Origin: an uncultured Cyclobacteriaceae bacterium
GTDB lineage: Bacteria > Bacteroidota > Bacteroidia > Cytophagales > Cyclobacteriaceae
Direction: 5' to 3'
DNA length: 64,000 nucleotides
Assembly: GCA_937958005.1 (NCBI GenBank)
Contig: CALGOB010000062.1
Span: 124,001-188,000 of the forward strand
The notes under the pieces were generated by a model. That model made no database searches and was not told the origin of the DNA. It saw only the letters and a list, made by a program, of their open reading frames with translations. Each line of letters begins with the position of its first letter. Position 1 is the stretch's first letter. A program made the position numbers and the translations under genes. Shown here piece by piece: positions 1-64,000 of this stretch.

Positions 1-435
1 AATTAAGTCACTGTATCTATCAACCATAATAAAGTCTCTCTTTTTAAAATATTCAAGAGCCTTCTTACCTATAGGCATGATATATAAATCATCATTAGCC
101 AATTGTTCACTATACTTTTCTGATATTAACTGTTGTGTTGCTTTAAAAATACTACTGTTAAAGCCACCACAAAGTCCCCTATCAGAAGTGACAACTACTA
201 AAAGTACCCTACCACTGTTATTTCCTTCAGTGTATATGTTTTCTACCCCTTCAGTTATTGTAGCAGTTACGTTTTGTATTACCTTAGAAAGCCTTTGAGA
301 ATACGGCCTCATTTGGGTAATCTTATCTTGCGCCCTTCTTAATTTAGCAGCAGCCACCATTTTCATAGCTTTTGTTATCTGCTGAGTTGAAGAAACCGAA
401 GATATTCTATTTTTAACTTCTTTTAAATTGGCCAT
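1..435 (-). CDS. atpG: ATP synthase F1 subunit gamma (3' part cut by window edge)
   Basis: The rotor shaft of F1Fo ATP synthase, which couples ring rotation to catalysis in F1. Only the first 145 codons are here; the reading frame is open to base 1, so the C-terminal half lies outside. The N-terminus is typical of the family: MANLKEVKNRI followed by the conserved QQITKAMKMVAAAKLRRAQ helix, then the Rossmann-like part with the SDRGLCGGFN motif near residues 84-93. It begins 12 nt downstream of atpA on the same strand and is the last visible gene of the operon. Identification is firm; the missing end is due to the window, not a defect seen in the gene. Confidence 0.97.
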   Translation of the reverse strand, partial: MANLKEVKNRISSVSSTQQITKAMKMVAAAKLRRAQDKITQMRPYSQRLSKVIQNVTATITEGVENIYTEGNNSGRVLLVVVTSDRGLCGGFNSSIFKATQQLISEKYSEQLANDDLYIMPIGKKALEYFKKRDFIMVDRYSDLI

Positions 436-447
436 GCTATTGTGCTA

Positions 448-2025
448 TTAAACAAAATTAGCAGCAGTTTCTTTTGCTACCTTCTCCAATGTTGCAGTTG
501 CATCATCTGTTAACTTACCTGCTCTCAGTGAATCCAAGGTCTCTTTATAAGAGCTTCTTAAAGTAGTTAAATAAGATTCTTGTAATTCCTTTACTTTATT
601 CACAGGTACTTTATCGAAAAAGCCTTTTGTAGAACCAAAAATAGTTGCTACCTGCTCTTCTACTGGTACAGGAGAAAACTGAGGCTGCTTTAACATTTCC
701 TGGTTTACTCTACCTCTATCAATAGTTCTTTGTGTAGCAGCATCTAGATCTGAACCAAATTTGGCAAATGCTTCCAATTCTCTAAATTGAGCCTGATCAA
801 GTTTCAATGTACCAGAAACTTTTTTCATTGCTTTTATCTGTGCTGATCCACCTACCCTAGATACAGAGATACCTACATTAATTGCAGGTCTAATACCTGA
901 ATTAAAAAGGTTTGTTTCCAAGAAAATCTGTCCGTCTGTGATGGATATAACATTGGTTGGGATATAAGCTGATACATCCCCTGCTTGTGTTTCTATAATT
1001 GGCAAGGCAGTTAAAGAACCTCCACCTTTTACTTTACCTTTCAATGATTCAGGCAAGTCATTCATCTGCTGTGCAATATCATCATGCGCATTGATCTTAG
1101 CAGCACGTTCCAATAACCTTGAGTGAAGATAGAATACATCACCAGGATATGCTTCACGTCCTGGAGGTCTTCTCAACAATAGAGAAACTTCACGGTAAGC
1201 AACCGCTTGCTTTGATAGATCATCATAAACTACTAATGCTGGTCTACCAGTATCTCTAAAGTACTCACCAATTGCAGCACCTGCAAATGGAGCAAAGAAT
1301 TGCATAGGAGCAGGATCCGCAGCAGATGCACTTACTATTACCGTATAATCAAGAGCCCCACCTTTTTCTAATGCAGCAACAATACCTGCAACAGTAGATG
1401 CTTTTTGACCTATGGCTACATAGATACAGAAAACGGGTTCTCCTCTATCATAAAATTCTTTTTGGTTCAAAATGGTATCAATAACTACAGCGGTTTTACC
1501 AGTCTGCCTATCACCAATTACCAATTCTCTTTGGCCTCTACCAATCGGAATCATGGAATCTATGGCTTTGATTCCTGTTTGCAATGGTTCAGCTACAGGT
1601 TGTCTGTAAATAACACCTGGTGCTTTTCTTTCTAATGGCATGTCAAACAACTCACCTTCAATAGCGCCTTTACCATCGATAGGAATACCTAAAGTATTAA
1701 CAACCCTTCCACACATACCATCTCCAACTTGAATAGAGGCAATGGTCCCCGTTCTTTTTACAGTATCACCTTCTTTTACATCGCTTGAATCTCCAAGTAA
1801 TACAGCTCCTACATTGTCTTCTTCAAGGTTTAATACCATTGCATTCAAACCATTTTCGAATACCAATAACTCACCTGATTGTGCCTTGGACAATCCATAG
1901 ATTCTAGCTACACCATCACCTACTTGTAGTACCGTACCTACTTCTTCAAGTTCAGCCTCAGTTTTCTGATTCGAAAGCTGTTCCCTTAAAATTGCTGATA
2001 CCTCATCGGGTCTAACTTCTGCCAT
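448..2025 (-). CDS. atpA: ATP synthase F1 subunit alpha
   Basis: Non-catalytic nucleotide-binding subunit of the F1 hexamer. At 525 residues it is slightly longer than the usual 500-515. It has the N-terminal beta-barrel, a P-loop GDRQTGKT at residues 171-178, and the [10 protein letters not shown]-like signature (here [17 protein letters not shown]) near residue 390. The ATG start gives [17 protein letters not shown], the expected delta-contacting N-terminus. It lies between atpH (46 nt upstream) and atpG (12 nt downstream) in the minus-strand operon. The beta and epsilon genes do not follow alpha/gamma within the window. Confidence 0.98.
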
Positions 2026-2071
2026 AATTTTATATTTAAGGTCGTTGTACCGAAGTGCAACAAATTGTTAT

Positions 2072-2614
2072 TTATGCGTTTGTATTAAACTTTAATTTTA
2101 AATTCCTCAATTTAGAAAGCACTGTTTCATCGATTTGTTTATCATCGATCTTTAGCTTAAACCCACCTATTAAAGCAGGATCTACTTGCTCTTCTAAATC
2201 AACTTCTTGCTTACTGATCTCTTGTACCATTTTCTTGAATTCTCCTACTGAAGATTGATCCAATGAAACAGCAGTGGTAACAGTTGCCTTTACAATTCCT
2301 TTCAATTGGTTAAATAAAGAAAGAAAAGAATGTCCAACTTCTAATAAGATTGACTCTCTGTTTTTCTTTACCAATATTTCAAAGATTGAAAAAGTAAGAC
2401 TATCTATCTTCCCTTTAAAAATACTTTCTAAAATAGTTAGTTTTTTCAAATGAGGAATAATAGGGCTTTTCAGCATATTGGTCAAGTCCTTATTGTCCTC
2501 ACAAAGCGAAATAAACATCTCTATGTCTTTTTTCACTGCGTCCAATTTTCCATGCTCATTGGCTAATTCCAATAAAGGCTTGGCATATCGTTTGGCTACT
2601 CTGCTATCTGACAT
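2072..2614 (-). CDS. atpH: ATP synthase F1 subunit delta
   Basis: Peripheral-stalk subunit (OSCP-like) that fixes the alpha3beta3 head to the b dimer. It has 180 residues, normal for the family. It opens with SRVAKRYAKPLLELANEHGKL, which matches the conserved first helix (A.RYA.AL.elA), and ends with the conserved DPALIGGFKLKIDDKQID segment around residues 145-165. It starts 3 nt after the atpF stop, so translational coupling is likely. Nothing is unusual apart from low sequence conservation, which is normal for delta. Confidence 0.95.
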   Translation of the reverse strand: MSDSRVAKRYAKPLLELANEHGKLDAVKKDIEMFISLCEDNKDLTNMLKSPIIPHLKKLTILESIFKGKIDSLTFSIFEILVKKNRESILLEVGHSFLSLFNQLKGIVKATVTTAVSLDQSSVGEFKKMVQEISKQEVDLEEQVDPALIGGFKLKIDDKQIDETVLSKLRNLKLKFNTNA

Positions 2615-2617
2615 AGT

Positions 2618-3112
2618 TTAGTTAACCTTTACGTCTTTCAAAAATTTGTCAACTAGAGATTTTTGAGAAGCATCATCACTTAATTTTTCTCTCATCACTT
2701 TTTCAGCAATCTCTAAAGAAAGAGATCCAACTAGATCTTTTACTTCAGTTAATGCCGCTTTCTTTTCATTTTGAATAGTCGCTTTAGCATCTTGAAGCAT
2801 TTTATCAGCAATCACAGAAGTTTCACTTTTTGCTTCTTCTTTGATCTTGTTGGCAACAGCTAAAGCATCATTTACAATCTTGTCCCTTTCTGCTCTAGCT
2901 TCTTGTAACAAATATTCATTATCTGCTTTCATTTGAGCAACTTCGTCCCTTGCTGTCTCAGCCTGTTTAATAGAATCATCTATCATGGCATCCCTAGTCT
3001 TCAAAGAACTCATAATTGGTTTCCATGCCAGTGCTCTTAATAAGAAAAACACAACGAGGAAAATGACCAATTGCCAAAACATCAAACCTACACCGGGTGC
3101 TAAAAGATCCAT
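2618..3112 (-). CDS. atpF: ATP synthase Fo subunit b
   Basis: Membrane-anchored peripheral stalk. It has 164 residues, with a single N-terminal transmembrane helix (about residues 8-28: GLMFWQLVIFLVVFFLLRAL) followed by a long charged alanine/glutamate/lysine-rich helix predicted to form the coiled-coil stalk. The family tryptophan/lysine motif AWKPIM follows the membrane segment. It is separated from atpE by a 97-nt spacer holding a strong hairpin (see 3161-3194), while it is almost fused to atpH downstream. Confidence 0.95.
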   Translation of the reverse strand: MDLLAPGVGLMFWQLVIFLVVFFLLRALAWKPIMSSLKTRDAMIDDSIKQAETARDEVAQMKADNEYLLQEARAERDKIVNDALAVANKIKEEAKSETSVIADKMLQDAKATIQNEKKAALTEVKDLVGSLSLEIAEKVMREKLSDDASQKSLVDKFLKDVKVN

Positions 3113-3160
3113 AGTCTCTTCTTTTAATTTTTTAGTTACTTCTTTATTTTCAAAAATTAA

Positions 3161-3194
3161 AGATTGACAGCAACCTAATGTTGACTGTCAATCT
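3161..3194 (-). terminator. Intercistronic hairpin with T-rich tail between atpE and atpF
   Basis: On the minus strand, just after the atpE stop, there is a perfect 10-bp stem (3161-3170 pairs with 3185-3194) with a 14-nt loop, followed by a T-rich stretch (ctttaattttt). This looks like an intrinsic terminator or an RNA 3'-end stabiliser inside the operon. A partial terminator or RNase block here would raise subunit c over the downstream b, delta, alpha and gamma subunits, in line with the many c copies needed per complex. The structure is seen in the sequence; the effect is inferred. Confidence 0.6.
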
Positions 3195-3209
3195 TTATGC
3201 ATTAGTTTT

Positions 3210-3467
<258 letters not shown>

Positions 3468-3488
3468 TTATTAAACAATAAATTCAAA

Positions 3489-4526
3489 TTAATGATCATC
3501 ATGATGATCAGCTACTGCCATACCTATGTAAAGCGAACTAAACATGGTAAATACATATGCTTGAATAGTGGCAACCAAAATTTCTATAAAATTGATTACT
3601 GTTACTACCAAAGCACTCCCAATCCCTACAGCCCAAGAATGGAATAAAAAGGTTAAACCTATTAAACTAAGTAATACAATATGCCCAGCTGTAATTGCTA
3701 CAAATAATCTGAGTAACAATGAAAAGGGTTTAGTAAAAATACCGATTAGCTCCACCACTGGCATAATTGGAATTGGTAATTTCAACCACCACGGAACACC
3801 TGGCGTGTTAAAAATATGCCCCCAATATGCTTTATTACCATTTACATTCACTAAAATGAAGGTAAGTAATGCTAAAACAATTGTAACAGCTGTATTACCT
3901 GTCAAATTAGCCGCCCCAGGTAAAAGCCCTAATATGTTTCCAAACCATATAAAAAAGAAAAGGGTCAACATATAAGGAGTAAACTTCTCATATTTTGGCC
4001 CTATATTTGGTTTAACTATTTCATCTCGCACAAATACAATAATAGGCTCAAAGAAAGATTGAATTCCTCTCGGCCCTGTATTTGCATTCTTTTTATATCC
4101 TCTTGCTACGGCAGTAAATACTAATACCATCAAAATTGCAGTCAGAAATAACGTTGCCACATTTTTAGTGATAGAAAAGTCCAAAATACTTCTTGAGCTT
4201 TCTAGGGGAACAATATGCCCATGCTCATATTTATAACCATTGTAATCTACGACCTCGTGGTGATCTCCGTAAAAATTAGCCGAAGAAAATACTTCTATTC
4301 CTCTATCTGAAGAATACAAAATCACGGGAAGGTACAAGGTTGCACCATCAAAAAAGTGCCACTCATGAGAGTCTGATATATGATGAGTGATCATCTCTCC
4401 AATATTAAACTCTTTTCCTTCTCCACCAGATGCTTTAGCGTTCGAAAAATTGAATAAAGTAACCAAAAAAATTAATAAATTGATCTTCAAGAACTTAAGC
4501 ATATTATTTCTGAATATTTTCTTCAT
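3489..4526 (-). CDS. atpB: ATP synthase Fo subunit a, long form
   Basis: Stator subunit carrying the ion half-channels. The essential arginine is visible as Arg273 in LLLRLFVAITAGHI. At 345 residues it is about 100 longer than the E. coli-type protein. The extra length is an N-terminal signal-peptide-like hydrophobic segment (residues 14-30) followed by a periplasmic, histidine-rich region (residues 40-105), then five to six membrane helices. This extended form is common in Bacteroidetes. The C-terminus is histidine/aspartate-rich (VADHHDDH). The start ATG at 4526 overlaps nothing and lies 3 nt after the preceding gene. Confidence 0.96.
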   Translation of the reverse strand: MKKIFRNNMLKFLKINLLIFLVTLFNFSNAKASGGEGKEFNIGEMITHHISDSHEWHFFDGATLYLPVILYSSDRGIEVFSSANFYGDHHEVVDYNGYKYEHGHIVPLESSRSILDFSITKNVATLFLTAILMVLVFTAVARGYKKNANTGPRGIQSFFEPIIVFVRDEIVKPNIGPKYEKFTPYMLTLFFFIWFGNILGLLPGAANLTGNTAVTIVLALLTFILVNVNGNKAYWGHIFNTPGVPWWLKLPIPIMPVVELIGIFTKPFSLLLRLFVAITAGHIVLLSLIGLTFLFHSWAVGIGSALVVTVINFIEILVATIQAYVFTMFSSLYIGMAVADHHDDH

Positions 4527-4529
4527 TTT

Positions 4530-4910
4530 TTATCTGTTCTCCGCAGAATTCGGGCGCAAGTTAACCAATAACAGTATGATTTCAAAGGTTAAATAAAGCA
4601 AATAAACTAAGCCTGAATTGATGATATACAAAACATGATCTGGAATCTTGGCAATTACAATAATCCCCCAGAATAAAATTACGGTCAGCATTCTAAATGC
4701 AGTTGCTCCTAGAAAGTAAATGGGAAGCTTTTCCCTGTCCATATGTGCTAAGTAATGGAGATAAGCTATAAATATTGACTGACAATAAAAAAAGATCATC
4801 ATCCAGTTAAAAGAAGGATGTATTGCTGTAGGAAACGGGACTTTTATAATGAGGCCAAGTCCTAAAATAACTATGGTAAAGCTCAAATAATAGAGCAGGT
4901 ACTTTTTCAA
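4530..4910 (-). CDS. Four-helix membrane protein at the AtpI position
   Basis: A 126-residue, very hydrophobic protein with four predicted membrane helices (about 5-22, 34-55, 66-88, 93-117) and a short polar tail. It lies between the AtpZ gene and atpB with 3-6 nt spacing, the place held by subunit I in other operons. I see no firm sequence motif, so the AtpI-like role (assembly of the c ring or Mg2+ supply) is inferred only from position and topology. It is certainly translated as part of the ATP synthase operon. Confidence 0.7.
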   Translation of the reverse strand: MKKYLLYYLSFTIVILGLGLIIKVPFPTAIHPSFNWMMIFFYCQSIFIAYLHYLAHMDREKLPIYFLGATAFRMLTVILFWGIIVIAKIPDHVLYIINSGLVYLLYLTFEIILLLVNLRPNSAENR

Positions 4911-4916
4911 GTGAAT

Positions 4917-5153
4917 TTAATCTTTAGGTAGTTTCTTATAAAGTGAGTATAAAGCGATGAAGGTAGAACTAAACATAAATATGATCAACAAATAAGGAAT
5001 CTTATTTGAAAAATAACCATCCAGCCAGTAACCTAAGTAACTTCCTGCTCCTATGATAAAGAAAAGCTGAAAAGCAAGTCCAGAATATTTTGCAACTTGA
5101 CTACTCTTTTTCTTAGGCTTTGATAAGTGGTTTTCTTTCGGATCTATCTCCAT
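4917..5153 (-). CDS. AtpZ/AtpI family protein
   Basis: A 78-residue protein with a lysine-rich N-terminus and two membrane helices. The motif AKYSGLAFQLFFIIGAGSYL with GYWLD next to it (residues 21-45) is the hallmark of the AtpZ/AtpI family, small membrane proteins encoded just before the Fo genes and linked to c-ring assembly or Mg2+/Ca2+ transport. Its first 41 nt overlap the end of the bactofilin gene in a different frame, so the two genes are tightly coupled. Confidence 0.85.
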   Translation of the reverse strand: MEIDPKENHLSKPKKKSSQVAKYSGLAFQLFFIIGAGSYLGYWLDGYFSNKIPYLLIIFMFSSTFIALYSLYKKLPKD

Positions 5154-5529
5154 TCAACTCAATTTTCTTTGCACTGGCACCCATTTTACAACCACCATTA
5201 AATTTAGCACCTTCTTCTACAATGAATTTATTAGTAATAATATCTCCATCTATAACTGCAGTAGGTTTGAGGATTAACAATTCCGCAACCTCAACTGTCC
5301 CTTTGATATTTCCTTCAATAACAGCATTTAGCGCCAAAAGGTCACCCTTCATTTCACAGGATTGACCTAAGGATGCTTTTGATTTCGTAGTCACATTACC
5401 ATTGATCTTTCCTTCCACCCTAATATTACCAAAGGTTTCAATATTACCATTTACAGTAGTCCCTTTACTAATCGTGTTACTAGAATTACTCATCTCAGCA
5501 ACATTCTTTTGCTCTTGTTTATTAAACAT
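5113..5529 (-). CDS. Bactofilin (polymer-forming cytoskeletal protein)
   Basis: A 138-residue bactofilin. A short polar N-terminus (residues 1-20) is followed by a right-handed beta-helix repeat region with regularly spaced G and V/I residues (GTTVNGNIETFGNIRVEGKI, then GNVTTKSKASLGQ, KGDLLALNAVIEGNIKG and further turns to about residue 120). The C-terminal tail is basic. Bactofilins form nucleotide-independent filaments at the membrane and recruit cell-wall enzymes. The M23 peptidase gene lies 28 nt upstream, a known partnership that suggests wall remodelling. The 3' end overlaps the AtpZ gene by 41 nt. Confidence 0.9.
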   Translation of the reverse strand: MFNKQEQKNVAEMSNSSNTISKGTTVNGNIETFGNIRVEGKINGNVTTKSKASLGQSCEMKGDLLALNAVIEGNIKGTVEVAELLILKPTAVIDGDIITNKFIVEEGAKFNGGCKMGASAKKIELNGDRSERKPLIKA

Positions 5530-5557
5530 ACCTTCTTATTTCCTTTATTGCAATCGC

Positions 5558-6430
5558 CTAAAAATCAATAAACTCAGCTGGATCTACCGGACTTCCATTA
5601 TACCACAATTCAAAATGCAAATGCGGCCCTGTTGTTAACTCCCCAGTATTCCCAATAATCGAGATTATCTCACCTTGACTTACAAAATTACCTACTTCTT
5701 TTAACTTTTCCGAATTATGCTTATATATAGAGATCAAATTACCTCTATGCTGCACCGCTACCATGTAGCCATTATCCAATGTCCAATCAGAAAAAATCAC
5801 CGTTCCATCACCCACAGATTTGATTGGCTCATCTTTTTTTGCAAGCACGTCTATTCCATAATGATTGATTTTGGGATCAAATTTACTGATCACTACGCCA
5901 TCCTTGCCTAAAGGATTAAACAAAAATATTTCTTGTAAAGCTTCAACATTTGCATTAATAGCAGAAATATTACCTAAAGTTTCTCTTTCAAACTCTTTTC
6001 TGAAATTTCTATCTACTGCTTGCAAGCTATTGTCAGTTACTTCATTTTGAGCTATTTGATCATCGGTCAATTCACGATCCTCTACATTTGCATAAGTGTC
6101 ATCCTCTCCTGAAAAGATTTTTCTAATATTTTCTATATATGCATCTTTCTGACGCATCTGTTGTTCTAACGAATCTATGGCCATGGTTAATTTAACCACT
6201 TCTCTCCTTGATTCACGTTGTGTGTGTCTAGGATCTAGCCATTCTTCTAATACCCCTGTTACTAAATAAGTAGAAATAGCAAGTGTCAAAAGGAAAGCTG
6301 CGAAAATAATAAGGGTTACTTTTGCATAAGTGAAACTAAGAGTAGTTTTTTCTGCAAAATTTTCCTCATTTCTTATAATAAGCAGATACCTATTCGTTAA
6401 CCTATTTGATAAAGTTTTCTTTGGCGCCAA
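5558..6430 (-). CDS. Membrane-anchored M23 family metallopeptidase
   Basis: A 290-residue bitopic protein: cytosolic N-terminus, one membrane helix (about residues 34-58), a periplasmic coiled-coil (70-160) and a C-terminal LytM/M23 domain (about 175-290). The zinc ligands of an active M23 enzyme are all visible: HYGID (H and D) and the C-terminal GPHLHFEL. It therefore probably cuts peptidoglycan cross-bridges and is not merely a degenerate EnvC-like activator. It heads the operon with bactofilin, divergent from porW/sprE with a 100-bp shared promoter region. Confidence 0.9.
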   Translation of the reverse strand: MAPKKTLSNRLTNRYLLIIRNEENFAEKTTLSFTYAKVTLIIFAAFLLTLAISTYLVTGVLEEWLDPRHTQRESRREVVKLTMAIDSLEQQMRQKDAYIENIRKIFSGEDDTYANVEDRELTDDQIAQNEVTDNSLQAVDRNFRKEFERETLGNISAINANVEALQEIFLFNPLGKDGVVISKFDPKINHYGIDVLAKKDEPIKSVGDGTVIFSDWTLDNGYMVAVQHRGNLISIYKHNSEKLKEVGNFVSQGEIISIIGNTGELTTGPHLHFELWYNGSPVDPAEFIDF

Positions 6431-6530
6431 GTTACATTAAATTTGAATGTTCAAAATTATATATTAAAATACTTTATCTAGTGGATTATTGCATTAAAAG
6501 CATGACTTTTGAGAATAGAACTATAAAAAC

Positions 6531-9104
6531 TTGAAAAAACACATAGTAAATACCTTATTTCTGATGCTAATTGCTGGATTTTTGTTCTTTGCCTGTGCAC
6601 CGCAACGTAAAAATCCATTAAGTAACGTATATCATAATACAACTGCACATTATAATTCTTACTTTATTGCTAAAGAAAAGATAAAAGAAATAGAGGCTTC
6701 ATTGGACGATGGTTACCAATGGAATTATAATAAAATCCTACCAGTATATGCCGAATTTGATTCAACGGATACTGCCAGCTATAAAACAGAATTAAACGAT
6801 ATAATAGCAAAAGCAGCCATCTCTATCCAAAGACATCCTGGTTCAGATTGGGAGGATGACAGCTATATATTAGTGGGCAAAGCAAGGTTTTATGGTTTGG
6901 AATTTGCTGATGCAGTTGAAACTTATAAATATGTTAATACGCATAGTAAAAACAATGACGAGAGACATACTGCATTGGTCAACCTGATGAGAACCTTTGT
7001 GAAAAATAATGAATTAAAAAATGCAAGTGCAGTTTCTGATTTTCTTAAAAAAGAGAAACTAAACAAAAAAAACCTCAGAAGTCTGTATTTAAACAGAGCA
7101 TATCTTCATCAACAAAAAGAAGATTTAGACCTTTTAGTTGGGAATTTAGTGAAAGCAGAGGAATTAATTACCAAGAATAAAGTAAAAGCAAGGATCAATT
7201 TCATCATTGGCCAGATCTACCAAGAACTTGGTTTTGATGCAAATGCTTATGATTTTTATAATAATGTACTAAAAAACAACCCTGCATATGAACTTGATTT
7301 TTATACCCGATTAAATATTGCACAGGTCACTAACTTAACTAATGGCAGCGATACCCGAAAGGTTAGAAGGTATTTTGAAAAATTGTTAGCTGATCAAAAA
7401 AACCTAGAATATCAAGATAAAATTTACTATGAAATTGGGAATTTTGAACTAAAACAAGGCAATCTAGATCCTGCAATAGATGCTTATAAAGCCTCTGCAA
7501 AAAATAGTGTAAACAATAAACGACAGCAAGGCCTTTCATTTTGGGAATTAGGTAAAATTTATTTCGATAGTTTGGCCAACTATGAAACTGCTAAAAGTTA
7601 TTATGACAGTACCATTGCTGTCCTCCCAAAAGATGAAGAAGCCTATAAATTGATTTTAGAAAGACAAGTGATTCTAGCCGATTTCGTCAAGAATATAAAT
7701 ATCATCAAAGAAAATGATAGCTTGTTGTATCTCGCAAGCTTAGATTCCAGTGACTTGATTGTCTATTTGGATGATATAATAGCTCAAAAGAAAATTGAAG
7801 TTGAAATCAGGAAGAAAAAAGAAAGAAAAGCAAAAAGAGCAATTGCAAATAATGTCCTTCCTTCTCAAGGGAATGGCTTAATTGATTTAGGCAATGAAAG
7901 TGATAATGCTTGGTATTTTTCTAATACTGCCGCAGTGAGTAGAGGGAGATCTGAATTTAAAAGAAACTGGGGAGAAAGAAAACTAGAAGATAATTGGAGA
8001 CGAAGCAAAAAACAACTCAACACCGAAACTAGTGAGTTAACAAGTCAGAATGAGAGTAGCACTAATCCAGAAACCAACAATGTAGAAGAAGAAAACGAAA
8101 ACACTTCAGAAATCCCTACTATTGAAAGTTTAATCGCCACCATTCCTTTCGATACAGCCATTCAAAATCAAATGCAGGGAGCAATAGAAACAGCTCACTA
8201 TGAATTGGGTAAAATTTATCATTTTCAATTAAAAGATGACCCAAAAGCCGTTGTCACATTTGAAGAATTGATGAAAAGATACTCCAATTCCATATATGAA
8301 CCTGAAGTTTTGTATTTACTCTTTTTAATCAACAATGGCGAAGCATCTATCGTTTATAAAAACAGATTAATTAATGATCACCCCGAAACTATTTATGCTA
8401 AACTAGCGGTTAACCCTAACTATCGTGAGGAAAGTAATGCCATCACAGCTAAACTCCAAAAAATCTACAAAGAGGCCTATGCTCTATATGAGATTGAAAG
8501 TTTCCAAAAAGCGGCTGCTTTAGTGAATAATGCATTGAGAGAATATCCAAACAATGAATTCACAGATAATATGGCTTTATTAAGGATATTAATCATAGGA
8601 AAAACGGACGACATTTATAAATATCAATTTGAATTGGGCTCTTTTGTCAAATCGTATGCTGAAAGTGATTTAAAACCTTATGTAGAATCACTCATTAAGG
8701 CCTCTGAAGAGTATCAAATAAATTTAATAAATAGTGCTAAAGCTAAATTCAGTAAAAACTTCAACAAACCTCATCAATATGTAATTGTTTATGAAAACAA
8801 AGATGATGCGGTGAGTAAACTACCAGCTTTTATAGACGAGAAATTAGCAAAGTTATCTATAAAAGGATTAAATCATTCAAACCTTATTTTAGATGATCAG
8901 TTCGCACTGGTACTCATTATTGGATTAGCAGACAAGCCTAGTGCAATAGAATTTTCTAAGAATTTCCAACAAGCAGGAAAGATAGAAAATGAATTTAAAG
9001 CATTGAAAGTCTATGAATTTATCATAACAGATGATAATTTTAATGTATTCTACAAAACCAAAGAGTTAGAGACCTATCTTAAATTCTTCAGAAATAACTA
9101 TTAG
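6531..9104 (+). CDS. porW: PorW/SprE-type TPR lipoprotein of the type IX secretion system
   Basis: An 857-residue lipoprotein. The start is TTG, giving MKKHIVNTLFLMLIAG and a lipobox ending FFAC at about Cys22. The body is a long series of TPR-like helical repeats (about 30-400), a basic and polar low-complexity linker (420-540, with NESSTNPETNN), and a second TPR array to the end. The N-terminal mature segment with HNTTAHYNSYF matches the PorW/SprE family, which links the PorKN/GldKN ring to other parts of the type IX machine. Position next to an M23/bactofilin/ATP synthase block fits known Bacteroidetes synteny. The symbol is by family; I am less sure than for the gld genes. Confidence 0.78.
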   Translation: MKKHIVNTLFLMLIAGFLFFACAPQRKNPLSNVYHNTTAHYNSYFIAKEKIKEIEASLDDGYQWNYNKILPVYAEFDSTDTASYKTELNDIIAKAAISIQRHPGSDWEDDSYILVGKARFYGLEFADAVETYKYVNTHSKNNDERHTALVNLMRTFVKNNELKNASAVSDFLKKEKLNKKNLRSLYLNRAYLHQQKEDLDLLVGNLVKAEELITKNKVKARINFIIGQIYQELGFDANAYDFYNNVLKNNPAYELDFYTRLNIAQVTNLTNGSDTRKVRRYFEKLLADQKNLEYQDKIYYEIGNFELKQGNLDPAIDAYKASAKNSVNNKRQQGLSFWELGKIYFDSLANYETAKSYYDSTIAVLPKDEEAYKLILERQVILADFVKNINIIKENDSLLYLASLDSSDLIVYLDDIIAQKKIEVEIRKKKERKAKRAIANNVLPSQGNGLIDLGNESDNAWYFSNTAAVSRGRSEFKRNWGERKLEDNWRRSKKQLNTETSELTSQNESSTNPETNNVEEENENTSEIPTIESLIATIPFDTAIQNQMQGAIETAHYELGKIYHFQLKDDPKAVVTFEELMKRYSNSIYEPEVLYLLFLINNGEASIVYKNRLINDHPETIYAKLAVNPNYREESNAITAKLQKIYKEAYALYEIESFQKAAALVNNALREYPNNEFTDNMALLRILIIGKTDDIYKYQFELGSFVKSYAESDLKPYVESLIKASEEYQINLINSAKAKFSKNFNKPHQYVIVYENKDDAVSKLPAFIDEKLAKLSIKGLNHSNLILDDQFALVLIIGLADKPSAIEFSKNFQQAGKIENEFKALKVYEFIITDDNFNVFYKTKELETYLKFFRNNY

Positions 9105-9110
9105 TATCAA

Positions 9111-11411
9111 ATGGCTGAAAAAAAGAAAAGTAAAACAAAACGAATTATACTGGCTATATGGCTACTGTTCTTTTTGGTAGTTTTAGGTGTACCATCATTA
9201 ATTATGATGGTTGAGAATGATACATTTGGCTTATTTGGAAGTTTACCAAATTATGAAAAGCTAGAAAGGCCAGAGCCTGATCTTTCATCTGAACTAATAG
9301 CGGCTGATGGCTCTAATATCACAAATTATTATCGCCATAACAGAAGTGCTGCTACTTATGAGGAATTAAGTCCTCAGTTTATTAATACCCTTTTAGTTAC
9401 GGAAGACATCCGATTTAAGAATCATTCTGGTATAGACCTCAAAGCAATCCTTAGAGCTGCATCTGGCATTTTAACCCTTTCAAATAAAGGTGGTGGTAGT
9501 ACACTAACTATGCAACTTGCTCAAAATCTTTATAGAACAGAGTCTACCAATAAAGGGTCACTCTATAGCATCCCTAAAGTAGGGTCTATCATTACCAAAA
9601 TCAAGGAGTACATCATTGCAGTAAAGCTTGAGAAGAACTTTACAAAAGAAGAAATCATGGCCATGTATTTAAATACAATTGAATATGGTCAAAATTCATA
9701 TGGCATAAAAGTAGCTTCTAAAACATACTTTAATAAACTTCCAAGTGAACTCAATTACAAAGAGTCTGCAATTCTGGTAGGGTTGATCAATAAACCTACC
9801 TACTGGAATCCGATACAGAATCCAGACAATGCAAAAAGAAAAAGGACAGAGATACTTTATAACATTTATAAAAATGACTTAATCGATAGAAAAACATATG
9901 ATGCATTAGATACCAGTGATTTTGATCTAAATTTCAAGGTTGAAAATCACAATGATGGGCCGGCTACTTATTTTAGAACTGTAACTGGAAATTATCTACG
10001 TGCTTGGGGTAAGAAAAATGGTTATGACATTTATGAAGATGGATTAAAAATATATACCACCATAGACCCAGTCATGCAAAAATATGCAGAAGAAGCAGTG
10101 GCAGAATCCATGAAAGAGCTCCAAAAAGTATTTGATGACCATTGGGATGGCAAAATTCCTTGGAGAGACGAAAAAGGAAATGTCATGGGAGGTTTTCTTG
10201 AAAGCAATATTAAAAGAACTGATTTCTACAAATTATTAAATAAAAGATACAAAGGGAATAAAGACTCTATAGAAACTAAACTAAACATAAAAAAGAAAAT
10301 GAAAGTGTTTAGTTGGAACGGAGAAATAGATACGGTTTTCAACCATTATGACTCTCTTGCTTATTACAAAAAGTTCTTACAAGCAGGATTTATGGCCATG
10401 AATCCCAAAACAGGACATATCAAAGCTTGGGTAGGAGGAATAAACCATACTTACTTCAAATTTGATCATGTGAAACAAGGCAAAAGACAACCAGGTTCCA
10501 CTGTTAAACCAATTGTATATACTGCTGCCATTGAAAACCTAGGGTATCACCCATGTCAACCTAAAGAAGATTTACAAGTGGTTTTTGAATTCCCAGGGCA
10601 AGATCCCCCTACATGGGCTCCTGACAATTTCAATGGTGTTTTTACTGGCCAATCCATGACACTGAGGCAAGCAATGGCTAAATCAGTTAACAGTATTGCT
10701 GCTGATGTCATGAAGAGTGTCGGTCCAGTTAATGTAGTAAAATATGCGAAAAGAATGGGAATAAAAAGCCATTTGGATCCAGTACCTGCATTGTGTTTAG
10801 GAGCAGGTGGAGAAGTTTCAGTTTATGAAATGGTAGGCGCTTATTCTACTTTTGTAAACAAAGGAAAACACACTACTCCTGTATTTATCAGTAGAATAGA
10901 AGATAAAAATGGTAATCTCATAGAAGATTTCACCCCAGAAATATCTGAAGCTATTACAGAAAAAACAGCCTATCTTATGTTACATATGTTAAAAGGAACC
11001 ACAGAGGAAGTCGGAGGCAGTGCACAAGGTTTAGATAGAAGGCTCAAAGACAACCTAGAAATAGGAGGAAAAACAGGGACAACTGATAATGGGTCTGATG
11101 GATGGTTTATGGGAATTACAAAAGACCTTGCCGCAGGAGCTTGGGTAGGTGGTGACGACAGAAGTATTCATTTTAAAAGCTGGTACTATGGTCAAGGAGC
11201 AAAGACAGCTATGCCTATTTGGAATAAATTTATGCTGAAAGTTTACGGCGATTCTACCATTGGGTTTACTCCAGGTGGCTTTGATCCTCCTACTATTCCT
11301 TTAGACGTAGAATTAGATTGCGATAAACTACAGAACGTAAATATTAATCCTACAGATTCTTTAAATTTTTCTCAAGATCAATTTCTTAATGACCAAGATA
11401 GTTTGATGTAA
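9111..11411 (+). CDS. Class A penicillin-binding protein (PBP1A type)
   Basis: Bifunctional peptidoglycan synthase of 766 residues. An N-terminal membrane helix (about 11-33) anchors it. The glycosyltransferase domain has the catalytic Glu98 in VTEDIRFKNHSGID and the GGSTLTMQLAQNL motif. The transpeptidase domain shows all three motifs: S463-TV-K466, SVN at 525-527 and KTG at 654-656. It lies 6 nt after the PorW/SprE gene and directly abuts uvrC (no spacer), so the three are probably one transcript. An insertion of about 60 residues between the domains (355-410) is charged and lysine-rich. Confidence 0.95.
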   Translation: MAEKKKSKTKRIILAIWLLFFLVVLGVPSLIMMVENDTFGLFGSLPNYEKLERPEPDLSSELIAADGSNITNYYRHNRSAATYEELSPQFINTLLVTEDIRFKNHSGIDLKAILRAASGILTLSNKGGGSTLTMQLAQNLYRTESTNKGSLYSIPKVGSIITKIKEYIIAVKLEKNFTKEEIMAMYLNTIEYGQNSYGIKVASKTYFNKLPSELNYKESAILVGLINKPTYWNPIQNPDNAKRKRTEILYNIYKNDLIDRKTYDALDTSDFDLNFKVENHNDGPATYFRTVTGNYLRAWGKKNGYDIYEDGLKIYTTIDPVMQKYAEEAVAESMKELQKVFDDHWDGKIPWRDEKGNVMGGFLESNIKRTDFYKLLNKRYKGNKDSIETKLNIKKKMKVFSWNGEIDTVFNHYDSLAYYKKFLQAGFMAMNPKTGHIKAWVGGINHTYFKFDHVKQGKRQPGSTVKPIVYTAAIENLGYHPCQPKEDLQVVFEFPGQDPPTWAPDNFNGVFTGQSMTLRQAMAKSVNSIAADVMKSVGPVNVVKYAKRMGIKSHLDPVPALCLGAGGEVSVYEMVGAYSTFVNKGKHTTPVFISRIEDKNGNLIEDFTPEISEAITEKTAYLMLHMLKGTTEEVGGSAQGLDRRLKDNLEIGGKTGTTDNGSDGWFMGITKDLAAGAWVGGDDRSIHFKSWYYGQGAKTAMPIWNKFMLKVYGDSTIGFTPGGFDPPTIPLDVELDCDKLQNVNINPTDSLNFSQDQFLNDQDSLM

Positions 11412-13205
11412 ATGGATCTCAAAAAATTTTCCCCTCAAGAAATTTCGAAACTCCCTAATCAGCCTGGAGTTTACAAATATTTTGATTTATCGGGTACCAT
11501 TATTTACATTGGAAAAGCCAAGGACTTAAAAAAAAGAGTCTCTAGCTATTTCACAAAATCAGCTAATATTAATCGTAAAACATTAAAGTTGGTTTCAGAA
11601 GTCAAAATGCTAGAAATCGTAATAGTCAATTCTGAGTTTGATGCCTTATTACTTGAAAACAGTTTAATTAAAGAATATCAACCTAAATACAATATCTTAT
11701 TAAAAGATGATAAGAGTTTTCCAAGTATTCTAATAACAAAAGATAGGTTTCCAAAAATCTATTCAACTAGACAAATAGATAAATCTAAAGGGGAGTATTT
11801 TGGGCCATATACTAGTGTAAAGGCAATGAATAGTGTACTGGATTTAATCCGTAAACTCTACAAAATTAGGACTTGTAACCTTGCTCTTACTAAAAAAAAT
11901 GTAACCGAAAAAAAATTCAAAATCTGCTTAGAATATCATTTAGGTAATTGTCTTGGTCCATGTGAAGGCCTCCAAAAAGAAGATAATTATTTAGAAGAAA
12001 TAGAACAATCCAAAAATATTTTAAAAGGCAAAATTCAAGTTGTGAAGTCTTACTTCACAGAAAAAATGAATGAATCAGCCGTTAATTTAGCGTTTGAAGA
12101 AGCTCAAAAATTTAAAGAAAAATTAGACCTTCTCGATAAATTCCAAATTAGGTCACTCATCGTTAACCAAAGAATCACGGACACTGATGTATTTACTATA
12201 CTCACAGAAGAAGACACTGCCTTTGTTAATTACATGAGAATTAAACATGGATCGATCAACTTATCTGAGACAGTAGAAATAAAACGAAAATTAGACGAAA
12301 CAGAAGAAGAATTACTCATATATGCCATTATAAACCTAAAAGAAAAATTTAGCAGCCCTAACAAAGAAATATTCACTAATCTTAATGTAGAAACCTGGGA
12401 TAATGAAACAATCATCACACAACCCAAAATTGGTGATAAAAAGAAACTTGTTGACTTATCAATCAAAAACTTACTATTCTATAAAAAAGAAAAAATAAGT
12501 AGGGCAACCCCCAAGGAGTCCAGCCAAGAACGTGTCTTGAAACAACTAAAAGAGGATCTTAGGTTAACTGAAATACCTACTCATATAGAATGCTTTGATA
12601 ACTCTAACATATCTGGGACAAACCCTGTTGCCTCTATGGTTTGTTTCAAAAACGCAAAGCCATCTAAAAAAGATTATAGACATTTTAAGATAAAAACTGT
12701 AGTAGGACCGGATGATTTTGGATCCATGAAAGAAATAGTTTTTAGACGATACAGCAGGCTTAAGAAGGAAGGTCTTCCATTTCCGAAGCTTATTGTCATT
12801 GATGGAGGAAAAGGTCAATTAAATGCCGCATTAGAATCCCTTAAAGAGTTAGAATTATATGGACAAATACCCATTATAGGGATAGCGAAAAGGTTGGAAG
12901 AACTTTATTTCCCAGGTGATCAAATACCAATTCATATTAACAAAAAATCGGAATCACTTAAGTTATTGCAGTTCCTGCGAGATGAAGCACACAGGTTTGC
13001 CATTACCTTTCATAGAGATTTACGTAGTAAAGGGTCTCTAGTATCAGAGTTGGATCATTTGGAAGGAATTGGTAAAGTTTCAAAGGAAAAACTTCTTAGG
13101 CGCTTTAAAACTATCAAAGCAATAAAACAAGCAAGCATTACAGATCTTGCTACAGAAATTGGGCTATCAAGAGCTCAAAAGCTTAAAGATCAATTTAAAA
13201 AATAG
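11412..13205 (+). CDS. uvrC: Excinuclease ABC subunit C
   Basis: Dual-incision nuclease of nucleotide excision repair, 597 residues. Domains in order: GIY-YIG nuclease (GVYKYFDLSGTIIYIGKA, residues 19-36), a four-cysteine cluster (CNLALTK to CLGPC, about 155-191), UVR motif (about 205-240), an RNase H-like 5' nuclease domain with HIECFDNSNISGTNPVASMV (about 392-412), and a C-terminal helix-hairpin-helix pair (LEGIGKVSKEKLLRRF and the following repeat). The ATG directly follows the stop of the PBP gene. All catalytic features look intact. Confidence 0.97.
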   Translation: MDLKKFSPQEISKLPNQPGVYKYFDLSGTIIYIGKAKDLKKRVSSYFTKSANINRKTLKLVSEVKMLEIVIVNSEFDALLLENSLIKEYQPKYNILLKDDKSFPSILITKDRFPKIYSTRQIDKSKGEYFGPYTSVKAMNSVLDLIRKLYKIRTCNLALTKKNVTEKKFKICLEYHLGNCLGPCEGLQKEDNYLEEIEQSKNILKGKIQVVKSYFTEKMNESAVNLAFEEAQKFKEKLDLLDKFQIRSLIVNQRITDTDVFTILTEEDTAFVNYMRIKHGSINLSETVEIKRKLDETEEELLIYAIINLKEKFSSPNKEIFTNLNVETWDNETIITQPKIGDKKKLVDLSIKNLLFYKKEKISRATPKESSQERVLKQLKEDLRLTEIPTHIECFDNSNISGTNPVASMVCFKNAKPSKKDYRHFKIKTVVGPDDFGSMKEIVFRRYSRLKKEGLPFPKLIVIDGGKGQLNAALESLKELELYGQIPIIGIAKRLEELYFPGDQIPIHINKKSESLKLLQFLRDEAHRFAITFHRDLRSKGSLVSELDHLEGIGKVSKEKLLRRFKTIKAIKQASITDLATEIGLSRAQKLKDQFKK

Positions 13206-13214
13206 TGAATAAAA

Positions 13215-13240
13215 AAAGGGAAACATAAATGTTTCCCTTT
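13215..13240. terminator. Bidirectional intrinsic terminator between uvrC and gldN
   Basis: A perfect 11-bp stem (aaagggaaaca / tgtttcccttt) with a 4-nt loop lies in the 57-bp gap between the convergent uvrC and gldN genes. A-runs on one side and T-runs on the other allow it to act in both directions. Confidence 0.85.
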
Positions 13241-13262
13241 CATATCTATAAATATAAGAGTC

Positions 13263-14123
13263 CTAAAACTCCCATAATTGATTCTCAAAATCTACTAGTT
13301 CATGCTCTAACCTTTGAGCTGCAATGATTCCTTTTTTACCCTGTCCATAAATTTCTCTAATATTTCTATCATCTGCATTAGAAATTTTTACTATTGGGGC
13401 AGAAAACATTCTTAAAGCAAACGCATCAGCAAAATTCCTGTGATGAGCCTGGTTCTGATTGTTATACCAAATACTCTTTTCTGGCATAATCTCTCTGAAA
13501 AGTTTCTCTAACTCAGAAAATTTAAAAGAAGCCACTTGTTTTTGAAAACCACCAAAGTTATAACTACTAGTAGCAGGTAAGTAAATAGTAATTGCCTCTA
13601 TATCATAGTACATCCTTGATCTCAATCTATCAAAAAACAACTTCTCTTTTATTTCCATTATGTCAAATTCAACTGGAGGTATCCATAAAGGGCCATCACC
13701 TCCCGTATCTTCATCATTTAATGAAGCAAAAGGGTCATCCTCAGCAGCAGCGTCATCTCCTTCATCATCAAATCCACCACCGCCATTACCTTCTTCATCA
13801 ACTTTGACTCTATCTTCGAAGTCAGCAATAGCCATTCTTGTTAAACAAGAATCGTTCTCATAAGGAAAAATCAATCCTTTTTTTGCTGCTTCCAAAATAA
13901 CGTTAGTTATCTCACCATTGATTGAAAAGAAAGGCCTGTTCTGACGTTCTTTTAAATCCATCCTTCTCCAAATTGTTTTCTTAAACAGCACTTGAGATTC
14001 AACCACTTTGGGTTTAATTGCAGGCGCTATTGCTGGTTCTTGTGCAAAAGCACCAACAGAAAGCAATCCAAAAAACAGAACAAAAACTATTGCATAACTT
14101 AATTTTTTCATCTCTGTCAACAT
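13263..14123 (-). CDS. gldN: Gliding motility / type IX secretion protein GldN (PorN)
   Basis: Periplasmic partner of GldK in the type IX secretion ring. It has 286 residues with a signal peptide (AIVFVLFFGLLSVGAFA). The mature part has the conserved KKTIWRRMDLKERQNRPFF segment (residues 49-67) and the IYGQGKKGIIAAQRLEHEL region near the C-terminus. Between about residues 115 and 155 there is a strongly acidic, glycine-rich low-complexity stretch (GGGGFDDEGDDAAAEDDP) that looks like an insertion. The start may be Met5 instead of Met1, which makes no difference to the signal peptide. It is the last gene of the gldKLMN operon. Confidence 0.95.
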   Translation of the reverse strand: MLTEMKKLSYAIVFVLFFGLLSVGAFAQEPAIAPAIKPKVVESQVLFKKTIWRRMDLKERQNRPFFSINGEITNVILEAAKKGLIFPYENDSCLTRMAIADFEDRVKVDEEGNGGGGFDDEGDDAAAEDDPFASLNDEDTGGDGPLWIPPVEFDIMEIKEKLFFDRLRSRMYYDIEAITIYLPATSSYNFGGFQKQVASFKFSELEKLFREIMPEKSIWYNNQNQAHHRNFADAFALRMFSAPIVKISNADDRNIREIYGQGKKGIIAAQRLEHELVDFENQLWEF

Positions 14124-14132
14124 TTAAATTTA

Positions 14133-15782
14133 CTACCTTAGAGGTATTTGAAAATATCTACTAGTTGTAGGAATATTGTTAAAAGGCTCTATTTCATTTT
14201 TGAAATTAGCTCTCACTACTTTCTTAACTTCAATAGCCAACAAATCTCCTTTTCTAGCCTGAGCGGTTAAAGAGGATATATTTGCTTTTGGGTTTTTAAC
14301 TGTTATTCTTCTAACTTCTGAACCTGATCTTACCAAAGTAATGATCGCTTCAGTCACCCTGAACTTAGCATCCTTAGGCAAAAACTTTTGAAAGTCTTCA
14401 TCAGATTGTGCCTTGATATTAATTTTGGGGGTCTTTGCCGGCATACCCGTTTTTAAATTCACTGGTCTTGAACCTATATAAGGCGCTATAGAAGGTGCAG
14501 GTATTCTTCTCACATTAAAAGTCTGTGAGCCTACCACGTTTCCACCATTAGAAACGGTCATTGTCAATTTACCTGACTTAGGAACTAACTTTACTTTACC
14601 TATTTGGCTTCCTTTAATTGCAGTTCCACCTTTTGCACTAAAAGTTGGGTTATAAGCATTCCCTAATGCCGGCACTTGAACGTCTAAATCATTTCCACAA
14701 TTTAAATAAAGAGCCTGAACAGCATCAGATTGAATTTGCATCACTGGCTTCACCACGTAATAATTAATATCTTCTTCAAAAGTCTTATCTTGCCCCCCTT
14801 TACTTTTCACAGTAATGGAAGCTTTAAACTTTCTCGCAGCAATACCATTTTTATCGTACCCTCCTGATCCAGGTGATGCGGTAAAAGAAACTTTACCTCG
14901 ACCACCAGAAACTTCAAGAGGTGCTCCATCTTTTGTCATCACCGGTTCTACTGCACTGGATGTAGAAGCAGCAATAAACATTTCAGCCTCATACTTAGCA
15001 CCTGCCGCTACATATTGCGAAACTGGTAATACCATAGGTACAATTGTTTTAACTTCAACCTCTCCTGCACCTACCCTAGTTCTAAGGTAGTCTAGAGCAG
15101 CAGTTTCATATTGTAATACTTTTGACTTAAATTCAGAAAGAGTTGCAATAGCAGCTGGAGTCGGTGAACTTTCAAAAGCTAGCTGAATAAACCCTTTACC
15201 TTCTTGGTTAGGATCATGACTATAAATTTCACTATCCTCAGCGTCTTCGGTTAACTCTTTAAAAGGAATTAGGTCACTATCTTGAGCACCTGCTTCTTTA
15301 AGTGTACTCTTAATAAAATCAACATATCCATCTAATGTTGCTTCTAACTCAGCACCATTACCTTCGCCACCTTCTTCTGCAGGGAACATATAATGGCCAA
15401 CTTTTTCTGTCTCAGTTTTTCCAATCATTTTCGCTAGGTTATTTTCCTCTCCCTCGGGAAAACCTCCAGTGATATTAATGAATGTTTTTTCTAATCCATC
15501 TAAATAGCCATTTACATCGGTTACTTTGCTTCTGACTTTTTTAGCTAGGTCCAAAATCTTAAGATCTTTTTCATCTTTTGTATCGTTTGCTTTGCTCTCT
15601 ATACTTGAGATTGTAAGCACATTTCTGCTCTCAGTACTCTTGTTAGCTTGAACTAAACTTTGATTAATGAATAGAAACTTATCAATGATCGTGGTACTTA
15701 CATTCAATGCTAACAAAGCTGTTAACACCAGATACATCATACCAATCATTTTCTGACGTGGGGTTTCCTTTCCTCCTGCCAT
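14133..15782 (-). CDS. gldM: Gliding motility / type IX secretion motor protein GldM (PorM)
   Basis: Periplasmic rotor/stalk half of the proton-driven GldL-GldM motor. It has 549 residues. The N-terminus MAGGKETPRQKMIGMMYLVL is highly conserved and its single membrane helix (about 13-30) inserts in the GldL bundle. The rest is a long periplasmic rod of an alpha-helical domain (40-225) and three beta domains. It lies 9 nt upstream of gldN and 46 nt downstream of gldL. Confidence 0.97.
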   Translation of the reverse strand: MAGGKETPRQKMIGMMYLVLTALLALNVSTTIIDKFLFINQSLVQANKSTESRNVLTISSIESKANDTKDEKDLKILDLAKKVRSKVTDVNGYLDGLEKTFINITGGFPEGEENNLAKMIGKTETEKVGHYMFPAEEGGEGNGAELEATLDGYVDFIKSTLKEAGAQDSDLIPFKELTEDAEDSEIYSHDPNQEGKGFIQLAFESSPTPAAIATLSEFKSKVLQYETAALDYLRTRVGAGEVEVKTIVPMVLPVSQYVAAGAKYEAEMFIAASTSSAVEPVMTKDGAPLEVSGGRGKVSFTASPGSGGYDKNGIAARKFKASITVKSKGGQDKTFEEDINYYVVKPVMQIQSDAVQALYLNCGNDLDVQVPALGNAYNPTFSAKGGTAIKGSQIGKVKLVPKSGKLTMTVSNGGNVVGSQTFNVRRIPAPSIAPYIGSRPVNLKTGMPAKTPKINIKAQSDEDFQKFLPKDAKFRVTEAIITLVRSGSEVRRITVKNPKANISSLTAQARKGDLLAIEVKKVVRANFKNEIEPFNNIPTTSRYFQIPLR

Positions 15783-15828
15783 ATTTTTTTATTTATAATT
15801 TAAAAGATTATAAAACATCAGATCGTTT

Positions 15829-16644
15829 TTAAGATCCTTTCATTGCTGTAAGCATGTTACCATATACCTTATTCAATGAAGAAATATTGGTAGTTAATGC
15901 TGCCATTTGCTTTTTAAATTGCTCAGACTCTTTACTTGCCTCAGCCACATTTTCCATTGCTACAGTTACATTTGAATAAAATTTATTCATTGCTTTCAAA
16001 TGACTATCAGCATCTTTTAATTCTAATTCATATACTTGATTCAACGCACCTAAATTCTTAGTTACATTTAATACTTGTGTATGATATTGTTTTGCATCCT
16101 TAGAAGCATTTGCCATATCTGACATCGCCCCCACAGTACTTGCATAAGATTTATTCATATCCTGCAAAGAAGCAGATGCAGACTTTACATTTTTAGCATA
16201 ATCATTAGTTGCTACAGCAGCATCACTTAAATTAGACATTTTCTTTGCAGAATCCGCTAAGTTTTTCATCCCTTTCCCTAAGCTATCTATCAAATCGGGC
16301 CCTATTTTAGCACTTTCCATCATTTTATCTAGTTGCTTAGAAGTAGATGCACCGCTATTACTAGTAGCTACTGCTTTTCTAGAACCACCAGCAGGACCGC
16401 TATAATCATCTGCCAATTCTGGATATACTTTAGCCCAGTCTACCTCTTTATGCTTAGGTTCAAATGCACTGAAAACAAAGATAATTGCCTCAGTTATTAG
16501 CCCTACAGTAAGCATTTCATTAGCACCTGGTAAATGTCTAATTTTAAATAAAGCTCCTACAATTACGATAGCTGCACCAATACCATAAATCTTGGGCATG
16601 ATGGTTGAAAATAGTAGTTCTGAAAATCCGCCTTTTTTACTCAT
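15829..16644 (-). CDS. gldL: Gliding motility / type IX secretion motor protein GldL (PorL)
   Basis: Cytoplasmic-membrane stator of the type IX motor, 271 residues. Two membrane helices lie at about 14-34 and 42-62; the second carries the charged TEAIIFVFSAFEP motif whose glutamate is part of the proton path in characterised GldL proteins. The remainder is a long cytoplasmic coiled-coil helix rich in Ala, Ser, Lys and Asp with internal near-repeats (DMNKSYASTVGAMSDMA / AMNKFYSNVTVAMENVA). It is located in the standard place between gldK and gldM. Confidence 0.96.
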   Translation of the reverse strand: MSKKGGFSELLFSTIMPKIYGIGAAIVIVGALFKIRHLPGANEMLTVGLITEAIIFVFSAFEPKHKEVDWAKVYPELADDYSGPAGGSRKAVATSNSGASTSKQLDKMMESAKIGPDLIDSLGKGMKNLADSAKKMSNLSDAAVATNDYAKNVKSASASLQDMNKSYASTVGAMSDMANASKDAKQYHTQVLNVTKNLGALNQVYELELKDADSHLKAMNKFYSNVTVAMENVAEASKESEQFKKQMAALTTNISSLNKVYGNMLTAMKGS

Positions 16645-16693
16645 TTTGTTATTGAATTTTTAGGTTAGTAAAAATTATATTTTGTTCAAATCA

Positions 16694-17728
16694 TTAAAAT
16701 TCATATCCTGAAGATCTTCCAAGATATGTCATTGCGCATCTAAAACCGATGGATGCCCTTGCAGTATCTTTATATTCATAAGATTTAGTTCCAGTCTGCA
16801 AAAAGAACGCAATGTCTTTCCAAGATCCTCCTCTGATGACCTTTCTTGGTTCATCTTCATCGAAGTAAGTTGGATTTAAATCCCATACTAATGGAACAGC
16901 AGATGGGTTGTAAGCGTCTTCAGTCCACTCAGCGACATTTCCTGCCATATCAAATAGGCCATAGTCATTAGAAAAATATCTACCTACTGGAGAAGTATAT
17001 GCATAACCATCATCAAAATAGTTACCTCTTCCAGGTTTGAAATTTGCCAACAAACAACCTTTTAAATTTCTTATGTAAGGATTACCCCATGGATAAGTAG
17101 CTTGATCTCTTCCTCCTCTTGCAGCATATTCCCACTCTGCTTCTGAAGGTAATCTAAAGTTAGGCATTGGGAACAAGCCTCTCTCATCACGTGATGAGTT
17201 CAAATGATCTGTTCTCCACTTAGTAAAATACTTAGCTGCCTCCCAGTCTACTCCTACTACTGGATAATCATCAAATGCTGGGTGTGACCAATAATACACC
17301 ATCAGGGGGTCTCCCATATGGTGAGTATAATCATCTACCCACACAGTTGTGTCGGGGATCAAGTCTTCTATTGCAAAACCCGATGGTAAGTCCACCTCTG
17401 ATCCCTCAGTAAGTTCTACAACAAATTGTCTGTACTCATTGTTGGTGATTTCTGTTTCATCCATAAAGAACCCTCCAATAGTAATTTGCTTATTGAAGTT
17501 TATCTGGGTTGCTGCGATATCTTCATCCGCTTGCCCCATGTGAAACGTTCCTGCAGGTATGGCTGCCATACCAAATGGCCTTGTTAGTTCCCAACCTTCA
17601 CGGCCCGGTACTCCAACCAGTTCACCACCATCATCATAACCTCCACCAAATAATCCACAGCCCTGTAATGCCATAGAGAATATTAATAAAAGGAAAGATG
17701 CATTTTTAATAACACTCATTTTAATCAT
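16694..17728 (-). CDS. gldK: Gliding motility / type IX secretion lipoprotein GldK (PorK)
   Basis: Outer-membrane lipoprotein that forms the periplasmic GldKN ring. It has 344 residues, with a signal peptide and lipobox ALQGC (Cys about 24). The mature protein is a formylglycine-generating-enzyme-like (FGE-sulfatase) fold: IPAGTFHMGQ, MDETEITNNEYRQFV, FRLPSEAEWEYAARGG, WGNPY, NDYGLFDMAGNVAEW and RGGSW. These are the family landmarks, although GldK is structural. The start could be Met4. A 203-bp gap separates it from the upstream PorP/SprF gene, so gldKLMN may have its own promoter. Confidence 0.96.
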   Translation of the reverse strand: MIKMSVIKNASFLLLIFSMALQGCGLFGGGYDDGGELVGVPGREGWELTRPFGMAAIPAGTFHMGQADEDIAATQINFNKQITIGGFFMDETEITNNEYRQFVVELTEGSEVDLPSGFAIEDLIPDTTVWVDDYTHHMGDPLMVYYWSHPAFDDYPVVGVDWEAAKYFTKWRTDHLNSSRDERGLFPMPNFRLPSEAEWEYAARGGRDQATYPWGNPYIRNLKGCLLANFKPGRGNYFDDGYAYTSPVGRYFSNDYGLFDMAGNVAEWTEDAYNPSAVPLVWDLNPTYFDEDEPRKVIRGGSWKDIAFFLQTGTKSYEYKDTARASIGFRCAMTYLGRSSGYEF

Positions 17729-17931
17729 AACACCTTGTTTGTAAAAAGATACACCTAATTGTTTATTTAACAGTCTTAAGAATACTTTATTGCATACACT
17801 CGAAATAAATATAAGCTCTTAAAGCTAATAGTTACAAATATGAATTCCGAATTTCTTACAATAATATGCAAAAAATAGGTGTTTCAATTGTACTTTTAAC
17901 TGAAATTATTGTTTTTATCTAAAATTTTAGA

Positions 17932-18867
17932 CTAAAACGAGAATCTCGGGGTTCTAATGGGCTTTTTTCCTCCAATTAATAAATTGGGTAAATTATACCT
18001 TACGAAAATCTCGTGTGACGTAGCTTGTTTTGCTTGCCGATTTTGTATAACATATTCAAAAGAATAACCAAATTTCAAAGTATTATCTTTCAAAAAGCTA
18101 TACCCCAAAAGTAAATTAGCAGATTCCTCTAATCGATAGGTTACTCCTCCCCACATCTTTTCTTTGAGATAAACAAGAGCTCCTACATCTAATGTGTAAG
18201 TTTGAAGATCTGTCCTGACAAGGGCTGTAGGAACTATCTTTACATTTTTATTAACTTGATAATTGATCCCTCCAGATAATGTATAACTCCTTTCTAAAAC
18301 ATTATTCCCGTTTGTCCCAAAATTAAAGCTAGGTGCAATCACATTGTTGATTCCCAAACCTACGTGATAACCATTATCTGAAGTATAAACTAACCCTACA
18401 TCTAAATTAGGTTTTAACTCTGAAACGCCATTACTTGGAATAAATGGGTCATCAGGCTGCACCGCAATTAGATCATCATTAATAGATTGAGATATGACAC
18501 CTGGCATGATTCCGATACTAAATGAACCTTTCCTCAATTTTTTAGCATAAGCTAAACCAATTTCAGCTTCAAATCTTTTAAAAGGCCCTTGGCTATCATT
18601 CACAATATTTAACCCAAACCCACTTAATTTTCCTGTAAATGGTAGGCCAAATGATAAGTGCTGAGTAGTTGGGGCGTTACCCTGTGGGTATCCTAACCAC
18701 TGACTTCTATGTTGCAAAGTAACATAGCCACTAGTTTCAGCTCCTATCCATCCTGCATTATACTGAAGGGGATTAAGCGCAAAATGAGAAAAAAAAGGGT
18801 CTTGTTGAGCATAACCGTTAAATGATACGAACAACAATACAGACAAGAGCAATTTTCTTAACACCAT
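17932..18867 (-). CDS. PorP/SprF family type IX secretion membrane protein
   Basis: A 311-residue outer-membrane beta-barrel with a signal peptide (LLLSVLLFVSFNGYAQQ). The mature start DPFFSHFALNPLQYNAGWIG matches the PorP/SprF signature (QDP.fs.y..n....NPA.aG). Repeated beta-strands with alternating hydrophobic residues follow. These proteins hold or anchor substrates at the cell surface and are encoded upstream of gldK in many gliding Bacteroidetes, as here. Which of the several paralogues it is cannot be told from the sequence, so no symbol is given. Confidence 0.88.
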   Translation of the reverse strand: MVLRKLLLSVLLFVSFNGYAQQDPFFSHFALNPLQYNAGWIGAETSGYVTLQHRSQWLGYPQGNAPTTQHLSFGLPFTGKLSGFGLNIVNDSQGPFKRFEAEIGLAYAKKLRKGSFSIGIMPGVISQSINDDLIAVQPDDPFIPSNGVSELKPNLDVGLVYTSDNGYHVGLGINNVIAPSFNFGTNGNNVLERSYTLSGGINYQVNKNVKIVPTALVRTDLQTYTLDVGALVYLKEKMWGGVTYRLEESANLLLGYSFLKDNTLKFGYSFEYVIQNRQAKQATSHEIFVRYNLPNLLIGGKKPIRTPRFSF

Positions 18868-18950
18868 AGGAATATATATTAACCCAATCTAAAGGTATTC
18901 ATATTTAGATACAAACTAAAACAACTAAACCCCCTATTGTGTTCCCACAA

Positions 18951-19739
18951 TTATTTGATTCCGTTAGCTTTTTTAATATACAGACCCAAAGCCCCGGTCA
19001 TTGAAGGAGCATTTGGAAGTGGCGCCTCAATATCCAAAATAAGGTCAGCATCTCTCACTGCTTTAGCCGTAGTAGGCCCGAAAGCTGCAATCCTGGTTTT
19101 ATTCTGTTTAAACTCAGGGAAATTAACCAATAAGGAATTTATACCTGAAGGGCTGTAAAATGCAATTATATCATAATTTACATCCGCTAAGTCTGACAAA
19201 TCACTCGCAACCGTTTTGTAAATGATTGCCTCAGAAAAATCATACTCATTTTCTTTCAAGAAATTCGGTATGTCATCTTTCCTAATATTTGAGCACGGAA
19301 AGATAAACTTCTCCTTCTTGTGCTTCTTCAACACATTGATCAAGTCAGTCGCAGTTCTTTCGCCTGTAAAAATTTTTCTCTTTCTGATTACTATGTACTT
19401 CTGCAAGTAATTAGCGGTTTGTTCAGAAATACAGAAATACTTCATATCAGATGGTATTTCCAACTTACTTTCTGTTGCTAATCTAAAATAATGATCAACG
19501 GCGTTTCTACTTGTAAGAATTACAGCACTATGAGCTAAAATATCGACCTTTTGTTTCCTAAATTCTTTAACATCAACTGGATCTATCTGAATAAAGGGCC
19601 TAAAATCAACTTTCACATCATATTTCCTTTCTAAATCAAAATATGGCGATTTCTCGCTTGAAGGCTTTGGCTGTGATACTAAAATACTCGATACTTTCGT
19701 AAGTCTTTCTTTGTCTGTTACCAACAAATTATCACTCAT
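18951..19739 (-). CDS. hemD: Uroporphyrinogen-III synthase
   Basis: Cyclises hydroxymethylbilane to uroporphyrinogen III in haem and sirohaem synthesis. It has 262 residues forming two Rossmann-like halves. Recognised by ILVSQPKPSSEKSPYFDL, AVILTSRNAVDHYF (residues 74-87), the VIRKRKIFTGERTATDLI region, IIAFYSPSGINSLL and the closing IAAFGPTTAKAVRDA. The family is poorly conserved, so the call rests on these blocks and on the adjacent DUF4271 gene, a common Bacteroidetes pairing. Confidence 0.85.
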   Translation of the reverse strand: MSDNLLVTDKERLTKVSSILVSQPKPSSEKSPYFDLERKYDVKVDFRPFIQIDPVDVKEFRKQKVDILAHSAVILTSRNAVDHYFRLATESKLEIPSDMKYFCISEQTANYLQKYIVIRKRKIFTGERTATDLINVLKKHKKEKFIFPCSNIRKDDIPNFLKENEYDFSEAIIYKTVASDLSDLADVNYDIIAFYSPSGINSLLVNFPEFKQNKTRIAAFGPTTAKAVRDADLILDIEAPLPNAPSMTGALGLYIKKANGIK

Positions 19740-19762
19740 TCCTCTTTCACTTTAATATTGTC

Positions 19763-20839
19763 CTATCCTAAAATCCCAGTAAAAAATAAGCCAGGGACGA
19801 TTTCTGAAACGCAAAGGTAGGAAAATAAATGCAGTTTTGTATGGGAATATAATTTATTTAGTTTTCTATATGCTGTCAAAAGGTATAAAAACAGCATCAA
19901 AAGTGGCCAAAAATACAATGTTTTAAAATTCATCTCAACAATCAAAATATCTGTAAGCATTAAAAAGAAATAGATTAACCCTAAATAAATTATGATTCTC
20001 ATAAAATCATAATTCTGAATTTGAGTGAATTTTTTAAAATTGTAAATCCCCCCCAGGAAACCATACAATAGTAATTTGACATAGAAACTCCCATAAATTA
20101 AAACAGAATAAAAAAGCCAATGCCATACATAAGTAAGTAATGTAGGATTCTTCATCACTGGTAAAATAATACTTAACTCGGGCAAATGATACAAAATCAG
20201 CAAACTCAATAGCGAGGAAATCAAGACATAAAACTGGATATTCTCTCTACTGAAAAATGAACTGGAATAAATGGGATTATCTATAATTTGTGTCATATAT
20301 AGTTGCCTCACTCCCATAATATAAGCGAACTGAAATGAAATGCTCCTTCTAAAAATTCCTGCAACTACCAGTAAAATAACTGATATTCCTAAAAAGAAAT
20401 CTTTTCGCCTAGATTTCAATCTATCATGAATCAGCACCTCACTTTTAACCTCAGAATTCTTCATAAATACTGAAGTATCCAGGCTACTTAATGATTTTGG
20501 ATGATAGAGTGTGATAAATATTTCATTCCCAAACTGCTCTAATAAACTGTCTGAATCTAAAATAAACGCTTCTGCATTTTCAATTGTAAACCAAAGGTCA
20601 TTTTCAATAAAAACAGCTGTATTTGCAGGAGCTAGAATGGAAATTTTAGAATTTTTCATTTCATCTGTTATGAAAAAAGAAATCTTCTTATCGACCTTCC
20701 TCGCTGGTACATAGGACTCATATCGGTCGCTATAGCTATACCATTGTAATTCACTCGGATCACCTGTCATAGTACCAGCATTAACCTCCAGTATCATCAG
20801 ACTGACTAAAAGACTGATTATAAATAGTCTATAATTCAT
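19763..20839 (-). CDS. DUF4271 membrane protein
   Basis: A 358-residue protein of unknown function. It has a signal peptide (residues 1-22), a periplasmic beta-rich part (25-145), and a C-terminal bundle of about seven membrane helices (150-355) with the family region from FGLL-type helices through YDFMRIIIYLGLIYFFLML. The DUF4271 assignment is by this layout and by the neighbouring hemD gene, 23 nt downstream. The C-terminus KLHLFSYLCVSEIVPGLFF is the conserved end of the family. No enzymatic motif is visible. Confidence 0.75.
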   Translation of the reverse strand: MNYRLFIISLLVSLMILEVNAGTMTGDPSELQWYSYSDRYESYVPARKVDKKISFFITDEMKNSKISILAPANTAVFIENDLWFTIENAEAFILDSDSLLEQFGNEIFITLYHPKSLSSLDTSVFMKNSEVKSEVLIHDRLKSRRKDFFLGISVILLVVAGIFRRSISFQFAYIMGVRQLYMTQIIDNPIYSSSFFSRENIQFYVLISSLLSLLILYHLPELSIILPVMKNPTLLTYVWHWLFYSVLIYGSFYVKLLLYGFLGGIYNFKKFTQIQNYDFMRIIIYLGLIYFFLMLTDILIVEMNFKTLYFWPLLMLFLYLLTAYRKLNKLYSHTKLHLFSYLCVSEIVPGLFFTGILG

Positions 20840-21344
20840 TCAGGGTTTTTATCACCATTTATTATTTCATTCAAAATTATAATAAATATCTACATAATTT
20901 AATTGTTATTGCTAATAAAACTCTGTGGCAACAACCTTTCATCGATCAAAACGGATCAAAGCTACTTAATTAAAAAAGCCTTTCTTTGGAAGGGGGATAT
21001 TTTTGAACTGATGAAATGATCAAACTTTATTTGGTTTAGGAACATGCTCTTAAGAGTATTCAAATTTAGTCAGGCGGCAGTAATCTTTATTTAACCCGAA
21101 TGATGCAATAGGAATTTGATGCAAACCATAACTAACAGTCATCTAGCCACTTAAATTCTATTTTTCTGATCCTATCAAGGTAATTATGAATTCATAATCA
21201 CTAGTTATTTGTTGATACACTTGACTAAAAAGGTAACAAAGTAATCATAAACCTCCTATTAGATGATTTGGACTTGAACTTAAAAATGTTCTGAGGATTT
21301 AAGATATTTATTAACAAAGTCTAATTCAAGATAATAAAGGTTTT
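20840..21344. other. 505-bp spacer with promoter regions and a partial dispersed repeat
   Basis: This divergent spacer between DUF4271 and hemW encodes no credible protein. Bases about 21089-21165 match 27352-27428 closely over roughly 75 bp, starting with TTAACCCGAATGATGCAATA; this is one arm of the palindromic repeat family described at 27354-27542, without its right arm. Confidence 0.6.
21089..21165 (+). repeat. Partial copy of the AACCCGAATGATGCA repeat family
   Basis: About 75 bp shared with the left part of the element at 27354-27542 (terminal AACCCGAATGATGCAATAG, then GATGCAA and TAGCCACTTAAAT). No matching right terminus is seen within 200 bp, so it is a truncated or solo-end copy. 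Confidence 0.65.
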
Positions 21345-22526
21345 ATGGGAGTTCTTTCGAAAAATTATCTCATTAGATTTGCTAAAAAGATTACTTTGGC
21401 TGGAATTTATATACATATCCCTTTTTGCAAACAAGCATGCTATTATTGTGACTTTCATTTCAGTACGTCATTAAAAAACAGGAATACTGTCTTAGAAGCA
21501 ATTCAATATGAAATCTATCTACAGAAAGACTATTTAAATAATGAATCTATAGATTCCATTTACTTTGGAGGAGGGACTCCTTCCTTACTGGAAGAAAGAG
21601 AATTATCCCAGATAATCGAACAGTTATATAAATATTTCCAAATTGGTGAAAATATTGAAATTACTTTGGAAGCTAATCCAGATGATTTAGACCTCCAGAA
21701 AATAAAGAGTATCAGGCGACTTGGTATAAATCGCCTAAGTATTGGCATTCAATCTTTTCATGATCCTCACCTTCAGTTCATGAATCGAGCACATAATTCT
21801 ATAGAAGCACAGTATTGTGTAAGCAATGCAATTGAAAATGGAATCAATGATATTTCTATAGATTTGATTTATGGAATCCCCTCGGAAGATCACAGTATAT
21901 GGCAAGCTGATATTTCTAAAGCACTTGAATTTCCAATTAATCATATTTCAGCTTACTGCTTAACTATTGAACCTAAAACAGTCTTTGGCAAAAGGGTCAG
22001 TAAACAAAGGATGATGCCAATAGATGATGAATTTGCCGCAGAGCAATTTGAGGTATTAATAGATCAATTATCAAAAAGTGAGTTTGAACAATATGAAATA
22101 TCTAATTTTTGCAGAGGGGGGCACTATAGCAAACATAATTCTTCCTACTGGCAGCAGAGAAAATACTTAGGAATAGGGCCTTCTGCTCATTCTTTTGATG
22201 GTTTAAACAGACAATTTAACATTGCAAACAACACCCATTATGTTAGAGCAATCAATGACCATAAAATTCCTTGCACTGTAGAATCATTGTCAGCCACTCA
22301 GAAAGCCAATGAATACTTACTCATCACATTAAGAACTAAATGGGGTAGCGAATTATATCATCTAACAAATATATTTCCTGGATGGATTAATTTGTTCGAA
22401 AGAGAAATTAATCAAATGACGAAATCTGGTTATCTAACAATAAAGGATAACACTATTTTCTTGTCAGCTAAAGGGAAATTGATTGCTGATGAAATTACTT
22501 TAAAGTTGTTTATCGATGAAAAATAG
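21345..22526 (+). CDS. hemW: Radical SAM haem chaperone HemW (coproporphyrinogen III oxidase-like)
   Basis: A 393-residue radical SAM protein of the HemN/HemW family. It has IYIHIPFCKQACYYCDFHF with the CxxxCxxC cluster, FGGGTPSLL, EANPDDL, LSIGIQSFHDPHL and DLIYGIPSEDHSIW. The absence of the extended HemN C-terminal region and the short length favour HemW, which inserts haem into apoproteins. Family members usually begin just before AGIYIHIPF, so the true start may be the TTG at 21396 and not the ATG at 21345, which adds 17 atypical residues. Confidence 0.9.
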   Translation: MGVLSKNYLIRFAKKITLAGIYIHIPFCKQACYYCDFHFSTSLKNRNTVLEAIQYEIYLQKDYLNNESIDSIYFGGGTPSLLEERELSQIIEQLYKYFQIGENIEITLEANPDDLDLQKIKSIRRLGINRLSIGIQSFHDPHLQFMNRAHNSIEAQYCVSNAIENGINDISIDLIYGIPSEDHSIWQADISKALEFPINHISAYCLTIEPKTVFGKRVSKQRMMPIDDEFAAEQFEVLIDQLSKSEFEQYEISNFCRGGHYSKHNSSYWQQRKYLGIGPSAHSFDGLNRQFNIANNTHYVRAINDHKIPCTVESLSATQKANEYLLITLRTKWGSELYHLTNIFPGWINLFEREINQMTKSGYLTIKDNTIFLSAKGKLIADEITLKLFIDEK

Positions 22527-22905
22527 ACTCCTGCAGAAACAACTAGTAGTCTCATATCATGTTAAAAGTAATCAACCCTCTAGTTTAGAGATTCAATAAA
22601 GATTATCACTGTTGATTTTGTATACCTAACATATCTGATCAACTTCTTTAGTTTAAGTGATCTGTGTCCCCCACAGATCAAGGCGATATTTGTAAATAAA
22701 AACAAAATAATATTTTCTTCCCCATTTATTCAATCAACAATTCAAACCTATTGAATAGTAACATCCTACACCAGACGACATTCTCTTCTGTCTTTTTTTG
22801 ACAGAAAAAATACAAGGTTTAGCTTGGGGCACATAGCCAGATAAAACGCCCAAAACCTAAACCTTTTTAACTGTGTTTATCCTACTTAGATCAAGGAAAC
22901 CTGCA
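22527..22905. other. Convergent spacer with one copy of a ~108-bp repeat
   Basis: No gene is visible between the convergent hemW and von Willebrand protein genes. Most of the left half is the repeat at 22594-22701. Downstream there is a hairpin-like ttctgtctttttttgacagaa palindrome (about 22790-22806) that could end transcription. Confidence 0.5.
22594..22701 (+). repeat. ~108-bp repeat with internal palindrome, copy A
   Basis: Nearly identical, in inverted orientation, to 31231-31338 (only about five differences). It contains the palindrome TGATCTGTG-tcccc-CACAGATCA at 22658-22680. A third fragment is seen at about 58720-58750. The two full copies bracket 8.5 kb. Confidence 0.85.
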
Positions 22906-24816
22906 TTATTCATTTTTTACCAAAAGCATACTACTTTCCATTAAACGAATACATTCTATCCGATAACCTTCTTTATCAACTCCCCTACTTGACCTAGCCA
23001 TTTCCACTACTTCTTCCATCGTTATATCCCCTTTATATTCTGATTCTTTTAGAATCATTCCATAAGCGGCTATGGTAGCAGACCATTTAAAGTTATTAGT
23101 AAGGTTTTTATCTTTCAACTCATGCTTTGTTATAGTTCTTGAAATGAGTTTACTTTTATCTTGTTGCCCATTTTCAGGGATTTGGGGATCTTTATATCTT
23201 AACTTAACTGTCATCAAATCATCTGCGAAGCCATTGTTTTTAACTGGCTTTGGTGCTTGATATTTAAGAGGGTCTATAGATGCATAATTACTATTTACAC
23301 CTACTGGAATCACCTCATACAATGCGGTGACAGAATGCCCAGCACCAAGCTCTCCTGCGTCTTTTTGATCATCATTAAAATCCTCATCTTGTAATCGTCT
23401 ATTCTCATACCCTATCAACCGATATGCCTGTACATTCTGAGGATTAAATTCCACTTGTATCTTAACATCTTTTGCAATTGTAAATAAGGTGCCTCCAAAC
23501 TCATTGACTAATACTTTTTTCGCTTCTAAAATATTATCGATATAAGCGTAGTTACCGTTTCCTTTATCAGCCAAAATTTCCATTTTTGCATCTTTGTAAT
23601 CCCCCATTCCAAATCCAAGCACTGTAAGGTAAATACCATCCTTTCTTTTTTGTTCTATCAATTTTTCCATAGCCGTGTTACTTGATTCGCCTACATTAAA
23701 ATCGCCATCAGTTGCTAAAATCACACGATTATTTCCATTTTCAACAAAATGTTCTTTGGCCTTTTTATAGGCTAGCTCTATTCCTGCACCTCCAGCTGTA
23801 GAACCTCCAGCTTGTAAGTTGTCCAATGCCTTAATTATTTTCTCGCTTTCATCACCGCTAGTTGGTGCTAAGACTAAGCCTGCCGCACCTGCATATACGA
23901 TGATAGAGACTTTATCTTCTGGCCTAAGCTGTTTTGTCAATAAGCGAAAAGCTGATTTTAATAAAGGCAGTTTATTTGCTGCATTCATAGAACCAGACAC
24001 ATCTATCAAAAACACCAAATTAGATGGGGGCAATTCTTTATGATCTATTCTTTTGCCTTGTAAGCCAATATGTATCAATTGGTGATTTCTATTCCATGGT
24101 GCTAAAGCCACTTCGGTATGGATTGCAAATGGATTTTTAGCAGATTTAGGGCCTTGATAATCATACTCAAAATAATTGATCATTTCTTCTACCCTTACCG
24201 CATCCACAGGTGGTCTTTGACCATTGTTTAAAAACCTCCTCACATTACTATAGCTGGCTACGTCTACATCAATAGAAAAAGTAGAATAAGGTGATTTTTG
24301 AGGAATGAGGAATCCAGTTTCTTTCACAGAAGCATACTCTTCAGTGTTTATCTGAACATTTCCTATTGAATTTTGAGGAGTCCAACTCAAGTTTGAATTC
24401 GATTGTCTTTCAAAATTCTTTTTCTGATGGTTTATCTTAGCCACATGTGAGGCATCATCTATTTCATTTACAGCCTCAGGTCTGTGTATTATTATCTCTT
24501 CAACTTCTGTTTCTGTGACTATATGCACTAAAAAGGCTTCTACTATAGTTCTACCTGCTACAGGCACCTGCAATGTTTCGTATCCTATTTTCTCAAAAGT
24601 CAAATAACTATTCTTGCTAGGTACATCAATCTCATACCTCCCGAACTGATCTGTCTTTGTTGACTCACTTTTCCCTTTTACTTTGACAATTACGTTAGGC
24701 ATTCGCTTGCTTGTAATCCCATCATATACAATTCCTGTGACGTGGTGACTAATATTTGTTTTGAAACTCGTAATTACAATTACGGTCATTAACAGAAGTA
24801 TTCTTTTTAATTTCAT
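22906..24816 (-). CDS. Von Willebrand A domain protein (YfbK type) with N-terminal CarboxypepD-reg domain
   Basis: A 636-residue exported protein. A signal-like N-terminus (1-22) precedes a carboxypeptidase regulatory-like beta-sandwich (VTGIVYDGITSKRMPNVIV, about 27-100), a linker, then a YfbK-type segment (TFSIDVDVASYSNVRRFLNN) and a VWA domain with an intact MIDAS: DVSGSMNAANK (near 270), a threonine/serine site and ILATDGDFNVG. The C-terminal quarter is the DUF3520-like region ending in the MARSSRGVDKEGYR segment. Function is unknown; proteins of this type are often encoded beside ECF sigma factors in Bacteroidetes, as here (divergent, 108-bp gap). Confidence 0.85.
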   Translation of the reverse strand: MKLKRILLLMTVIVITSFKTNISHHVTGIVYDGITSKRMPNVIVKVKGKSESTKTDQFGRYEIDVPSKNSYLTFEKIGYETLQVPVAGRTIVEAFLVHIVTETEVEEIIIHRPEAVNEIDDASHVAKINHQKKNFERQSNSNLSWTPQNSIGNVQINTEEYASVKETGFLIPQKSPYSTFSIDVDVASYSNVRRFLNNGQRPPVDAVRVEEMINYFEYDYQGPKSAKNPFAIHTEVALAPWNRNHQLIHIGLQGKRIDHKELPPSNLVFLIDVSGSMNAANKLPLLKSAFRLLTKQLRPEDKVSIIVYAGAAGLVLAPTSGDESEKIIKALDNLQAGGSTAGGAGIELAYKKAKEHFVENGNNRVILATDGDFNVGESSNTAMEKLIEQKRKDGIYLTVLGFGMGDYKDAKMEILADKGNGNYAYIDNILEAKKVLVNEFGGTLFTIAKDVKIQVEFNPQNVQAYRLIGYENRRLQDEDFNDDQKDAGELGAGHSVTALYEVIPVGVNSNYASIDPLKYQAPKPVKNNGFADDLMTVKLRYKDPQIPENGQQDKSKLISRTITKHELKDKNLTNNFKWSATIAAYGMILKESEYKGDITMEEVVEMARSSRGVDKEGYRIECIRLMESSMLLVKNE

Positions 24817-24827
24817 TTCCTATTTGA

Positions 24828-24860
24828 TTTGATTTTCAAATAGAGGATGTGAAAATCAAA
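24828..24860. promoter_or_regulatory. Inverted repeat in the divergent promoter of the VWA and sigma genes
   Basis: Perfect 11-bp arms (TTTGATTTTCA at 24828-24838 and TGAAAATCAAA at 24850-24860) separated by 11 bp. It lies in the 108-bp divergent spacer, 12 bp from the VWA start codon, a position fit for an operator or a 5'-leader hairpin. Confidence 0.5.
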
Positions 24861-24924
24861 TAATTCCATAAACAATTGCTGAAAATTTTTAAAATAATCT
24901 TAAAAAACTAATTTTAGCAGCTGA

Positions 24925-25488
24925 ATGGGAGATCAAAGTCCAGAAGAAATCAGTGATCAACAAATATTGCAGGCTTTCCAAAGTGAGGATAAAAAAGCTT
25001 TGCAATACCTATACCATAAATATCTTCATGTGATCTATGGGGTATGTCTCAAATATCTCCATTCCAAGGAAGAGGCTCAAGATGCTACTAGTGACCTCTT
25101 TGAAAAGTTTAATGACATCAACATACCTGAAGGAATAAACAATCTAAAATCTTGGATTTATGTCGTTTCAAAAAACCACTGTTTAATGCAGCTAAGAAAG
25201 AAAAAAGAAAAAACAATTTCCCTTTCTCCGCATATTGTTATGGAATATGAAGTTGAAATGCATCCTATTGATAAGGAATTAAAAGCACAAGCAGAGATAG
25301 ACATATTATTGCTTTGTATCAAAGCACTTAAAAATGAACAAAAAAGTTGTGTTGAACTGTTTTATTTGAGTAAGTTCTGTTATCAAGACATTGTAGATAA
25401 AACTGGTTTTGAACTAAAAAAAGTAAAAAGTTATATCCAGAACGGAAAAAGAAATCTTAAAATTTGCATAGAATCTAAAGGCCAATGA
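24925..25488 (+). CDS. ECF-type RNA polymerase sigma factor
   Basis: A 187-residue sigma-70 family protein. Region 2 lies at about 22-90 (LQYLYHKYLHVIYGVCLKYL, then EEAQDATSDLFEKF and INNLKSWIYVVSKNHCLMQL), and region 4 at about 125-180 with a helix-turn-helix (SKFCYQDIVDKTGFELKKVK). Its stop overlaps the start of the next gene by 4 nt (ATGA), typical of a sigma/anti-sigma pair. Target promoters are unknown; the divergent VWA gene is the obvious candidate. Confidence 0.88.
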   Translation: MGDQSPEEISDQQILQAFQSEDKKALQYLYHKYLHVIYGVCLKYLHSKEEAQDATSDLFEKFNDINIPEGINNLKSWIYVVSKNHCLMQLRKKKEKTISLSPHIVMEYEVEMHPIDKELKAQAEIDILLLCIKALKNEQKSCVELFYLSKFCYQDIVDKTGFELKKVKSYIQNGKRNLKICIESKGQ

Positions 25489-26621
25489 GTCAAAAGAAAT
25501 CACATATCTCTTCAGAAATGTATGAAAAATACCTAAGTGGGCAGCTTAGTAAAGAAGAAGCCTATGAAGTAGAAAAAATCATGCAATCTTTTGAATTATA
25601 TGATGATGCACTAGAAGGCCTTGAGTCTCTAAATACTACTCACCTAAAGCAAGAAATTGATTTACTGAAAGAAAAGGTCTCTCTACCCAACCATAAAAGT
25701 GAAGGAAAGACTCTGTGGTTTAAAATAGCTGCTGCTGTTTTACTATTAATAACTTCATCTTTAATCATATGGCAAATAGTCCCAAACAGCAGACTCAAAA
25801 ATGAATTAGGCAGTATTCAAAAGGAAGAAAGTCCTTTATGGTCACCGGAAAATAATAACGATGATTTCGTCAAAGCGAATGATACAACATTACCTATAAA
25901 AGAAAAAAAAGACAGGGCTGAGGTTGAAGCAGAACTAGCATTAAATAATCGATTAGAAGATAAATCAAATAGGAGGTCAGAAGTGCCGCAAACTGAAACG
26001 CCTGTTGCGCAAAAAATAACAATTCCTGAACCAGTCTTAGCAAATAGTGGAATATTAGAAGAACTCTTAGAAGATGAGTTTTTGATTGAAGTAGAAGAAT
26101 CTGAAGAAGTAATGGAAGAAATGAGTCTAGATGATATTGTATTGGAATCAGCCTCATTAGCAAATAGCACAGAAGAAAATAAGTCTACTCAAGGGGTGCT
26201 CCCTCCCACTACTGCGTCATTGGTAGACACTTCTTCTAGGTTGGCTTCTGATGAGTATCTTGACAGCCTGGAAGAGGGAGATCATACAAGCGCCAATTAT
26301 ACACTCAAAAAAGTAAGAGAAAAATCAGAAGAATTTTTGGTTAGCTCTGCAAGACCAATAGGTGGTTTTGAGAACTTCAACAAATACCTAGCAAAAAATA
26401 ACATCAGGCGAAAACCTAAGAAAAAACACCAATCAGTCACTATCCAATTTGAAGTTAAAGTAAATAGTTCATTGCAAAATATTCACATTATAAGAGGAGA
26501 TACCATACTTGGCCATCAGATAATTCCGATTTTATTGAATGGGCCACAATGGATTCCTTCTCAAGATTCTAGCAAAAACGTAGTAATTGAAATTTTTTAT
26601 AAAAAAAGCGAAAAAAAATAA
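25485..26621 (+). CDS. Membrane protein, probable anti-sigma factor with long acidic periplasmic region
   Basis: A 378-residue single-pass protein. The cytosolic N-terminus (1-75) has SSEMYEKYLSGQLSKEEAYE, resembling the zinc-less anti-sigma domains of Bacteroidetes. A membrane helix lies at about 77-98 (IAAAVLLLITSSLIIWQIV). The periplasmic part is a long acidic low-complexity region (120-290, rich in Glu, Ser and Val) followed by a small C-terminal domain (about 310-378) reminiscent of TonB-like energy transducer C-termini (TIQFEVKVNSSLQNIHII). The anti-sigma role is inferred from the 4-nt overlap with the sigma gene and from topology. Confidence 0.7.
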   Translation: MSQKKSHISSEMYEKYLSGQLSKEEAYEVEKIMQSFELYDDALEGLESLNTTHLKQEIDLLKEKVSLPNHKSEGKTLWFKIAAAVLLLITSSLIIWQIVPNSRLKNELGSIQKEESPLWSPENNNDDFVKANDTTLPIKEKKDRAEVEAELALNNRLEDKSNRRSEVPQTETPVAQKITIPEPVLANSGILEELLEDEFLIEVEESEEVMEEMSLDDIVLESASLANSTEENKSTQGVLPPTTASLVDTSSRLASDEYLDSLEEGDHTSANYTLKKVREKSEEFLVSSARPIGGFENFNKYLAKNNIRRKPKKKHQSVTIQFEVKVNSSLQNIHIIRGDTILGHQIIPILLNGPQWIPSQDSSKNVVIEIFYKKSEKK

Positions 26622-26942
26622 AAACAAATCAACTTAGAATAGTACAATGAAATATAAATTTTCTTCATGAAATATTATTCTAATTTTATCTATTTTACAT
26701 CCAAAAAATTCTGTTTTGATTGTGTTTATCCAGCATTACAATGCGAAAAATGCAGAACTTAAAAATGCTCTATCAGCACCTTAAAAACCACTCCTCTTTG
26801 TTAAAGATAAGCACTTAATGATTTCATAAACTTTGTTAATAAAAATTAACAATCAGAGACTAAACTTAAAATATTATTCTGCGTAATATTGCATAGAAAC
26901 TCAATAACAGAATATAATTACGCTAGAAACTCAATAAGAATA
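26622..26942. other. Spacer upstream of a small exported protein
   Basis: No gene seen. Immediately before the start codon, the 13-mer AGAAACTCAATAA occurs twice (about 26894 and 26925, 31 bp apart) in the likely promoter or leader. The rest is AT-rich without visible structure. Confidence 0.4.
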
Positions 26943-27257
26943 ATGAAAAAAGTAACGTTTTTAACATTTGCGGCAATAGTGTACTTCGCATCGTTTACAT
27001 ACGCAACAGACCCGAAAGAAAGTAGGGAAGAGAATTACGATTGGTTGGTAGAAGAGATAGATTTTTTAACCCAAGATGACCTTTCTTTAAAAGAAGTAAA
27101 GACCACAGTTTTTATTTATGACAAAGAAGGAAATGAAGTAGTGAACTTTGAAGAAGCTGCTTATGATACTTTATCTGTAAACCTTAAAAGAACAATGAAT
27201 AAGAGTGAATTCTTATTCGAAACTAAGGGCGATAAAGTATATATTTTATCAGAATAA
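26943..27257 (+). CDS. Small exported protein of unknown function
   Basis: A 104-residue protein starting at MKKVTFLTFAAIVYFASFTYA, a clear signal peptide; an upstream in-frame ATG would add 18 residues that spoil it. The mature part is acidic (KESREENYDWLVEEIDFL) and has a short beta-like C-terminus (KTTVFIYDKEGNEVVNF). I do not recognise a family. It stands alone with a strong intrinsic terminator 27 nt downstream. Confidence 0.7.
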   Translation: MKKVTFLTFAAIVYFASFTYATDPKESREENYDWLVEEIDFLTQDDLSLKEVKTTVFIYDKEGNEVVNFEEAAYDTLSVNLKRTMNKSEFLFETKGDKVYILSE

Positions 27258-27283
27258 ATAGAATGAACATTATTTATAAAAGT

Positions 27284-27318
27284 AAAAGAGATAATTTTTA
27301 ATTATCTCTTTTTTTTAT
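27284..27318 (+). terminator. Intrinsic terminator after the small exported protein
   Basis: Perfect 13-bp stem (27284-27296 with 27300-27312), 3-nt loop, followed by a run of T residues. A strong factor-independent terminator. Confidence 0.88.
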
Positions 27319-27353
27319 CTTAAAAAACCCAAGGCAACGACCATAATATGCAA

Positions 27354-27542
27354 TTTTAACCCGAATGATGCAATAGAAATTTGATGCAACCCCTAACCAA
27401 CAATCATTTAGCCACTTAAATCCTAATTTCCTACTCACCATAATGGAGACTATGTCTGCGTTGCAAATCAGAATTTAAGCAGCTATCTAACAGCCATTTA
27501 TGATTTTCTCTTAAAAGTCTAATGCATCATTCGGGCTTAAAA
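27354..27542. repeat. 189-bp MITE-like element with terminal inverted repeats
   Basis: The left end TTTTAACCCGAATGATGCAA is mirrored by the right end (…TGCATCATTCGGGCTTAAAA) as ~23-bp imperfect terminal inverted repeats. No coding capacity. The left 75 bp recur at 21089, and the right ~50 bp recur inverted at about 58541-58592; solo ends are visible at about 56704, 56811 and 58784. Confidence 0.75.
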
Positions 27543-27644
27543 TATAATTAAAATCAGGTCATTACCTACGATTACATCTTCAATATCACTAAAATGGCAG
27601 TATAAAGCCGTGTATCTTTCTATAACTTTTTCTTCATCATCCGT

Positions 27645-30173
27645 TTAAAAACTCCAATCTTTCTTCCAAGTATCTATCACGTCAAAAGATATTTTAAAGT
27701 TGGAAGTAGGTGTATTCCTATTAGATTCTGCTACTACCCCATAAATACCCAATCTTAACCGCCTTCTAGCCCCAAGCTTAAAAATCCTTTCTATCCCTCC
27801 AAACAGCTCTTGATATCTGAAGTTATTTTCTTTTACCCATAAAAAGCCAGCACCTGCAACTACTCGAATCCTAGATTTTTTGATCAATGGAAGATTGTTG
27901 ACTAATGCTCCATTAAAATGATGAATATGGTGAAATTCAAAAAATAAATCACTGGTATTTAAAGATTGGTCTAGGATTTGAAAAGAATGAAGTGGATCTG
28001 AATATAATATAGGATCTGATTGCCTAAATCTTTTGATATCAATCTCTCTGAGGTCTTTATTATTGACGAATTTTCCTAGTTCAACATTATATTTAGAGTT
28101 CCCCAATACTCCAAAAATCACATCTTGATCCAAAGAAACACTTAAGTAATCAAAATTAATATCACTAGATAGTAATCCATCCCATCCTTTACGATGTGTT
28201 AAGCTAATAGTAGGGTAATTACTTCCTACAATAATCTTTCTGTTTGGTTCTGAAATATATCGTTGCTGTGGGGTATATGAGATTCTGGTTTCTGTAATTA
28301 TTGCCCTATAATCTTCAAATGTCAAAACTTCACTATCCTCTGCAATCCCTATTCTGTTGATAACCGTATTTGTCTGAAACCCTTCTAGTGACTTCCTATC
28401 ATTGATATTGATGGAATTACTCAAATAAAAACCATTAAAGAGTTCTCGTGAATGAACAACACCAAGTCTATCATGTAAAATATAATTAGAGGCCCTTAAC
28501 TGATTTAGAAATGCATCAAAACTGTTAATAGAATAGAATGATCTCCCTACAGCGACATTGATACGTCCAAAATGATATGGGTCATATAAGTGCCCAACAT
28601 TCACATTGCCCTGCATATCCCTGTTTTGCAAACCATAGCTTAGATCTCCCCAAATACCAATTGATTTCCCATTTTCAAATCTCCTATAATAATTGGCTGA
28701 GGGAGTAAGGCGCACCCCTCCTATTACTTCAAATGTGATCAGTCCGAATATGGGGAACAGATAGATGTGACTTTTCTTCTCATTATTTCGAAAACCTGGT
28801 CCATCAAAGAATAATTCGGTAAAAGAAATTTTGTTGTATATCGCTTGAATAGAATCTTGATAATCTTTACTTTTTACTACCCTTTCAATACTATCTTTAT
28901 AGTGTACAAACGCTAATTCTTTAGTAGAAAGTGGTTCGGGTCTTGAGCTATTCCAATAAGTTGAATCTCTTTTATAAGCTTCCTGAGTGGTCACAGAGAT
29001 CTCATTATCAAAAAATTTATCGGGAAACTGATAGTTTTTTTCAAAACTCTTATAGTTAAAAACGGTATTGCCTTTAAAGTTTTTAAACCGACCTTGTTTA
29101 GTTTCATAGGCAAACTCCAGTCTTTGTTGAATCCAAGTGTCATCTATCTCTTCATAACCTAAGTTAATTTTAAATTTATCATAGAATTTCAACCCCCCTT
29201 TATCCAACGATACTTCTAACTTGTTGATATTCCAAAGTTCATCATTTACATAAATAAATCCTTTAACAGATGAACTACCAGATTTACGAGGAGTAATGCT
29301 GATCTTATAAACCAACCTTTCATTTTCCACAGTAGTTTCCACTAATTTATACTTATAGGTTAAGATTGCAGTTCTGCTAATAGGTGATATAATTGGCACC
29401 TCTGTTATTTCGGGCATTCTTACTAAATTTTTATAGAAGTTAAAATCAGACTGACCAAAGGTTGGTATAAACAAACCACTTTTGTTCCCATAAACCTTGT
29501 ATCCTGTTCTCTCTTCTTTATAATTATTAGGTGCTTGAAAATTGAGCGTTAACTGAACCTCCATTAAACTAATTTTATTAAACTCATTTTCCCTTTCAAG
29601 CTTCTCTTTTTCAAAAACATCGCCACTATCCTCTTGAGATTCTATTCTTATAGCAGCTTTTGCGACCCTTCTTTTTCGTTCTTTCTCATCTATAATTTCA
29701 GTTGCCTTAATATAAATCTCACTTTTAAAGCTAGCAATCTGGGAAAGGTACTTTTCTCTATTTTTGATCACATTTTGAATAATCTCAACAGCAGGGTCTT
29801 TTCTTTTAGCTTTCACTACTATTTCATTTAAAGCAATATCTGAAGTCCTTAAATAGATATTCTTCTTCACTGGACTATCATGGATAACTATATTTAGTTG
29901 CTTAGTCTCATACCCCACTGCTGTTACAGCCATTTGATAGCTCCCTGGTGCTATATTCAAGAAATATTTCCCATTGGCATCACTGCTAGTCCCAGATGAT
30001 AATTCTCTAACATAAATATTCACAAAAGGTACAGGTTGGTTTTGGTCATCCAAGATAAAACCACTAATGCTTTGTGAATAACCTTGAAAAACACCCAAAG
30101 AGAGGAGAAGAAACAAAGAAATCCTATAGGATTTCCTTTTATTTAGACTATGGTTTATAGATCGATTTTGCAT
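27645..30173 (-). CDS. DUF5686 outer-membrane protein with carboxypeptidase regulatory-like domain
   Basis: An 842-residue exported protein. The signal peptide (about 15-34) is followed by a CarboxypepD-reg-like domain (ISGFILDDQNQPVPFVNIYV, about 36-115) and then the DUF5686 region, rich in beta-strands to the C-terminus, probably an outer-membrane barrel. Conserved-looking blocks include EIVVKAKRKDPAVEIIQNVI near residue 118. The C-terminus ends in WKKDWSF with aromatic residues, as barrels do. Function unknown; such proteins are widespread in Bacteroidetes and the same regulatory-like domain occurs in TonB-dependent receptors. Confidence 0.85.
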   Translation of the reverse strand: MQNRSINHSLNKRKSYRISLFLLLSLGVFQGYSQSISGFILDDQNQPVPFVNIYVRELSSGTSSDANGKYFLNIAPGSYQMAVTAVGYETKQLNIVIHDSPVKKNIYLRTSDIALNEIVVKAKRKDPAVEIIQNVIKNREKYLSQIASFKSEIYIKATEIIDEKERKRRVAKAAIRIESQEDSGDVFEKEKLERENEFNKISLMEVQLTLNFQAPNNYKEERTGYKVYGNKSGLFIPTFGQSDFNFYKNLVRMPEITEVPIISPISRTAILTYKYKLVETTVENERLVYKISITPRKSGSSSVKGFIYVNDELWNINKLEVSLDKGGLKFYDKFKINLGYEEIDDTWIQQRLEFAYETKQGRFKNFKGNTVFNYKSFEKNYQFPDKFFDNEISVTTQEAYKRDSTYWNSSRPEPLSTKELAFVHYKDSIERVVKSKDYQDSIQAIYNKISFTELFFDGPGFRNNEKKSHIYLFPIFGLITFEVIGGVRLTPSANYYRRFENGKSIGIWGDLSYGLQNRDMQGNVNVGHLYDPYHFGRINVAVGRSFYSINSFDAFLNQLRASNYILHDRLGVVHSRELFNGFYLSNSININDRKSLEGFQTNTVINRIGIAEDSEVLTFEDYRAIITETRISYTPQQRYISEPNRKIIVGSNYPTISLTHRKGWDGLLSSDINFDYLSVSLDQDVIFGVLGNSKYNVELGKFVNNKDLREIDIKRFRQSDPILYSDPLHSFQILDQSLNTSDLFFEFHHIHHFNGALVNNLPLIKKSRIRVVAGAGFLWVKENNFRYQELFGGIERIFKLGARRRLRLGIYGVVAESNRNTPTSNFKISFDVIDTWKKDWSF

Positions 30174-30315
30174 AAAGTTATAATTTAATTAATTAAACAT
30201 ACACGTGAAATGCAAGTAGGTTCAGTTGTATCAGATAAAAACTCATTTTTTTTCTTTAGATGTTCTTTATTAGATGAAATGCAGCTTAATTGATTTTCGT
30301 TGCATCATTTTTTAT

Positions 30316-30681
30316 TACTAGTATCCAAGTAAATAATTTAATGTGTTTCCTACCCGAAACTTCTACTTTTAGATCTTCATGCAGGAGGGTTGGCCTGTCA
30401 AAAACCCCGGCAGAGCCGAGATGGCGTACCATGTTGTTTTTGACCGCCAAGCGGCCTTGTAGATTTTTTTGACGGTCCGCCGGTTCCGTTTTTTCAGGGG
30501 CCCGCCCCCGCGGTATGGGAAAAATGAATCGGACTGCCGACGCAGAAAGCCTCTAATTTTAGGAATACTCAATTCTAGAGAGCCGCCGTGGAACGGTGTT
30601 TTTCAGGATAAGGAAAAACCCTTATTCAAATTGACTCAGGAGGCATTTTTCTTAAATTTGAAATTTAGTTGGATGCCAGTA
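30316..30681. mobile_element. 366-bp TIR element with GC-rich interior
   Basis: Ends TACTAGTATCCAAGTAAAT (left) and, inverted, TACTGGCATCCAACTAAAT (right) form imperfect terminal inverted repeats shared with the element at 44049-44194. The interior at about 30375-30600 is strikingly GC-rich against the AT-rich chromosome (for example GGGGCCCGCCCCCGCGG). Bases 30595-30620 are identical to 44108-44133. I see no convincing protein in it; short frames exist but look like by-products of the composition. Confidence 0.7.
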
Positions 30682-30733
30682 ATTTTTTATTAGATTTTAT
30701 ACAAAAGATTTTGGTGATGTATCATATGTAATG

Positions 30734-31150
30734 TTATAACATCTCCAAGTTATGTTGCCAGAAGAACCAAACGATAGTCAAGTTATGCCATTTATCATAC
30801 TTAGAAAATGATAGTGATTTTCTAACAAGCCTACAGACCCTTACCCTGATTTTAGTATTGAATCTTTCAATATAAAAGGTTAGGTCTTTTCCTACTTTAT
30901 GCTGTCCTTTTTGAGATGATACTTTTGTAGGCTTCCCAATCATCGGTTTCAAAGCTGGGGTTTCGTAAAGTATGTGGGATTTTATCCCAGAATTTCTTTG
31001 CAGCATTTTTACCTCTACCTCCAATATGGTGAATAATGACCAAGTGATGGACAAGGTCATCAGCTATCTAAACCCAACGCTTATGTACAAAAATCAACCT
31101 GGACACCAAACTACTTGTAATTCCCTTGGTTCTTTTAGCTTATCGGCTGA
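30734..31150 (-). pseudogene. Relic of an IS1-family transposase
   Basis: Translated pieces of an IS1-type (InsB-like) transposase lie in at least two frames: HIGGRGKNAAKKFWDKIP … FETDDWEAYK (about 31030-30898), then YIERFNTKIRVRVCRLVRKS and LSFSK (about 30865-30790), which is the family C-terminal block. A frameshift separates them, and an in-frame stop sits within the KRWVWIA-like segment upstream. It is not functional. The N-terminal HTH part is not found. Confidence 0.75.
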
Positions 31151-31230
31151 CAGTCCAAGGACTTAGCAAAACTTAATAAAACCAAAGTTCTTTTCTAAAA
31201 TAGACATGATCACTGTTTATTTATTATAGC

Positions 31231-31338
31231 TTTTTATTTACATATATCGCCTTGATCTGTGTCCCCACAGATCACTTAAACTAAAGAAGTTGATCAGACA
31301 TGTTAGGTATACAAAATCAACCGTGATAATCTTTAATG
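31231..31338 (-). repeat. ~108-bp repeat with internal palindrome, copy B (inverted)
   Basis: Inverse copy of 22594-22701. The palindrome TGATCTGTG-tccc-CACAGATCA is at 31253-31274. It follows directly after the IS1 relic. Confidence 0.85.
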
Positions 31339-31586
31339 ATATAAAGTTTACTACAATTTTAATTCTACATTCAAAATGAGGTTGACTCGCTACTTTTGAG
31401 CTGCTTATTTAAGTTATTCATTGATGCTAGAATAAATGCCATAGATCAGTTAAAAAGATTCATCTGTCGAAATAGTGCGATTACAGCCTTTAAAAAGCCG
31501 TTAAGTCTTACAAATTGTTACTAGCTTTGAAATATCAAAACATATTTAGAGTATAGTTTTATTAAATCACCAAGATTAATCCCGCT
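31339..31586. other. Spacer upstream of the flavodoxin-fold gene
   Basis: Part of the 416-bp gap between the IS1 relic and the next gene. One frame stays open for about 45 codons (31378-31520) without a start codon or a recognisable family; it could be debris of another element. Nothing else is supported. Confidence 0.3.
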
Positions 31587-32162
31587 ATGAAAAAAGTATT
31601 GATTATTACCGCATATGATAATGAATCCAATGAAAGCCTCCACCATAAATTATTAATGGATGCTATATTTAATTATTCGGATATAACTATCAGAAATTTA
31701 AATAATGTACACAATACTGATGGTTTTGATGTAGCTGAAGAACAAGTTCAACTCATGCTAGCGGATGTAGTTATTTTCCAATTTCCTGTAATCAACGAAA
31801 AAGTTTCAAGGTTAATCCCTAAATATTTTAAAGAAGTCTTTGAATCCAATTTTGCTTTTAGCCAAGATCAATCACATTTATCAATACACAAACGTGTTGG
31901 GTTGATTTCAATTGTTGAAGGTGAAAAAATCCCTATGGCTCTTTGCAAAGGTGTCTTGCTAAAACCTGTAGAAAAAATCATTAATGAGTGTGATTGGGAT
32001 CTATGTGGTTCTATGGAAATAATCTCTAATGATCAATGTGGTTTTTGTAGAGTATCACAATCAGGGACAGCCAAAATGAGACCTACCGGTAAAGGCAAAG
32101 AAGAAGTTTATATGCAATTTTTAGCTGATATTTCACAAACCAAAGTGGAGTCATTAGTTTAA
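31587..32162 (+). CDS. Flavodoxin-fold NAD(P)H oxidoreductase
   Basis: A 191-residue cytosolic protein of the NQO1/KefF-like flavodoxin fold. It shows the first strand and phosphate-binding loop region (KKVLIITAYDNESNESLHHK), a strand ADVVIFQFPVINEKVSRLIPK where other family members have the P-W motif, and the segment GFCRVSQSGTAKMRP. Likely an FMN-dependent reductase of quinones or azo compounds. The usual WP…W residues near the flavin are changed (FPVINEKVSRLIP), so the substrate is uncertain. It is monocistronic. Confidence 0.65.
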   Translation: MKKVLIITAYDNESNESLHHKLLMDAIFNYSDITIRNLNNVHNTDGFDVAEEQVQLMLADVVIFQFPVINEKVSRLIPKYFKEVFESNFAFSQDQSHLSIHKRVGLISIVEGEKIPMALCKGVLLKPVEKIINECDWDLCGSMEIISNDQCGFCRVSQSGTAKMRPTGKGKEEVYMQFLADISQTKVESLV

Positions 32163-32586
32163 GAATGGAAGCCTCTCATCACCTATCAACCATTTATTCA
32201 GATCAACATTATATTGATTTTAATACAACTTATTCATCCTATTAGTTGAATAGTTAAATAATTGCCTTTGGAGCTAATCGATAGGAATTTCCTGAGAAAA
32301 ATAAAGAAATATAAGACCTTATCACTTGATCTAGCAGAAGATACTTTCTTGGCTATATGTTATGGAAAAGCCTAACAGAATGCAGTGCAATTTACATTTT
32401 CAGGATAGGTCACGGAGACTAAATTCAACGCTTGCTAAAAGTAGATTAATTAGAAATTAGGAATGTGTAATTAGGAAAAACTGTTTCTAATTATAAATTA
32501 CTGATTCTACTCATAGCGCAGAAGTTATTTCGGCGATTATTCTAACCTTCTAATTGACCGTGTTTACTTTACGCAATAATCCTAGT
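32163..32586. other. 424-bp spacer with an AATTAGGAAT-type repeat
   Basis: No gene is seen. Around 32440-32515 it carries one unit of the AATTAGAAATTAGGAATGTG-type repeat found in tandem at 34550 and 40457, with an inverted part (TTTCTAATTATAAATTACTGA) beside it. Confidence 0.5.
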
Positions 32587-33084
32587 TCAATTAATCTTTT
32601 GGTTAAACTTTATATTTTCAGCTACTCTATCCATCATTTCTATAATCCTTTTTGCTTTAGTCTCTTCAGTCTTTGCTCCATAAATCCAATCAAGGTATGA
32701 TTTCCGTTCTCCTTCCGTAAATAACAAAAATTTCTCATAAACTTTTTTAGATTCATTCAACAAACAATCTTTTATTTCTTGAGGGATTTCCAATAATGAA
32801 TTATCAGCATATAGACACACATGCACAAAATCACCAGCTTCTTTCCTAATTTTTTTTCTGATTGCTGATTTGACCGGAAGGAATAACTTCCCACTTCCCA
32901 TTGGCATCAGTTTGTATTGTTTCAATTGATAATCATCAATAAACCCTCTCACTTTTACCCATCCAAATGGATTGTTTTTATTTTGGCTAATTTCAGGAAT
33001 CTCAGCATATGTCCAACCTCCCTTACCTGGAAATTTCTGAAGTAAGTAATTAGTATCCACCAAAGGGTTTTCGTCATTCATCAC
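32587..33084 (-). CDS. YdeI/OmdA and DUF1905-like protein
   Basis: A 165-residue cytosolic protein. The first half resembles DUF1905 (GGWTYAEIPEI, GWVKVRGFIDDYQLKQYKLM, GKLFLPVKSAIRKKIRKEAG, then VHVCLY). The second half is the YdeI/OmdA-associated helical tail (EIPQEIKDCLLNE, FTEGERKSYLDWIYGAKTEE, AKRIIEMMDR). Family members have been linked to protection against bacteriocins and peptides in some bacteria, which is of interest next to the peptide locus, but a direct link is not shown. It is divergent from the sigma gene at 33247. Confidence 0.8.
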   Translation of the reverse strand: MMNDENPLVDTNYLLQKFPGKGGWTYAEIPEISQNKNNPFGWVKVRGFIDDYQLKQYKLMPMGSGKLFLPVKSAIRKKIRKEAGDFVHVCLYADNSLLEIPQEIKDCLLNESKKVYEKFLLFTEGERKSYLDWIYGAKTEETKAKRIIEMMDRVAENIKFNQKIN

Positions 33085-33246
33085 AGAGAATTATTAAAAA
33101 TGAATTTATTGGTACGTCTTACGAACAACCAATTTTACTGCTTTTGATAAATAAATTAACGATCTTCTTTAAAAAAATGTCTTCAAACTGTTTATATCTA
33201 TACATTTATTTTGACATAATCATGTGCATATAATTATTTTACGTAA

Positions 33247-33783
33247 ATGAATAGTAAAAATGACTTCCTTTTGTCACTGTACAGTCATAGAGATTTTTGC
33301 GTCAATTATCTAATAAAAAAAACTAAGTGTGACCTAGATATTGCTGAAAATGTATTCATAGACTCAATCCTTGATTTGCAAGAGAAGAACATGGATTTTA
33401 ATGATATTAAGAACCTAAGATCATATCTCCTAGTAACCAATTTGAATCATTGGAAAAGGGTTTATACTAAAGTAAAAAAGCAAAATGAATCTAAAGCCCA
33501 AATAGAAATGTACTTTTATCACTACCTCCCTCACTTAAATAAAGAAGAAAATGACGATGATTTTCTTGAACAAAAACAACAGGTCATTAATAAAGCATTT
33601 CAACAATTAACCGATAAATGTAGATCTATCCTCTCTTCATTTTATTTAGAAAACAAAACCATGTCAGAAATTGCTGAAACACACGATTTCAATACTTCAT
33701 CGGTAGCCACTACCCTTAAGTATAGATGTATCAATAGGCTTAAAAAAATCGTTTTTGATTTAGATAAATTAATAAATAAGTAA
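33247..33783 (+). CDS. ECF-like RNA polymerase sigma factor, divergent
   Basis: A 178-residue sigma-70-like protein. Region 4 is clear at about 115-172 (KAFQQLTDKCRSILSSFYLE, then MSEIAETHDFNTSSVATTLK, a helix-turn-helix). Region 2 (about 10-75) is divergent but has the expected helices (FCVNYLIKKTKCDLDIAENV; LRSYLLVTNLNHWKRVY). It abuts the next gene with no spacer. Together with that membrane TPR protein it forms a probable sigma/anti-sigma pair, convergent with the TPR-CHAT gene. Confidence 0.82.
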   Translation: MNSKNDFLLSLYSHRDFCVNYLIKKTKCDLDIAENVFIDSILDLQEKNMDFNDIKNLRSYLLVTNLNHWKRVYTKVKKQNESKAQIEMYFYHYLPHLNKEENDDDFLEQKQQVINKAFQQLTDKCRSILSSFYLENKTMSEIAETHDFNTSSVATTLKYRCINRLKKIVFDLDKLINK

Positions 33784-34551
33784 ATGTCCGATTTTGAAAA
33801 AGAAAATATGATCATCATCAAATACCTAGATGGTAACTTAGACGAAGCAGAGAAAATTACTTTTAACCAGCTTATCAAAAACTCTGAGGAATTCCGTAAG
33901 GAATTAGAAAATATGGAGGTGATTATCGCTTCTTTAAAAGTTTCTGATAGAATCAGGCGTTTTAAAGAAGCAAAAGACTTCTTTCAAGAATTAGATCAAA
34001 AAAATTATAAATCTAGCAATATTAGAAAAAGCAGAGCTTACTGGACTATTGGTGCTGCTGCTACTATCGCATTCGTACTCATAGCTTACTTATTTTTGAT
34101 TCCTTCTGATAAGTCAACTCAACCAAAAGAACTTTATGCCCAGTATTTTGAAGTATTTCCCCTTTCTGAAAGCCTTAGAAAATCACAAGATTTACCTTTA
34201 GGTTTAAGCGCTTACAAAGGTGGAGATTATGAAAAGGTCATTTTTTATTTAGACAAACCTCATACTACTGATGTACTGGATGTTCCTGTGAGCATCTACT
34301 TAGCCAATGCTTTTTTAATTACTTCGCGATATGAAAAGGCAGAAGATAGACTTTCCCAAGCACTCTTGGATACCACAGATCCACTTCATAAACATTACTT
34401 GCACTGGTACTTAGGCTTAACGCAACTGGCTTTGGGTAAAACTGGCGAAGCAAATAAAACGCTCGCTAAAATTTCTCAAGAGTCTGGACCTTTTCAAATA
34501 AAGGCAAAACGGGTTTTGAGAGAAATTGACTTGCTGCCTTTAGAGAATTAG
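33784..34551 (+). CDS. Membrane TPR protein, probable anti-sigma partner
   Basis: A 255-residue single-pass protein. The cytosolic N-terminus (1-80) has IIKYLDGNLDEAEKITFNQL, typical of anti-sigma-like domains in Bacteroidetes. A membrane helix is at about 86-105 (TIGAAATIAFVLIAYLFLIP). The periplasmic C-terminus (125-250) is made of TPR-like helices (PLGLSAYKGGDYEKVIFYL; NAFLITSRYEKAEDRLSQAL; HWYLGLTQLALGKTGEANKT). The last codons (EIDLLPLEN) are written in DNA that also belongs to the 52-bp repeat family that follows. Partners are inferred: sigma factor upstream and the periplasmic TPR-CHAT protein opposite. Confidence 0.7.
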   Translation: MSDFEKENMIIIKYLDGNLDEAEKITFNQLIKNSEEFRKELENMEVIIASLKVSDRIRRFKEAKDFFQELDQKNYKSSNIRKSRAYWTIGAAATIAFVLIAYLFLIPSDKSTQPKELYAQYFEVFPLSESLRKSQDLPLGLSAYKGGDYEKVIFYLDKPHTTDVLDVPVSIYLANAFLITSRYEKAEDRLSQALLDTTDPLHKHYLHWYLGLTQLALGKTGEANKTLAKISQESGPFQIKAKRVLREIDLLPLEN

Positions 34552-34795
34552 AAATTAGAAATGCGTAATTAGGAATTATAACTTGCTGAACGGAGATTAA
34601 TTAGGAATTAGAAATGCGTAATTAGGAATTTTGACTTGCTGAATGGAGATTAATTAGGAATTAGAAATGTGTAATTAGGAATTGACTTGTGCCTTTAGAG
34701 AATTAGGAATGTGTGGTTAGAATTGACAATTACTAATTTCTAATTATGAATTACTAATTCTGAATTATGAATTTCTAATTCTGAATTATGAATTT
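34550..34795. repeat. Tandem 52-53-bp repeat array, copy cluster 1
   Basis: Three units begin near 34550, 34603 and 34655, each of the form AATTAGAAATGCGTAATTAG … TTGACTTGCTGAAYGGAGATTAATT. They are followed by an inverted AT-rich part built of TTTCTAATTCTGAATTATGAA units (about 34725-34798) that reaches the stop codon of the CHAT gene. Related arrays lie at 40457-40690, with single units at 32440, 44296 and 49709. Confidence 0.85.
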
Positions 34796-37700
34796 CTAAT
34801 TTTTCTCCGTCTTACTATATAAAAACTTCCACCCCACAAAAACCAATGCGATCAGCATAAGAAATGCGCCTGCTACATAAAAGTAAAGCCTTGAATGATC
34901 TTTGATAATGGGACTGGTATCTCCCATCACTACAAAGTTATTCCAGAAGGCTGGAGATTTTTTGAAAGGTGAGGTGTTCTCAAAAAAGGTAAGCTTTGCT
35001 TGTCTCAGTGCCTCGTCTTTTTCCATTCCTTCTGCCAGGTTTCCATAAAACAGTTTCATGATGTCACTGGATGAGCGGTCATCTGCTGCCCAGTAGCTCA
35101 TCACTACTGATGGGCAGCCTGCATAGGTAAATGCTTTTGCCAAACTGAGCGGCCCTTCTCCCTTGTACAGTTTGCCATAACCTGTATTGCAAGCACTGAG
35201 CACTGCCATGTCTGCTTTTAGGTCTAGGTCATAGATCTCAAAAGCATGAAGGAAGCCATCTCCTGTTGAAGTATCTTGAGGGTCTGGCGCAAAAGCCAAG
35301 TAAGAGTACATGGGATCTTCTGCATCTACCACCGCATGCATAGAAAGGTGTAGAATGTCATAATTATTGGCTTCTTTCTTAAAGTCTTTCTCATTGGCCA
35401 TCTCTGCAAAGAGTGATTTCCCTTGAAAATAATCCCCTATACCAGCTACTTCTTCGTCATTCCAGTCTAGGTTAGAAAGGTTTCCCCTTATGTTGCTGAG
35501 CGGTTGTTTTTTACTCCTCCTCTGAGCCAAAAGATTCGTATTTAAGTCAGAGTTATCGTCAGAGTCATAAGAAGGCGCAAAAGCCAGTACCTGCTGACCG
35601 TCTCTATTTCCTAATCCACTTTCCTCTTTGATCTGTTCTAGGAGTGATTTCGTTTTGAAAAGTGTGGTGGCCGAGTAGGCATAGGAAAAGGTATAGTCTT
35701 TGATCAGGTAGTGTAGAGAAGCATAGTCTACCAGGCCATCTCCTTTAGGCAGTTCACTGATGAGTGCATCAAAGGGCACGTGATGCAGCTGCCCATCTGG
35801 TATCACAATGATCTTTTTTGCATCTGGAAATTTATCCAGTACTGGTTTTAGCTGGCTTTCATAAATAGCATAGGCAGACTGTAAATAATCTTTGCCGTTC
35901 TGTGTCCCCTTAGAAAAAGAAGTGGCTGGGTCTAGGCTGTTCCTAAATTGACTGACTACTGAGTCTCTCAGTGGGTTTAGTTTGTGAAAAAAAGTTTCAT
36001 TTGTACTGATAGCTAAGGTATAATTTGCGTCTGCTCTTTCAGTATAATAAATTAATAATTCTGAATCGCTTAGTTTGGACATTACCTCATCTAGTTCTAT
36101 GATATTTTGACTGTTTTTACTAAATTTTATATTATATTCTTCTCTTAAATGAATATTTAATAACGTTAACAATTGCTCTCCCTCAATTAAATTTCTCCTA
36201 TATTCTTGTGTGATTCTTGAGTCTTCTGATTTACCTACTGATTTTAGTCTTTCTTTTATTCCAGAAATTCGCTTTTCAAGGTTACTCTTTCTCATCAATA
36301 AACTGTCTGGAACATGATTCATATAAAGTAGCTGCTTGTGAACTATATTATTAAATAGTATAATCGACTTTTTACTCTCAAATGAATTAAAGATATAGCT
36401 TAAATTAAAATCCCCCACTGAGTCTTTGTGTCTCTTGAAAGTAATTTTCATTAGTATATCTTCATCTAAGTTGTTTTCTATTTGGAGAAGTTGATCAATA
36501 ACCTCGCTCTCCATATCCAAAGTCATAGATTTTAATCTATGATTAAAATCAGCATATAAAAATGCATAGTTTAGGTCTAAAAAATCATGATTTTCATTAT
36601 ACTTAAAATAATGAAAACGAGATTTTAGCCAAGTAGAAATCAAAAGTTGATAACAGTTTTTTATTTGTTTTAAATTTATGGCATTATTTTTTAAGCTTAT
36701 TTCCCTGTAGTTGTAAGAAATTGCTTTATCAAGTAATGAACTAATTTTGTCATCAATTATTTTCTCATTTAGAACATAGTTACTGTAAGCATTTATAAAT
36801 GCAAGTGCTCCATTTAGTCTTTTGGAGCTAAATTCCATCGTTTTAAAATAAGACTTGTAAATACTTTCAATTTCCTTTTTGAGTGTATCAACTTCTATTG
36901 AAATCTTGGTCTTTTTCTCAATCGAATTTCTTTTTTTTTCCAGCGTAATTACTTTGAATAGTTCGTATTTATTTACCAAATTTTCGTTGGGCAGATTAAT
37001 GTTTTGTAAATATTCGTTTAAAAGAGTCACATTATTCGACACGCTATCATATTCGCTGAGCTGATAGTGCGACCAAAGCTTATACGTAAATATAAGATCA
37101 TCACTTCTTGTGAATTTTTTGTTCTCAAGTTGCTTTTGTTTCATATAAATATTCGACCACTTAATACAATTTGCATAATTCTTACTATAGTAATATCTTT
37201 TAGCGTTAGCTAAAGAGACATAATTTTTATAACTATTATACTTACTTAAAATTTCAATACTTAAATCAATATATTTTATATACGTTGCTATCCTGTTTTT
37301 TTTCAGGTAAGATTCTGCTAAGTCTCTGTATATTTCACCAAGCCTTACATTATCAGGATCTAAACTTTTAATAGCTATATCTAAATAGAGTTTTGTGTAT
37401 TGAACTGTTTTATTGAAATTACCTAAATGACTGTACGACAATGTAGTCAATCTGTAAAATTCGCCTTTCAAGTAATCATATGCCTGGTTATTTCTAGAGT
37501 GGTGTTTAAAAAGTAAAGGTCTTACATAATTCTCAAAATATGAAACGGAAGATTTTGCCCCTTTTGTTCTGAGTGTATAAAATCCTTTTAATAAATGAAG
37601 GTTAATCCAATTGACCGAATCACTACTCTCATTTTTTTTAAATAACTCTAAGCCTTTATTGGTAATTTTATAGCTTGATTTAATATCATTTTTCGCAAGA

Positions 37701-38257
37701 TAATACTGACTTAATGCCATGTAATAAAACAAGATATTCTCAGAGTCATTATCAATGCTCTTCCTTACTTTATCCAAATAGAATTTAGAGCTATCCAAAC
37801 TAATATATAAGTGTAATTCTGCTTTTTGAATAAAAGAACTATTCTCAATAAGGTTGATTTGATTGGATTTTTGAAACTTCTTGGAATAACTATTCCAGTA
37901 TTTTGCACTGTCAATGTTTAAAGACCATAAATAAGTACGTGACAACTCGTTTATACATCTTAATTTATAAAGTTTATTTTCTTTGCTGCCTGCCTTAAAA
38001 CTGATTACTTTTTGAAAAGTCTTTATTGCACTTCTAAAGTCCCTAATCTGAAAATAACTTTTGCCTAAAAGATAACTATTTGAAAAGGGGATGCTATCTG
38101 AATGATTAATTTGGTAATCATGATTAATTAATTCAATACAACCTGAATAATTGTGTTGATTATATAGTCTTTTGATACTATCAAATGATGAACCATTTGC
38201 ATGATTCATCATTGCAAAAAAACTATAAAGCAAGAAACAATAATAATACTGTTTCAA
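34796..38257 (-). CDS. Exported TPR-CHAT protein (caspase-like protease)
   Basis: An 1153-residue protein with a signal peptide (CFLLYSFFAMMNHANG), a long run of TPR-like helical repeats (about 30-600), a coiled-coil linker (640-700), a CHAT domain (about 790-1110), and a single membrane helix near the C-terminus (LYFYVAGAFLMLIALVFVGW) followed by a lysine-rich tail. The CHAT catalytic dyad is present: His974 in LHLSMHA and Cys1023 in LSACNTG, 49 residues apart. So an active cysteine protease facing the periplasm is predicted. It lies 17 nt downstream of a 69-codon GG-leader peptide gene in the same direction. It ends against a repeat array and is convergent with a sigma/TPR pair. Confidence 0.88.
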   Translation of the reverse strand: MKQYYYCFLLYSFFAMMNHANGSSFDSIKRLYNQHNYSGCIELINHDYQINHSDSIPFSNSYLLGKSYFQIRDFRSAIKTFQKVISFKAGSKENKLYKLRCINELSRTYLWSLNIDSAKYWNSYSKKFQKSNQINLIENSSFIQKAELHLYISLDSSKFYLDKVRKSIDNDSENILFYYMALSQYYLAKNDIKSSYKITNKGLELFKKNESSDSVNWINLHLLKGFYTLRTKGAKSSVSYFENYVRPLLFKHHSRNNQAYDYLKGEFYRLTTLSYSHLGNFNKTVQYTKLYLDIAIKSLDPDNVRLGEIYRDLAESYLKKNRIATYIKYIDLSIEILSKYNSYKNYVSLANAKRYYYSKNYANCIKWSNIYMKQKQLENKKFTRSDDLIFTYKLWSHYQLSEYDSVSNNVTLLNEYLQNINLPNENLVNKYELFKVITLEKKRNSIEKKTKISIEVDTLKKEIESIYKSYFKTMEFSSKRLNGALAFINAYSNYVLNEKIIDDKISSLLDKAISYNYREISLKNNAINLKQIKNCYQLLISTWLKSRFHYFKYNENHDFLDLNYAFLYADFNHRLKSMTLDMESEVIDQLLQIENNLDEDILMKITFKRHKDSVGDFNLSYIFNSFESKKSIILFNNIVHKQLLYMNHVPDSLLMRKSNLEKRISGIKERLKSVGKSEDSRITQEYRRNLIEGEQLLTLLNIHLREEYNIKFSKNSQNIIELDEVMSKLSDSELLIYYTERADANYTLAISTNETFFHKLNPLRDSVVSQFRNSLDPATSFSKGTQNGKDYLQSAYAIYESQLKPVLDKFPDAKKIIVIPDGQLHHVPFDALISELPKGDGLVDYASLHYLIKDYTFSYAYSATTLFKTKSLLEQIKEESGLGNRDGQQVLAFAPSYDSDDNSDLNTNLLAQRRSKKQPLSNIRGNLSNLDWNDEEVAGIGDYFQGKSLFAEMANEKDFKKEANNYDILHLSMHAVVDAEDPMYSYLAFAPDPQDTSTGDGFLHAFEIYDLDLKADMAVLSACNTGYGKLYKGEGPLSLAKAFTYAGCPSVVMSYWAADDRSSSDIMKLFYGNLAEGMEKDEALRQAKLTFFENTSPFKKSPAFWNNFVVMGDTSPIIKDHSRLYFYVAGAFLMLIALVFVGWKFLYSKTEKN

Positions 38258-38274
38258 TGTAGTTTAATTTGGAA

Positions 38275-38484
38275 TTAGTTAGTTGTTCTAACTGTATCAG
38301 GAAAATTCCCACAGAAACCCAAAGTACACCAAAAGGCTCCACTGTTATCTACTTGTTCATCTCCACACGCAAATACTATACTGTCATCTGCAGTACCACC
38401 CTTTATTATTCCAGACGTATCAGTATCAATCTTTGTGACAAAACTTTTGATGATTAATTTTTCTAAGTTTAATTTTTTTTTCAT
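38275..38484 (-). CDS. GG-leader precursor peptide upstream of the CHAT gene
   Basis: A 69-residue peptide whose leader MKKKLNLEKLIIKSFVTKID resembles the Bacteroidetes natural-product leader consensus (KKKLxLxKLxxxSFVT) known from class I lanthipeptide-type and GG precursors. A KGG at residues 28-30 marks a probable cleavage site. The 39-residue core is polar and acidic, has three cysteines (40, 53, 58) and several Ser/Thr, and ends RTTN. No LanB/LanC or other modification gene is seen nearby. It is the first gene of a two-gene operon with the TPR-CHAT protein. Candidate roles: substrate or trigger of the CHAT protease, or a peptide exported by the C39 transporter at 45.6 kb. Confidence 0.75.
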   Translation of the reverse strand: MKKKLNLEKLIIKSFVTKIDTDTSGIIKGGTADDSIVFACGDEQVDNSGAFWCTLGFCGNFPDTVRTTN

Positions 38485-38635
38485 GTCAATGTTTGCTTAA
38501 ATTTATTTACAACAAAGATATAAACTATTTAACTTAAAATGTTCTTATTGTTGTTGTTTTAATCTAATTTTAGATAGTATTCGTTATTAACAACAATTAA
38601 TGGAATCTTGAATTGATATACTAAAAAGTTGCATA

Positions 38636-40435
38636 ATGAAAAAAGTATTGACTGTCTTTATACTTTGGCTTACTTGCTTTGTTGCTAATTCAATGGGGTT
38701 AAATCAAAGGGAAACTGATAAAATTAAAGTTTTCAATCACCTTTATGGCTATGTAAAATACTTTCACCCCAGTGATGAAGCTGCTGAGTTGGATTGGGAT
38801 GCATTTGCTATTTATGGTTCAAAAAAGATTCTTGATTCAGAAGATAGAGATTTCATTGAAGTTCTAAATGAACTCTTCAAACCTATCGCACCAACACTTA
38901 CTCTCTGCTATGGTATACCTTCTAGTAAAATGATAAACCCTTATGGTAAATTAGATCAAAATGTAGCTGTTTTAGACACCATCCAGTGGCAGCACATTGG
39001 AAACGGGCAATTAGGAGAAAAGGATCCTTACATAAGCAAAAGGATTAAATGGTCTTCAAAGAAAAATTTTCTATTTGATAAGAAATTGAATTTTGATAAC
39101 CTTATTCGAAAAGAAATTGGATTAGGTATTTTTTGCGTTCTTCCAACGGTTTTAATCATAGACACCGAAGGTACTTATCCTAAGGCAGAGGTAAATCTTC
39201 TCGATAAATTAATTAAGGAGATGCGGATAATCAAAAACAGTTATATTCACAGTACCAACCAGAAGGAATTTTATATTGGAAATTTAATTAACTTTTGGAA
39301 TAGTATCCAACACTTTTACCCATACTTTAATGAAGTGGAGATTAACTGGGAATCTTCATTTACTGAAATGCTCCTCATGGCTTTAAAAAAGCCAAACCCT
39401 AAAAATTTCATCAAAACACTCACATGGGGCCTTTCTGCTATTGGAGATGGACATGCTAGGGTCAACAATGTCTTTTATGAGAGGTATTTTCCTCCTATTA
39501 ACATAGAATGGATTGAGGGAAAAATGATTATAACGAATACTGACCAGAAAAACATCAATTATATTGGGTCGGAAATCATTGCAATTAATGAAGTGCCTAT
39601 CCGTGAAGTAATTAAAAACTTTACTCCGCTTGTCCCCAAATCACATCTACATGAAATGATGGATGATATAGCTCAAGAGATGATTGCCTCATATGAATAT
39701 GGTAAAAGGTATGATATTATAACGGTTAAAAATAAAATTGATCAACCAGATACTCTGGTCATTCATTCTAAAACAAAGGGCTTAAAGCCTAAAAGAAGTT
39801 TGGTTTATCAGAAAAACATAAAACCCTTTCACAAAATAGATAAGTATTTATCTTATATAAATATGGATCTGCTAACTTATAATTTATTTGAAAATCATTT
39901 ACAAGAAATTAAAAACTCTAAAGCTTTAATAATAGATATGAGGGGGTATCCTGACATGGGAAATGGTATTTTTAAATTTCTAGGACACTTCATAAAAGAG
40001 AATGATTCTACAAGATGGATGTTTAAACCAAATATTATTAAGCCAGATAGGTACGATCTCTCAAGTTCTTATTCTAAATCTGGGTGGAATATAGAAAAGT
40101 TAATCCCTGCTATAAATGCCACTGTATATTTTTTGATTGACAACCATGCTCAAAGTTATTCGGAAAGCATTACAGGTTTCTTTGCCAAAATGGATCATGT
40201 AACTTTGATTGGAAGCCAAACTACAGGTATAAACGGAAACATAAACAGATTTAGATTACCAGGAGGTTATACTTATCAATACACAGGCATGAAAGTCCTC
40301 AAACATGATGGCAGCCGCTTACATGGAATTGGATTTTTACCAGATGTAGAAGTGCGTCCCACAGTTCAGGGAATTATAGATGGTAGGGATGAAGTGCTGG
40401 AGAAAGCAATAGAACTGGCGAAGAAGGAATTATGA
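38636..40435 (+). CDS. S41 family (tail-specific-like) peptidase, exported
   Basis: A 599-residue protein with a signal peptide (VLTVFILWLTCFVANSMG). The N-terminal region (25-200) has the KVFNHLYGYVKYFHPSD motif and the middle (about 205-300) the related FWNSIQHFYPYF and LSAIGDGHARV blocks of Bacteroidetes S41 enzymes. A PDZ-like segment follows (about 300-360). The S41 catalytic part has the Ser region NHAQSYSES (Ser507/509) and VTLIGSQTTGINGN. It is divergent from the precursor peptide gene with a 151-bp shared promoter region and upstream of the GG-peptide cassette, which suggests, but does not prove, a role in peptide turnover. Confidence 0.85.
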   Translation: MKKVLTVFILWLTCFVANSMGLNQRETDKIKVFNHLYGYVKYFHPSDEAAELDWDAFAIYGSKKILDSEDRDFIEVLNELFKPIAPTLTLCYGIPSSKMINPYGKLDQNVAVLDTIQWQHIGNGQLGEKDPYISKRIKWSSKKNFLFDKKLNFDNLIRKEIGLGIFCVLPTVLIIDTEGTYPKAEVNLLDKLIKEMRIIKNSYIHSTNQKEFYIGNLINFWNSIQHFYPYFNEVEINWESSFTEMLLMALKKPNPKNFIKTLTWGLSAIGDGHARVNNVFYERYFPPINIEWIEGKMIITNTDQKNINYIGSEIIAINEVPIREVIKNFTPLVPKSHLHEMMDDIAQEMIASYEYGKRYDIITVKNKIDQPDTLVIHSKTKGLKPKRSLVYQKNIKPFHKIDKYLSYINMDLLTYNLFENHLQEIKNSKALIIDMRGYPDMGNGIFKFLGHFIKENDSTRWMFKPNIIKPDRYDLSSSYSKSGWNIEKLIPAINATVYFLIDNHAQSYSESITGFFAKMDHVTLIGSQTTGINGNINRFRLPGGYTYQYTGMKVLKHDGSRLHGIGFLPDVEVRPTVQGIIDGRDEVLEKAIELAKKEL

Positions 40436-40456
40436 TTTGCTGGTTGTAATAGAATT

Positions 40457-40690
40457 AGGAATTAGGAATGCGGAATTAGGAATTGAATTGCTGGGCGTAG
40501 ATTTAATTAGAAATTAGGAATGCGGAATTAGGAATTGACTTGCTGGACGTAGATTTAATTAGGAATTAGGAATGCGGAATTAGGAATTGAATTGCTGGGC
40601 GTAGTTTTAATTAGGAATTAGGAATGCGGAATTAGGAATTGACTTGCTGGGCGTAGTTTTAATTAGAAATTAGGAATTATGACTTGCTGC
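40457..40690. repeat. Tandem 52-bp repeat array, copy cluster 2
   Basis: Five units begin at 40457, 40509, 40561, 40613 and 40665, an exact 52-bp period. Each has AGGAATTAGGAATGCGGAAT, then TTGAMTTGCTGGRCGTAGWT and TTAATT. An inverted AT-rich tail (TTTCTAATTACTCATTTCGC… about 40743-40795) follows, as in cluster 1. There are no unique spacers, so it is not a CRISPR array. Confidence 0.9.
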
Positions 40691-41070
40691 TTTTAGAGAA
40701 ATGGAAAAGAATTAGGTATTATTAATGTGGAATTAGCCAAAAATTTCTAATTACTCATTTCGCATTCCTCATTTTATCTAATTCCTAATTAATTCCAATT
40801 ACCTTCTGAAAGTTTTTTCACAAAAGTGTTCATATCGGTCTGGTTTTGTGATCTTAAAGTAAAGGATCAGAAAAAACTAAACACATATGATTTTAATCAT
40901 CCTAATTTTAATAGAATCATTTTTCACTATTTCTAAAATAATATTAGAAACAGGATTGAATTGGTTCTAAAAAGAAACTGTCTATCCACCTATCGGCCGT
41001 AAGTAGATGGATTGTAAAGGATAAACCGATATCCTGAAACAATCGGTGAATTTTAAAATTAAATATTATT
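40691..41070. promoter_or_regulatory. Leader region of the GG-peptide operon
   Basis: No gene. It contains the tail of the repeat array and, just before the first GG-peptide gene, two small hairpins: ATCCACCTA…TAGATGGAT (about 40984-41012) and ACCGAT…ATCGGT (about 41027-41048). They could be part of a 5' untranslated leader. A promoter cannot be placed with confidence. Confidence 0.35.
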
Positions 41071-41268
41071 ATGAAAGAATTATCTTCATTTCAAATGGAA
41101 AAAACAGAAGGTGGTGATTTAGATTTTTGGGGAGGATTTGCCTGCGGAGGAGCTATTTTAGCAGGCGGGGCTGTTCTTGCCGGAACTGGAGGAGGAGCAG
41201 CTCCAGTAGCACTGTTTATAGCATCTCAAGGATGTGCCCATTACATAGGTTATTCACTAACTCATTAA
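41071..41268 (+). CDS. GG-leader two-cysteine peptide 1 (bacteriocin-like)
   Basis: A 65-residue precursor. The 15-residue leader MKELSSFQMEKTEGG ends in a double glycine, the cleavage site of C39-peptidase ABC exporters. The predicted 50-residue core is extremely rich in Gly and Ala with a hydrophobic centre (GGAILAGGAVLAGTGGGAAP) and cysteines at residues 25 and 55, suited to one disulfide bond. This composition is typical of class II membrane-active bacteriocins. It lies 12 nt upstream of peptide 2; a C39 transporter gene lies 4.4 kb downstream. Confidence 0.82.
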   Translation: MKELSSFQMEKTEGGDLDFWGGFACGGAILAGGAVLAGTGGGAAPVALFIASQGCAHYIGYSLTH

Positions 41269-41280
41269 ATCATTAATATT

Positions 41281-41451
41281 ATGAAAGAAATAGATATATT
41301 AGAAGCAAAGGAGGTCAATGGCGGTAGCTGGGAAACATTTGTTGACGGCGCCTGTATAGCTTATACGAGTGCAGTAGTATTCAGTATTATTCCTGCTAAA
41401 TTAGCAGGTGATGTTGCCTGTGTTGGATGGGCCATTTATAGAAGTTTTTAA
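41281..41451 (+). CDS. GG-leader two-cysteine peptide 2 (bacteriocin-like)
   Basis: A 56-residue precursor, short enough to be missed by gene callers. The leader MKEIDILEAKEVNGG is again exactly 15 residues ending in GG. The 41-residue core is amphipathic/hydrophobic (AYTSAVVFSIIPAKLAG) and has cysteines at residues 25 and 47; Cys25 is at the same position as in peptide 1. Equal leader length, aligned first cysteine and adjacency suggest a two-peptide bacteriocin or a paired signal. Confidence 0.8.
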   Translation: MKEIDILEAKEVNGGSWETFVDGACIAYTSAVVFSIIPAKLAGDVACVGWAIYRSF

Positions 41452-41471
41452 CCATTGTTAGCATTTAAGGT

Positions 41472-41678
41472 GTGGTAAAAAATATCACACCTTTACTTAT
41501 AAACACTACTAATTTGAAAAACATATTAGCAAACCCGATCAACATAATAACTTTCATCATCCTAATTAGCTATATAATTCTGCATGAATTATATCCTGAT
41601 TTTAGGTATTTACATTTTCTTCTTCCTATAGCCATATTACTTCCTCGGTTTAGAAAAAAAGAACCGAATAGTAACTAA
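41472..41678 (+). CDS. Small membrane protein, possible immunity protein
   Basis: A 68-residue frame with a GTG start 20 nt after peptide 2; a TTG at 41514 would give a shorter version. It has one strong membrane segment (INIITFIILISYIILHELY) and a second (YLHFLLPIAILLP), ending in a basic tail RFRKKEPNSN. Small two-helix basic proteins next to class II bacteriocin genes often give self-immunity. The assignment is from position and topology only; I recognise no family. Confidence 0.45.
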   Translation: MVKNITPLLINTTNLKNILANPINIITFIILISYIILHELYPDFRYLHFLLPIAILLPRFRKKEPNSN

Positions 41679-41970
41679 GAAGAGCTTCTCTGATTAGTCC
41701 TACTATGACTTACTAAATAGACTTAAAATGCTCTGTTGTCAGATTATCTCTAAATCTAAGATAACAAAGTAAGATTGGTATTCGCTTTTCTGAAACTAAT
41801 TTCAGAATGGGTTTTATAAGAATAAAATCTGAGAAATCAGATTACAAAACCTACTAAAAACAGGCACGTATTACCGTTAAAGCTCAAATGCGCCCAAGCG
41901 GTGAAGTAGCTTGTATGAATGCTTAATCATTTTAAAAGGAGTCTGTCATACTGACTCCTTTTTCTTATAA
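41679..41970. other. Spacer with a possible decayed peptide gene and a terminator
   Basis: A short open stretch ends with KAQMRPSGEVACMNA and a stop (about 41876-41925); its SGEVAC resembles AGDVAC of peptide 2, so it may be the remnant of a third peptide, but the upstream part is lost. The same DNA (AAAGCTCAAATGCGCCC) recurs at about 44261-44277. A terminator closes the spacer. Confidence 0.35.
41934..41963 (+). terminator. Intrinsic terminator ending the GG-peptide transcript
   Basis: Perfect 10-bp stem (AAAAGGAGTC / GACTCCTTTT) with a 9-nt loop and a T-run. It separates the peptide genes from the ABC exporter genes, so strong peptide expression can be set apart from the exporter. Confidence 0.85.
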
Positions 41971-42600
41971 TTGCCAATTATGAATGCGCTAATCCTCCTG
42001 AAATATCACTATAAATTCAAGTTAAAGGCTCTCAGATCAGAAAAAGATTATTTACTTAAGATTATTCTGATTTTATTCTTCCTAGGGTTTATTGTTCTTT
42101 TCACATTTATTCTTAAAGCACTCATTCCTGCAAATGACCTTGTTTTATTGAAAAAAATTTACCTGCCTATCATAGGAATGCAAGTTATCTCCCTTATTAA
42201 CAGTTCTGGTTTATCTGGTTCTATTTATCCGTACCTTAAATTACCTATTAAGAAATTACCTTTATTAACCCTGATAGTTTTTGAAGAGATACTGCTAAAA
42301 AAAATTCTTTTTATCACCTCTACCTTGTGTATTGCTCTTACAATAAGCACCAGTATCTTGCTATCGACAAATCTTTTTTTGCTTTTGATAATAACCTCAG
42401 CCCTAGGGTTTCTTTTTAAAGGCATAGACATGAATGAATTCATAAGAAAAGTTTTATTATTCGTTATAGGTTTAGCTTTATTAACCGTGGTTTTTTATTG
42501 CCCTTTTGAAAAACTCAACTTTACTCTCATTTTATTGTCAGTCTTTATCTTACTTTTTATCCAATTCAAATCAATACCCATCAAATCCTACTTAAAATGA
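41971..42600 (+). CDS. Polytopic membrane protein, ABC exporter subunit candidate
   Basis: A 209-residue protein with about five to six membrane helices and a short basic N-terminus (LLKYHYKFKLKALRSEKDYL). No family is recognised with certainty, but its size, topology and tight coupling (stop overlapping the next start as ATGA) to another membrane protein and then an ATPase point to the transmembrane part of an ABC-2-like exporter. Bacteroidetes lineages often encode such split permeases beside peptide genes for immunity. Confidence 0.6.
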   Translation: MPIMNALILLKYHYKFKLKALRSEKDYLLKIILILFFLGFIVLFTFILKALIPANDLVLLKKIYLPIIGMQVISLINSSGLSGSIYPYLKLPIKKLPLLTLIVFEEILLKKILFITSTLCIALTISTSILLSTNLFLLLIITSALGFLFKGIDMNEFIRKVLLFVIGLALLTVVFYCPFEKLNFTLILLSVFILLFIQFKSIPIKSYLK

Positions 42601-43301
42601 TCAAACACCTATTAGGAATAGAATTAAAATCCAGTCTAAGAAATAAGCGATTAAAAGAATTACATTCCACTCTTTATTTGTTAATTATCATTAACCTGAT
42701 TTTACCATGGTTACTCTCTAATGATATCTACTTTACAGGTGATAACAAGATTTCTGTCGCCCTTCAAGCCATTGGTTGGTGTTCTTTCCTTGTCTCTATT
42801 GCTTATTCTTCTTTGAGTTTTAATTGGCAAGGAAGTTACTTAACGGCTCTTCTAAAATTTCCTAGTGGAATAAGTACAACTTTCTTCACGGTCATACTAT
42901 TACCTTATCTATATGCTGCACTTATTATGCTGATCATATTTCCCAGTTATTATTTTCTATACCCACAAGTAATTAGATGGGCAGTTACTTTTAGTTTATT
43001 CAATATTGGGGTTTTATTACCAGCTACACTTGTCACCAGTATATATCACAATAACAAAACCATTGCTCTTCACAACTCAAGGTTTTTAAACTTTCAAGGT
43101 ATCAAGCTGCCAAATGTTTTATCTATTATGATTCCTATTTTCTTTGGAGGGATCACACTGCTTATTTCAAAAATTTTATACAAAGATGTGCATCTACTAT
43201 TAAATTGCCTATCAATTATTGGGTTAATGGCCTTTTTAGTCCTATTGAAACCTCTGAAAAAAACTTTCAGTACGAACCTTACAAAAAAACTAAATTATTA
43301 A
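42597..43301 (+). CDS. Polytopic membrane protein, ABC-2-like permease
   Basis: A 234-residue protein with a basic start (IKHLLGIELKSSLRNKRLKE) and six predicted membrane helices. The start overlaps the preceding stop by 4 nt, and the next gene starts 2 nt after its stop. The first segment, an amphipathic helix followed by helices in pairs, is usual for ABC-2 permeases. Probably pairs with the 41971 protein and the ATPase at 43304. Confidence 0.62.
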   Translation: MIKHLLGIELKSSLRNKRLKELHSTLYLLIIINLILPWLLSNDIYFTGDNKISVALQAIGWCSFLVSIAYSSLSFNWQGSYLTALLKFPSGISTTFFTVILLPYLYAALIMLIIFPSYYFLYPQVIRWAVTFSLFNIGVLLPATLVTSIYHNNKTIALHNSRFLNFQGIKLPNVLSIMIPIFFGGITLLISKILYKDVHLLLNCLSIIGLMAFLVLLKPLKKTFSTNLTKKLNY

Positions 43302-43303
43302 CC

Positions 43304-43963
43304 ATGCTCTATTTAAAAAACCTTATTAAAGAATTTTCAGAATTCAAATTGCATATTGAGGAATTAACAATCAAAGAAGGGGAAACTGTAGCGCTTATTG
43401 GAAACAATGGCGCAGGTAAAACAACGCTGTTAAGATGTCTGTTAAACCTAATCAGTTTTGAAAGTGGAAGTATTGAAATTTTCAATCATTCTATTAAGGA
43501 AAATGAAGAGTGGAAAACAAAAGTCAATTCTTATCTGGATGAACGTTTTTTGATAGATTTTTTAACGCCTAAAGAATTTTTAAAATTTACCCAAAAAGCT
43601 TATAATCAGCCTGAAAACACTGAGTTATCTGACTTTCTTGAACCAGAATATTACCTTAAATTAATAAGGGAATTATCAACCGGCAATAAACAAAAGGTGG
43701 GTATATTGTCTGCCCTAGTAACCAACCCAAAATTATTAATCCTAGACGAGCCTTTTGCTAATCTTGATCCCCGCTCAAGATACAGGTTGTCAGCATTGTT
43801 AAAAAACAGCAAGCAAACACAGATAATTTCTAGTCATGATTTGACTGAAGTAATTGAAATTGCTGACAGAGTAATCTTGATGGAGAAAGGAAATATTATA
43901 AGAGATGTCACTTGTGATAATGAGACTATTGATCAGCTTAATCAATATTTCGAGAATAGCTAA
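43304..43963 (+). CDS. ABC transporter ATP-binding protein
   Basis: A 219-residue ATPase starting at MLYLKNLIKEFSEFKLHIEE; an earlier in-frame ATG at 43205 overlaps the permease gene by 97 nt and adds a non-homologous N-terminus. Motifs: Walker A GNNGAGKTT (about 34-42), Q-loop region, signature LSTGNKQKVG, Walker B LLILDEPFANLD and the switch histidine in IISSHDLTEV. The helical domain is short, typical of drug/peptide (CcmA/DRA-like) exporters. Third gene of the exporter operon, which may give immunity to the two GG peptides. Confidence 0.9.
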   Translation: MLYLKNLIKEFSEFKLHIEELTIKEGETVALIGNNGAGKTTLLRCLLNLISFESGSIEIFNHSIKENEEWKTKVNSYLDERFLIDFLTPKEFLKFTQKAYNQPENTELSDFLEPEYYLKLIRELSTGNKQKVGILSALVTNPKLLILDEPFANLDPRSRYRLSALLKNSKQTQIISSHDLTEVIEIADRVILMEKGNIIRDVTCDNETIDQLNQYFENS

Positions 43964-44048
43964 ACTTTATTCTCCTACTACGCTGATACCAAGATGTTTC
44001 ATTTGATGTTCATATGGTCACTCTCACCCAATTATTCAACTTAATAAA

Positions 44049-44194
44049 TACTGGTATCCAATTAAATCTGAAAATGAACAAAAAGACACTTATAGATCAA
44101 ATAAAGAGGTGTTTTTCAGGATAAGGAAAAACCTGTCTTTATTTGATCCAGTAGCATTTTCTTTTCTATTTTCAAATTTAATTGGATACCAGTA
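44049..44194. mobile_element. 146-bp TIR element with a long internal hairpin
   Basis: Ends are near-perfect 26-bp terminal inverted repeats beginning TACTGGTATCCAATTAAAT. Inside, perfect 13-bp arms (44095-44107 and 44136-44148) enclose the 26-nt core at 44108-44133 that contains GTTTTTCAGGATAAGGAAAA and is identical to 30595-30620. No coding capacity; a non-autonomous element of the same family as 30316-30681. Confidence 0.85.
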
Positions 44195-44462
44195 GTTTTC
44201 AATAGAAAAAAGAACTGAAAGATTTCTAACACTAATAATTACAAATCCCACTAAAAATCCACTAAAGCTCAAATGCGCCCCAATCGAATTTACATTATAC
44301 AATTACGCATTTCTAATTCTTAATTAATTTCGATCAACAAGTCAAAATAGACCAAACCAACTGTTCATATTACTCCTTTTTCCTACTCATAAGGTAGAAC
44401 AGTAGTTATGAGCTCCATCATACCTACTAAAAAAAGATCATTTAAAATATAAAATTCATTCA
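44195..44462. other. Spacer between the TIR element and the exporter genes
   Basis: Together with 43964-44048 and the TIR element this makes a 498-bp gap. It holds the second copy of AAAGCTCAAATGCGCCC (about 44261-44277) with related flanking DNA, and at about 44296-44340 one inverted unit of the 52-bp repeat family. No gene is seen. Confidence 0.5.
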
Positions 44463-45119
44463 ATGAGCCTATCATTAACTTATAACAACCTCAACAAGCA
44501 TGCACTGTTCTTTCTACTAATTCTCAGTTCCATTTTATCCATGTTTATTCTTCAGGAGTTTATTGTCTCTGAGGATGTTTATTTTGATCATTTTAGTGAG
44601 TCTTTACCATTGGATAGAGTAACTGAAATTCTTCACTTTCAGGAAAAATGGTGGTGGGTGAATTATCTGACTGTTCCTGTAATCTATCTAATCAAATTTT
44701 CTTTTCTGGCTTTATGGCTATTGACAGGCACCGTATTTATGGGCTTTAATACCTCCTATAAAAAGCTTTTCAATGCTACAATCCTCGCAGAATTTGTGGC
44801 TTTTATACCCATATTTACCAAGTTGATATGGTTCGGTTTTATAAAAACAGATTTTAACCTTACTGAAATTCAGCTTTTCAACCCCTTCTCATTGATCAGC
44901 TTTTTCGATATTGAGACTTTGGAACCTTGGCTGGTCTACCCTATACAATCAGTAAGTCTTTTGGAACTGGTCTACATCAGCGTACTGGCTTTTGGGATTA
45001 GGGAAGCTATCAGACAGGATTATGATACTTCCTTAAGGTTTACCTTCATCACTTATTTGACAGGTCTAGTTGTATGGATCATTTTTGTCACTTTCTTGAC
45101 CATTAACCTTATCAGCTAA
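44463..45119 (+). CDS. Polytopic membrane protein of the peptide export cassette
   Basis: A 218-residue protein with five to six predicted membrane helices and a conserved-looking aromatic stretch (HFQEKWWWVNYLTVPVIYLI). I recognise no family. It begins a tight operon: the thioredoxin-fold gene starts 1 nt after its stop and the C39 transporter overlaps that gene. The fixed linkage suggests a role in peptide maturation, export or immunity. Confidence 0.6.
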   Translation: MSLSLTYNNLNKHALFFLLILSSILSMFILQEFIVSEDVYFDHFSESLPLDRVTEILHFQEKWWWVNYLTVPVIYLIKFSFLALWLLTGTVFMGFNTSYKKLFNATILAEFVAFIPIFTKLIWFGFIKTDFNLTEIQLFNPFSLISFFDIETLEPWLVYPIQSVSLLELVYISVLAFGIREAIRQDYDTSLRFTFITYLTGLVVWIIFVTFLTINLIS

Positions 45120-45120
45120 T

Positions 45121-45633
45121 ATGAGAAAAATATATTTATACAGTTTAGTTGTCACAGTTGTCACCGCTACTATCTACATGATCTTCCAAAGTGTTTTCAA
45201 ACTCAACCTACAATCACAGGGTAATCAAAACACCAAAACACTATCAGTCCTAATAGGCCAATTAAAGGATATGGATAAATCACAGCCTTTGAACAGTTAT
45301 CTCAAACCATCTCTTTTGGTTTACTTCAACAGTGAATGTGACTATTGTCAGCGCCAGATAAAACTAATCAATGATTCACCTGAAATCCTACAACAGTTTC
45401 AGCTAATACTGGTTTCTTATCAGGACATAGCTGAAGTTAAAAATTACTTGACCAAACACCTTGCAGTTGCAAAAACTGGTTACAAATTCTATCAGGTGGA
45501 GCCAGATAAGGTGCTGGCAACTTTTGGTAAAACGAGCCTTCCCCAGCTATACATTTATGAAAACAATCTGTTAAAAAGCACCTATAAGGGTTTTACTAAG
45601 GCCCATATAATCCTGAAAACCGCTAGCCTATGA
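45121..45633 (+). CDS. Membrane-anchored thioredoxin-fold protein
   Basis: A 170-residue protein with an N-terminal membrane anchor (about 5-22) and a periplasmic thioredoxin-like domain. The redox motif is CDYC in LVYFNSECDYCQRQIKL (about residues 64-80), and a cis-proline-like TSLPQLYIY lies near 140. It probably forms, breaks or isomerises disulfides. Both GG peptides in the locus have two core cysteines, so peptide oxidation on export is a natural inference. The stop overlaps the start of the C39 transporter gene by 4 nt. Confidence 0.78.
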   Translation: MRKIYLYSLVVTVVTATIYMIFQSVFKLNLQSQGNQNTKTLSVLIGQLKDMDKSQPLNSYLKPSLLVYFNSECDYCQRQIKLINDSPEILQQFQLILVSYQDIAEVKNYLTKHLAVAKTGYKFYQVEPDKVLATFGKTSLPQLYIYENNLLKSTYKGFTKAHIILKTASL

Positions 45634-47819
45634 AGTTAAATAATACCTATAAAAAAACATTTAAACGACAGCATGGACAGTCCGATTGTGGTGTTGCCTG
45701 TCTCCTTTCCATCATCTCATTTCATGGAGGATCAGAAACACTGGATCATATACGTCAGTTAAGTGGCACTACCAAAAGAGGAACCAGTATGCTGGGGCTA
45801 CAGCAAGCAGCTGGCCAACTAGGTCTGTCAGCCAGTGGGTTGAAAGCTGACAGTATTGAAAATTTACATGAACTGGACCAGCCAGCCATACTCCATGTGA
45901 TCATGGAAGGATACCGGCAACATTATGTGGTATTTTATGGATTTGCAGGAGATAACTTGGTCATAGGGGATCCTGCAAAAGGAGTTGAAATCTGGACAAT
46001 TGATCAACTGAAAATGGTCTGGCGGGATAAAATCTTGCTATCCTTAAAACCTAGTACCCACTTTAAAAAATCTGATCAAAAAAACAGCCAATATGAGGTC
46101 ATTATCAATTGGATAAAAGAAGACTTTAATGTACTAGTAGCTGCCCTGTTTTTAGGTGCGGTTATCTCCATTTTCAATCTATCAACAGCCATATTTACCC
46201 AAAAACTAATAGATGAAGTACTCCCCTCACGGGAGATTTCTGTGCTCGTAATAAGCTTAGCCTTATTTGGCGTTCTTTTGATTTTTAAATCCCTCTTAAG
46301 TTACCTAAGATCAAATTTTCTGTTGACCCAGAGTAGGGATTTTAACATCAGGATGGTTGGTTTTTTCTTTAAGTCTCTGATCAGGTTGCCTAAACCTTTT
46401 TTTGATTCCAAGAAATCAGGGGAAATGATTGCTAGAATGAATGATACCAGACGGATCCAGTCAGCTGTCAGTAACTTAATAGGGAACCTGATATTGGAAA
46501 TTCTGGTACTCACTATTTCAATAGTTGCCCTTTTGGTCTACCAATGGCAAGTAGGGTTATTGGTTATCGTAATCGCACCTTTATTCACCATCTTACATTT
46601 TAAATTTCAAAAACCAATCTTGAAACATCAAAAAGCAACGATGTCTTCCTATGGGCTAAACGAAAGTAATTACATAGATGTGATCAATGGTATTTCTGAA
46701 GTAAAGACTTCTTCTAAGCAGAATTTATTTGAAAAAAGTACAATGGCATTTTATCGTAATTTTCAGGAAAATTCTTTTTCTCTTGGGAAAGCTCAGGTCA
46801 ACTTCGGTTTGATTGCGGAACTCATTTCCATTGTTTTGACACTGTCTGTAATCGGGTATACCTCTTCTGTTTATTTACAGGGAAGTATGGCCTTGGGGAC
46901 GTTGATTGCCTGTTTTACACTTTTAGGATCCATCACACCTTCCATCATTCAGATTACTCTGTTCAATATCCAAATACAGGAAGCAAAAGTAGCTTTTGAA
47001 AGGATGAACGAATTTTCTGGCCTTGCCATAGAGGACTTACAAAAAGGAGATCACTATCCATTAAATGCAAAATGTATTTTAGTAAAAAATATATCTTTTC
47101 ATTATCCAGGCATGCTTGACTTACTAAAAAATGTGGATTTGGAAATAAAAAAAGGAGAGTTTAGGGCGCTGTTAGGTGAAAGTGGAGAAGGAAAGAGTAC
47201 ATTGATCCAATTGATCCAAAGGTTCTATCAACCTCAGTATGGTGAAATTTGGTTGGATATGGTTCCTATTGAAACACTTAATATGGGCAGCTATCGAGAA
47301 AGGATCTCTGTAGTTCCCCAAGATATCAAGATTTTCAACCATAGTTTATTTTTTAACGTGGTTCTTTCAGAAGATCCTGCAACCTACGAAAGGTTTCTTA
47401 AATGGTCTGAAAAATTTGGATTCGATGCCTATTTCAAAATATTTCCACAAGGTTATGGGACTCTACTGGGAGAAGAAGGCACCAATATATCAGGTGGTCA
47501 ACGCCAAATAGTAGGACTGGCAAGGGCTTTGTTTAGAAACCCTGATTTTTTGCTGCTTGATGAAAGTACCTCTGCCATGGATAAAAAAACAGAATCTTTT
47601 ATCATCGATATACTGAACCAATTTAAAAGGGATATTGGCATATTTATGATCACCCATAGGGTAACTACCGCCTCCAAATCCGATTATATTTATTTACTGG
47701 AAAATGGTTGCATAACCATGGAAGGAGCTCCAAAAGAATTTCTTAAAAGCAAAAATATGTTTAGTGATTTTTATAAGGAATTTCATATTACATCTTCAGC
47801 CCTCTTGACCTTCAATTAA
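45630..47819 (+). CDS. C39-peptidase-containing ABC transporter (bacteriocin exporter)
   Basis: A 729-residue fusion that trims and exports GG-leader peptides. The N-terminal C39 peptidase is complete: Gln14 and catalytic Cys20 in RQHGQSDCGVACLL, His98 in HYVVFYG and Asp114 in VIGDPAKG. A six-helix ABC membrane domain follows (about 160-435), then the ATPase with Walker A GESGEGKST (about 516), signature ISGGQRQ, Walker B FLLLDESTSAMD and the switch histidine in ITHRVT. The two GG peptides at 41.1-41.5 kb are likely substrates. No HlyD-family adaptor gene is found beside it, although one is often needed in Gram-negative exporters. Confidence 0.95.
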   Translation: MKLNNTYKKTFKRQHGQSDCGVACLLSIISFHGGSETLDHIRQLSGTTKRGTSMLGLQQAAGQLGLSASGLKADSIENLHELDQPAILHVIMEGYRQHYVVFYGFAGDNLVIGDPAKGVEIWTIDQLKMVWRDKILLSLKPSTHFKKSDQKNSQYEVIINWIKEDFNVLVAALFLGAVISIFNLSTAIFTQKLIDEVLPSREISVLVISLALFGVLLIFKSLLSYLRSNFLLTQSRDFNIRMVGFFFKSLIRLPKPFFDSKKSGEMIARMNDTRRIQSAVSNLIGNLILEILVLTISIVALLVYQWQVGLLVIVIAPLFTILHFKFQKPILKHQKATMSSYGLNESNYIDVINGISEVKTSSKQNLFEKSTMAFYRNFQENSFSLGKAQVNFGLIAELISIVLTLSVIGYTSSVYLQGSMALGTLIACFTLLGSITPSIIQITLFNIQIQEAKVAFERMNEFSGLAIEDLQKGDHYPLNAKCILVKNISFHYPGMLDLLKNVDLEIKKGEFRALLGESGEGKSTLIQLIQRFYQPQYGEIWLDMVPIETLNMGSYRERISVVPQDIKIFNHSLFFNVVLSEDPATYERFLKWSEKFGFDAYFKIFPQGYGTLLGEEGTNISGGQRQIVGLARALFRNPDFLLLDESTSAMDKKTESFIIDILNQFKRDIGIFMITHRVTTASKSDYIYLLENGCITMEGAPKEFLKSKNMFSDFYKEFHITSSALLTFN

Positions 47820-47825
47820 AAATCA

Positions 47826-48080
47826 ATGTCAAAAAATATATTTCGTTTAGAAATCAGAAACACTGATAAAGACCTCATTGAACTGGTAGTAGAGTCTGAT
47901 AAAAATATGCCTAAAGAGGAAATTGGTGAAGTTTTGCTTACAGCATTTAAAGAGCTGGAACAGAAAAATGAATTATTGCTACGGCTGATTCTCTTTTCTT
48001 CACTTGAATCATTATCAAACTCAAAAGACATCATGCTGGTGATCAAGCAATACTTAGACGAATATCATTCAATTAATTGA
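47826..48080 (+). CDS. Small protein after the C39 transporter, unknown
   Basis: An 84-residue acidic protein starting 6 nt after the transporter stop. It has no signal peptide or membrane helix; it looks like a beta-strand pair (IFRLEIRNTDKDLIELVVES) followed by two helices (EEIGEVLLTAFKELEQKNEL; DIMLVIKQYLDEYHS). No family recognised. It could be a cytosolic immunity protein, a regulator or a chaperone of the precursors. Confidence 0.6.
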   Translation: MSKNIFRLEIRNTDKDLIELVVESDKNMPKEEIGEVLLTAFKELEQKNELLLRLILFSSLESLSNSKDIMLVIKQYLDEYHSIN

Positions 48081-48128
48081 GATCTTCTTAAAAATTTGAT
48101 TGGTTACCTGATTCTGGCGCGGAAGTTA

Positions 48129-48237
48129 GAGGTTGTGTAAAAAGTGTTTTGAACGCTCCGAGATTTTCGTGTATGAAAAATTTCTCTGATACCTACACAA
48201 ATACTTTTCGGATTTCACTGCGCTTTTACACAGCCTC
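48129..48237. mobile_element. 109-bp MITE-like TIR element with 3-bp target duplication
   Basis: Left end GAGGTTGTGTAAAAAG and inverted right end GAGGCTGTGTAAAAG form ~16-bp terminal repeats; the whole element is an imperfect palindrome. It is flanked on both sides by TTA (48126-48128 and 48238-48240). The ends resemble those of known Bacteroidetes insertion sequences, but I cannot name the family. Confidence 0.75.
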
Positions 48238-48772
48238 TTAGTTCCGTGCCCCATTCCGTTATCAATAATTTCTCACATAAAACCTGGCTGTTTAAACACG
48301 GAAGTAGCTTCTGAGCTAGCTACAGTTATCTATTTTGAAGTTTGATTTCATAAATCACGATGACTGTCCATAAAGTAGGAAGAAAGAAAATGATTGATTC
48401 TACGAAATCCCCCCAGCCCCCCTTTAAAAGGGGGAATCTATAGCGTTTTTATTTTTCTTTTATACTTGAAATAATACTTTATAGACCGACTCTAATTAAT
48501 CAAGAACCTCGGAACAAGCTCACGAGGTAATAGTGAAAGGTTAAAATTTCTTTTTTCATTGATCTAGCGATCACTCCTAGTGTCTCTTTTAGCGACGCTG
48601 ATCTTTAATGAACGATTCACCATTCGATATGATCCTGCTCAACTGGTTTTTCTGTGTTGACTGCGAGAGACACTGATTGCGGATAAACGACAATTTATTG
48701 AGAAAAAACTTCATTTGAGCTTGTTAATTCACTGTCATTTCCTAGTTTTAGAATTGAAGTAAAAATATTAAT
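48238..48772. other. Non-coding spacer with C/G-run hairpin
   Basis: No gene is supported. Bases about 48406-48437 hold a C-run/G-run hairpin (CCCCC-tttaaaa-GGGGG), a motif scattered in many bacterial spacers. Farther on, AGTGTCTCT (about 48577) and AGAGACACT (about 48665) form a distant inverted pair. Confidence 0.45.
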
Positions 48773-49453
48773 ATGCAACAAGATCCTACCAAACATATTG
48801 CAGAGCTATTACTCAGCAAATCAGGTGTAAAACAAACAACTTATAGGAATGTCAATAAGGCATTTAGAACATTAAAAGAAGAAGCTGTAAAATTAATAGA
48901 AACAATTAATGAAAAAACCAATTCTAAGGACAGCGAAATTTCACTTTTTGTAGAAACGATTAATGATCAAGAGTTTCATGTAAAAATAGCTGGTGACCTT
49001 CTAGTATTCTTTTTACATACCAATATAATTACCTTAGGTGCCGATTATGCATATAACAAAAGTGATTATGTAACACAAGATCCTAATAGAAAGTATTTGG
49101 GTCAGATCAATGTTTATAATTTCATGGCTGATTCATTTAAGTATAATCGCTTCAATGATCCTGGTTATTTATTGGCAAGGGTTTTAATTAATCATGAAGA
49201 TTTTTTTATTGTAGAGGGGGATAGACAAGTGAATTTCATGTTTGAGAATGTTTCTTCTAAACCAATAGAGCAAACAGATTTAAGTATTTTAATTCAGTTA
49301 ATCATCACACAAGCAATTGAAAACGACCTAGTAGCACCTCCATTTCCTCAAATAAGAGGGATTACGGTTCAACAAAAAATATCAAAAACTGAAGTACTTG
49401 GAGCTGGCAATAAAATTGGCTTTCAAATGTCTTCCCAACAGGATATAGAGTAG
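48773..49453 (+). CDS. Cytosolic protein of unknown function
   Basis: A 226-residue soluble protein without signal peptide or membrane helix. The N-terminal third is helical (LLLSKSGVKQTTYRNVNKAF), the centre has predicted beta-strands (FHVKIAGDLLVFFLHTNIIT) and the C-terminus is ISKTEVLGAGNKIGFQMSSQ. I do not recognise a family. It is monocistronic and lies between repeat-rich spacers, with a likely own promoter just upstream. Confidence 0.65.
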   Translation: MQQDPTKHIAELLLSKSGVKQTTYRNVNKAFRTLKEEAVKLIETINEKTNSKDSEISLFVETINDQEFHVKIAGDLLVFFLHTNIITLGADYAYNKSDYVTQDPNRKYLGQINVYNFMADSFKYNRFNDPGYLLARVLINHEDFFIVEGDRQVNFMFENVSSKPIEQTDLSILIQLIITQAIENDLVAPPFPQIRGITVQQKISKTEVLGAGNKIGFQMSSQQDIE

Positions 49454-49463
49454 TTTGGATATT

Positions 49464-49697
49464 AGATAAAAGAACAAAGAGTAAAGACAAAAGGCTTTTT
49501 GACAGAATGCATTAAATATCTAGACTAGATCTATTTATATGAAATTGAGTTACAGTTTGTGTAATGAGAAAAAACAATTCCTCAGGAATCATTCTCAAAC
49601 TCTAACTGATGCTTTTTCATAAAATAGAATCCCTACTGATAAATGTATTTGATCAGCAGATGTAATTGAATAAGAATCAATCTATTTCTGGGATATA
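49464..49697. repeat. ~200-bp hairpin repeat, copy 1
   Basis: Shares its sequence with two tandem copies at about 51465-51868. Common parts are TAGATAAAAGAACAAAGA, the hairpin GTTTGTGTAATGAG…TCATTCTCAAAC, a GATCA-containing middle and the end TCTGGGATATAC. Non-coding. A single 52-bp-family unit (AATTAGAAATGCGTAATT and its inverse) follows at 49709-49760. Confidence 0.7.
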
Positions 49698-49767
49698 CAA
49701 GCAGGAAATGAATTAGAAATGCGTAATTAAGTTAACTACTAATTTCGCATTTCTAATTTAATAATGA

Positions 49768-50925
49768 CTAATAACTCAACTCCACTATCTTCTCTACATC
49801 ATCAGGGGTAATATCTTTATGCTCTCCTATTCCTACCCAATTTCTTTTAATAAATCGTTCTTTAATTTCCTGGGCAGTCCCATCAAATGAATCTGTATAA
49901 GCTGATAAATTTGTTTTGACCTCCATGGAGTGAAAGAAATCTACCGTTTTATCAATGGCAGCTTTTGCTTTTTCCTCCAATGTCCCCGTAAGTCCCCATA
50001 CTCTTTCTCCATACTGTGCCAATTTCTCTTTTTTCTTCTCAAAGTTATATTGGTAGTGATTTGGTCCTATAATGGCCAAGGTTCTCGCATGATCTATTCC
50101 GTACAAAGCAGTCAACTCATGCCCCATAGCATGCACCGCCCAGTCTGTAGGGACTCCTTTTTGTATCAAGCCATTTAGTGCCATGGTGCATGACCACATG
50201 AAATTAGCCCCGGCTTCATAGTTAGTCGGGTCTTCATATACTACAGGCCCTACTTCTACCAACGTTTGTAAAATACTTTCAGAGATTCTATCCTGTAGAT
50301 TGGCATTTACAGGGTAGGTGATATATTGTTCTAATACATGGTTAAACGCATCCACCACCCCATTGGCAATTTGCCTTTTAGGAATACTTTTAATCACTTC
50401 AGGGTCTAAAATTGAGAATTTGGGAAACAAGCCTGGCCCACCCATTCCAAGTTTTTCTTTTGTTTCAGCCCTTGTAATCACAGATCCTGAATTCATCTCC
50501 GAACCAGTAGCAGGCAAGGTGAGTACAGTCCCAAAAGGCAAGCCCTCAAAAGTTCTGATTTTATTTTTTAAGATATCCCATGGGGTATCTCCGTTATACA
50601 ATGCGGCAGATGCTAAAAATTTCACCCCATCTATGACGGATCCACCGCCAACAGCCAGCATATAATCTATCTTTTCGGCTTTAATAACTGCCAGTGCTTT
50701 CATTAATACTTCATATTCTGGATTTGCTGGAATTCCACCAAATTCAAAATGCGTAAAACCTTTTAATGCTTCTTTTACCTGGTCATAAATGCCATTTTTT
50801 TTAATGCTCCCTCCTCCGTAAAGCATCAAAACTCTACTGTTCGCTGGGATTTCATTAGCAAGTGTACCTATCTGACCTTTGCCAAAAATTAATTTTGTTG
50901 GATTCTGAAATTCAAAATTGTTCAT
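49768..50925 (-). CDS. Iron-type NADPH-dependent alcohol dehydrogenase (YqhD/BDH type)
   Basis: A 385-residue group III alcohol dehydrogenase. It starts NNFEFQNPTKLIFGKGQIG, the family opening. The nucleotide motif is AVGGGSVIDGVKF (residues 92-104). Metal ligands are seen as Asp and His in NGVVDAFNHVLEQ and two His in AVHAMGHELTALYGIDH. The GGGS-VID pattern is characteristic of YqhD/butanol dehydrogenases that reduce aldehydes with NADPH. Probably an aldehyde-detoxifying enzyme; no linked pathway genes. Confidence 0.9.
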   Translation of the reverse strand: MNNFEFQNPTKLIFGKGQIGTLANEIPANSRVLMLYGGGSIKKNGIYDQVKEALKGFTHFEFGGIPANPEYEVLMKALAVIKAEKIDYMLAVGGGSVIDGVKFLASAALYNGDTPWDILKNKIRTFEGLPFGTVLTLPATGSEMNSGSVITRAETKEKLGMGGPGLFPKFSILDPEVIKSIPKRQIANGVVDAFNHVLEQYITYPVNANLQDRISESILQTLVEVGPVVYEDPTNYEAGANFMWSCTMALNGLIQKGVPTDWAVHAMGHELTALYGIDHARTLAIIGPNHYQYNFEKKKEKLAQYGERVWGLTGTLEEKAKAAIDKTVDFFHSMEVKTNLSAYTDSFDGTAQEIKERFIKRNWVGIGEHKDITPDDVEKIVELSY

Positions 50926-51023
50926 CTATAGCCCTAATTAAAATTGTTTGGTTAGTATAAACTTCATTCTTTAGCAATTAGTTTAATTAACTGTTATTTT
51001 TTTACAAAAAAGAATAAAACAGC

Positions 51024-51398
51024 ATGGGCATGTTCTTTAGAATTATTTTTATAATATTAATTCTTCTTAGTATCCATTCTATTGGATTGTCACAAACTTT
51101 TATTTCTCAAAAACAATCTTATTTTGATACTAAATCACATGAAGAGATTTTTGTAGACGGTGAAAGAAAGGTCATTATCAATGGGAATACTTTCACCATG
51201 ACCTTACCACCTAATAATGTTGAATTTAAAGGTAAATTCAAAAAAAAGACCAAGAAAAACCCTGATGGAACTAGCTATGAAATCTACAAGATAAAAGATG
51301 GCGGGTTAATAAAAATTAATGAAGAGTCCGTTTTTGTTAATCTATTTGAAAGAGATTTCAATACAGCTTATTCGTTCTTTCTAACAGTACAGAAATAG
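51024..51398 (+). CDS. Small exported protein of unknown function
   Basis: A 124-residue protein with a clear signal peptide (MFFRIIFIILILLSIHSIGL, cleavage after SQ). The mature part is a small basic beta-rich domain with NGNTFTMTLPPNNVEF and KFKKKTKKNPDGTSYEIYKI. No family recognised. It lies alone between spacers that carry the ~200-bp repeat on both sides. Confidence 0.65.
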   Translation: MGMFFRIIFIILILLSIHSIGLSQTFISQKQSYFDTKSHEEIFVDGERKVIINGNTFTMTLPPNNVEFKGKFKKKTKKNPDGTSYEIYKIKDGGLIKINEESVFVNLFERDFNTAYSFFLTVQK

Positions 51399-51464
51399 TT
51401 TTACCAGTAGTTTTATAGGTTATTTGCTTAACATGTCTAATTTAGAATGGGTGGGAACTTGATA

Positions 51465-51868
51465 AAATAGATACTAGACACTGGATTTTAGATTATTGTA
51501 CATAGAATTGAGTTCCAGTGTATGTTTGAGTAATGAGAAAAAAATCCTCAAGACTCACTCTCAAGCTCAACCTGTTGTTTTTTTTTTAAAATAAGATCAC
51601 TAATGATGAACACGATTGATCAATAGAATTCAATTACATAACGGCAACTTATTTAAGGGATATACATTGTATTTTAGACAAAAGAACAAAGACAAAAGAT
51701 ACAAGACTTTTAGGTTTGTGTTCCAGTTTGTGTTTGAGTAGAGAGAAAAATAATTCCCTACTCTATCTCAAACTCTAATTGTTGTTTTGTGAAAAATAAT
51801 CAAGAATGAATTCTATTGATCAAATGAATTCAATTACATAATGGCTACTTATTTCAGGAACATACATT
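51465..51868. repeat. ~200-bp hairpin repeat, two tandem copies
   Basis: Two tandem units (about 51465-51667 and 51673-51868, period about 209 bp) related to 49464-49697. Each has a GTTTGAG-type hairpin with changed but still pairing stems (AATGAG/CTCACTCTC and TAGAG/CTCTATCTC), then an ATTGATCAAnnGAATTCAATTACATAA segment and an end like GGGATATACATT. They fill most of the 630-bp gap after the small exported protein; no gene is seen. Confidence 0.75.
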
Positions 51869-52032
51869 TGCTATTTTCTTAGTTTAATTGCACTCCAGCG
51901 ATCCTTATCTATAATTTTAAGCCTGCAGTTTATCACCCAGACTACTCAGATGTAATAGCAATACCTGTAAAAAACAGATCTAACTATTCCTTTACAGATA
52001 CATTCGTATGCTATTGAATCCAAAAAACTAGA

Positions 52033-52221
52033 TTATTTATAACCAACAATTCTAGCTGGCAACATAAATAGGGCTTTTATAAATGAGAAAACACCATCTA
52101 CTGCAATACCTACAAGCCTGAACGGAAGAAGTAACAACCAAATAAATGGATAAAGTAAAAGGATTCCTAGAGCTAAAGGCCAACAAAGAACTAATAAGAT
52201 AAACCAAAGAAGAATTTTCAT
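52033..52221 (-). CDS. Small hydrophobic membrane protein
   Basis: A 62-residue protein with two membrane segments (LLWFILLVLCWPLALGILLL; FIWLLLLPFRLVGIAVDGVF) and an amphipathic tail ending MLPARIVGYK. ATG start with an upstream spacer of its own. Short hydrophobic proteins of this kind are conserved in Bacteroidetes; function unknown. Confidence 0.55.
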   Translation of the reverse strand: MKILLWFILLVLCWPLALGILLLYPFIWLLLLPFRLVGIAVDGVFSFIKALFMLPARIVGYK

Positions 52222-52473
52222 GTGAGTATAAGTTTTTGACTTTAATATTTACGTTGAGTAAAGCCTCTTGGTTATTTGTCCGATTTCAGAACAAATGTTA
52301 AAGTAGCAATTATACCTACTTTACCAAAATTGCTCTATCATTTGATGAATTTCGCAGAAAAAAGAAGAGCTCTAATGCGCCTATCAGTCATTCTGTCAAA
52401 ATAAGTCTTTTTAGCATGCTGCTCGTATTGGTAATATGAAGTGCTTGATCTATTTTTGAAAAAAAAAGAGAAT

Positions 52474-53748
52474 ATGACAAGGGACAATAAAGTATTTGAC
52501 CTGATCAAAGAAGAAAATGAGAGACAGGTCAATGGTATTGAGCTAATTGCTTCCGAGAACTTCGTTTCACCACAAGTAATGGAAGCAGCCGGTAGTGTAT
52601 TGACTAATAAATATGCTGAAGGCCTCCCTGGTAAAAGGTATTATGGTGGTTGTGAAGTTGTAGATCAGGTTGAGAACATTGCTATAGATAGGATCAAAGA
52701 ACTGTTTGGTGCTACGTGGGCTAATGTACAACCTCACTCAGGCGCTCAAGCAAATGCAGCTGTTATGCTGGCTTTATTAAACCCTGGAGATAAAATCTTA
52801 GGTTTTGATTTATCACATGGTGGCCATTTAACACACGGTTCCTCTGTTAATTTTTCTGGCAAGTTATATCAACCTTCTTTTTACGGGGTAGAAAAAGAAA
52901 CTGGCCTCATCAACTACGATGTGGTAGAAGAAACTGCCAAAAAAGAAAGACCAAAATTACTGATCTGTGGTGCTTCTGCTTATAGTAGAGACTGGGATTA
53001 TGAGAGATTAAGAGAAATTGCGGATGAGGTAGGTGCTTTATTATTGGCTGATGTTTCTCATCCATCTGGTTTAATTGCCAGAGGGTTATTGAATGACCCA
53101 CTTGAGTATTGTCATGTAGTCACTACGACAACCCACAAGACTTTACGAGGTCCAAGGGGTGGTCTGATCATGATGAGAAACGATTTTGAAAACCCAATGG
53201 GTATCAAGACCCCAAAAGGGATCATTAGAAAAGTTTCTTCATTGCTAGATTCTGGTGTATTTCCCGGAACACAGGGTGGTCCTTTGGAACATATCATTGC
53301 TGCCAAGGCTATCGCATTTGGTGAAGCACTCAGCGATGATTACATGCAATATGTCATGAATGTTAAAAAGAATGCAAGTGTTATGGCTGCAGCTTTTGTT
53401 GAAAAAGGATATCAAGTGATTTCTGGAGGGACTGATAATCACATGATGTTAATTGATTTAAGGTCTAAAGATATCAATGGCAAAGAAGCTGAAAAAGCGC
53501 TAGGTCTGGCAGACATCACTGTGAATAAAAACATGGTGCCTTTTGATGACAAATCTCCATTTACTACTTCTGGTTTTAGAGTGGGTACATCCGCAGTAAC
53601 TACAAGAGGTTTGGCAGTTGATGACATGCAAAGAATTGTTAATTACATTGATGATGCATTGATGAACAAAGACGATGAAGCAAAATTAACTTCAATAAAG
53701 CAAGAAATAAATGGCTGGATGAGTGGTTTTCCACTATTTAAAGCTTAA
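52474..53748 (+). CDS. glyA: Serine hydroxymethyltransferase
   Basis: PLP enzyme converting serine and tetrahydrofolate to glycine and methylene-THF. 424 residues from the ATG at 52474 ([18 protein letters not shown]), which matches the family; an in-frame GTG at 52441 adds 11 unneeded residues. Landmarks: [29 protein letters not shown], the PLP-lysine motif [16 protein letters not shown] and [14 protein letters not shown] near the end. Directly followed by tatC. Confidence 0.97.
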
Positions 53749-53757
53749 TTGAACTAT

Positions 53758-54597
53758 ATGGCAACCCCACTTGATCAAATAGGAGAACCTGAAGAAGAAG
53801 AAGAAATGTCCTTTCTGGACCATCTGGAAGAACTCAGGTGGCATTTAGTAAGGTCTTTGATTGCAATCGGGTTAATCACTATTTGCGCCTTAATCTTTAA
53901 TGACTTTATTTTTCATGAACTCATACTCCCTCCTGGGGAGCCGGGGTTCTGGACATTTGAAGCCTTGTGTAAACTTGGCCAATTGGTTTCTACAGATAGT
54001 TTCTGTGTGGAGGATTTGGATTTTACCTTACAGAGTAGGAAACCAATGGGTCAATTTACTATTTATTTCACCAGTTCCTTTGTAATTGGTCTAATAGTCG
54101 CATTTCCCTATGTAGCTTGGGAAATATGGCGATTTATAAAGCCTGGTTTACATGCTACAGAAAAAAGGGCTGCTAGAGGGGTTGTTTTCTATACCAGTCT
54201 ATTATTTGCGCTTGGCATATTGTTTGGTTACTTCCTTTTGACTCCAATTTCCGTTTTCTTTTTTGCTGGCTTTCAATTAGATGCGTCAATAGAAAATCAA
54301 TTTGATATATTGAGTTATGTAGGTATGATATTAACCATTGTATTTGGAAGCGGTCTTCTGTTCCAATTACCAATGGCCGTGCTTTTTCTATCCAATGCAG
54401 GAATTGTCACACCTACATTATTAAAGAAATATAGAAGGCATGGAATTGTGGTAATTTTGGTATTAGGCGCTATGCTGACACCTCCAGATCCATTTAGTCA
54501 AATTCTAGTTGCCATTCCACTTGTAACGTTATATGAAATAGGTGTAATGGTTTCAAAAAGAGTAGAAAGAAGGAAATTAAAAAAAATAGAAGCGTAA
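53758..54597 (+). CDS. tatC: Twin-arginine translocase subunit TatC
   Basis: Receptor and core of the Tat export system, 279 residues from the ATG at 53758 (9 nt after the glyA stop); an in-frame TTG at 53749 is less likely. It opens with MSFLDHLEELRWHLVRSLIA, the conserved TatC start, and has six membrane helices with FVIGLIVAFPYVAWEIWRFI and the conserved periplasmic and cytoplasmic loops (KPGLHATEKRAARG; LTPPDPFSQILVAIPLVTLY). No tatA is seen in the window. Confidence 0.95.
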   Translation: MATPLDQIGEPEEEEEMSFLDHLEELRWHLVRSLIAIGLITICALIFNDFIFHELILPPGEPGFWTFEALCKLGQLVSTDSFCVEDLDFTLQSRKPMGQFTIYFTSSFVIGLIVAFPYVAWEIWRFIKPGLHATEKRAARGVVFYTSLLFALGILFGYFLLTPISVFFFAGFQLDASIENQFDILSYVGMILTIVFGSGLLFQLPMAVLFLSNAGIVTPTLLKKYRRHGIVVILVLGAMLTPPDPFSQILVAIPLVTLYEIGVMVSKRVERRKLKKIEA

Positions 54598-54601
54598 TAT
54601 C

Positions 54602-55036
54602 ATGGGAAAAAAAGTAGCCATAGGAGGCGATCATGCAGGTTTTGAATACAAGACCAAATTAATAAAGCACTTAGAATCTAAAGGTTATGAGGTGACTGAT
54701 TTTGGCCCATTTTCGAATGATTCAGTTGACTATCCTGATTTTGTGCACCCTGCAATGAATTCTATTGAGCAAGGGGAAAACGAATTGGGGATATTAATCT
54801 GCGGTAGTGGTAATGGGGTAAATATGACTGCCAATAAACACCAAGATATTAGGTCAGCCCTGTGTTGGAATACAGATTTGGCAGCTTTATCTAGACAGCA
54901 TAACAATGCAAATGTAATCTGCTTTGCAGAAAGGTTTATTTCTTATGCCTATGTAGAAAAAATGACTGATGTGTTCTTAACAACAGAGTTTGATGGCGGT
55001 AGACACCAAAGGAGAGTAAACAAAATCAGTTGTTGA
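54602..55036 (+). CDS. rpiB: Ribose-5-phosphate isomerase B
   Basis: Interconverts ribose-5-phosphate and ribulose-5-phosphate. 144 residues, standard for RpiB. It has VAIGGDHAGFEYKTKLIKHL, the DFGPFSNDSVDYPDF segment and the catalytic-cysteine loop ILICGSGNGVNMTANKH. It starts 4 nt after the tatC stop (operon with glyA-tatC) and its end overlaps the convergent membrane-protein gene by 11 nt. Confidence 0.95.
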   Translation: MGKKVAIGGDHAGFEYKTKLIKHLESKGYEVTDFGPFSNDSVDYPDFVHPAMNSIEQGENELGILICGSGNGVNMTANKHQDIRSALCWNTDLAALSRQHNNANVICFAERFISYAYVEKMTDVFLTTEFDGGRHQRRVNKISC

Positions 55037-56420
55037 TATTGATGTAAGTATTGGGGTAATTGGGTACTGGGCGAAATTTCTTCTTTAATAAAGGGATTCG
55101 TTCCCGGATGTTATGCATAACCCCTTCCTTATCAATAATCATCTCTGGGGGATCTTTCTGAAAACCTGACCATATATAGATCAAGTTATCATAGTAATCA
55201 GTTTCAGTAAACAAATTTTTGCTCACTTGCCAATTTGTAAAAGGTGTTGAAGAGGATGCATTTCTATAGTAATGCATCTGGTTACCAAGAACTAGAATTT
55301 TTCTTCCTTGTACAATTACAGGATCTTCTTCAGACATTAAATGATTTTTATCGGCTTGTTCTGTAAACTGATAAGATGTGAATGCCGTGAAAAAAAAACC
55401 TCCTAAAATGAATAGGTTAATGGCCTCCGCTTGAATCCTAGATTTGAGCAATAGGTAATGGGCAATAAAAAAAGCCATTACAGGCAATATAAACACAAAG
55501 GAATAAATAGATATTTCTGGCCCTACAAATACCAGAATAACCCCACCTAAAAACATCAAAAGCATAGCTTGCTGAAATTTCATTTGAAAATTAGCAAACT
55601 TTCCTTTCCAGTAAACATTGATTAAAGACCAAAAGGTCAATATGCCCGGAAAAAGCATAAAAGTAATCATAGACCATGATGAGATATAATTTATCTTATC
55701 AAATAGCCAAAGAGATTTAAGATAAAAAGAAACATAATTAGAAAATCCACCCATCAAAAAGTAGTAACACCCTATTAATGACAAGGGTAAAAAGAAGCCA
55801 ATTGCCATTAGCAAAAGCCTTCTAGGCAAGGAGTTTGAATAGATCATTAATATGGCAATGAGTGTTAAAAATAAGATCATTGAAGGGGCAAAAAACAAGG
55901 TAGCAATACCCAAGTACCCTCCTGTTGTTAAAAACATTTCATCCTTAGTAGCCTTATCTATCCTTCTAAAAATATTGTTGAGTGCTAATAATATAAACGT
56001 AAGTGCTAATAAGTGAGGACTCAGTACCATAAAATCAAAATGAATTGACATAACAATGGCATAGCAATAGGCCGGAACATAAGTTCCTTCATTGTAGGCT
56101 TTATTTACTAATAAAAAATTGTTGAAAATTATGGATTGTAGTAAAACCAATACCATAGCTAACAACTGCGAGACAATTACACTTCTTCCAAAAAAGAAAT
56201 CAATCACATAATAAACAGCTGCAGAAAATGGCCCGATAAACTCATATAAATCTTTATAAAGAGTAGCCCCGTCTGCTAATCTTTCTCCTATAAGCATCCA
56301 ATGAAAATGAGGAATGGTAGGCAATGTTTCTTGTAACAAATAAGGCATCCTAAACCCTAATAGAATCAAAAAAACAAATATTAACCGATAAGGATCATTT
56401 ATTCTAAAAATTGAAATCAA
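55026..56420 (-). CDS. Large membrane protein, glycosyltransferase-like topology
   Basis: A 464-residue protein with about ten membrane helices and a C-terminal soluble tail (about 365-464) with HYYRNASSSTPFTNWQVSKN. The first loop after helix 1 contains HFHWMLIGERLADGATLYKD and LYEFIGPFSAAVYY, reminiscent of the acidic periplasmic loop of GT-C-type sugar transferases, but the catalytic D/E pattern is not certain. Function unknown. It is convergent with rpiB. Confidence 0.6.
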   Translation of the reverse strand: MISIFRINDPYRLIFVFLILLGFRMPYLLQETLPTIPHFHWMLIGERLADGATLYKDLYEFIGPFSAAVYYVIDFFFGRSVIVSQLLAMVLVLLQSIIFNNFLLVNKAYNEGTYVPAYCYAIVMSIHFDFMVLSPHLLALTFILLALNNIFRRIDKATKDEMFLTTGGYLGIATLFFAPSMILFLTLIAILMIYSNSLPRRLLLMAIGFFLPLSLIGCYYFLMGGFSNYVSFYLKSLWLFDKINYISSWSMITFMLFPGILTFWSLINVYWKGKFANFQMKFQQAMLLMFLGGVILVFVGPEISIYSFVFILPVMAFFIAHYLLLKSRIQAEAINLFILGGFFFTAFTSYQFTEQADKNHLMSEEDPVIVQGRKILVLGNQMHYYRNASSSTPFTNWQVSKNLFTETDYYDNLIYIWSGFQKDPPEMIIDKEGVMHNIRERIPLLKKKFRPVPNYPNTYININN

Positions 56421-56946
56421 AATACTAAGCCTATTATTATCTTAAACAATCAAAATCCCGATATCATTGACAATGAACTTATTGCAAAAATCCCAAAAGT
56501 TACAGTACACGATGACAAGCTACAAACCTATAACAATCAAAGATAATAATTAGGTAATATTCCTACTAATTAAAGAAAACAACTAACTCACTCATGTTTA
56601 TACAAAAATTATAACCATTACATAAATAGTTAGACAATGAACCTACCCTCCCTTAAGCTAAAGCTAAAAAACCTCATCATCAAATGACAAGCCATAGAAT
56701 TGTTTAAGCCGCATTATGCATTAGAAATCATCAGGAGAATATAAAGATCTTAATTACAGGCACTCATGTAAGGGAAGCACAGCCATGGTAATTAAACAAA
56801 CTTATGTTAACCCGAATATCGGATTAGAACAGCTAAATGATTCTGTGGACTAAAAATGGATATTCCTCAAATTTGGTTCTGTCAATTCTTAAGTTTTTCA
56901 TCATAAAACTAAGTAGAGCTTGCCTATCATGAATAATTAGGGTCAA
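56421..56946. other. 526-bp spacer with solo repeat ends
   Basis: No gene. It contains at about 56704 TTTAAGCCGCATTATGCATT and at about 56811 AACCCGAAT-type ends of the palindromic family seen at 27354. Remainder AT-rich without clear structure. Confidence 0.5.
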
Positions 56947-58470
56947 TCACAATTTAAAGAAATGAAGACTTTTAGAAAGAAATGAAGAGAGCGATCTTAA
57001 TTCCTCAGCATTTGTCAATAATTCTTCAGAATTAGATGCTGTTTCTTGAGCTATATGATTAAAAGATTGAATAGACTGATTAATCTGACTAGCACTTGAG
57101 CTTTGTTCAATACTGGATTGAGAAATCCCATCAATAAGGGCAGATGTGTGTTCAATAGCCGGAACCACCGATGCTAATTTCTCAACGGACTTATTTGCTA
57201 TATTCACACTCCCCTTTGACACTTCCTCTATCTTAATAGAAGCATTAGCACTCATTTCAGCTAATTTTCTGATCTCACCAGCCACTACAGCAAATCCCTT
57301 ACCATGTTCACCCGCTCTGGCAGCTTCTACTGCTGCATTAAGAGCCAATAAATTGGTTTGTCTAGATATATCACTGATCACTGTAGTATTTTGCGTAATT
57401 TGTTCCATTTGAGATTTAGTTTCTTTCACAAACTCATTACTTTCTGTCACCTCTTTGGTAGCATTTTGCGTAATCTCGCGCGTTTCCATTGAATTCTTTC
57501 TATTCATTTCAATAGCAGAGGTCATTTCTTCCACTGAGGCACTTAATTCCTCAATAGAAGAAGCTAATTGATTCGCCTGACTAGACATAGACTCTGAAGA
57601 TCGCTGTAAGCCATTACTTGCCTTAAAGATACTTTCTGAGCTTTTACTTACACTGGAAAGTACACTGTTTACTTTTGTCTTGAAAAAGTCTAAATCACGA
57701 AGAACTAAATAAAACTCGTTCTCACCTTCTTCTCTACTGTGCTTGGTGAAATCTCCTTTTGATAGGGAGTCTACATAGCTTTTAATGAGATTCAATCCCT
57801 TATTGATATTATTACTGGTAACGAATATGAATATACCAATTATCAGTAGACTGATAAAGTTAAAATAGAAAAGCATGTTTTTCATAAGTGAGGTAGCACT
57901 TAATACTAAAGGAATAAACCTCATATTATGATCTGCAAATTTAGCAAGAGCTTCATCTGTAGCCTGAAACAACTGTTTTTTTGATAAGTTTCCTGCCATG
58001 TACTTATTCGTAGCATCAACAAGCTTTTTATTTACTACTATATCATCTTCACAAATGGTAAATGCCTCTTTATAGCCTAATACACCGAACATCCACTTCT
58101 CAAAACCTGATATTTTGGTAAGTACTTCTATGGGTTGTTTATTTATTTCATCATATAACTGAATCATTCCCATATCTTCTATATATGTACTTTCTTGAAG
58201 AAAATAAGGTCTTATAGGTTCCTGATTAATTTCAGCTAATTGAATCTGTAATAGCTTCTTACTTATTAATTGAGTATATTCTGCGTGATCTCTTTCTTTA
58301 TCTTGCATAAAAGAAACTTGCCCCATTTCATAGCTTAAGAAACTTACCAACATGCCCGTAATCAGGAATACTCCTATTAACACATAAAGTTGTTTTTTAA
58401 TCGAGATGTTATTTTTTAGATTTCGTAGTAGATTCATTCTGGTATTTTCTAAATTCATATTTAAGATCAT
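56947..58470 (-). CDS. Methyl-accepting chemotaxis-type signalling protein
   Basis: A 507-residue protein. Helix 1 (about 28-46) and helix 2 (about 197-218) enclose a periplasmic ligand-binding domain of about 150 residues with helical character (four-helix-bundle-like). A HAMP-like region (218-270) leads into the MCP signalling domain with the hairpin tip [20 protein letters not shown] and [20 protein letters not shown] intact. Gliding Cytophagales use such receptors with Che-type pathways. No che gene is close, so it is an orphan receptor. The start may be Met6 or Met12. Confidence 0.92.
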
Positions 58471-59086
58471 AAATATTCCTAAAACATGAACTTAAGTTTC
58501 GACCAGAAGAAGCTTTTACGGGTTAAAAATCTTCAAACTCCAATTATGCATTCGGTTTTTAAGAGAAAATCATAAATAACTATTAAGTAGTAGAGTTTAT
58601 CACGGCAGAATGACTATGGTTGCTTTGTTATCTTTTTACCCAAGTTTATCAACAAATAAGTACGAATTCATATTTACTTTGACAGACTCAGAAAAGTGAA
58701 ATTTAAAAGGAGTTTTATCTATACAAAAACCAACCGTGATAATGTCTAATGCTTAAATTATTATAGTGAATTGGAAATTAGGATTTTACCCGCGTTATGC
58801 ATTAGAAATTTAAATTGGTATAAAAGGAAATTTATCGATCTAGTTATAGCCTATAGCCAAGTATTCATTATTGCTCAAAACAGCAATCACAAGCACACAA
58901 AACTCACTGTGGTTGAAGATAACGGAAAACATCGGTTTCCCATAAATTTTCTAATGAAAGAGTGTTCCATTTAGTAATGATTTCCATACAATATTAATTT
59001 CATACAAACTCTTTATCATTTATTATCAATATTCAGGTAGCTATAACTCATTATAAAACCGTAATTAGGTGATATATTTGCCCCAT
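58471..59086. other. 616-bp spacer with fragments of three repeat families
   Basis: No gene is supported. About 58541-58592 matches the right part of the 27354-27542 element in inverse; 58720-58750 matches one end of the ~108-bp repeat (ACAAAAACCAACCGTGATAA); 58784-58807 is another solo terminus (ACCCGCGTTATGCATTAGAA). The promoter of rbfA must lie in the last ~100 bp. Confidence 0.55.
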
Positions 59087-59449
59087 ATGGAAAGTAAAAG
59101 GCAACAGAAGTATGGAAAACTAATTCAAAAAGACATTAGTGAGATACTTAGACTCAACTTTAGCGACCTATATAAAGGTGGACTAGCAACAGTTACCAAT
59201 GTAAAGATGAGTCCAGATTTAGGGCTTGCCCGCATCTACATTAGCCTATTGGGATTGAAAAACCCAGCTGGATTTATAGAAGACCTTAACGAAAAGAAAA
59301 GTGAAGTAAGACGCATCTTAGGCAATAAAATAGGAAAACAAGTTAGAAAAATTCCAGAGATTGCTTTTCATCTTGACAACGTAGAAGAAGAGGCCCGCAG
59401 GGTAGATAAATTAATTGATGGATTAGATATACCACCTGAAAAAGAGTAA
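59087..59449 (+). CDS. rbfA: 30S ribosome-binding factor RbfA
   Basis: Late maturation factor of the 30S subunit. From the ATG at 59087 it has 120 residues and begins MESKRQQKYGKLIQKDISEI, the family opening; an in-frame GTG at 59069 would add six residues. The KH-like fold is seen in TVTNVKMSPDLGLARIYISL and VRKIPEIAFHLDNVEEEARR near the end. It is followed 3 nt later by a membrane permease gene, a frequent Bacteroidetes pairing. Confidence 0.93.
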   Translation: MESKRQQKYGKLIQKDISEILRLNFSDLYKGGLATVTNVKMSPDLGLARIYISLLGLKNPAGFIEDLNEKKSEVRRILGNKIGKQVRKIPEIAFHLDNVEEEARRVDKLIDGLDIPPEKE

Positions 59450-59452
59450 ATT

Positions 59453-60676
59453 TTGAATTTCCCATTTTATGTAGCAAGGAAGTATTTTTTATCTAAAAAA
59501 AAGAAAAACTTCATTAACATTATTGCCATCATTTCTATGTTAGTAGTGGCAGAAGGCACTTGTACACTTATCATAGTCATGTCTGTATATAATGGTTTAG
59601 AAGGAGTAATCAAGAATGTACATGGTAATTTTGATCCTGACATAAAGGTAATGCCAGTCAAGGGGAAGTCTTTTCTCGCTGACAGTTTAGATTTAAATCA
59701 AATCAGGGAAACTCCAGGTGTTTTATGGGCCACTGAGGTAATTGAAGACAATGCGCTTTTAAAATATAAAGAAGCTCAAAAAATAGTAAGAGTAAAAGGG
59801 GTCAATCAAAATATCTTAAAACAAAGCCGGTTTAAAAATATTGTTTTAGAAGATGATTATAGGCTACAGCAAGGTTCTTTAGGTTATATCATTGTTGGCC
59901 AAGGTATTAAATATGCACTAGATGTAGATCTTGAGTCAGAAGTCAAACCGCTTCAATTGTTCTACCCAAAGAATTTAACTAAATTTTCACTGAACACTTC
60001 TAAGTTATATACAACCAAAGGAGTGCTATTAGGAGGATCATATTCTGTAGAAAGGCAATATGATGATCATTTTGTTTTTATTTCCCTAGAAACAGCAAAA
60101 GAACTATTCTCTTACCAAAACAAGCTTTCATATGTAGAAATTATTGTTGATGAAGCCTACTCTCCCCATACGGTCATGAAAGCAGTAGAAAAAGTTGTCG
60201 GAAATAATTTTAGGGTATTGGATAGAGAAGAATTGCATGCGGATCTATACAAAATCCTAAAAATTGAGAAATTAGTAGTTTTTATCATTATTTCATTGAT
60301 TGTCGCGATCGCTTCTGTCAATATCTATTTCTCCCTATCTATGCTAGTTTTGGATAAAAAGAAAGATGTCAGCATACTTGCTACACTAGGAGCATCTAGC
60401 AACTTAATTAGAAAGATTTTTTTAGCAGAAGGAGCAATTATCTCATTAATAGGTTTACTATTTGGTTTGATTCAGGGGTTAGGTATCGCTTTATTACAAA
60501 AACACTTTGGTTTGGTTAAAATGAATGCCCAATCTTCATTGATTAATGCCTATCCGGTAAAGATAGATGCTAGTGATTTAGTCTATATCACCATCTCTGT
60601 TTTGGTCATTACTTTGTTAGCTTCTATACATCCTGCCTACATGGCTTCCAAGTCATTTTCCAACAAGGAATTGTAG
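59453..60676 (+). CDS. FtsX/LolC-type ABC transporter permease, TTG start
   Basis: A 407-residue MacB/LolC/FtsX-type permease. It has a TTG start (LNFPFYVARKYFLSKKKKNF), which is the natural family start; no ATG occurs before the first membrane helix. Four helices: one near 22-45 and three at the C-terminus (about 275-400), with a large periplasmic domain between. The segment MLVLDKKKDVSILATLGASS is the coupling helix region. Probably a lipoprotein-release or cell-division-type transporter lacking its ATPase locally. Confidence 0.85.
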   Translation: MNFPFYVARKYFLSKKKKNFINIIAIISMLVVAEGTCTLIIVMSVYNGLEGVIKNVHGNFDPDIKVMPVKGKSFLADSLDLNQIRETPGVLWATEVIEDNALLKYKEAQKIVRVKGVNQNILKQSRFKNIVLEDDYRLQQGSLGYIIVGQGIKYALDVDLESEVKPLQLFYPKNLTKFSLNTSKLYTTKGVLLGGSYSVERQYDDHFVFISLETAKELFSYQNKLSYVEIIVDEAYSPHTVMKAVEKVVGNNFRVLDREELHADLYKILKIEKLVVFIIISLIVAIASVNIYFSLSMLVLDKKKDVSILATLGASSNLIRKIFLAEGAIISLIGLLFGLIQGLGIALLQKHFGLVKMNAQSSLINAYPVKIDASDLVYITISVLVITLLASIHPAYMASKSFSNKEL

Positions 60677-60743
60677 TGTTTCAAATCAATTTTTAAATCA
60701 TGCTCTTCTCGCTTTTATTTTGATAGAATTTGGTTAGTTTTAA

Positions 60744-60768
60744 GGTTCGCTAGCGAGCCATTTTTTAC
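60744..60768 (+). terminator. Intrinsic terminator after the permease gene
   Basis: GGTTCGCTAGCGAGCC forms a short GC-rich stem with a 4-nt loop (one G-T pair), followed by ATTTTTT. It separates the rbfA/permease transcript from the helicase gene. Confidence 0.6.
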
Positions 60769-60791
60769 TACTAACTACTAGAATTTAAGAC

Positions 60792-63728
60792 ATGAATGTC
60801 TCTCCGGACAGCCCATTTCAGATAATCTATTCCCTTTTTGAGCACGAATATTTGGGATATCTTTTTGAATCATTTGTAATTCAATTAGATGAGAAAGGGC
60901 GCCTTACTTTTTCACACCAAAACATCTCTTCTAAAAACGCAAAAGAGTTTGCTAGTGGTTTAGATGAAGACGACTATGAATTGATTAAAATCATGGACTC
61001 TATGCAACAAGATGTAGTTGTTCATCATTTTCAAAAGAAAAAAATCAAACCCAATGAGTTTTTCTTAAAAACTTATGATAAAGACAAAGGCAATAAACTC
61101 TTACAAAATGAAATAACTGCTTACTTAGAACACAGGAGAGCAAAAGTAATGCCGTTACTCAAAGAAAAAATGCTTTTCGAAATGGGTAATGATGGGGAAC
61201 CTGCTTGGAAGCAAATTGAAACCCTTCAAGAACCCGCAACCGTATTGTTTCATTTTATGCGAAATGAAGATAATACACACTATTTCCCTACTATTAAACA
61301 TGGGGAAGAAAAAGTAATCTTTCAGTATAATGGTAGTTATATAGTTTGTGAGGAACCTGCTTGGTTGGTCTGTCAAGGGAAACTTTATCATTTTGAGAAA
61401 GCGGTAGATGGTAAAAAACTAAAGCCATTTCTCAAAAAGAAGTTTATAGTCATCCCAAAAAATGTAGAAGATACTTATTACAAAAAATTTGTCGCACAAA
61501 TAGTTTCTTCATTTAATGTGTATGCAAAAGGGTTTGATATCACCACAGAACATATAGAGCCCACCGCTATTTTAAATTTCTCGGAATTATCCAGTGTGGT
61601 TACTGAATCTACCTTATTTGGTGATGAAAATTCGGAGAAAAAGAAAGATGATGCTGATAACAAAATTCTATTTGAGCTAGAATATCAATATGGTGATCAG
61701 CGCTACAAGGCAGATAAAATCAGAGCCGTTAATGTTAATGTTGAAAAAAAGGGAGACTCTTATGTTTTCCACCGCATCATTAGAAAAACTGAAATAGAAA
61801 AAGACATATTAAATTGGATTAAAAGTACTGGTTTACCCATTAGAAATTCTAGAGTTACCATTGCCAAAGGCAAAGCATTCAGTTGGATTAACCTGCGCAA
61901 AAATGAAATAGAAGAAAGAGGAATAATATTAACGCAACTAAACAGCTCGAAGAAAAAATACTTCATTGGTGAAAGTACTATTAATTTAGATATCAGAGAA
62001 GGGATTGATTGGTTTGATATCAAGGCAGTTGTAAAGTTTGGGGACTATGAAATTGCCTTTAAAGACATCAGAAAACTGATGATAGGCAAAAAGAAAGAAA
62101 TTAAACTTCCTAATGGAGAGACAGCAGTTATCCCTTTTGCTTGGTTTACAGAATACTCTGAGCTTTTTGCATTTGCTGAAGAAGATGTAGAAACAAATGA
62201 GCTTAGGCTCAAAAAACATCACTTGGCCCTTGTCCAAGAGTTAAGCAGTAACAACAGTGCCATGGTAATCATGAACAAAAAACTGGAGAAATTACGGGAG
62301 TTCACTGAAATTGAAGACTTTCCTCTTCCAGAACGTTTTAATGGTGAGTTACGCCCTTATCAAAAGGCTGGATTCAATTGGCTAAGGTTCCTAGATCAAT
62401 ATAATTTTGGCGGTTGTTTAGCTGATGATATGGGTCTTGGTAAAACAGTCCAAACACTGGCAATGTTACAAGCTCAAAAAGAAATAGGATCATTAGGTGC
62501 CAGCTTATTAGTAATGCCCACTTCTCTCATTTACAATTGGGAAATGGAGGCCAGAAAATTTACCCGTGGGCTCAAAATATTGATTTATACAGGTTCACAA
62601 AGGCAAAAAGATGCTTCTAAATTTGGCAATTACGATCTCATTCTTTCATCTTACGGGATTGTAAGGCTTGACATTAGCATTTTAGAGAAGTATCAATTCA
62701 ATTACATCATTTTAGATGAATCGCAGGCTATTAAAAATCCAAACAGTAATATTGCAAAAGCAGTAAAGCAGTTAAAATCAAGAAGAAAATTAATTCTTAC
62801 TGGAACCCCTATAGAAAATAGTACGCTAGATTTATGGTCACAAATGTCTTTTGTAAATCCTGGACTATTGGGAAATCAACCATTCTTCAAGAAGGAATTT
62901 CAACTACCTATAGAAAAAAATGCTGATGTACAAAAAGGCCATAAGTTAAATGCGATTATTAAACCTTTCATACTGAGAAGAGAAAAATCCCAAGTGGCTA
63001 CTGAGCTTCCGGAGAAAGTTGAAAATATAAAGTATTGCACCATGAGTGCTGCCCAAGAAGAGTTTTACGAAAAAGAAAAATCCTTCTATCGAAATAAAAT
63101 AATTGATACTATTGAAACAGATGGAATCAGGGCATCGCAAATGATTTTACTTCAAGGACTTACAAGACTTAGGCAAATTGCCAATCACCCAAGAATGGTG
63201 GATCCTGAGTACATAGAAGATTCAGGCAAACTGGAAGATATTACTCACATGATTGACAGTGCATTAAGCAAAGGGCATAAGATCTTGGTTTTTAGTCAGT
63301 TTGTAAAACACCTTTCCTTAATTAGTGAGTATTTAAAAGGGCAATCAATTGATTATGCTTATCTTGATGGGAGCACTAAAGACAGAGCTAAGCAGGTAAC
63401 CAATTTTCAGGAGAATGAAAACCTAAAAATATTCTTAATATCTCTTAAAGCAGGTGGCGTTGGTTTAAACTTGACCAAGGCAGATTATGTTTTTATCTTA
63501 GATCCTTGGTGGAATCCGGCTATTGAAGCACAAGCTATTGACAGAGCTCATAGAATAGGGCAAGAGAATAAAGTTTTTACTTATAAGTTCATCACAAAAG
63601 GAACTGTTGAAGAAAAGATTCTTCAATTGCAAAATGCTAAATTAAAACTAGCCTCAAACCTTATTAGTATAGAAGAAAGTTTTATTAAAAGTTTATCAGA
63701 AGATGATATTAAATCTATTCTTAGCTAA
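60792..63728 (+). CDS. SNF2-family DEAD/DEAH-box helicase
   Basis: A 978-residue Swi2/Snf2 ATPase. The N-terminal half (1-500) is a poorly conserved accessory region. The motor starts near 510 (LRPYQKAGFNWLRFLDQYNF) and has motif I DDMGLGKTVQTLAML (about 544-558), the DEAH-equivalent DESQAIKNP (about 642-650), motif III TGTPIENS, and in lobe 2 KAGGVGLNLTKADYVFILDP followed by DRAHRIGQ. Such proteins remodel RNA polymerase (RapA-like) or nucleoprotein complexes. It is monocistronic and not linked to a visible defence gene. Confidence 0.93.
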   Translation: MNVSPDSPFQIIYSLFEHEYLGYLFESFVIQLDEKGRLTFSHQNISSKNAKEFASGLDEDDYELIKIMDSMQQDVVVHHFQKKKIKPNEFFLKTYDKDKGNKLLQNEITAYLEHRRAKVMPLLKEKMLFEMGNDGEPAWKQIETLQEPATVLFHFMRNEDNTHYFPTIKHGEEKVIFQYNGSYIVCEEPAWLVCQGKLYHFEKAVDGKKLKPFLKKKFIVIPKNVEDTYYKKFVAQIVSSFNVYAKGFDITTEHIEPTAILNFSELSSVVTESTLFGDENSEKKKDDADNKILFELEYQYGDQRYKADKIRAVNVNVEKKGDSYVFHRIIRKTEIEKDILNWIKSTGLPIRNSRVTIAKGKAFSWINLRKNEIEERGIILTQLNSSKKKYFIGESTINLDIREGIDWFDIKAVVKFGDYEIAFKDIRKLMIGKKKEIKLPNGETAVIPFAWFTEYSELFAFAEEDVETNELRLKKHHLALVQELSSNNSAMVIMNKKLEKLREFTEIEDFPLPERFNGELRPYQKAGFNWLRFLDQYNFGGCLADDMGLGKTVQTLAMLQAQKEIGSLGASLLVMPTSLIYNWEMEARKFTRGLKILIYTGSQRQKDASKFGNYDLILSSYGIVRLDISILEKYQFNYIILDESQAIKNPNSNIAKAVKQLKSRRKLILTGTPIENSTLDLWSQMSFVNPGLLGNQPFFKKEFQLPIEKNADVQKGHKLNAIIKPFILRREKSQVATELPEKVENIKYCTMSAAQEEFYEKEKSFYRNKIIDTIETDGIRASQMILLQGLTRLRQIANHPRMVDPEYIEDSGKLEDITHMIDSALSKGHKILVFSQFVKHLSLISEYLKGQSIDYAYLDGSTKDRAKQVTNFQENENLKIFLISLKAGGVGLNLTKADYVFILDPWWNPAIEAQAIDRAHRIGQENKVFTYKFITKGTVEEKILQLQNAKLKLASNLISIEESFIKSLSEDDIKSILS

Positions 63729-64000
63729 TTTCTTCTTGCACAGACTAATTTGGTTAAATCTCACCATAAAAGGCTTGTATGCTAAAAATCTTAATCTAAG
63801 TTTCCATTCTTAGAATTTACCTAGTTTCACGTCTTAGACTATACTATTCCCTCTATTTTCTAGATGGTTTTAAAATGAAATGGCTTGTTTCATCTTTAAA
63901 GTAAGTATATTGATTAAAATATATTACATTATCTCCCTTTAGCATAAGGATTTTAATGCCCTTAAGTTGTTCTAATTAGTATGTTCAAACTTTCTGAAAA
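63729..64000. other. Window-end spacer
   Basis: No gene or clear signal in the last 272 bp; it is AT-rich and may be the upstream region of a gene beyond the window. Confidence 0.4.

Follow-up and report, generated by a model that had tools for sequence, protein, structure and literature searches.

The window analyzed here, a stretch of 64,000 nucleotides on contig C62 of an uncultured Cyclobacteriaceae genome (5.49 Mb in 267 contigs), carries on its minus strand a short peptide gene (38275-38484; 69 aa, ATG start; assigned from its reading frame and its NF038180 match) and, 17 nt downstream of it on the same strand, the gene of a TPR-CHAT protein (34796-38257; 1153 aa, TTG start; assigned from PF12770, an alignment of the dyad residues and an AlphaFold2 model). 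Both reading frames lie where the first-pass annotation had placed a 69-codon gene with a GG leader ahead of a CHAT gene. As the gap is too short to hold much of a promoter of its own for the CHAT gene, the two genes are likely co-transcribed. A -7-like promoter box (TATCTTTG; 38513-38520, minus strand), read from the sequence 28 nt upstream of the peptide's ATG, appears to fit the Bacteroidetes -7 consensus, TAnnTTTG. Convergent with the CHAT gene and adjoining it are two plus-strand genes, one for an ECF-type sigma factor (33247-33783; 178 aa; TIGR02937, sigma70-ECF, E=1.2e-13, over the cut-off) and one for a transmembrane TPR protein of 255 aa that resembles an anti-sigma factor (33784-34551). 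On the far side, a gene for an S41-family peptidase-like protein (38636-40435, plus strand; PF03572, E=1.8e-13) diverges from the peptide gene across 151 nt; it is a possible, as yet unproven, candidate member of the module. A Pfam scan of seven neighboring proteins found no gasdermin among them.

The precursor peptide and the predicted exported protease

The peptide consists of a leader, MKKKLNLEKLIIKSFVTKIDTDTSGIIKGG (residues 1-30; 38395-38484), which ends in Gly-Gly, and a core, TADDSIVFACGDEQVDNSGAFWCTLGFCGNFPDTVRTTN (residues 31-69; 38278-38394), with three Cys, five Thr and two Ser. Its leader matches NF038180 (leader_pinensin; E=5.7e-8, 32.5 bits, cut-off 24), which makes the peptide, by its leader, a predicted pinensin-family lanthipeptide precursor. 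The leader, described earlier as one of natural-product type, is of a kind already catalogued and is not novel. The host genome encodes 40 leaders over the NF038180 cut-off; they are conserved (SF[VIT]T ... KGG), while their cores are divergent, usually containing Cys, Ser and Thr. These precursor genes are scattered and nearly all stand alone, most of them beside unrelated genes. Among the 59 genomes searched, the host included, seven carry the pinensin leader, and all seven encode a LanC homolog; LanC is missing from three leader-less genomes (G001, G002 and G013), and in a further one (G011) LanC-like genes occur with the leader absent.

How might such a precursor be matured? There is no LanB or LanC gene beside the window's peptide gene, as had been noted from the window, but this holds only locally, since an operon on contig C10 encodes HlyD, LanB and a split-off LanB C-terminal domain, a LanC that bears a PqqD-like tail, and a C39-peptidase ABC exporter. 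Within the 17 kb read around this operon there is no precursor gene. As the precursors are mostly stand-alone and the one LanB/LanC/C39-exporter operon lacks a local precursor, it is likely, and the simplest reading of the gene content, that a single enzyme set serves the scattered precursors in trans.

The TPR-CHAT protein has an N-terminal signal-like stretch, a TPR superhelix, a CHAT domain (PF12770; E=3.9e-53, residues 794-1113) with His974 and Cys1023, and, in the AlphaFold2 model (pLDDT 83.9, pTM 0.82), a C-terminal transmembrane helix (1122-1152). The dyad is invariant in all 113 aligned CHAT proteins, and 103 of the 113 have, by a simple hydropathy rule, a hydrophobic N-terminus as well as a transmembrane segment at the C-terminus, in agreement with the proposal of an exported protein with an intact His974/Cys1023 pair. 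By domain and dyad it is a predicted protease of the CHAT family, whose members act in defense and cell death. In the fold search the model came closest to Csx29 (Z 30.8 over 520 residues, rmsd 10.9), followed by separase, the transmembrane anti-sigma factor DdvA (Z about 21) and the gingipains. The TPR part also matches the Rap and NprR pheromone receptors, a likeness that lends little support, since TPR folds are common.

In the adjoining 255-aa protein, model and fold search place N-terminal helices at residues 1-75, a transmembrane segment at 84-103 and a TPR region at 114-249, and all 54 homologs have a single transmembrane segment at a similar place. No curated anti-sigma model matched this protein over its cut-off; its position and architecture make it a candidate anti-sigma factor. 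The C-terminal helix of the CHAT protein and the convergent sigma and anti-sigma-like genes had not featured in the first-pass annotation.

Recurrence of peptide genes at CHAT loci

Fourteen CHAT matches were found in the host genome, and three of these genes, on contigs C259, C62 (the window) and C239, have a leader peptide gene 13, 17 and 36 nt upstream, respectively, on the same strand. About 0.012 such pairs would be expected by chance under uniform placement and about 0.10 under intergenic-only placement, with 11 CHAT genes taken to have usable upstream DNA and the upper value obtained by a rough eight-fold correction. With a leader over the NF038180 cut-off and three of 14 CHAT genes paired against 0.01-0.10 expected, the pairing is not a product of chance. 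Nor are the three pairs recent duplicates, as the CHAT proteins are only about 25-36% identical to each other and the peptide cores look unrelated. Besides CHAT and another precursor, the one gene that follows a leader peptide this closely on the same strand resembles, by eye, an IS200-type transposase. When CHAT loci of GTDB and of the wider family were scanned with a leader HMM, no pinensin-type pairs appeared; a fourth pair, with a gap of 205 nt, was found later in another genus of the same family (G301), where it is visible only with longer flanks.

The pairing recurs in other genomes in two forms, one narrow and one broad. Within the window's family the strict pinensin/CHAT pair occurs only sporadically, as the peptide is missing upstream of the near CHAT homologs C72, L255 and L263, an absence of the kind that the first-pass annotation had named as counting against the pairing. 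In the first of these, a host contig, an S41-like gene occupies the peptide's place, 19 nt upstream of CHAT. On contig C239, neither a sigma nor an anti-sigma-like gene was found in the stretch read. The broad form involves a second class of GG leader at Bacteroidota CHAT loci. In 60 loci from GTDB, 37 short GG-leader reading frames lie within 800 nt upstream of CHAT, of which 35 are encoded on the strand opposite to it (p=1e-8), compared with nine in the 86 kb of intergenic sequence elsewhere (p=1e-16); both p values overstate independence, since the loci are related. The search pattern was self-made and loose, and it missed the peptide on C239 (TYKGG), so that these counts are approximate. 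About 29 of the 60 loci have a convincing GG-leader gene next to CHAT and divergent from it, all of them in one CHAT clade of 43, and many CHAT loci have no recognizable peptide. The association is systematic in one Bacteroidales clade. Two matches, in L224 and L241, were judged spurious by eye and left out of the count.

The CHAT-linked peptides of this second class often have short, acidic cores, such as SRDLDMIVEDLD, and occur at two loci (L176 and L198) as tandem copies with an unchanged core. Of seven leaders tested, one passes the bacteriocin_sig model, and others give weak ComC-type or lantibiotic-type matches. At several loci (L180, L196 and L245) the peptide gene is followed on its own strand by genes for a transmembrane TPR protein, for a protein with a HisKA domain and for a C39 exporter; such an exporter is nearby in 11 of the 60 loci. 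Pinensin-type and other GG leaders may differ in the job they do.

Sigma factor genes neighbor CHAT in 40 of the 60 loci, as do anti-sigma-like genes in 40, which points to a signaling output. In Sunxiuqinia and relatives, the peptide/CHAT intergenic regions share a conserved box, GGGT[TC]ACCTTT, and in most cases a GAAT-like element stands about 14 nt further on (with its spacer, GGGT[TC]ACCTTTT-N14-GAAT); many Bacteroidales loci carry this bipartite promoter, GGGTTACC...GAAT. The pattern occurs 26 times in 783 kb. Of these sites, 16 lie between peptide and CHAT and point to the peptide gene, and eight immediately precede the sigma gene of the same locus set, 24 in all. One of the remaining two, in L183, reads into a frame that begins MIKYTNE, comparable to the sigma factor start MINYTNE in L186. 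Since the same bipartite promoter stands before both genes, the sigma factor probably drives its own gene and that of the peptide. Another sequence is common to the sigma and peptide upstream regions of L219 (score 24.5 against a null maximum of 12.5). A shared motif was not found in several other CHAT loci, nor was a shared promoter found within the window. On host contig C124, which encodes the nearest relative of the window's CHAT protein and whose sequence is cut 294 nt upstream of that gene, a block upstream of sigma and CHAT is not specific evidence, its motif having 67 copies genome-wide. The similarity between the sigma and CHAT upstream regions of L265 was set aside, as the two genes probably share a single divergent region that contains an inverted repeat.

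A possible envelope switch and competing explanations

What could a peptide do beside such a protease? Recurrence in the host, in the family (once in G301) and, with the other leader class, at about 29 of 60 Bacteroidota loci gives the peptide and the exported CHAT protease the look of a functional pair, as the first-pass annotation had suspected. The operon could form the input side of an envelope signaling switch. A pinensin-type precursor, probably modified by the LanB and LanC of contig C10, would be exported by the C39 transporter encoded there, which would also remove the leader at Gly-Gly. The TPR-CHAT protein would likewise leave the cytoplasm and be held in the membrane by its C-terminal helix; its TPR superhelix, then in the periplasm, would recognize the mature peptide, whereby the caspase-like protease would be turned on or off. 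A likely target, by analogy with Csx29 and Csx30, is the neighboring transmembrane anti-sigma-like protein, whose cleavage would free the ECF sigma factor. What the sequences show directly is the gene order and its recurrence, the protein architecture, the conserved dyad and, in relatives, the shared promoters; that the peptide is matured in trans and bound, that cleavage occurs and frees the sigma factor, and in which direction the system responds, we infer. That the CHAT protease, in the periplasm, is under the control of an exported peptide and releases the sigma factor by cutting the anti-sigma-like protein seems to us as likely as not. In the Bacteroidales versions, where promoter sharing is seen, the freed sigma factor would drive its own gene and that of the peptide, closing an autoinduction loop. 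Only tentatively, and with odds somewhat against it, do we extend this to a Bacteroidota-wide system in which a GG peptide gates a membrane CHAT protease, a transmembrane anti-sigma factor is cut and the freed sigma factor autoinduces sigma and peptide genes. Such a system would give Gram-negatives a route of peptide autoinduction and would be related to the Csx29-Csx30-sigma cassette of Craspase while doing without CRISPR, a view offered with the same reserve. The recurring peptide-protease-sigma neighborhoods suggest an undescribed form of peptide sensing at the cell surface and of gene switching in Bacteroidota.

The tight co-directional operon would suit a CHAT protein that serves as a maturation protease, trimming the exported lanthipeptide or removing its leader as a dispersed part of the pathway merely regulated by the sigma genes; lanthipeptide proteases are described as often unclustered (PMC8960859). 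We consider this unlikely, since the C39 exporter-peptidase in the genome already covers the GG site, about 37 of the 40 precursors have no CHAT alongside, and CHAT/sigma modules occur in many genomes without a pinensin-type peptide. The scatter of 40 precursors, most by unrelated genes, would fit an ordinary antimicrobial or other lanthipeptide that is co-regulated with CHAT without physical interaction, yet three tight pairs where 0.01-0.10 are expected, and a separate Bacteroidales association with another leader class, render this rather unlikely as well.

Could the module instead belong to conflict or cell death, with CHAT as a self-directed protease and the peptide as its inhibitor or trigger? 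The CHAT and separase/caspase fold, and the general roles of CHAT proteases in defense and cell death, would accord with this, but the four module proteins have no PADLOC match, the predicted location is the envelope, and the widespread sigma/anti-sigma-like linkage better suits regulation, which leaves such a system improbable. Finally, a genome so dense in precursors, and a strict pair missing at several near homologs, might suggest a neighborhood without functional link; given the recurrence at 13-36 nt in three divergent paralogs and the pair in another genus, this is scarcely believable.

The preferred reading, that of a peptide-controlled envelope protease releasing a sigma factor, has its closest precedent in Craspase/CASP of type III-E CRISPR systems, where cleavage of Csx30 by the TPR-CHAT protease Csx29 lifts the inhibition of the ECF factor CASP-sigma (PMC10028731). 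There, too, a TPR-CHAT protein is linked to an ECF sigma factor and a candidate sigma inhibitor. In the module described here, however, export and membrane anchoring are predicted for the CHAT protein, the place of the inhibitor would be taken by a transmembrane TPR protein that is not recognized as Csx30, and the neighbor is a peptide gene rather than a CRISPR effector. A second precedent is DdvS/DdvA of Myxococcus xanthus, in which DdvA is a transmembrane anti-sigma factor (PMC4374960; structure PDB 8rot) whose signal is stated to be unknown. Like the module's CHAT protein, DdvA is an envelope protein with a TPR-CHAT-like fold, and it controls an ECF sigma factor; but it is itself the anti-sigma factor in one polypeptide, whereas the module has separate genes (33784-34551 and 34796-38257) and a peptide gene in addition. 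In the open-licence literature, a search for CHAT domains with ECF sigma factors returned only the Csx29 paper, and one for CHAT proteases with lanthipeptides returned none. The parts are known, then, and the combination of peptide, CHAT and sigma, not found in that literature, is a variant of the CHAT-ECF sigma linkage.

On the peptide side, the NF038180 leader, the Gly-Gly site and the LanB/LanC/C39 set also present in the host are those of pinensin-family class I lanthipeptides, but the window's precursor gene is distant from those of the enzymes and shares an operon with a CHAT gene. Some of the Bacteroidales leaders match bacteriocin_sig or ComC-type models, the latter known from quorum signaling or bacteriocin induction, and C39 exporters and HisKA proteins are found near these peptides too; the module differs in that its candidate receptor is a TPR-CHAT protease of the periplasm, which would act through an ECF sigma factor. 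If this holds, a large group of envelope CHAT proteases would gain a concrete input, protease, target and output, the lone lanthipeptide precursors of Bacteroidota genomes would have a use, and the sigma-release pathway of Craspase would have an envelope counterpart. The shared promoter in the Bacteroidales loci renders the loop directly testable.

Further candidate partners of CHAT proteases

The CHAT gene at locus L142, on contig C72 of the window's genome, is preceded at a distance of 19 nt by an S41-like gene. As this gene is similar to the S41-like gene of the window (38636-40435), an S41-like protein is suggested as a second partner type for this CHAT subclade. At the sigma-neighboured CHAT loci L182, L212, L217, L222 and L224, the upstream position is held by a protein of about 400-480 residues instead of a GG-leader peptide, with a protein of about 800 residues coming next; this is possibly another type of CHAT partner.

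Other peptide loci and genomic expansions

At a distance of 2.6 kb from the gene of the 69-residue peptide lies what looks like a bacteriocin-type cluster (41071-47819), in which two further small GG-leader reading frames (41071-41268 and 41281-41451) precede genes for membrane proteins, for an ABC ATPase and a thioredoxin-like protein, and for an ABC exporter with a C39 peptidase (45630-47819). Pairs of pinensin-type peptides, in convergent orientation, directly follow the 3' end of a CHAT gene, or of a fragment of such a gene, at L120 (contig C130 of the window's genome, 5373-7516) and at L082 (contig C117 of genome G020, 2720-3606). In G014, a relative genome in four contigs, lanthipeptide-like precursors have expanded to a very great extent, with at least 109 matches to the pinensin-type leader versus only two to CHAT. 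The 3.7 Mb genome G023 yields 72 CHAT matches, fragments among them, many of which reside in one array on its contig C190.

Repeated sequences

Allowing up to two mismatches, CAAAACCNATCGTGATAAT occurs in 67 copies across the window's genome, including 31312-31330 and 58725-58743 of the window, while the reversed-pattern control had no matches there; it is either an interspersed repeat or a regulon motif. In the window, the stretch that separates the CHAT gene from the convergent anti-sigma-like gene (34560-34800) is taken up by AT-rich units in repeated copies (aattaggaattagaaat...).
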